Virus record (IMG/VR): IMGVR_UViG_3300027839_001529
Coordinates: 1 to 28,817 of that record
Length of the DNA stretch: 28,817 nt
Strand: one strand, 5' to 3'
Source of the DNA: a virus
How positions within the stretch are numbered: the stretch's first letter is position 1; every line of letters starts with the position of its first letter. The notes under the pieces are model-generated. The model was not told where the DNA came from and ran no database searches. It saw only the letters and a program-made list of their open reading frames with translations. Both the position numbers and the translations under genes were made by a program. Of the stretch, positions 1 to 28,817 are shown in pieces.

Positions 1-303
1 TAAATGTTGCATATTGTCAGTAGAATTATATGCTAAACTTTTGCGTCTATATAATGGATTCTTATATGCACGTTGTAATGCTCTACCAACATTATTCCAA
101 CGTTTACTGTATAAACCACAGAAAGCAATAAGTGTATCGTCCTCGGTTATAACATGAAAACAATCATAGTCCTTCATATCAGTTATTAACCCTTGGTAAT
201 TTTCAACGTTATGTAAATTTTGCTCTGATAATGTTTGTAATTCTTTTTCTATAATACCCAATATTACTGGATCTGGATTATTAATAATTTCATTAATATC
301 CAT
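1..303 (-). CDS. Partial gene, possible GNAT-like acyltransferase (C-terminus outside window)
   Basis: An open frame of 101 codons runs leftward from an ATG at 303 to the window edge without a stop, so only the N-terminal part is seen. It begins MDINEIINNPDPVILG. Residues 48-66 (CFHVITEDDTLIAFCGLY and following) look like the beta-hairpin strands of a GNAT acetyltransferase fold, followed by a basic stretch (RAYKNPLYRRK). The start overlaps the 3' end of the radical SAM gene by 11 bases (its stop is at 293-295), which implies translational coupling and supports this frame being real. The GNAT reading is a pattern impression from the N-terminal part only. No acetyl-CoA binding motif can be confirmed because the rest is missing. 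It could equally be an unrelated phage hypothetical protein. I am fairly sure it is a gene and unsure of its function. Confidence 0.5.
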   Translation of the reverse strand, partial: MDINEIINNPDPVILGIIEKELQTLSEQNLHNVENYQGLITDMKDYDCFHVITEDDTLIAFCGLYSKRWNNVGRALQRAYKNPLYRRKSLAYNSTDNMQHL

Positions 304-1192
304 ATTCGTTTAACTTTATATTTTCAAAAAATGGAGCACATTTCCAATCTTTAGTAATACGTCCTCTATATTCACTACCTGAATCAACTACACCGTCATC
401 GTCAACTTCCCAATCAACAAAACGTATTAGAACATTGTTATATTCATATATAGTTCCAATTAATCCATAGGTTCCATCAACAGATGTCCTACCACTATTT
501 TGTACTGGTTGATCCGAAGGCTGTATATCAAATTTTTGTTTAAAAAGATCAATAAGTTCATTAATATTATATGTAGTATCTCCATCCATATGCCTGCCAA
601 TTTTGCCAACACTTTTAAAACGTAATATAGGTTTGACTCTTGGTTTATAATTTGTTTCTTCCATTATATTAAAAAACAAATTAACTTGATCATCGATTGT
701 ATGTTCATTAATACCTTTTGCAATAATAGTTCCTGTATTAATAATCATATTTTCTAACATACAATTACGAAGTGCTCTAATTTTTAAATTTGCATATTTT
801 CCACTATCAATAATTTTATAAACATCATCATCGCCGGCGCCATTCATTGAAATTAAAATAAGGCGCAGGCCAGCATTTTTAATTTCCTTAACATAATCTC
901 TATGCCCTAATTTTAACCCATTGGTTGTTAGACTGCACTTATGCCCAATCTTTTTAATATTACGAATAATATCAAATAAATCTTCACGCATTGTTGGTTC
1001 TGCACCAATAAGTCTAACATATATTCTATTAGGTAAACGTTCTAAAAATGAATATAATTTGTTAGCGTCCATATCAGGAAATGCACGATTAGGGATATAA
1101 CAATTGGCACATTCCATATTACAACGGTGGGTGAGATCTGCAACTAATGCAGTAAAAATATTATCTTCTGGTTCTGTTTCAAAATACTTCAT
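293..1192 (-). CDS. Radical SAM domain protein
   Basis: This 299-residue protein has the radical SAM [4Fe-4S] cluster motif CX3CX2C at C24, C28 and C31 (RCNMECANCY). It also has a GGEP-type SAM-binding motif in the variant form GAEPT at 63-67, a TTNG strand at 89-92 and an ISMNG strand around 114-118. These are the features of a partial TIM barrel of the MoaA/PqqE/HpnH-like superfamily. Only isolated cysteines occur downstream (C144, C285), so there is no multi-cysteine SPASM or twitch domain for auxiliary clusters. The substrate cannot be told from sequence. It lies 53 bases downstream of an SbmA/BacA-like transporter and overlaps the next gene by 11 bases, so the three are probably co-transcribed. 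The Shine-Dalgarno is weak (an AAGG about 14 bases upstream). QueE-type deazaguanine synthesis is unlikely because the cysteine spacing is the canonical CX3CX2C. The family call is firm and the role is unknown. Confidence 0.9.
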   Translation of the reverse strand: MKYFETEPEDNIFTALVADLTHRCNMECANCYIPNRAFPDMDANKLYSFLERLPNRIYVRLIGAEPTMREDLFDIIRNIKKIGHKCSLTTNGLKLGHRDYVKEIKNAGLRLILISMNGAGDDDVYKIIDSGKYANLKIRALRNCMLENMIINTGTIIAKGINEHTIDDQVNLFFNIMEETNYKPRVKPILRFKSVGKIGRHMDGDTTYNINELIDLFKQKFDIQPSDQPVQNSGRTSVDGTYGLIGTIYEYNNVLIRFVDWEVDDDGVVDSGSEYRGRITKDWKCAPFFENIKLNEYGY

Positions 1193-1216
1193 TACTAATA
1201 TTTACCTTACAGTTGA

Positions 1217-1236
1217 AGAGGGGTATTTGCCCCTCT
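1217..1236 (-). other. Stem-loop between transporter and radical SAM genes
   Basis: A perfect 7-bp G/C-rich inverted repeat (AGAGGGG at 1217-1223, CCCCTCT at 1230-1236) with a 6-base loop lies 9 bases past the transporter stop codon. It is not followed by a T-run on either strand, so it is not a classical intrinsic terminator. It may stabilise or process the mRNA, or partly attenuate expression of the downstream radical SAM gene. Confidence 0.45.
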
Positions 1237-1245
1237 CCTCTCTAA

Positions 1246-2277
1246 TTAAGCAATTGCGTACTTATCGAGATTTTTTTCGAATTCGTGCAAACGTTTCCAT
1301 ATGCTACGAAGTTCAGTTATTGTAGTCCAATTATGTAAGAATAATGCAAATCCACCATGTACTTTACTAAACGCATTACTAACTTGTACTACCACACCTA
1401 ACAATATTGCGCCAGTAAACAAACCTGGACCGATTATTAAGTATGGAACAATGACCATAAATTGGTCATACATAATCATCCATGTATCAAAATAACCATA
1501 ATGTAAATACAGCCTATGATAGTTAAATTTTATTCCTGTAAACAAACTTAATATAGTTTCGGGCTGTGCGTAGTTGGCTTTATCATCTTCGCCAAGTACT
1601 AAATCTTTTCTAAACGCCGCTTCTACTCTCTGATTATTGTATTCAAGTCCTGGTAATTTCCAACCTACAAACCATGAGATTATTAAACCACCCAATGATA
1701 CCGTGAGAGCTACCCAAACTAATGACCCAGGTATTTCACTAAAGAATGGGATTTCAACAGCACTACTTAAACCCCATAATACTGGAATAAATGCTACTAA
1801 TGTCATAATAGCTCTAACAACTTGTAAACCCAATGACTCTACAATTCGCGCAAACCGATTACAGTCTTCTTGAATACGCTGGGATGCGCCTTCTATTTCT
1901 TCCTTAACTGTACGCCAACGCGGTATGTAATTAAACGTTATTGCTTCGCGCCATCGCAGTCCATATACACGAGTAAACCAACCTGTTAGTACTGCTAATA
2001 CAACATAAGGGAATGCTAACACAACAAAAGATGGGTCACCTTCGAAGCCATTAGTCCAATAAGAAAGACTAATTAACTTATCGTAAAATAACGCAATACC
2101 TTCTGCTGAATTATCTTTATATGTTCCTGATGTTTGTAGTAAATCATAAAAGCCGCCATACCACTTGTTTATGGCTACTGTTATCTGTACTTGTATCCAT
2201 AAAGAGATAGCAAGTAAACCACCTCCGCCCCAGGCCCATAAGGCCCATTGTTTACTTCTAAAAAATGCTTTTAACAT
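1246..2277 (-). CDS. SbmA/BacA-family peptide transporter
   Basis: This 343-residue integral membrane protein matches the SbmA/BacA family of proton-driven inner-membrane peptide importers. In E. coli SbmA takes up microcins and proline-rich peptides; in rhizobia BacA handles host peptides and is linked to very-long-chain lipid changes. Diagnostic stretches are NKWYGGFYDLLQ (37-48), GASQRIQED (130-138) and the long family signature at 206-232 containing KLPGLE, QRVEAAFRK and LGEDD. The C-terminal NWTTITELRSIWKRLHEFE is also typical. Hydrophobic segments fall near 11-35, 83-107, 153-174, 185-206 and 268-304. No ATP-binding domain is attached or adjacent. It is shorter than E. coli SbmA (406 residues) because the N-terminal part is absent, as I would expect for the shorter proteobacterial homologues. 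A strong AGGAGG at 2282-2287 overlaps the gp46 stop, so it is translated together with gp46. It is not a core T4-like gene, so it is probably host-acquired. Confidence 0.9.
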   Translation of the reverse strand: MLKAFFRSKQWALWAWGGGGLLAISLWIQVQITVAINKWYGGFYDLLQTSGTYKDNSAEGIALFYDKLISLSYWTNGFEGDPSFVVLAFPYVVLAVLTGWFTRVYGLRWREAITFNYIPRWRTVKEEIEGASQRIQEDCNRFARIVESLGLQVVRAIMTLVAFIPVLWGLSSAVEIPFFSEIPGSLVWVALTVSLGGLIISWFVGWKLPGLEYNNQRVEAAFRKDLVLGEDDKANYAQPETILSLFTGIKFNYHRLYLHYGYFDTWMIMYDQFMVIVPYLIIGPGLFTGAILLGVVVQVSNAFSKVHGGFALFLHNWTTITELRSIWKRLHEFEKNLDKYAIA

Positions 2278-2285
2278 TATGCCTC

Positions 2286-4049
2286 CTACTCGTCCTCTTT
2301 AATAAACGAAGTAAATCCATTTTCTTTGATAACATTTAAAACATTTGATACGCGACCTATGAGTTCTTCGCGATGACTAATTAAAAATATATTCTTTTTA
2401 CGTTCTCTTGTTACTTTTTTTAGTACTGAGAGCGCCGCCTCTACTCCTGCTGTATCTGTTCCGTTATCAATCAATTCGTCAATAAACATTAAATTAACAG
2501 GTTCGTTTAAATTTTCAAATACATCTCTAAATGCCCAACTTAAACTTAAAATAAGCCTGTTCCGCTCACCACGCGACAAATTATCAAAATCTAACTCTCT
2601 ACCTAACTCTGTAATCTCAACACTAAGGTCACTTAAAAACTGTACTTCGTGTGGCAACCCAATTTTAGTTAAGTAATAATCTAATCTATTATTTAAGTAA
2701 GATAAATTTTGGTCAATAATACTCTTTCGTATGAAACTGTCCTTATTAATTAGCAGTTTTAACAAAAACTCTTGATGATTTTTTAAATCTTCTAACTGTT
2801 CGGTTGTATCATATTTAATGCTTTGCAGGCCACCTGATTTTAATTCTTCAATTTGTTCAATATGTGGATTTTTAGTTTTTAATTCTTTCTCTAAATTATC
2901 TGCAAGTCTACTAACACTATCTTGGTGATCATATGCATCACCTTTACCATCATAAAATGTATCTGGCACATCACCAGGATCACCAATTTTATCTAACTTA
3001 TGTTGTAACTTTTTTATCAGTTTTAAGGTTTCTTTTAAATTAATATTTGTACTATCTAATTTTTCTGTTAATTCATTAATAATTTTTTCATGTGCTTTAT
3101 CGTGAATGTCTTGGCCACATGTAAAACACGTATGATTTTTAGCAATTTCTAAATTATCCGAAATTGTATCAATCATTGATAAATCATTATTCTCTTGTCG
3201 GCTAAGCAATGCCATTTCTCTATTATAACGTCGAATGTCTGTGCTTTTTTGATTATAAATTTCTAGATCTTTATGTGCTTGAATCTCTATATCAATATCA
3301 ATTTCTGATAACTTTGTAAGTGCATCTTTATATCGATTAATAGTTAATGTATGTTCATCATCCCATTTATTACTTCTGTTTTGTGCTTTTTCAATTTGTG
3401 CTTCTATCTTTTCATTAGCATCTTGCACAGACTTTATTCTATAATTTTCTTCAGTAATTGATTCTTTATTTTCTTTAATTTGTTCTTTAAGTATTTCTGC
3501 TTTTTTGCTTAGTTCGGTAATACCAAGAAGTTCCTCAATAAATTCTCGTTGATCATTTGCCCTCATATTAAGGAAAGGTTCGGTATATGTATTAAGTGCT
3601 ACAATATGCTTAAACATTATTGAGCTCATTTTAATAATATCTTCAATTATTTTTTGGGTTTGTCGAATTTCTCCCTGAGCTTCATCAATTTCATCATCTT
3701 CATTTGCTTTATTATCTACATAAAATTTAAATTTATTTGGGCGTCTACCTCTTTCAATTTTATATTCATGATCGCCGGCAGTAAATGTTAAACTAACAAC
3801 CATGTTTTTACCATTAGTTTTATTAATAAGGTTATCTCGACGAATATTTGTTATTGCTGTTCCAAATAACGCATAACTAATGGCATTAACTAATGTAGTT
3901 TTACCGGTACCATTACGAGAACCATCGCTACCTAGATCAATGTTATTACCTAATACTAGTGTTAATTGGTCTTGATCAAAAGTAACGGCCTGCGTTACTG
4001 CACCAACGCTCATAAAGTTTTTTAATGTAATATTTTTAATTAATAACAT
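2286..4049 (-). CDS. 46: Recombination endonuclease subunit gp46 (SbcC/Rad50-like ATPase)
   Basis: gp46 is the ATPase of the T4 Mre11/Rad50-type complex. With gp47 it resects DNA ends for recombination-dependent replication and degrades host DNA. The 587-residue protein has Walker A GSRNGTGKTT (43-52), a long coiled-coil middle with a zinc-hook CXXC (C308, C311; CFTCGQD), the ABC signature LSRGE (491-495), Walker B NLMFIDE (519-525, catalytic E525) and an H-loop LISHRE (546-551). Length and architecture match T4 gp46. It starts 7 bases after the gp47 stop, and an AGGA ribosome site (4055-4058) overlaps that stop codon, so the two subunits are translated in tandem. A transporter gene follows after 8 bases. 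The assignment is secure. Confidence 0.96.
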   Translation of the reverse strand: MLLIKNITLKNFMSVGAVTQAVTFDQDQLTLVLGNNIDLGSDGSRNGTGKTTLVNAISYALFGTAITNIRRDNLINKTNGKNMVVSLTFTAGDHEYKIERGRRPNKFKFYVDNKANEDDEIDEAQGEIRQTQKIIEDIIKMSSIMFKHIVALNTYTEPFLNMRANDQREFIEELLGITELSKKAEILKEQIKENKESITEENYRIKSVQDANEKIEAQIEKAQNRSNKWDDEHTLTINRYKDALTKLSEIDIDIEIQAHKDLEIYNQKSTDIRRYNREMALLSRQENNDLSMIDTISDNLEIAKNHTCFTCGQDIHDKAHEKIINELTEKLDSTNINLKETLKLIKKLQHKLDKIGDPGDVPDTFYDGKGDAYDHQDSVSRLADNLEKELKTKNPHIEQIEELKSGGLQSIKYDTTEQLEDLKNHQEFLLKLLINKDSFIRKSIIDQNLSYLNNRLDYYLTKIGLPHEVQFLSDLSVEITELGRELDFDNLSRGERNRLILSLSWAFRDVFENLNEPVNLMFIDELIDNGTDTAGVEAALSVLKKVTRERKKNIFLISHREELIGRVSNVLNVIKENGFTSFIKEDE

Positions 4050-4056
4050 ATAAATC

Positions 4057-5106
4057 CTATAACGAATTATAAATTGCTACGAGAATATTTGGGTCAAATG
4101 TATCACTTCGTATATCTTGTAAATGCGTTATAACTATTTGATCAACGCTTTTAAATTGGATCTCCCCAATGCTTTCACCATCCTCATGCTCGGTATCTTT
4201 TGACGGCATTAAAACAAATTCTCGTAATTTATAAATTTGTGTAAATAGTTCTTTTATAAAATTTGCTTCATCATATGTAATATTAGTATCAATATTAACA
4301 CGCAAATTTCCTTTTATACTTAAATATTTTTCTGGATCATTTAATAATGAAGTTAATTTAAGTGTTTTATATGTTGGCTGATCTGGCCAAGTAATAAACA
4401 CTGGATCTTTGCCCCATTCAAACCACATCATTCCTCTTTCATCATCCCAAGCATCAGCATAATTATGAGGGAAAGCATTGCCCATATAAACAATATTTCC
4501 TTTAGTTTGTCGCTTATGAAAATGGCCGCTAAAAACTAAATCAGGGTTTGAAAGATGGCTATCATTAATAGTACCATGATCTGGCATTTTAACCATAGCA
4601 TTCATATAAAAGTTAGGCAACTCAAAGTGCCCAAACATATATTTACATTTAATTTTTTGAATCTTTTTCCATTCATTGCTAACTAGCCATGGCACGATCG
4701 CCACGTCACCTTTAATGAATGGATCATTAATTTGAGTAAAATTTGGGAGTAATTTATTAAACTCGATACTGTTTAGTTCTCGAGTATCCCTGTAATAAAG
4801 ATCGTGATTACCATTAATAAAGTATACGTTATTAAATGCATTGTTTAGTAATGTCAATGCCTTTAACGAGTAATTTAGTGTGCTTACATTAAGACTGGCC
4901 CTATTATGATGCCAATCTCCTAAAAAAATACATGTCTCGCAGTTGTTTTCTTTTGCGACATTAATAAACCATTTAACAAAGTTTAAGCAATCTTCGTTAT
5001 GTAATTTACTATTATTTTTTAATCCAAAATGGATATCTGTAAAACATGCTACTCTATTAAATAATGGTTCATCCTGTACTTTCTTCTTCCGACTTGGTTT
5101 TTGCAA
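4057..5106 (-). CDS. 47: Recombination endonuclease subunit gp47 (SbcD/Mre11-like nuclease)
   Basis: gp47 is the metallophosphoesterase nuclease partner of gp46. The 349-residue protein shows every motif of the Mre11/SbcD active site: DIH (24-26), GDWHH (63-67), GNHD (99-102), GH (159-160) and GHFH (194-197), which bind two divalent metal ions. The start appears to be a TTG codon at 5106, preceded by AGAGGAAG, lying inside the 3' end of the gp55 gene (38-base overlap). There is no methionine between this point and the first motif, and starting later would remove the first beta strand. An unusual start codon and overlap may lower its expression relative to gp46. The family call is secure and the exact start is less so. 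Confidence 0.93.
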   Translation of the reverse strand: MQKPSRKKKVQDEPLFNRVACFTDIHFGLKNNSKLHNEDCLNFVKWFINVAKENNCETCIFLGDWHHNRASLNVSTLNYSLKALTLLNNAFNNVYFINGNHDLYYRDTRELNSIEFNKLLPNFTQINDPFIKGDVAIVPWLVSNEWKKIQKIKCKYMFGHFELPNFYMNAMVKMPDHGTINDSHLSNPDLVFSGHFHKRQTKGNIVYMGNAFPHNYADAWDDERGMMWFEWGKDPVFITWPDQPTYKTLKLTSLLNDPEKYLSIKGNLRVNIDTNITYDEANFIKELFTQIYKLREFVLMPSKDTEHEDGESIGEIQFKSVDQIVITHLQDIRSDTFDPNILVAIYNSL

Positions 5107-5944
5107 TTGCTTCCTCTGAGGCTTTCATCTTTTGCTCTCGTTGAAGTTTTTGCTCTTCCTCATGTTTTATTTGTCTAGTAAAACTTGGCATAGCACCCGC
5201 TTCTTGGAGCATATCATCTCGAATGTTTTGGTTACGTTTTTCAACGTTCAATACACGGGTAAAACTATTTGTAATAGCCGCCGTATAATAAGCAAAAGGA
5301 TTTTGTGACTTACTTTCGTCAAACTGTAATCCTATTTGAGACAATTGCAATAATGCTTGGCCACGCATTTCATCAACATAAGTATATCCACGCCAGTTAC
5401 TACGCATACTATAACGTTCAACTAATTTAAGATACATCATAGCCAATTCGTTTGTTACCTTCCCAGTTAATAAATCAAATCTTCCATTTTTTAGACCGCC
5501 CTTCCAATGGCTACGGCCAACTTCTTTTAATTCATCGCCAACAAACGCATAATGTTTAAAGGGAGGGAATGGAACTTTAGTACGCCTATCTGCTTCTGTT
5601 TTTGGATTTTTCTTACGTGTTGAATCTTCTGGAATATGATCATAAGTCATTACACGAAAAACTAATTCTTCTAATTGAACATCATTATCAGGATCAACAT
5701 GAATATTAGATGCTTTAACAACTTTTCCGTCTTCCTTCATTCGTGCTACAATACCATCTTTAATACGCTTAGCCTTTGCTAATCTTGCTAATACAATATT
5801 TTCCTCAATAATATCATCAACGCTTGGCAAAATAATATCAAAATCATTATAACTTTTATCAATATAATAACAGAAACTAGTTTTTGACTTGTGTATCTGC
5901 AGAAGCATGTCTTTATTATTTAAATATTTTTGTCTTCTTGCCAT
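5069..5944 (-). CDS. 55: Late-transcription sigma factor gp55-like, with large insertion
   Basis: In T4, gp55 is a minimal sigma factor that directs host RNA polymerase to TATAAATA late promoters. Here residues 6-19 (KYLNNKDMLLQIHK) match the gp55 N-terminus. Residues 164-235 match its sigma region 2 core: NWRGYTYVDEMRGQALLQL, then FDESKSQNPFAYYTAAITN and the basic helix after it. T4 gp55 is 185 residues. This protein is 291, mainly because of about 125 extra residues between the two matched blocks. The C-terminus is a highly charged Glu/Lys tail and lacks the hydrophobic clamp-binding end (DFLYE-like) that T4 gp55 uses to contact the sliding clamp. It is the first gene behind the sigma70 promoter, with an AGGAG site 6 bases before the ATG. 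It lies opposite the late promoter it should recognise. Confidence 0.82.
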   Translation of the reverse strand: MARRQKYLNNKDMLLQIHKSKTSFCYYIDKSYNDFDIILPSVDDIIEENIVLARLAKAKRIKDGIVARMKEDGKVVKASNIHVDPDNDVQLEELVFRVMTYDHIPEDSTRKKNPKTEADRRTKVPFPPFKHYAFVGDELKEVGRSHWKGGLKNGRFDLLTGKVTNELAMMYLKLVERYSMRSNWRGYTYVDEMRGQALLQLSQIGLQFDESKSQNPFAYYTAAITNSFTRVLNVEKRNQNIRDDMLQEAGAMPSFTRQIKHEEEQKLQREQKMKASEEAIAKTKSEEESTG

Positions 5945-5968
5945 TATGTTCTCCTACCTATATTGTAT

Positions 5969-5997
5969 ATTATAATATATTTTCCTTGCAAGGTCAA
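5969..5997 (-). promoter_or_regulatory. Sigma70-type early promoter for the gp55-gp47-gp46 operon
   Basis: On the minus strand TTGACC (5992-5997) and a perfect TATAAT (5969-5974) are separated by exactly 17 bases, a near-consensus host sigma70 promoter. The start codon of gp55 lies 25 bases past the -10 box, after an AGGAG ribosome site. It reads leftward. The rest of the 105-base gap (5945-6049) holds only this and the divergent late promoter. Confidence 0.82.
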
Positions 5998-6020
5998 GTA
6001 AATTCTGAAGATTTTTTTAC

Positions 6021-6028
6021 GATAAATA
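6021..6028 (+). promoter_or_regulatory. T4-type late promoter (GATAAATA)
   Basis: GATAAATA, preceded by TTTAC, matches the T4 late promoter TATAAATA in all but the first base. From what is known of cyanophages, that base is less conserved in marine T4-like phages. It is followed by an AGGAG ribosome site (6036-6040) and the nucleotidyltransferase start at 6050. The same 10-mer ACGATAAATA recurs before gp25 (13110-13119), which strengthens the call. Confidence 0.75.
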
Positions 6029-6049
6029 AAGTTATAGGAGAATGATTTA

Positions 6050-6688
6050 ATGCGTATACTTGAATTGCTTGAAGCAACTACACAAAAAATCATTGCCATA
6101 TACCCTGGTAGATTCCAACCGTTCCATAAGGGACATGGTGCTGTATATAATTATCTTCGTAAACAATATGGAGGTAAGGGCGATGTGTTTATTTCAACTA
6201 GTGACGTTTCTGGCGGCGACAGACATCCAATGGGGTTTGCTGATAAAAAGCAACTTATGACCCTTGGTGGGGTCGACTCGAATGCAATTATACAAACAAA
6301 AAATCCATATAATGCTGTAGAAATTACAGGCAAATATGATCCAAAAAAGATTGTTGTCCTATACGTTGTAAGTGAAAAAGATATGGCCGAAGATCCTCGT
6401 TTTAGTTTTCCTGACTCGGGACAAAAAATGTTAAAAAGTGGAACAGGCCCAACACATTTTCAACGTTGGACTAATATGGAAGATGCTAAACCGTTTGCAG
6501 AACATAGTTACATTGGTACAGTACCAACATTTGAATTTCAAGTGTTAGGTAAACCAGCAACTAGCGCAAGCGAAATTAGAGCAAATTTTAAAACAGCAGA
6601 TGCCGAGGAACAAAAGGAAATGTTTATTGATTTATTTGGAAAATTTGATGAGAATGCATTCGACATGCTCAAAAAGAGGTTAGGATAA
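6050..6688 (+). CDS. HIGH-motif nucleotidyltransferase with probable capsid-targeting N-terminus
   Basis: This 212-residue protein belongs to the HIGH-motif nucleotidyltransferase superfamily (NMN adenylyltransferase and cytidylyltransferase relatives). It has GRFQPFHKGH at 20-29 and the C-terminal nucleotide-binding motif TSASEIR at 171-177, close to the ISxTxIR of the family. Substrate is not resolvable; NMN adenylyltransferase is the nearest pattern. The first residues, MRILELLEA, contain LLE|A (6-9), which fits the T4 prohead protease gp21 cleavage rule (I/L-x-E|) and resembles the capsid-targeting leaders of T4 Alt and internal proteins. The enzyme may therefore be packaged in the head and injected with the DNA (inference). 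It is the first gene behind a late promoter, with an AGGAG at 6036-6040. Its stop overlaps the next start as TAATG, so it is co-translated with baseplate genes. Confidence 0.82.
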   Translation: MRILELLEATTQKIIAIYPGRFQPFHKGHGAVYNYLRKQYGGKGDVFISTSDVSGGDRHPMGFADKKQLMTLGGVDSNAIIQTKNPYNAVEITGKYDPKKIVVLYVVSEKDMAEDPRFSFPDSGQKMLKSGTGPTHFQRWTNMEDAKPFAEHSYIGTVPTFEFQVLGKPATSASEIRANFKTADAEEQKEMFIDLFGKFDENAFDMLKKRLG

Positions 6689-7338
6689 TGCAATCAGACC
6701 CACGAGTTCGATTAACTTGTAAACATTCTATAGGGAAATCACTTGGCGCCGAGGTTAAAACAACCGATATCCTCGGCCCTTTACTAAATGACAATGGTGT
6801 AATTTTTCCTTATACACCAATGATTAATGCATCTTATGTTTCAAATTATGGAACGCATCAACCAACGCATAGTAATTTTGTATATAAATTTTTTCAAAAT
6901 CATTCTATGCAAGAAATTACTTGTTCTGCTGAGTTTACTGCGGCAACAACTGCTGAAGCAAAATATGCAGTAGCGGCATTGCATTTCTTTAAATCAGCAA
7001 TGAAAATGGGATTTGGAGAAAACGATAAAAATCGAGGGGTTCCACCACCTGTATTAAACTTTAGTGGATATGGCCCAGGATTTTTTAAAAATATTCCTGT
7101 AGTAATTTCTAACTTAAACTATGCATTAGATACTAGCACTGATTATGTTTTTGCAAGAATTGAAAATGCTCATGGCCAAATTAAAGGCGGCAATCCAATT
7201 GTAGACCAAACATTTATACCAATTAAAGTTACTTTTATTTTATCATTATCACCAGCATATAATACATATGAGACAAGAAAACAGTTTACAATGAAGGATT
7301 TTGTTAACGGTAAATTACTTGGAAAGGGGTTTAGTTAA
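6688..7338 (+). CDS. Baseplate tail-tube cap/initiator-like protein (gp48/gp54 type)
   Basis: This 216-residue protein lies directly before gp53. The internal pattern is typical of phage tube-like folds: a paired strand region YTPMINASYVSNYG (42-55), a segment SAEFTAATTAEAKYAVAALHFF (80-101) and a C-terminal PVVISNLNYALDTSTDYVF. This suggests the small tube-fold proteins that sit between hub and tail tube in T4 (gp48 and gp54). It is shorter than either T4 protein (364 and 320 residues), so a one-to-one assignment is not possible. It overlaps both neighbours as TAATG (6686-6690 and 7336-7340), with a GAGG ribosome site near 6675. Synteny gives most of the weight. Confidence 0.6.
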   Translation: MQSDPRVRLTCKHSIGKSLGAEVKTTDILGPLLNDNGVIFPYTPMINASYVSNYGTHQPTHSNFVYKFFQNHSMQEITCSAEFTAATTAEAKYAVAALHFFKSAMKMGFGENDKNRGVPPPVLNFSGYGPGFFKNIPVVISNLNYALDTSTDYVFARIENAHGQIKGGNPIVDQTFIPIKVTFILSLSPAYNTYETRKQFTMKDFVNGKLLGKGFS

Positions 7339-7628
7339 TGGCTGGAAATGATAGTTTTTATTCTAATACATATAGAAGAGATTTTTACTTAGATCTCTGG
7401 CAGGATCCTGGCGTGGCCTTTTCGAATAGCGATGAAAAACTAACTATTCCAACAAAATATAATAAACGTCCAGACTTAATGGCAACTGAAATATATGGGT
7501 CGCCTAACTATTGGTGGCTCTTTGCTTTACGAAATGTCGATATTCTTATAGATCCGGTCGAAGATTTTGTATCTGGCTTAGAAATTCGAATCCCATCAAA
7601 TCGTATAAACGTTATAAGCAGGTCGTAA
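7338..7628 (+). CDS. 53: Baseplate wedge protein gp53
   Basis: gp53 is the wedge subunit that clamps adjacent baseplate wedges together around the hub. This 96-residue version is half the length of T4 gp53 (196 residues). It keeps the conserved centre: LMATEIYGSPNYWWLFALRN followed by IDPVEDFVSGLEIRIPS, which marks the gp53 family in marine T4-like phages and resembles a LysM-type fold. Its start overlaps the previous stop by one base, and its stop lies one base before the next start. The location between a tube-cap protein and the hub genes agrees with the assignment. Confidence 0.8.
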   Translation: MAGNDSFYSNTYRRDFYLDLWQDPGVAFSNSDEKLTIPTKYNKRPDLMATEIYGSPNYWWLFALRNVDILIDPVEDFVSGLEIRIPSNRINVISRS

Positions 7629-7629
7629 A

Positions 7630-10600
7630 ATGGGTACTGAAAAAAAGAACGTATCCATCAGGGACATCATAAAGGCCCGCAGACGGGCCCGTAAAAGAGC
7701 AGCCGATCTAAATAACGTCGCCGAAGAGCCATTCCGGTCTCCGCAAGGTACTTCATCAGTGGGAATTGATCCTTTTGGTGGGGTAGAAATAAAAACACGA
7801 CAAGAACAAAAGGTAATCCCCCGCGGCGGCGTTAATTCAGTACGCAACCCACAACTAGGTACAGAGAGTTCAAACAATACCGAAGTTAAAGGTATCGTAG
7901 CACCATTTATGGCCGCACTTACTAAACAAGATCTTCATGACTTAGGCGATGTTGAATTTGCAGTAGCAATGGCGGGAATAAAAGCACAAGTTAGAAAAAA
8001 CACGGCGATCGGCCTTGCTATGACTGAAGGACCAGAGAGCGTGGGTAATCTTGGCGATATGTTTGATCAACATGCCGTTCATGTCCAAGCCAAACTATCA
8101 GATAATATCCGCGGCGGCAATCCAAATACACCTAGAAATAACAAATATAAAGTGTCGGATCCGACGGCCCCAACAACATCAAATGGTGTAGATCAAAATC
8201 GAATATCATATGATGATCTTAATGCATTATTTCAAGATAAATTTTTAACTAATAAATTATATTTTAACGAAGACGATACTGCCGGGTTTAATTTAGTCGC
8301 ATATAATATTACCTTATTTGCTTTGCCTGCAAATATTGTTTTAGGGCATCGTATTAATGAGGTTGCAATGAAAGGCCTTGATGCTTATAAAAACAATGCA
8401 ATTATTGTAACACAATCGGCCGGCACCGATGAATTTTATATAGAAGGATTATCTTTTAAGACAACTATTGGCAAAAATCCAGATCAAGGAACAGGTACAC
8501 AACCATTAGATGTTACAGTTACTATTAAAGCGCCGACTAATAATGATTTTATAGATTTATTAATTAAAGCATCAATTGTTGGAGGATGGCAAGATCATAC
8601 GGAGATGCCTATGTTTATACACGTTGAGTGGAATGGCAGAAATTCAATTACTGATGCTCCGGAGAAACAAATTAATAAAATATTTAGATGTTTCCCAGTT
8701 AGAATTGCTAAAGCAGGTGCCGCAACATTAGACGAAGGTGGTTCAACATATGAACTTACATTCGTCAGTTATCGCGCACAAGTATTTAATAATCAATTAC
8801 AAACGACACAAGAAGAAATAACTGTATCAGGGTATACTGTTGGTGAAATTCTTACACAAATTACTACGGAAATGTATAAGTTAGAAACTAACGGCAAAGA
8901 TGTACATATCATTCCAGATGAAATTTATATTGAATTTCCAGAAACAAGCGGCGGCGGCATTAATAAAATTAAAGATTATAAAATGGTAGTTGGTAAAGGT
9001 AAACTTTTTGATAATGTAGCAAACCAAAAAGCGGAATTCAACCCAAAAACAAGTATTGCAACACCAGAACCAAAAGGACACCCATCACGCAATGTGTCTT
9101 CGTCTCTCAAAAATTCCGAATCGACATCAAAAGCAAAGTCCGCACATACTGCTGATTTAAATAAGTCTTTAGGAAAAGTTACCATTACTGCGGCAAGGGG
9201 TACTAGATTAACTGACCTTATTATTAATCTTGTATCAAATACTGTTGAAGCACAAGCGTTAATTTCTGGCCTTGTAGATCCGGCGTCAAAGACGGCCGCA
9301 AAAGATCTAAAAAATATAAATCCAGATAATATAATACGAGAATTTATTCAAATCGAAAGTGAAGTTATATTAAAAGATTATGATATAGGTAGACGCAAAT
9401 ATGCATCCAAAAACTTTTTCAAAGTGTTTGAAAGCTCTGCTCCAAGTTATTCTGAAACTCAACAAGCAACAACAACACAAAATAAAGGTGTTTCGATATC
9501 ACGGTTACAAGCAATGCTTAAAGGAAACTTTGTAAGAAAATGTTATCATCATATGTATACTGGTTTAAATACTGAAATTAAAGGCCTTGAGTGGACATTT
9601 GATAATTTAGTATTCAATGCTAATCAATTATACTCAGGTATCGTTTCAGGTTATCAACAAAGACAACACGGTGTACAAGTAGGAGATGCTAAACAAGGTG
9701 CGGCACATTTAGGTTTTGCCGATAAAGCCTTAATAGATTTGCGAGTTCTTAAAGAAGCCGAAAAACAATCGGCGGGTGCTGTTAAAAAAGCCGAAAAGGA
9801 AGTAGAGGCAGCGAAGCAAAATATTGAATATGACGATGACGGAAATCCAATGATAGATAGTTTTGAAATTGCGAAAGCAGAAGCAAAACTTACGTCCGAA
9901 CAAAAACGGCATGCTGACGAAATAATATCTATACAAGAAAAAGAAGTGATCCGCACCCTACAAGGAACTGGTGCAAAAGTAAGCGAAAAAGTTCGAATCA
10001 TTAATGTACAAGGTATGGGCGCCGAACAAAGACAAGGCATAATAAAAGGCCTTGGGGCGAATCAAAGGGCATTCCAAAAAGGCAATGGCCCGATACGGAT
10101 TATTAGTTGGGAGCCAGCATCGTTGCCTGTTGCTTTAGGTAAAACTACATTTTTAAATGATATTAACGATGAACTTGTAGAAAGTGCAATTGACCAAGGA
10201 GTAATGTTTCCTGTAAAATTTGCAAGTTCAGTAGTAGCAAAAACAGAAAGTGCTGGCATAAGAGAAGGCCACGATAGAGGAAAAAATATTTTTTCAGAGA
10301 TTTATCAAAGTAAAAATACGAACATGGTAAACGTTACCCTGACGATTCGAGGAGACCCATTTTGGTGGCCGAAGATATATCAAGGAAAACAACTTGATGC
10401 ACTCGGCAAGGACATGTCTGTTACACCAAGTATTAGTGAAGCGTATTGTATTATTATTGCAGATCAATCTAATACATATGATCCAGAAACTGGAGTAATG
10501 GAAATTCAACAACGCAATTCGTTAAATGGTGTTTATCAAGTAATTTCGGCAGTACATAATTTTTCAGACGGTGAATATTCTCAGGAATTAGCATTGACAC

Positions 10601-10767
10601 GATCTACTAGTATAGATTTAAATACAGTATTCGGCGGCCAAAACATGTCGGCCGCAGCCAGAGAAAATAAAGCATTTATGCAAAAAACTGGTTATCACAT
10701 AACAGACAAATACATCGCAATTGATAACGCTAAGAACATGGAAGCAGGCGGCGCTCAAATTGGGTAA
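7630..10767 (+). CDS. Large baseplate hub protein (gp27-like candidate)
   Basis: This 1045-residue protein lies between gp53 and gp5, where a gp5 partner is expected. The N-terminus is basic and Arg-rich (11-24). Residues about 205-400 are beta-rich, with EGLSFKTTIG and MFIHVEWNG strands that resemble tube/hub domains. A charged helical segment around 700-775 (KEAEKQSAGAVKKAEKEVEA) is a probable coiled coil. The C-terminal part has GDPFWWP (908-914) and a closing GVYQVISAVHNFSDGEYSQ (967-985), a pattern of hub proteins of the gp27/gpD superfamily. T4 gp27 has only 391 residues, so this would be a much enlarged hub or a fusion with other hub components (for example a gp29-like part). I cannot separate these by eye. 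The start has only a weak AGG upstream. Confidence 0.55.
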   Translation: MGTEKKNVSIRDIIKARRRARKRAADLNNVAEEPFRSPQGTSSVGIDPFGGVEIKTRQEQKVIPRGGVNSVRNPQLGTESSNNTEVKGIVAPFMAALTKQDLHDLGDVEFAVAMAGIKAQVRKNTAIGLAMTEGPESVGNLGDMFDQHAVHVQAKLSDNIRGGNPNTPRNNKYKVSDPTAPTTSNGVDQNRISYDDLNALFQDKFLTNKLYFNEDDTAGFNLVAYNITLFALPANIVLGHRINEVAMKGLDAYKNNAIIVTQSAGTDEFYIEGLSFKTTIGKNPDQGTGTQPLDVTVTIKAPTNNDFIDLLIKASIVGGWQDHTEMPMFIHVEWNGRNSITDAPEKQINKIFRCFPVRIAKAGAATLDEGGSTYELTFVSYRAQVFNNQLQTTQEEITVSGYTVGEILTQITTEMYKLETNGKDVHIIPDEIYIEFPETSGGGINKIKDYKMVVGKGKLFDNVANQKAEFNPKTSIATPEPKGHPSRNVSSSLKNSESTSKAKSAHTADLNKSLGKVTITAARGTRLTDLIINLVSNTVEAQALISGLVDPASKTAAKDLKNINPDNIIREFIQIESEVILKDYDIGRRKYASKNFFKVFESSAPSYSETQQATTTQNKGVSISRLQAMLKGNFVRKCYHHMYTGLNTEIKGLEWTFDNLVFNANQLYSGIVSGYQQRQHGVQVGDAKQGAAHLGFADKALIDLRVLKEAEKQSAGAVKKAEKEVEAAKQNIEYDDDGNPMIDSFEIAKAEAKLTSEQKRHADEIISIQEKEVIRTLQGTGAKVSEKVRIINVQGMGAEQRQGIIKGLGANQRAFQKGNGPIRIISWEPASLPVALGKTTFLNDINDELVESAIDQGVMFPVKFASSVVAKTESAGIREGHDRGKNIFSEIYQSKNTNMVNVTLTIRGDPFWWPKIYQGKQLDALGKDMSVTPSISEAYCIIIADQSNTYDPETGVMEIQQRNSLNGVYQVISAVHNFSDGEYSQELALTRSTSIDLNTVFGGQNMSAAARENKAFMQKTGYHITDKYIAIDNAKNMEAGGAQIG

Positions 10768-10782
10768 TGGTGAGATATAATT

Positions 10783-13074
10783 ATGGTAAGAAAAGACGAT
10801 CTACCGTCGTATAATCAATCAAAAGAAATACCGGGGCATTTTACAGGCGATACCGGTGATAAAAAATTCTATGGTTTATATATTGGCATTGTAAAAGGTA
10901 CACGCGATTCACAACATATGGGAAGACTTGAAGTTTATCTTCCAGATATGGGCGGCGACGAAGATAATTATAGACTTTGGAAAACAGTTTCATATGCAAC
11001 ACCATTTGGTGGATCAACGCCGGCCGCTGAACGACATTGGATCCATGACAAAACATATGATTTTACTCCAACCTCATATGGCTTTTGGGCAGTACCACCC
11101 GATGTTGGTAATAAAGTATTAGTAATGTTTATTGGTGGTGACCTATCTCGCGGTGTATGGATAGGTTGTTTATTAGATTCTTTTATGAATCATAGTATGC
11201 CAGGATTAGGAGTATACGACAAACACGATGCTCCGTGTTATCCGATTGTTCCAACAACAGAATATAACAAATATGATCCAGCATTAAATGATCCATTAAT
11301 GCCTCCCTTGCGGCCATATCATAAACCAACATATGACAGATTGGTTGCTCAAGGTCTAATTGAAGACCCGTATAGAGGAACAACATCAAGTAGTGCGGCC
11401 AGAGAAACGCCAAGCCACGTATATGGTATGAGCACCCCGGGTCCAATTGACCCTGATGCATTAAGGGTTGGCGAAACTTTTAAAAGGGCAGGTGGCCACA
11501 CATTTGTTATGGATGATGGCGATCCTATGGATGATAATAAAAATGGACTTATACGATTACGTACTCGGGGAGGCGCACAAATCTTATTACATGATTCATC
11601 AGGATTTGTATACATTTGTAATAAGGATGCTACGGCATGGATTGAATTAGATCAAGTTGGTAATGTTGAAATTTATAGTGGTCAGCATCTTTCGATTAGA
11701 GCAGAAGAAGATATTAACATACGGGCAGATAGAGATTTAAATATTGACATTGGACGTGATCTTAACTTACATATGCCCGCCGATTATGCACCACCTTTGG
11801 GAATTTCAACAAATGATTTAGGACAAACATATGATCCAGCAAAAGCAAGTGACCCGATTAAAACACCTATTGCTGATGGTTCAATTATCTATGAATTAAA
11901 AAACGGGCATATACATGGTACATTAGATAAAGGTGATATCGAAACTGATATTGCTGGATATGTGAGACACTTAATACATAAAACTTTACATTATCATGTG
12001 ATAGACAATATGTCTTATCACACTGCGGCAAAAGCATTTTTTACATCAAACGATGAAATGAATGTTAAAGCAGGTGGCATTTATAAAGAAACTGCCCCAG
12101 AAATTCATATGAACGGACCTGAGGCCGTAACAGATATATTTCCTGCGGCGCCAATACTTCCAGAATTAATAATTGTTGACGATGTCTTAACTTACGTTGA
12201 GTGTGTAGGCCCAGAAATTTTACCACACGAAGGCAGGCATACTCGCCTGCCAAGTAGAGAGCCATATCAATATCATAAAAATGAATTAACTCGAGGATTA
12301 TATCCTCAGGCGGCCTCCGATACAGTTGAACCTAAATTTATTGACCCAGCAACTAATAAACCAATTAAAGATGGTGCAATAAGTTCCAGTGCAACAAAAC
12401 CATTAGATAAAATTGATCAAACGGGTATTCACGAAGGCGTTCGCTTCGGGCCAGAAGGTGACCCAATATTTAAGAAAAAGAGTGATCCAGTTAATTCCGC
12501 CGGAGAAGCAATATTACACGACATGAACTTATCAAAAGTAAGTGAAAAGGGAGTTGATATAGTTAAAGATTTTGAAGGATATAGTTCTACTCCTTATAAA
12601 GATTCTGCTGGTAAACTTACAATTGGCTATGGCCATTTAATTAAAGCAGGCGAATCATTTACTACTATTGATAAAGCAAAAGCAAAAGAATTATTAGCAC
12701 AAGATATGAGAGAGGCCGAACGAGCAGTAAAAGGCGCTATTACAAAACCATTAACGCAAAATCAATTTGATGCATTAACATCTATGGCTTATAACATTGG
12801 AATTAATGCATTTCGAAAAAGCACATTAGTAAAAGAAATTAATGCTGGTAATATAGAAAAAGTACCATCTGAAATGATGAAATGGTCTAAAGTTACAAAA
12901 AATATTGAAAAAACAGTTAATGGTCAAACCGTGTTTGTACCAACTAAAGTTATTAGTAAAGGATTACTTAACAGACGCACACGCGAAGCAAAATTATTTA
13001 CTACATTTCCAGCCAGAAGCGTTGTAATAGTGGCCGAAAACGATGAAGAGGATGTAAGTACCCTTCTAGGTTAA
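10783..13074 (+). CDS. 5: Baseplate hub spike gp5 with C-terminal lysozyme domain
   Basis: gp5 forms the cell-puncturing needle and digests peptidoglycan during infection. The 763-residue protein starts with an OB-fold domain (about 28-135; GLYIGIVKGTRDSQHMGRLE, later WIGCLLDSF). A triple-stranded beta-helix-like repeat follows (about 255-332; IRLRTRGGAQILLHD, VGNVEIYSG, then alternating INIRADRDLNIDIGRDLNLH). A long linker leads to a T4-type glycosyl hydrolase family 24 lysozyme at about 585-742. Its catalytic residues E598, D607 and T613 and the following H618 keep exactly the spacing of T4 lysozyme E11, D20, T26 and H31. In T4 gp5 the lysozyme lies between OB-fold and needle; here it is at the end. 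A GGTGAG sequence precedes the start. A 65-base gap with a late promoter follows. Confidence 0.93.
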   Translation: MVRKDDLPSYNQSKEIPGHFTGDTGDKKFYGLYIGIVKGTRDSQHMGRLEVYLPDMGGDEDNYRLWKTVSYATPFGGSTPAAERHWIHDKTYDFTPTSYGFWAVPPDVGNKVLVMFIGGDLSRGVWIGCLLDSFMNHSMPGLGVYDKHDAPCYPIVPTTEYNKYDPALNDPLMPPLRPYHKPTYDRLVAQGLIEDPYRGTTSSSAARETPSHVYGMSTPGPIDPDALRVGETFKRAGGHTFVMDDGDPMDDNKNGLIRLRTRGGAQILLHDSSGFVYICNKDATAWIELDQVGNVEIYSGQHLSIRAEEDINIRADRDLNIDIGRDLNLHMPADYAPPLGISTNDLGQTYDPAKASDPIKTPIADGSIIYELKNGHIHGTLDKGDIETDIAGYVRHLIHKTLHYHVIDNMSYHTAAKAFFTSNDEMNVKAGGIYKETAPEIHMNGPEAVTDIFPAAPILPELIIVDDVLTYVECVGPEILPHEGRHTRLPSREPYQYHKNELTRGLYPQAASDTVEPKFIDPATNKPIKDGAISSSATKPLDKIDQTGIHEGVRFGPEGDPIFKKKSDPVNSAGEAILHDMNLSKVSEKGVDIVKDFEGYSSTPYKDSAGKLTIGYGHLIKAGESFTTIDKAKAKELLAQDMREAERAVKGAITKPLTQNQFDALTSMAYNIGINAFRKSTLVKEINAGNIEKVPSEMMKWSKVTKNIEKTVNGQTVFVPTKVISKGLLNRRTREAKLFTTFPARSVVIVAENDEEDVSTLLG

Positions 13075-13111
13075 TTCTTATATCTTAATATAACCCTATA
13101 GAATTTACGAC

Positions 13112-13119
13112 GATAAATA
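13112..13119 (+). promoter_or_regulatory. T4-type late promoter (GATAAATA) before gp25
   Basis: GATAAATA within ACGATAAATA is identical over ten bases to the late promoter before the nucleotidyltransferase. It lies 20 bases before the gp25 start, in the only sizeable gap (13075-13139) of the rightward arm. No terminator hairpin was seen in that gap, so gp5 transcripts may read through. Confidence 0.75.
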
Positions 13120-13139
13120 ATTAAAACGGTATATTAGAT

Positions 13140-13511
13140 ATGGAAGATTATTATTTCAAAGGTTTTACAACAGTTAATCGAGATAAGCCCTCGTACTCAG
13201 CAACCGGTATGGATTTAGTAAAAATCGATTTATTAAATCATTTTAGTACTAGAATGGGGGAAAGGGTCATGCTTCCGAATTTTGGAAGCATAATCTATGA
13301 TTTACTAATGGATCCATTGGATGAAATATCAAAAGATGCAATTTTACAAGATGCCGAACGAATCGTTAATGAAGATCCGCGTGTCGAATTACGTGATACG
13401 CAACTAACTGAAACTGATAACAGTATTACATTAGAAATGCAATTAACGTACTTACCCGATGGTATAACTGATTCATTAGCAATACAATTTAATACGGAGT
13501 TGCAGGAGTAA
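13140..13511 (+). CDS. 25: Baseplate wedge protein gp25
   Basis: gp25 is the sheath-initiating wedge subunit, conserved from phages to type VI secretion (TssE). The 123-residue length is close to T4 gp25 (132). Conserved features are the DLVKIDLLNHFSTRMGERVM helix (25-44), the sheath-nucleating strand LPNFGSIIYDLLMDPLDE (45-62) and the EDPRVEL segment (78-84) that carries the EPR-like motif of the family. It has no clear Shine-Dalgarno, only its late promoter 20 bases upstream. The gp6 ribosome site AGGAG (13504-13508) overlaps its last codons. Confidence 0.93.
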   Translation: MEDYYFKGFTTVNRDKPSYSATGMDLVKIDLLNHFSTRMGERVMLPNFGSIIYDLLMDPLDEISKDAILQDAERIVNEDPRVELRDTQLTETDNSITLEMQLTYLPDGITDSLAIQFNTELQE

Positions 13512-13514
13512 ATA

Positions 13515-16500
13515 ATGGCCCAAATACAACGACAAAATAACTTTTTCGCCGCAGAAGATTTTAGAACAATTTATCGAACATTCAGTGAAATTAACTTTAC
13601 TGCATATGATTTTGATACGATTAAACGTGCGATGATTGAATATTTACAACGGCATTTTCCAGAAGAATTTAATGACTTTATCGAAAGCAGTGAATTTATT
13701 GCTATCATTGAACTACTTGCATATATGGGCCAAACAATTGCATTTAGACAAGACTTAAATACTAGAGAAAACTTTTTAGATACTGCTGAACGCACCGAAA
13801 GTATTCGACGTTTAGCAAAAATGTTAAATTATACTCCAAAGAGAAATCTTCCAGCGGCCGGCGTCATAAAGATTTTCGCTGTATCAACCGACGAACAAAT
13901 TATTGATAGTGCAGGAAATGATTTATCAAATTTAGTAATAAATTGGAATGATCCAAATAATGTTGATTATTTAGAACAATTAACATTAATACTTAATGCG
14001 GCATTCCTAGCACAAAACCCATATGGTACTCCAGTTAAAAAAGGTACTGTAGATGCTGTTCCAATTGAAGTATATACTATTGATGCTATTAAAAATCTAG
14101 CAGTTACTTATTCTTTAAATGGGGATGTTAACGGTGCAAGTTTTCCGTTCGAAGTAGTTAATGCTACATTCGAAGACGGCATGTTTATGAAAGAAATAGA
14201 ACCAAATCCTGCAAATGGATTAAGTATGTTTTACATCAATGATGGCTTAGGTAATAACAGTAGTCAAACTGGATTCTTTATGTACCTAAAACAAGGTGCA
14301 TTATCATTCGATGATTTTGCATTAGATCTGCCACAACCAAATAGAGAAATCTTTATTAATAAAGAGAATATTAATAATTTTGATGTTTGGTGTCAAACTG
14401 TTGATTCAACCGGTACTATACTTGATAGTTGGACTAAAGTACCTAGCGTAAATGGTACTAGTGTAGTTTATAATAGTTTACTTAAAAATAAAAGAAAGAT
14501 TTTTGCAGTTACGTCGGCTGTTAATGATAAAATATCATTACGATTTGCAGATGGCTCATTTGGCGATGCACCGTCAGGAACTACACGAGTATGGTATAGG
14601 CAAAGTGCAAACCTGACAACAACGGCCCGTCCAGAAGATATTGGTTTACAAACAATTCAAGTACCTTACATAGGTAAAAACAATACCACTCATATCTTAA
14701 GCATAACACTTGGACTTGTTGGAAGTATTAGCAATAGTTTAGCAACTGAAACAAATGCTGAAATTAAAACAAATGCTCCTCAAGTATTTTATACACAGGA
14801 TCGAATGGTTAATGGTGAGGATTATAACACATATCCATTATATAAGAATTCAGACATTATTAAAATCAAAGCCATTAATAGAACACACGCAGGGCATAGT
14901 AGGTTTATTGACATTAATGATCCAACCGGCACTGTACAAAATTTAAATGTATTTGCCGAAGATGGGTTTATTTACAAAGACGAACAGAACATTCAAGTTG
15001 TTGCTGAACTTACATCTTCAACAACATCTAATACTATTATTCAAAGATATGTTCAACCTCAATTATCAGAGGACGACGTTATTAATTTTTATTATGATGT
15101 TTATCGAAAAGCAGTACACACAGCCGATGGCAGTTCAGCATGGCGATTCACTACCAGTGAAGTTATGCAATGGGTTACTTTACCATCGTCAACCGACGGT
15201 AATAAAGGGTATTTTGTAAAACAAGACGTAGCAAGTATTGCAACTAATTATCAAACTGTAGGTACAAGCGGCACAGGAAAAAATAAATTTATTGTTGAGA
15301 AATCATTACTAGAATTTCAAAACTCTGCAAGGTCTTTAACATTATTTGCTACAGTTGAAAATTTAACTGTATCAGGAAATCCAACAGGATTAACAACTGG
15401 ACCGATTGAATTAAATGTTTCTATACCAGATGGATATATTTTAACACGGGTTTATCCAAAATTTCGAAAATTATTTAACACCACCGAACAAACAGCAATT
15501 TTTACACAACTTGATCTTAAAAACACATTTGGTATTGGTTATGATTATAAAACTTCAGCATTTTATGTAATCAATCCTAATAACTTATCTACAGCAACAG
15601 AATTTAGTTTAGTTAATGCACAAGATAACACTAATACCAATAAAGATGATAGTTGGATTATTAAAATAGAATACGTTGAAGCAACATCACTTACTAGTGC
15701 AAACTTTTCTTTATCAACAAGAGGAATGCGTTATATTTTTGAAAGTGAAGAAGACGTTAGATTCTATTTTGACAATGCATTTAAAACAGTTGATGTAAAA
15801 ACAGGACAAGCAAAAAGAGATGTAATTTCTCTTTTAAAAATTAATAGTGATAAACGATCACAAATTGATAGAATTAATATTTTAACACCGGGTAATGGTT
15901 ATACATCATCACCTGTTGTTGAATTTCAACAGCCTGGCGAAATTGATCCGGCCACCGCAGTAGCACAACTTTCGTGGAACTTTCTTTCAGGTGGTATTGG
16001 CGGTTCAGAATATGCACCAATTGATCCTGCACTAACTTATTTAGATAGTGTTACAGTTGATTCGAACGGTATTCAAAATGAAATTATGATTAACAATTCC
16101 GGGGTATTAAATACTGCAACCGGCGGCCGCTCTCTTAGATTAAAAGCAAATTTATCTGAGTCAGCAACAGCATTGCCAACAATTGCAGATGATACTATAT
16201 CTGATATTGGAATTGAGTTATTTGCTTCGGGTGCAGGATATACATCACTACCTACAATAGCATTTCCTGCTCCGGCCGGCGGCGGCATAACTGCATTAGG
16301 ATATGCAACAATTGACACTGCATTAACAGGCGCTACAATAACCGACCAAGGCGGAGGCTATATTACAACACCCGATGTTACGGTTAATTCTCCTGGTTTT
16401 TCAGGTACAGTTTGGAATGTAAATCATGGATTAAATCAAAAGTATGTTAATTATGAAATTATTGTTACATCAGGAGGGAATGATTTAGCAATTGATCATA

Positions 16501-19463
16501 TTTACTCGCAGCCGACAGTTGAATTTATTGATGAGAATAATTTAAAAGTTACATGGGACTCAAATACAATTGGTTATATTGATATTATTAAGTCAAAATT
16601 TGTTAGCCCAGCACAATTAAGTACTAATGAATGGATTATTAATCATAACTTAGGAGAACAATATCCAAATATTGATGTTGTTTATACTGAGGGTTCGACA
16701 GATATAAGTGCCCAGGGCAGATTTGATCATCCGATTATTGAATATACTAGCACCACACAATGTAAAATCAAGTTTCCAGCCAATGTTACCAAAGCCGGTT
16801 ATGTTGTTGTAACACATAACCTTGGTAATAATGGTGCAACTGGCACAGGATTTAATTTTACTACTGGGACACCAGCAGGAATTTGGAACATAACACACAA
16901 TCTTGGTAAAAAGCATGTCAACGTTGATATTGCAAAACTAGGTAGTGCATTATTGATGGCAGGATTTGCAAGTCCAGATGCAACAAAATATTATAATATT
17001 AGAGGGCATTATGATGCTCCTACAATTACATTTGTTGACGATAATAACTTAACAATAACTTGGATTACACCAACTGCTGGTAAAGCAACAATTTCATGTG
17101 GCACGGCACTTGGTACACAAGCCATTGGCGTCGCACATATGGCAGTAGGTGATGACACAGGTACACCAACTCTCTGTGCGCCAGTAACAATAAACAACGG
17201 CGGCGCAGGATATACAGCAGGTAATGTTCTTACTGTAAGTGGTGGAGACTTCACTGGCGGTACAGCGGCAACAATAACAGTTAATACAGTTGACGGCGGC
17301 GGCGCAATTACTGGCGCAACATTGCTTGCAGGTGGTGATTATATCACAACTGCTGGTGGAATTGCTGTACCAGTATTAGGTGGCCTCGGCGCAACGTTCG
17401 ATCTTAATTGGAAAGTTATATCCATTGCATTTTCACCAAGTCCCCTTACTGGCGGCGGTGGTTATCAATCACTTCCAACAATAACTATCGGTGCGCCGCC
17501 TGCTGGCACAGCACCATGTGTATCGCGCCAAGCAACAGCCACCGCAACCCAAGAAGGTACAGTTACCGGTATAACTGTTACTAATTCTGGTTCGGGCTAT
17601 ACTAGTGTCGACCTACCAGCAATTATTACATTTACTGGAGGCGGATATTCAACAATTGCACAAGCACGAGCAACTACACTTAATAGTAGTATCACAGCAG
17701 TTACAATGATTAATACTGGTTCAGGATATACACAAGGAAGTCCTCCAACGGTAATATTTACTACAGCACCAATTGGCGGCACATCAACTACAGGAACAGC
17801 AACAGTTAATGCTACCGGTAATGTTACCGGTATTGTAATAGGAAACACAGGTAACGGATATTATTCACGGCCCTTGGTAACAATTTCGGGCGATGGTACA
17901 TTAGCAACTGCAACGTGTACTGTAAATGCATCTGGTATAATTGATACAATAACAATAACAGGCGGCGGCTCGGGATATACTTCGGCAACAGTTGCGTTCT
18001 CAGGAAATACAGGGATCAACGGCACCGGCACAGTAACAATAACAGGCGGCGCGGTTACTGCTGTAATAATAAACAACGGCGGCACTGGTTGGACACCTGC
18101 TCCAGTTTGCACAATTGCAAATAGCGGGTCGATTAGATCAGTTGATATTATTGATCCTGGATTTGGTTATACAGGACGTCCACTTATTTCATATGCCGAA
18201 ACAACCAATGGTACTGGTGCAAGCACTATTAATATCGATGGATTTGTTAGTCATGTTGAAATTACCGATCCAGGTAACGGTTATACTAGCGATACAACGG
18301 TATCATTTTCAACACCAACTGGAGATTCTCCGGTAACAACAATAGGAACACCGGTAATCAAATTAAATCAGAATTTAGAAACAGATATTAAATTTAATCT
18401 TTCAAAATTGTTAACGTATTCGGATGGTTATCAAGATCCTCGTAAAGTATTAGTTACATTTCACGACAATGATGGCGACGGTATTCCAGATGATCCTTTA
18501 AGTTTCGACAAGTTTGTTGATGTAGCAAGATATTTGTTTGAAGAAACTTATACGGACTTTGACGGATATACATATTATAAACTTTCACGAAACGTACTAC
18601 AAGCAGATACACAAGCAGAAGAAAATGTTATTATCCAAAATGCTTCTACATACGCTGGAAAATATATTTACAGAACAGACTTAAAAGTGTTTAAGAAAAT
18701 TGCTTCGGTAACGCCATATGGTTTAACTACATTAACAAATGCTACTGATGGAACTTTAAAACTATCAGCATTTATTGGAAGAAGCGGATATAATACACCA
18801 AAAGTTAATTCGTCTGATAGTACAATTGCTAATAGCACAGAAGAAAAAATATTCTTCCAATGGAAACATTATGCTCCAACCGATCAACGAGTTGATCCAA
18901 GCGTAACAAACTTAATAGATATCTTTATATTAACGAAAACATATTATGATAACGTTCTTTCGTGGAAGGCAAATAATAAAACACTAGTAGAATTTCCTGC
19001 TCCACCAACTAATACTGAGTTATCAATTTCGTTTAATAATTTAAATAACTATAAAAGTATTAGTGATCAAATTATTTACCGACCAGTGAAATTTAAATTA
19101 CTGTTCGGTTCAATGGCTATAACCGAACTACAAGCAACATTTAAAGTTATTAAAACACTTGGATCTGACATAAGTGACAACGAAGTAAAGAGCCAAGTTA
19201 TTGAAGCAATTAATAGATTCTTTTTACTTAATAATTGGGACATGGGAGAGAGTTTTTATTATACAGAACTTGCGGCATTTATACATCAATCAATGCCAAC
19301 AAATATTAGTAGTGTTGCATTAGTGCCAACAAACAGTGAAAGTAACTTTGGTAACCTATTCCAAGTTAAAGCAGAAGTTGACGAACTATTTTTACCAGTT
19401 GCAAAAGTAACTGATATCGACGTTGTTAAAGGATTTACAGAACAGAATTTAAAGATTAGATAA
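13515..19463 (+). CDS. 6: Baseplate wedge protein gp6, giant form with inserted repeats
   Basis: gp6 is the ring-forming wedge subunit of the inner baseplate (baseplate-J-like superfamily). The N-terminal 1-150 is typical (FFAAEDFRTIYRTFSEINFT, then FIAIIELLAYMGQTIAFRQD and LDTAERTESIRRLAKMLNY). The C-terminal 1830-1982 also fits, with SDNEVKSQVIEAINRFF and ESFYYTELAAFIHQ. T4 gp6 has 660 residues; this has 1982. Much of the excess is residues about 789-1612: some 12-13 GxGY repeats interrupted by three HNLG beta modules (16405-17105). After them a Ca-binding-like loop DNDGDGIPDD occurs near 18466-18495. The AGGAG before the stop of gp25 makes the start secure. The extra modules are probably surface-exposed, since the two core ends are kept. 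Confidence 0.9.
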   Translation: MAQIQRQNNFFAAEDFRTIYRTFSEINFTAYDFDTIKRAMIEYLQRHFPEEFNDFIESSEFIAIIELLAYMGQTIAFRQDLNTRENFLDTAERTESIRRLAKMLNYTPKRNLPAAGVIKIFAVSTDEQIIDSAGNDLSNLVINWNDPNNVDYLEQLTLILNAAFLAQNPYGTPVKKGTVDAVPIEVYTIDAIKNLAVTYSLNGDVNGASFPFEVVNATFEDGMFMKEIEPNPANGLSMFYINDGLGNNSSQTGFFMYLKQGALSFDDFALDLPQPNREIFINKENINNFDVWCQTVDSTGTILDSWTKVPSVNGTSVVYNSLLKNKRKIFAVTSAVNDKISLRFADGSFGDAPSGTTRVWYRQSANLTTTARPEDIGLQTIQVPYIGKNNTTHILSITLGLVGSISNSLATETNAEIKTNAPQVFYTQDRMVNGEDYNTYPLYKNSDIIKIKAINRTHAGHSRFIDINDPTGTVQNLNVFAEDGFIYKDEQNIQVVAELTSSTTSNTIIQRYVQPQLSEDDVINFYYDVYRKAVHTADGSSAWRFTTSEVMQWVTLPSSTDGNKGYFVKQDVASIATNYQTVGTSGTGKNKFIVEKSLLEFQNSARSLTLFATVENLTVSGNPTGLTTGPIELNVSIPDGYILTRVYPKFRKLFNTTEQTAIFTQLDLKNTFGIGYDYKTSAFYVINPNNLSTATEFSLVNAQDNTNTNKDDSWIIKIEYVEATSLTSANFSLSTRGMRYIFESEEDVRFYFDNAFKTVDVKTGQAKRDVISLLKINSDKRSQIDRINILTPGNGYTSSPVVEFQQPGEIDPATAVAQLSWNFLSGGIGGSEYAPIDPALTYLDSVTVDSNGIQNEIMINNSGVLNTATGGRSLRLKANLSESATALPTIADDTISDIGIELFASGAGYTSLPTIAFPAPAGGGITALGYATIDTALTGATITDQGGGYITTPDVTVNSPGFSGTVWNVNHGLNQKYVNYEIIVTSGGNDLAIDHIYSQPTVEFIDENNLKVTWDSNTIGYIDIIKSKFVSPAQLSTNEWIINHNLGEQYPNIDVVYTEGSTDISAQGRFDHPIIEYTSTTQCKIKFPANVTKAGYVVVTHNLGNNGATGTGFNFTTGTPAGIWNITHNLGKKHVNVDIAKLGSALLMAGFASPDATKYYNIRGHYDAPTITFVDDNNLTITWITPTAGKATISCGTALGTQAIGVAHMAVGDDTGTPTLCAPVTINNGGAGYTAGNVLTVSGGDFTGGTAATITVNTVDGGGAITGATLLAGGDYITTAGGIAVPVLGGLGATFDLNWKVISIAFSPSPLTGGGGYQSLPTITIGAPPAGTAPCVSRQATATATQEGTVTGITVTNSGSGYTSVDLPAIITFTGGGYSTIAQARATTLNSSITAVTMINTGSGYTQGSPPTVIFTTAPIGGTSTTGTATVNATGNVTGIVIGNTGNGYYSRPLVTISGDGTLATATCTVNASGIIDTITITGGGSGYTSATVAFSGNTGINGTGTVTITGGAVTAVIINNGGTGWTPAPVCTIANSGSIRSVDIIDPGFGYTGRPLISYAETTNGTGASTINIDGFVSHVEITDPGNGYTSDTTVSFSTPTGDSPVTTIGTPVIKLNQNLETDIKFNLSKLLTYSDGYQDPRKVLVTFHDNDGDGIPDDPLSFDKFVDVARYLFEETYTDFDGYTYYKLSRNVLQADTQAEENVIIQNASTYAGKYIYRTDLKVFKKIASVTPYGLTTLTNATDGTLKLSAFIGRSGYNTPKVNSSDSTIANSTEEKIFFQWKHYAPTDQRVDPSVTNLIDIFILTKTYYDNVLSWKANNKTLVEFPAPPTNTELSISFNNLNNYKSISDQIIYRPVKFKLLFGSMAITELQATFKVIKTLGSDISDNEVKSQVIEAINRFFLLNNWDMGESFYYTELAAFIHQSMPTNISSVALVPTNSESNFGNLFQVKAEVDELFLPVAKVTDIDVVKGFTEQNLKIR
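15880..18330 (+). repeat. GxGY beta-repeat array inside gp6, with embedded HNLG modules
   Basis: About a dozen degenerate copies of a 30-60 residue unit occur, of the pattern hxhxNxGxGYTxxPxhxhxGG. Clear copies are near 15883, 16226, 16345, 17196, 17450, 17580, 17708, 17840, 17957, 18070, 18150 and 18268. Examples are NSGSGYTS, NTGSGYTQ, NTGNGYYS, GGGSGYTS and DPGNGYTS. Such Gly-rich repeats suggest a beta-solenoid or beta-prism stack. DNA-level identity between copies is low, so the array is old or fast-evolving. Confidence 0.8.
16405..17105 (+). repeat. Triple HNLG beta module in gp6
   Basis: Three tandem units each open with W-x-(V/I)-x-H-(N/G)-L: VWNVNHGLNQK (16408), EWIINHNLGEQ (16630) and IWNITHNLGKK (16880). 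They continue with a polar strand, a (D/A)(H/A)P(T/I)I(T/E)F or Y strand, then NNLxITW and a closing AGxxxI strand. Each is about 60-75 residues, probably a small beta sandwich. The same three units in the same order occur in the next gene (27440-28115). Confidence 0.8.
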
Positions 19464-19464
19464 T

Positions 19465-22400
19465 ATGACAGAAAGAACATTTAAAAAATTACCACAGATA
19501 CTGCAAACTAATACCCTGGATAAATTTTTCCAGAGTACAATTGACCAATGGTTTTCAGATGATAACACATCAAAAGTAACTGGTTATATTGGAAGAAAAG
19601 ATCCAAAATCTTTCAAACCTGATCAAGATTTTTTCTTACCAGAAATTGATTATACTAGACAAAACTATCAATTAGAACCGGTATTAACAACAAAAGATAT
19701 TGACACAGCAGAAATTACAAATGCATTGTTTTATGATGATACGATTAAAACATTAGCAGTTGAAGGAAGCAATGTTGACAATCATAATAGATTATTTAAA
19801 TCTAAAGCATATTCGTGGGCACCTCCAATTGACATAGATAAATTTATTAACTATGAAAATTATTATTGGTACGAACCAGCAGAACTTATTAGATTTGATA
19901 TTATACAAGGCAGTACAAATCTTAATATTGTATCTGATATAATTGGCAAAACATCATTTACATCATATAATGAGGTAAAATTTACTAATGGATTAAAAGT
20001 TAGATTTACTGGTAGTAATATTTCTCCACAAGGATATCTTAATAAAGATTATATTGTAACAGGAGTTGGTACAAGTATCGATTTACTAGACATAACATCA
20101 CCAGTGCTTAATGATACACGGGCATATACACCAACATTAATAACTGATAAAATAGATTATATAACTATTGAACGAGGCGCTGTAGATACAAATCCATGGA
20201 GTCGCACAAATGGTTGGTACCATAAAGATGTATTATTAAGAGGTACTGGTATTTCGACCGGAGTTACATATAATGATATTGTTGATAATCCATGGGACAA
20301 AACAGGCGATGTCTGGGACGAAGTATCGTGGGATTCAACTGTTACACAAAAAGCAACAGAATTTGCATTAGATTCTGCTCGTAAGGCCGTTCGCCCAATT
20401 ATTGAATTTGATAATGATCTAGAACTATATAATTATGGTATCGAAAGTGCTGGCATTGTAAACTTTGCGGCCGATCAAACATATGACATTGTTCATAATG
20501 CATCTAATGTTACAATTGACGGAATTACTATTGCAACCGATGATACAATTATCTTTTTAAATTCAACTAACTTGTTAACTTTTATTAAATGGGACGGCGA
20601 GAAAATTGTTAATGCAACTTCGGGCGCAACCGAAGGACAATGGGATTCAAAGCCATGGGATATCGATTCCGGCTCTGGTGCCGATCAGTTAGGAAAAATT
20701 TATAGGGCTACAGTAACATCAGGTGTATGTACGCTTGTAGAAATAAAAAGTATTTTAACAAAACAAAAAATCCTTGTTACAGAGGGCGATGAACGAAAAG
20801 GTTTAGAATATCATTGGACTGGCTCCGATTGGATTTTAAGTCAAAGTAAGACTGCACAAAATGATGAGCCATTATTCCAATTATATGATTTAAATACAAT
20901 TAAGTTAGACGATATTGGCATATATCCGAGTAGTGATTTTACAGGAAACCCTATTTTTAGTTATAAAATGTCAACCGGTACTGCTGATGTGGTTATAGGT
21001 AAAGCATTAGAATACAAAGAATTTGGCCAGGTTGCTGATATTGTTTTCCAAAATAATTTAGAAGACACAACTACCTGGGGAACATCAAGTAAATATGACA
21101 TTTTTGGTTACAAATATTATAACCAATATAATTTAAACAGAGACATTGGTGATGTAACATTTATCGAAAATGTTGATTTAGTCGAAGATACATTAAGTTA
21201 TAATAATATACATGGAAACTTATCAAGTCAAATAGCAGAATTTGATGACATAGCATCATATGATGGTAAAAAAATTATTTTAATCAACAACGCAGAAAAT
21301 TATACTTCAGCAAGGTGGGATATTGACGAATGGGATGATGACACGCCTGCCGAAATAGCGTGGGCCGAGCAAGTAGATTTAGCATTACTTGAAGGCCAAA
21401 CAGGAATTTATACAATTAATATTGATACCTCAAACGGTATCAGCCGAGTATTATTAAACTTAACAACTACAATCAATCATGGTGATTATGTAACAATTAG
21501 TGATGGTATTCTTTACAGTGGTAAAGATATGACGTGGCAAACAGATGGCTGGACAGAAGTTAAATTTAAAATTCCGCCTGAAACACGGAAAATTGATAAT
21601 TTTAATAATAGTTGGAATCCTACTAATGTATTTAATAAGCAAAGGGTTATTGAAAAATACAAGTCAGATGTCGACGGTACACAAGAATATATTTTACAAA
21701 CTACACCTGTAACAAATAGTCCAGCAGATGTAATAGTTACAGTTGACGGTGATCTAGCAAAGCAATCAACAACATCGACAGCATATGATTATAATATTAG
21801 TGATAATACATTAACATTTACAACTAATAAAATATTAAGCAAAGACCAATTAATTGAAGTAAAATCATTTACTAAAGATGCTGTTAATCTCAATGATGTA
21901 CATTATTTTGAAATTCCGGATTCATTGGAAGCAAATCCCGATAATAATGATATAACCTCTGCAAGTTCGAGTGAACTACAAGAACATTTTACATCGATTA
22001 TTCAAAATCAATCTGATTTTTCTGGTATTGCATATGGAAATAATAATTATCGAGACAGCAAAAAAGATTTGAGTTTAGGATTAAAAATACTACAACATGA
22101 AAGTTCTATGTTACCTCTTATGGGGTTACTTGCTAATCATGAATCGTTTCATATTTTAGATTCGATAAGATTTAATCAACGACAATATGTAAATTTTAAA
22201 AATAAATTTTTACAAAGAGCAGAATTTTTAGTAACAAAGCATTTAACTACACCTATAGATGTATTTGTAGATACTATCCTACTGGATATGTATTCAACAA
22301 GAAGTAATTTAAAAGTATTTCAAGAAACAAAAGCATTTGCATTTGGAGATAACTTTATAAAAACAGATGTAACTGTACCATTTAATGCTGATCATATTGA

Positions 22401-25400
22401 TTTATCATCATTGTTATCAATCACAGGTGTTAATGATCGTACAAAAATTATTTACATATACAAAAAGAATAATATTGAAACTAATTATAGTTTACTAAAT
22501 CAAGTATCTGATTATAAATTTGCTACAACCATTACTAGTTCTGGTACTACAGTTACACGTATTATTTTTACAGATGGTGTACAAAAAGATGATAAAATTC
22601 AAATACGAGAATTTGAAAATATACAAAATTCTTTTGTTCCGTCAACACCAAGTATGTTGGGAATGTATCAAGTATATCGTCCAAAAGCCGAAGGTGATAA
22701 TACATATTTTAATGGCACTAAAAACTTTATAGTCGGCCATGATGGATCTCGTACTTTAATGTATGGTGATTACAAGGATGACTGTTTATTAGAACTTGAA
22801 AAAAGAATTTATAATGCTATTCCAGACAAATTTATTTCTGAGGATTATATGCCAGAACTAAATCAATACGAATATGTTCCAGGCAAATTTAGAGATAATG
22901 ATTATAGTTTATTTGAATATAATAGAATAATGGAACCAATATATCAACGTTGGAGTGTTGAAAACAAAGTTGATATATTTACACATCGTGACTATGATGG
23001 CAGTTCACCATTTACTTGGAATTATGCTACTGAAGCAGATAGAGACGGCAAAGAAGTACCCGGTGCATGGCGTGGAATTTATTTGTATTATTATGATACA
23101 CATAGACCACATACACACCCATGGGAGATGCTTGGTTTTGCTTCTAAACCATCGTGGTGGGATGCACAATATGGTACTACACTTGAAACCAACACTGCAT
23201 TATGGTCTGATTTAGAGAATGGTATTATTAGAGCAGGTGCTAGAGAAAACTTTACAGATAGTAGTTACTTAACTAATAACCCATTTAAGCGAACAGGTTT
23301 AAGTAATTATATTCCCGTTGATGGATATGGTACACTTAAAGATCCAGTACAATCAGGCATTTTTGGCGATCCAGCAGTACAAATTACTGCATCAGGATAT
23401 ACTGTTCCATATGGCCCACATAGAGATGACCCATGGCGCAACGGCGATTATGGGCCTGCAGAATTTAGTATAAGATTAAACCCTGTATGGCCATTTATTA
23501 TTAATAAATTAGCATTCTTAACTCGCCCAGCAGAATGGGCAACTAAGAATTGGGATACATTAAATTTAAAAAGGGCCAAAGCACAAAAGGCACAAATTTT
23601 ATTTGAGGATACAAGTAAAAGAAAGAAAATTAGTGAACTAAGATTTCATCAATTAGGACTTACTGATACTAGCACAACAAAAGAATATGTTTTTGGATAT
23701 CAGCAATGGATTTATAATTTATTATTAGATCAAGGAATAAGTTATGATGTTGGCTTTGCTAATGACATAAAAACAGCCGGAGTAAATCTTGGTTATAAAA
23801 CAGGTGGCTTTATTAGTAATAATAACATTACTATACAAGCAGATTCGTATAGCACTACACGGGATTCGGATAGTATTTTTATTCCAATAGAAGATAAATC
23901 TGTTGCAATTTATAATAGTGCCAGCGAAGGCGTTAGATCATATAGTGGAGTAATTATCGAAGTTACAAGTACGGGATATAAAGTATTTGGATATGATCCA
24001 TTTAATCCCGTATTTAGAATTATACCAAGTGTTACTACTGGCCCTAGCAATTCAGTTGATACTGAAGAAGTTCGAGTAGAAGAATATACTACACATTATG
24101 ATGTAGTTGCCGAAGTTGAATACGGATTTGAATTTAGCAATGTACAAGAGGTGTTTGATTTCTTAATTAGTTATCAACGATATTTAACTGCGGTTGGATT
24201 TATATTTGATGAGTGGGACATTGATGCAGAAACTATTTTAGATTGGAAACACGCTGGTAAAGAATTTATATTTTGGGCTCAATTAACAACCTGGGATGAT
24301 GGAGCGTTTATTGCATTAAGTCCATCAGCACATAAAATTAAATTAGATTCAACATCACTTGGACGCATTAGTAGCATCAACGAAATTATTAATGGAACTT
24401 ATTCTATTCTTGATAAAAATGGTGGCTATATTCCTGCTTCTAATTTAAATATTAAAAGAGAAGCAGATACATTTTCAGTTAGCACAGTATCTGGAATAGG
24501 TATCTATGGATTAAAAGTTAATACGTTCAAATCTGAACACGTTATGTTTTTTGAAAACAAAACAGGATTTAATGATTTAATTTATGACCCAGTGTTTCGA
24601 TTACGCCAAGAAAAATTAAAACTTAGTGCTGTTAAAACAAATGACTGGACCGGTAAAGTTGAGTCTGGTGGATATATTATTCAAAATGATACTATTCTTC
24701 CAAACTTTAATACTGTTGCTAATGATTATAGAAAATTTCATAACACTACTGATGCTGTTGTATCTAAAGCACAACGAGATTCGGCCAGACATTTAACAGG
24801 ATATCAACCAAGAGATTATTTAACAAACATTACTGGCAATGATGATATTTCGTATGAATTTTATAAAGGATTTATTCGACAAAAAGGATCTAACCAAAGT
24901 ATTAAAAGTCTTCTTCGTAATACAAATATTACTAATGAAGATGCACTTACATTATATGAAGAGTTTGCACTTAAACTAAGTGACTTTGGTGCAACACGAA
25001 TTACCACAGATAATGAAATATTAATTAAGGCAACGGATGTTAAGGTACAGAATCCATTGATTGAATTCACTTATGAAAGTACATCGGTTGATTCATTAAA
25101 TGACGATGTTATACAACTTAACCATACAAACGATACGCGGTGGTTACGAAAGCCAAAAACACCAGTAATGGAAGTTTGGCCAAAGAATACTATTGGTACT
25201 ACAGAAATAACTGCATTACCAACTGCGGGATATGTACATAAAGATGATATTACATATCGAGCATATGACAATACTACATTAGCAGGTTTAAATACTAATG
25301 TTAATGCAACAACTGAACCAACAGTAGGTTCAACTGCACATATTGCAAGAGGCCCAAATAATGAATTCTCTGTACATAAATTAGTTGATAGCGGATTAAA

Positions 25401-28400
25401 ACCTGAGATTATTGAACGGATAGACGGCTCGATAACAACAGCAATAGTTAATATTACAGGCCAAGCGGTTCCAACAATAGTTGGAACACTAATAACACCA
25501 ACAACAAAAATTGGTGATACATTTGAAGTTACATTTGATAACGACGCAGGAACAAAAACTACTGTTGCACTTTCTACAGCCGAAGCGGCGTCAGTTGACG
25601 ACCCAGATGCTATACCAGAATTAACTCTCGAATTAAAAACAGATGTTACGTCGATTGCAGTTAATGATTCGATTTATGTTAATACTACAACATCAGGTGC
25701 TGGCACTGAAGTAATCTTTAATAGTACTCCTACTGATCGACCAGTTGTTGTAATTGGTACAACAGTTAATCCAGCAATAAGTGCAACTGCAACATTACTT
25801 CAAATTAATGTTGATGGAACACCGATTACTTTAGCTCAAAGTGATGACTTAGCCGCTATTGTATCAACAATTACTAGCGGCGTGGCCAACGTTACTGCGT
25901 CAGCACATAACAATATACTACGCATACAAAAAGATACTGGCGGAATATTAACACTATATGATCCACCACTCCACGAAGGAACATTGCGTTCTCTTGGTAT
26001 AGAAGAAGGCACATATTATAATGATATAACCATTACTGAAATACTAGCGGCAATTATAGCCGCCGATGTTCCAAATTTAACTATTACAAAAATTAGTGAT
26101 ACTAGATTAAAATTAAAATCAACAACAAACCGACTTGAAGTTAAAGAAGGTGTCGGCCAAGCATTAGATAGGTTGTTGTTTACAGACAAAAACGGCTTTG
26201 AAAAACAAACAGTAGATACTAGTCAAATTACAATAGATACAATTGTTATTGATCTTAATGGTGGTATAACTCAAGAAGATTTTCTTGCAAGTAAAACTGC
26301 CGGCGGACTATTAAAACTAGAATATAACGGTACTGCATTAACAATTGGCGGTACTGGTCTTGCAGGCGTTGGAATGTCGTCCCAAACAATATCAATTACA
26401 TCTAGTGCTATATCTCAACATAACTTTAATAATGGTGACGTTATTATACTCAAAGATGTGAAAAAATTAGATGGATCTAATGCAGAAATTGATGGTGGTT
26501 ATGTAGTTTCTTTAATATCAGAAACACACATTTATAATGTTAAAATAGTAAACGGCGATGCAATTATAACTAATAAAATAACTAATGCTGTTACTACTAA
26601 ATCAAATGTTAGTTCTCTATCATTCTACGATATTGTTAGTGCTGATAGAGATTATATTAAAGAAATCACATTAGATATTACAAGTGCAATGGCTCCTATA
26701 CAAATTAAATTAGGGGATACAGTCGACGATGGTAGTATTCTAACATCAATGGTCGGATACGTTGACAAATATTATGGAACTGAGAAATTATTTTCTGTGC
26801 CGGCCGGGAATATTACATTAAAATCTGTCTCAGGAAACCCGTTTACATCTGGTGAATTTAATATTTCTTTCACTATTGAAAAGAAAGGTAAATTTACTAT
26901 TCCAGCAATTATTGAAGATACATCGCAAAGTGCATCAAATATTCTTTGGTGGCATAAACGTAACTTTAGAACAAAAGAAAATGCATTTGCAAATGTTCAA
27001 ACTAATAAATCATTTTATAATTTAAATGATTTTGTCTATATAGATAATAAGCCCAACGGTTGGGTAACAAGTCAACATTTAGATACATTAACACATTTTG
27101 GCATTAATGCACTTACCGTTAGTTCCGGCGGCACTAATTATGTAGCGGCCGATATTGGTATACCGCTTTCATATGCTACCGACGTTGGAAACACTGTAAC
27201 TTCACCTTCGTTTTCAATTAGTGCAATTGATTATAAAATTAAATCAATCGCTATAACAAACAAAGGACAGGGATATAGCAGTCCTCCAGCAGTAATATTT
27301 ACTGGTGGTGGATTTGATACTGAGGCAGTAGGGCAAGCAGTATTATCCTCAGCAATTACTGATATTACTGTTACCAATAAAGGCCTTGGCTATCAACAAG
27401 TGCCAACTGTTGAAGTTTCATCATCCCCATCATACAGTGGAAAATTGTGGGAAATCAAACACGGTTTAGGACAAAAACTTTTAAATCTTGAACTATCTGT
27501 TGATTCTCTCACTAGCAAATTAGCCGGTACAATATATAATGCACCAATCATAACATTTGTTGATGCAAATAATTTAACTGTTGATTGGGGTTCCACAGTT
27601 ACTATTGGAAGCATAGATATAATTAAATCTGAATTTGTAAGTTCATTACAAAATTCTGCAAATATTTGGAATGTTACACATAACTTAGGTACTCAATTTT
27701 GTACAATAGATATTATATATGATGATGATACTAGTGCTATTGGACGACTTGATCATCCAATTATTGAACACACAGATGCAAATAATGTAAAAGTTATATT
27801 TCCAACTGGTGTTCAAAAATCAGGGTACGTTGTTTGCGATAAGGGAACAAATAATGGAACGCATATACACACTAACACGGCCGCGACAGTTTGGACTGTA
27901 AATCATAACTTAGGTAAAAAGTTAAGTAATGTTGATGTTACAACGCTGGGTAGCAACATTGTTTCTACAGATTATACTGCATCAATTGATGCTACAAAAT
28001 ATTATAATATTAAAGGAAATTACGATTACCCAATAATTAATTTTGTTAATGAAAATCAATTAACTGTAACATTTGCACAAGCAACAGCAGGCAAAATAAC
28101 GGTTACCCGCGGTCCTGGCACTTTTGATATTGTTGCCGTAACTACACCGCATATGGAACTTAGTCATGCAGGCGCTGGCCTGGTATGTAGTGGCATTTAT
28201 CTTAAAAATGGTGGTACAGGATATACTGGCGGCGGCTTTTTAGGCGGCGGCGATCTTCTTACAATTAATAATATTGGCGCCACGTTTTCCGAAGCGGCAC
28301 AATTTCACGTCGAGACCGTCGACGGCAGTGGAACAATTACTGCTATTAGTGAGGTAATGGATTTTTATACTTATCACGGTGATTATACTGTTTTACCAAC

Positions 28401-28817
28401 AACATTAATTAATAACCAACCAACTGGCGGTACAGGATCTGGATGCCAAGTTGATTTAAATTGGAGTGTCAAATCATTGGATGTTACGGATCCAGGCAGT
28501 TTCCAAGTAACTCCTGAAATAAAAATTTCAGCGCCAATAAATGGTTCTGGTTGTACTTCGTTAGTAACAGCCACAGCAACAGCAACGCTATCTGGTATTG
28601 TTAACTCTGTTACTATTATTGACGGAGGTACTGGATATGATACTGCACCAACTATTAGTTTTAGTGGAGGCGGCGGCTCGTTGGCGGCCGCAACTGCTAC
28701 TTTAGCAGGATCGATTTCAGCAATAACTATTTCAAACATTGGCGATGTAAAATATCAACCATCATCTGCTAGTGTAGCAGTAATTGGTACTACTGCTGGT
28801 TCTGGATTAACAGTATC
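19465..28817 (+). CDS. 7: Giant baseplate wedge protein, gp7-like (3' end outside window)
   Basis: An open frame starts at ATG 19465, one base after the gp6 stop, and runs without a stop to the window edge: at least 3117 codons, three times T4 gp7 (1032 residues). It begins MTERTFKKLPQILQTNTLDK. Position directly after gp6 argues for gp7, the large wedge protein that joins gp6, gp8 and gp10 in T4. Residue-level evidence is weaker. The first about 1850 residues hold aromatic-rich blocks (for example THPWEMLGFASKPSWWD near 23110-23165), which I associate with conserved large structural proteins of marine T4-like phages. Two flagellin-IN-like units lie near 25795-26190. From about 27235 the protein repeats the GxGY/HNLG cassette of gp6. 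It may combine gp7 with receptor-facing modules. The open frame is certain and the gp7 name is moderately supported. Confidence 0.68.
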   Translation, partial: MTERTFKKLPQILQTNTLDKFFQSTIDQWFSDDNTSKVTGYIGRKDPKSFKPDQDFFLPEIDYTRQNYQLEPVLTTKDIDTAEITNALFYDDTIKTLAVEGSNVDNHNRLFKSKAYSWAPPIDIDKFINYENYYWYEPAELIRFDIIQGSTNLNIVSDIIGKTSFTSYNEVKFTNGLKVRFTGSNISPQGYLNKDYIVTGVGTSIDLLDITSPVLNDTRAYTPTLITDKIDYITIERGAVDTNPWSRTNGWYHKDVLLRGTGISTGVTYNDIVDNPWDKTGDVWDEVSWDSTVTQKATEFALDSARKAVRPIIEFDNDLELYNYGIESAGIVNFAADQTYDIVHNASNVTIDGITIATDDTIIFLNSTNLLTFIKWDGEKIVNATSGATEGQWDSKPWDIDSGSGADQLGKIYRATVTSGVCTLVEIKSILTKQKILVTEGDERKGLEYHWTGSDWILSQSKTAQNDEPLFQLYDLNTIKLDDIGIYPSSDFTGNPIFSYKMSTGTADVVIGKALEYKEFGQVADIVFQNNLEDTTTWGTSSKYDIFGYKYYNQYNLNRDIGDVTFIENVDLVEDTLSYNNIHGNLSSQIAEFDDIASYDGKKIILINNAENYTSARWDIDEWDDDTPAEIAWAEQVDLALLEGQTGIYTINIDTSNGISRVLLNLTTTINHGDYVTISDGILYSGKDMTWQTDGWTEVKFKIPPETRKIDNFNNSWNPTNVFNKQRVIEKYKSDVDGTQEYILQTTPVTNSPADVIVTVDGDLAKQSTTSTAYDYNISDNTLTFTTNKILSKDQLIEVKSFTKDAVNLNDVHYFEIPDSLEANPDNNDITSASSSELQEHFTSIIQNQSDFSGIAYGNNNYRDSKKDLSLGLKILQHESSMLPLMGLLANHESFHILDSIRFNQRQYVNFKNKFLQRAEFLVTKHLTTPIDVFVDTILLDMYSTRSNLKVFQETKAFAFGDNFIKTDVTVPFNADHIDLSSLLSITGVNDRTKIIYIYKKNNIETNYSLLNQVSDYKFATTITSSGTTVTRIIFTDGVQKDDKIQIREFENIQNSFVPSTPSMLGMYQVYRPKAEGDNTYFNGTKNFIVGHDGSRTLMYGDYKDDCLLELEKRIYNAIPDKFISEDYMPELNQYEYVPGKFRDNDYSLFEYNRIMEPIYQRWSVENKVDIFTHRDYDGSSPFTWNYATEADRDGKEVPGAWRGIYLYYYDTHRPHTHPWEMLGFASKPSWWDAQYGTTLETNTALWSDLENGIIRAGARENFTDSSYLTNNPFKRTGLSNYIPVDGYGTLKDPVQSGIFGDPAVQITASGYTVPYGPHRDDPWRNGDYGPAEFSIRLNPVWPFIINKLAFLTRPAEWATKNWDTLNLKRAKAQKAQILFEDTSKRKKISELRFHQLGLTDTSTTKEYVFGYQQWIYNLLLDQGISYDVGFANDIKTAGVNLGYKTGGFISNNNITIQADSYSTTRDSDSIFIPIEDKSVAIYNSASEGVRSYSGVIIEVTSTGYKVFGYDPFNPVFRIIPSVTTGPSNSVDTEEVRVEEYTTHYDVVAEVEYGFEFSNVQEVFDFLISYQRYLTAVGFIFDEWDIDAETILDWKHAGKEFIFWAQLTTWDDGAFIALSPSAHKIKLDSTSLGRISSINEIINGTYSILDKNGGYIPASNLNIKREADTFSVSTVSGIGIYGLKVNTFKSEHVMFFENKTGFNDLIYDPVFRLRQEKLKLSAVKTNDWTGKVESGGYIIQNDTILPNFNTVANDYRKFHNTTDAVVSKAQRDSARHLTGYQPRDYLTNITGNDDISYEFYKGFIRQKGSNQSIKSLLRNTNITNEDALTLYEEFALKLSDFGATRITTDNEILIKATDVKVQNPLIEFTYESTSVDSLNDDVIQLNHTNDTRWLRKPKTPVMEVWPKNTIGTTEITALPTAGYVHKDDITYRAYDNTTLAGLNTNVNATTEPTVGSTAHIARGPNNEFSVHKLVDSGLKPEIIERIDGSITTAIVNITGQAVPTIVGTLITPTTKIGDTFEVTFDNDAGTKTTVALSTAEAASVDDPDAIPELTLELKTDVTSIAVNDSIYVNTTTSGAGTEVIFNSTPTDRPVVVIGTTVNPAISATATLLQINVDGTPITLAQSDDLAAIVSTITSGVANVTASAHNNILRIQKDTGGILTLYDPPLHEGTLRSLGIEEGTYYNDITITEILAAIIAADVPNLTITKISDTRLKLKSTTNRLEVKEGVGQALDRLLFTDKNGFEKQTVDTSQITIDTIVIDLNGGITQEDFLASKTAGGLLKLEYNGTALTIGGTGLAGVGMSSQTISITSSAISQHNFNNGDVIILKDVKKLDGSNAEIDGGYVVSLISETHIYNVKIVNGDAIITNKITNAVTTKSNVSSLSFYDIVSADRDYIKEITLDITSAMAPIQIKLGDTVDDGSILTSMVGYVDKYYGTEKLFSVPAGNITLKSVSGNPFTSGEFNISFTIEKKGKFTIPAIIEDTSQSASNILWWHKRNFRTKENAFANVQTNKSFYNLNDFVYIDNKPNGWVTSQHLDTLTHFGINALTVSSGGTNYVAADIGIPLSYATDVGNTVTSPSFSISAIDYKIKSIAITNKGQGYSSPPAVIFTGGGFDTEAVGQAVLSSAITDITVTNKGLGYQQVPTVEVSSSPSYSGKLWEIKHGLGQKLLNLELSVDSLTSKLAGTIYNAPIITFVDANNLTVDWGSTVTIGSIDIIKSEFVSSLQNSANIWNVTHNLGTQFCTIDIIYDDDTSAIGRLDHPIIEHTDANNVKVIFPTGVQKSGYVVCDKGTNNGTHIHTNTAATVWTVNHNLGKKLSNVDVTTLGSNIVSTDYTASIDATKYYNIKGNYDYPIINFVNENQLTVTFAQATAGKITVTRGPGTFDIVAVTTPHMELSHAGAGLVCSGIYLKNGGTGYTGGGFLGGGDLLTINNIGATFSEAAQFHVETVDGSGTITAISEVMDFYTYHGDYTVLPTTLINNQPTGGTGSGCQVDLNWSVKSLDVTDPGSFQVTPEIKISAPINGSGCTSLVTATATATLSGIVNSVTIIDGGTGYDTAPTISFSGGGGSLAAATATLAGSISAITISNIGDVKYQPSSASVAVIGTTAGSGLTV
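25795..26190 (+). repeat. Two flagellin-IN-like units in the gp7-like protein
   Basis: Residues about 2113-2182 read INVDGTPITLAQSDDLAAIV, then STITSGVANVTASAHNNILR and a DTGGILTLYD turn. This resembles the flagellin hypervariable IN motif (beta strand, loop, helix, beta hairpin). A second, looser copy follows (DITITEILAAIIAADVPNLT, ISDTRLKLKS). These motifs are common in surface proteins of flagella and some phage tails. Resemblance is by eye only. Confidence 0.4.
27440..28115 (+). repeat. Triple HNLG beta module in the gp7-like protein
   Basis: Three units, LWEIKHGLGQK (27445), IWNVTHNLGTQ (27664) and VWTVNHNLGKK (27889), occur in the same order, spacing and flanking context as those in gp6. 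Shared unit-specific details include FV-S at the end of unit 1, DHPIIE in unit 2 and ATKYYNI in unit 3. DNA similarity is patchy: 24 of 27 bases match around the ATKYYNI codons (16980 versus 27991). Confidence 0.8.

Follow-up and report, generated by a model that had tools for sequence, protein, structure and literature searches.

A stretch of viral DNA of 28,817 nt (IMG/VR record IMGVR_UViG_3300027839_001529, positions 1 to 28,817; hereafter the window) encodes a transporter of the SbmA_BacA family, best read as a working proton-coupled importer that has been recruited repeatedly as an auxiliary gene and most likely feeds peptides to the infected cell, with a probability of about 0.5. Family, fold, a full glutamate ladder, purifying selection, repeated acquisition and optional presence were all observed, and the repeated uptake of such genes suggests that importing something, probably peptides, aids infection. 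Nutritional peptide import is favoured because the characterised proton-driven members of the family share peptide uptake.

The importer gene was found as a complete open reading frame (ORF) where the original prediction, which gave no strand, had placed it; it lies on the minus strand, starts with ATG (2275-2277) and contains no internal stops. The gene order on this strand is gp55, gp47, gp46, importer and radical SAM, with the following features:

5969..5997, minus strand: sigma-70-like promoter TTGACC-17-TATAAT (11/12, consensus match only), upstream of gp55
5069..5944, minus strand: gp55 late-transcription sigma factor, first gene of the operon (PHROG E 2.2e-87)
4057..5106, minus strand: gp47, SbcD-like recombination endonuclease subunit (PHROG E 2.5e-66)
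2286..4049, minus strand: gp46, SbcC-like recombination endonuclease subunit, upstream of the importer (PHROG E 7e-97)
2282..2287, minus strand: AGGAGG Shine-Dalgarno, 4 nt from the importer ATG and overlapping the gp46 TAG stop (2286-2288), read from the sequence
1246..2277, minus strand: importer ORF, SbmA_BacA-family (PRK12369 type), six-helix, predicted proton-coupled, 343 aa
1215..1238, minus strand: 9-bp hairpin without a T tract between the importer and radical SAM genes (z -3.45), a possible end or processing signal
293..1192, minus strand: radical SAM protein, downstream of the importer

The AGGAGG overlaps the gp46 stop as had been claimed, and translational coupling to gp46 was upheld. 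Early expression with gp46 and gp47, also proposed originally, is plausible for the window, where the promoter at 5997-5969 was the sole 11/12 sigma-70-like match in the region; it does not extend to all carriers, because in one phage group the importer stands with the tail-fibre genes, a late class. The radical SAM gene was considered as a functional partner and rejected, its adjacency being confined to the window lineage and not kept in other loci; a 48% identical relative occurs in another carrier locus (L003, 7158-8129), distant from the importer there.

The isolated phages closest to the window by gp46 protein are the giant Pseudomonas PA5oct group (52.6%), followed by Sinorhizobium phage Phosso and Agrobacterium phage Atu_ph07; at the inspected Phosso locus, the importer was absent after gp46. 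The window phage is large and T4-like, and probably marine since the bacterial relatives of its importer, from which the habitat is deduced, are mostly marine. Elsewhere in the window, a gene divergent from the gp55 operon (6050-6688) encodes a protein with an N-terminal YPGRFQPFHKGH nucleotidyltransferase-like motif, and two very long ORFs (13515-28815; 1982 aa and >3117 aa, the second open at the window end) with glycine-rich repeats probably encode structural proteins.

The family assignment was confirmed by an HMM search, in which the protein matched PF05992 with 391.7 bits (cut-off 24; E 3.8e-117, excluding a chance match) over profile positions 2-314 of 315, and all four motifs cited in the original prediction (GASQRIQED, KLPGLE, QRVEAAFRK and LGEDD) were found. 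A strict SbmA/BacA identity, which had also been proposed, did not hold: the SbmA equivalog (NF008306) was failed with 309.7 bits against a cut-off of 492 and the N-terminal region of SbmA is missing, while the PRK12369 equivalog (NF009036, 'putative transporter') was passed with 481.8 bits against a cut-off of 385 (NCBIfam). As the importer is not a strict SbmA/BacA, we infer peptide transport from the family. It resembles the proteobacterial PRK12369 proteins, with bacterial members 70-82% identical, and differs from them in being phage-borne instead of residing on a cellular chromosome.

The AlphaFold2 model (pLDDT 86.5) contained six long helical hairpin elements, and its best fold match in the PDB was SbmA (9g3g, TMq 0.83; Foldseek). 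The comparison with SbmA that had been suggested as a check gave a matching fold, with Z 29.0 and 2.0 Å over 318 residues, and the best solved relatives by sequence were also SbmA chains (E 2e-70, identity about 43%). Importer residue 7 falls opposite SbmA residue 79 in the alignment, leaving about 72 N-terminal residues missing, and every helix of the model is accounted for without TM0a/TM0b, the two extra peripheral helices, which are probably absent. No ABC ATPase domain was matched in a Pfam search of the 343-aa importer, which ends after TM6. It thus shows the ABC-type-IV-like TM1-6 fold without a nucleotide-binding domain expected of SLiPT (SbmA-like proton-driven transporters), and is filed there by mechanism (it works like these transporters) and not as a strict SbmA/BacA.

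In SbmA, protons move along a ladder of six glutamates, and losing any one of them abolishes or severely impairs transport, whereas the ABC-type YddA is without the equivalents of E203 and E287 (PMC13316013). None of the proton-coupling glutamates whose loss was to count against the original prediction is missing: the SbmA ladder (E193, E203, E269, E276, E287 and E378) is conserved in the window as E137, E147, E212, E219, E230 and E322, and does not vary across 32 phage copies; the same holds for the gate residues Q189 and R280 (SbmA numbering). Proton coupling is therefore the better reading of the sequence, because the ladder includes the E203 and E287 equivalents that YddA does not have and there is no ATPase domain. 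The importer accordingly shares with E. coli SbmA and rhizobial BacA the Pfam family, the TM1-6 fold, the ladder, Q189/R280 and the lack of an ATPase, and shares a homologous TM domain with the ABC relatives BclA, Rv1819c and YddA, though without the C-terminal nucleotide-binding domain of BclA and Rv1819c. Besides the probable absence of TM0a/TM0b, it differs from SbmA in extra periplasmic-loop residues and in two tyrosines: the central-gate Tyr368 is Leu in the window and Leu or Val in phage copies, and Tyr285 is replaced by Leu. Because of these replacements, the substrate range may differ from that of SbmA; Tyr368 is missing in bacterial relatives too.

A scan of IMG/VR viral contigs recovered 87 relatives, of which 80 loci were kept at 70-100% identity. 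Close relatives thus ride as single-gene cargo in no fewer than 80 IMG/VR loci, spread over several unrelated slots; one locus, L001, extends the window and is identical to it across the shared genes. Based on neighbour clustering and on Pfam/PHROG matches of representative neighbours, the importer was found after gp46 (window, L038, L049/L050), between the gp43 DNA polymerase and uvsX with gp41 downstream (other phages), adjoining nrdAB (L017, L020), near a class II ribonucleotide reductase (RNR; L045, L047, L048), adjoining a gp59-type helicase loader (L037, L042, L076), upstream of a gp32-type single-stranded DNA-binding protein (L071-L073), and amid tail-fibre genes (L021-L036). The recombination-operon setting put forward originally thus stands for the window, and is one of several homes instead of a defining one; since the same gene sits in several other slots, function cannot be read from position.

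The carrier phages are T4-like wherever record length allows judging, a T4-type gp23 capsid gene being present in 6/6 carrier records of at least 100 kb. Permuted (two-piece) tmRNAs, already known in marine phages (PMC9004378), were observed in six carrier loci (L006, 4785-5166; L017, 11235-11553; L026, 767-965; L041, 5825-6023; L042, 3348-3591; L072, 11193-11453), and those of L026, L042 and L072 match the alphaproteobacterial model as well, which hints at alphaproteobacterial hosts for several carrier phages.

Within these genomes the importer is optional cargo and lies outside the T4 core, as had been proposed. Among 37 complete gp43-uvsX slots, six contained it and 31 did not, and in 80 close gp46 loci it occurred within the next genes only once (L169, same contig as L049). 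The cleanest case is a single-gene presence/absence pair: in L164 (same contig as L018) the importer exactly fills the interval separating an HtrA-like gene from a small gene, and it is absent from the near relatives L165 and L166. The slot survey and this plus/minus pair establish the optional status. An upstream gene (c1, weak N6_N4_Mtase match) was rejected as a linked partner, as it also resides in the gp43-uvsX slot without the importer.

The three gp46-slot importers sit on different tree branches, and their identities disagree with those of the adjacent gp46 (window versus L049, 73% for gp46 and 74% for the importer; window versus L038, 68% and 83-84%), which points to separate arrivals or replacements. 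The nearest cellular relatives, 70-82% identical, belong to proteobacterial groups that are mostly marine (SAR86, SAR324, SUP05/Arenicellales, Kiloniella, MarineAlpha and Pelagibacterales). A single origin of the phage copies was rejected (AU p = 9e-6) and the tree requires three or more label changes, suggesting that T4-like phages gained the importer from proteobacteria more than once; the count does not fix direction, and some of these changes may be phage-to-bacterium moves. The median dN/dS was 0.077 over 61 pairs, and the protein has therefore been kept functional. One contig (L044) was rejected as proof of recent host-to-phage transfer: its positions 1-1178 are 98.6% identical at the nucleotide level to a bacterial MAG locus (L093), the identity stops inside the importer about 40 bases before the stop codon, a gp23 gene lies downstream, and the contig is likely an assembly chimera. 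Gene neighbourhoods of the bacterial relatives gave no consistent substrate clue.

Under the favoured reading, T4-like phages would have taken the importer from proteobacteria repeatedly and kept it as optional single-gene cargo, usually in replication/recombination or nucleotide-metabolism operons. In the window phage it would be co-transcribed and translationally coupled with gp46, presumably early in infection, and would enter the host inner membrane as a putative active homodimer, SbmA-like (SLiPT) and lacking an ATPase domain. The proton gradient would then drive periplasmic solutes inward, most likely short peptides, from which phage synthesis may draw amino acids and nitrogen.

In five loci types the importer has an HtrA-like protease with a hydrophobic N-terminal segment nearby, compared with 0/148 control loci; as the control phages were not matched in habitat to the carriers, this association is suggestive only. 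Among whole records the excess is small (4/20 versus 1/26), which weakens the link, and one lineage retains the protease without the importer. These HtrA/DegP-like proteases, identified by a trypsin domain, occur in unrelated phage contexts (L002, 5128-6231; L018, 6849-7994, with a PDZ detected; L045, 10311-11432; L068, 7543-8643; L072, 2833-3990). It is a long shot that some phages use a two-part scavenging pathway, in which the exported protease would cut periplasmic proteins and the SbmA-type importer would take up the fragments; if true, the host envelope proteome would be turned into amino acids for virions.

The main rival to peptide nutrition, rather unlikely in itself, is that the importer takes up cobalamin or another cofactor for a phage-encoded, adenosylcobalamin-dependent class II RNR. 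The next distinct PDB relative after SbmA in the Foldseek search was indeed the cobalamin importer Rv1819c, although that protein is ATP-driven. RTPR-type class II RNR matches were found in 13/28 carrier records (4/6 of those of at least 100 kb), in L045, L047 and L048 a few genes away from the importer, and class I RNR in only 2/28; however, just 1/13 passed the RTPR model cut-off, and RNR was scored in carriers alone, so that class II might just be frequent among marine phages in general. Moreover, class I NrdAB directly adjoins the importer in two carriers, and neither RNR class was detected in two large ones (199.8 and 107.5 kb).

Protection of the envelope comes third and is also improbable: the importer would shield the infected cell by clearing membrane-active or misfolded periplasmic peptides until lysis, in the way that BacA guards rhizobia against host peptides, and SbmA/BacA and BclA proteins do promote bacterial survival of antimicrobial peptides (PMC12003926). 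The HtrA-like protease of the five loci types, being of a periplasmic quality-control enzyme type, would fit such a role. Apart from the protease, however, no envelope-stress gene recurs beside the importer, and import by SbmA also sensitises cells to peptides having intracellular targets. That the gene is functionless host DNA, carried passively in phage genomes or contaminating viral contigs, is highly improbable and already contradicted for the carrier group as a whole: the chimeric-looking L044 and mislabelled bacterial DNA among GenBank 'phage' matches speak for it, but dN/dS is about 0.08, the ladder is intact, the importer is flanked by core phage genes in many contigs and all records of at least 100 kb have the gp23 capsid gene.

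Among 50,697 GenBank phage records, no authentic isolated phage carrying the importer was found. Three strong 'phage' SbmA matches were not counted as carriers: two lie on an Acinetobacter 'phage' contig (CAKLQH020000002.1, L082) with chromosomal genes around sbmA, and the third (OR850887.1, L083; Salmonella) is a fragment without verification or annotation, its SbmA region being bacterial. A BFVD fold search returned only distant ABC transporters (E 1e-4), no report of a phage SbmA/SLiPT gene was found in the literature searched, and phages go unmentioned in a 2025 survey of the SbmA/BacA family (PMC12003926). Both this type of transporter and uptake genes on phages were known before; what was not found in GenBank phages, BFVD or the searched literature is the two together. 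The closest parallel among phage-carried nutrient-uptake genes is pstS of cyanobacterial viruses (PMC3429862); the importer resembles it as an uptake gene of host origin that marine phages retain as cargo, and differs in belonging to another transporter family and probably serving another nutrient.

Phages are already known to carry uptake genes for phosphate and a handful of further nutrients. If the favoured reading is true, organic peptides (or a vitamin) would join what phages make their hosts import, and infection could alter the sensitivity of a cell to peptide antibiotics. The phage copies also offer a starting point for the substrate of the PRK12369 family, which occurs in relatives of SAR11, SAR86 and SUP05.
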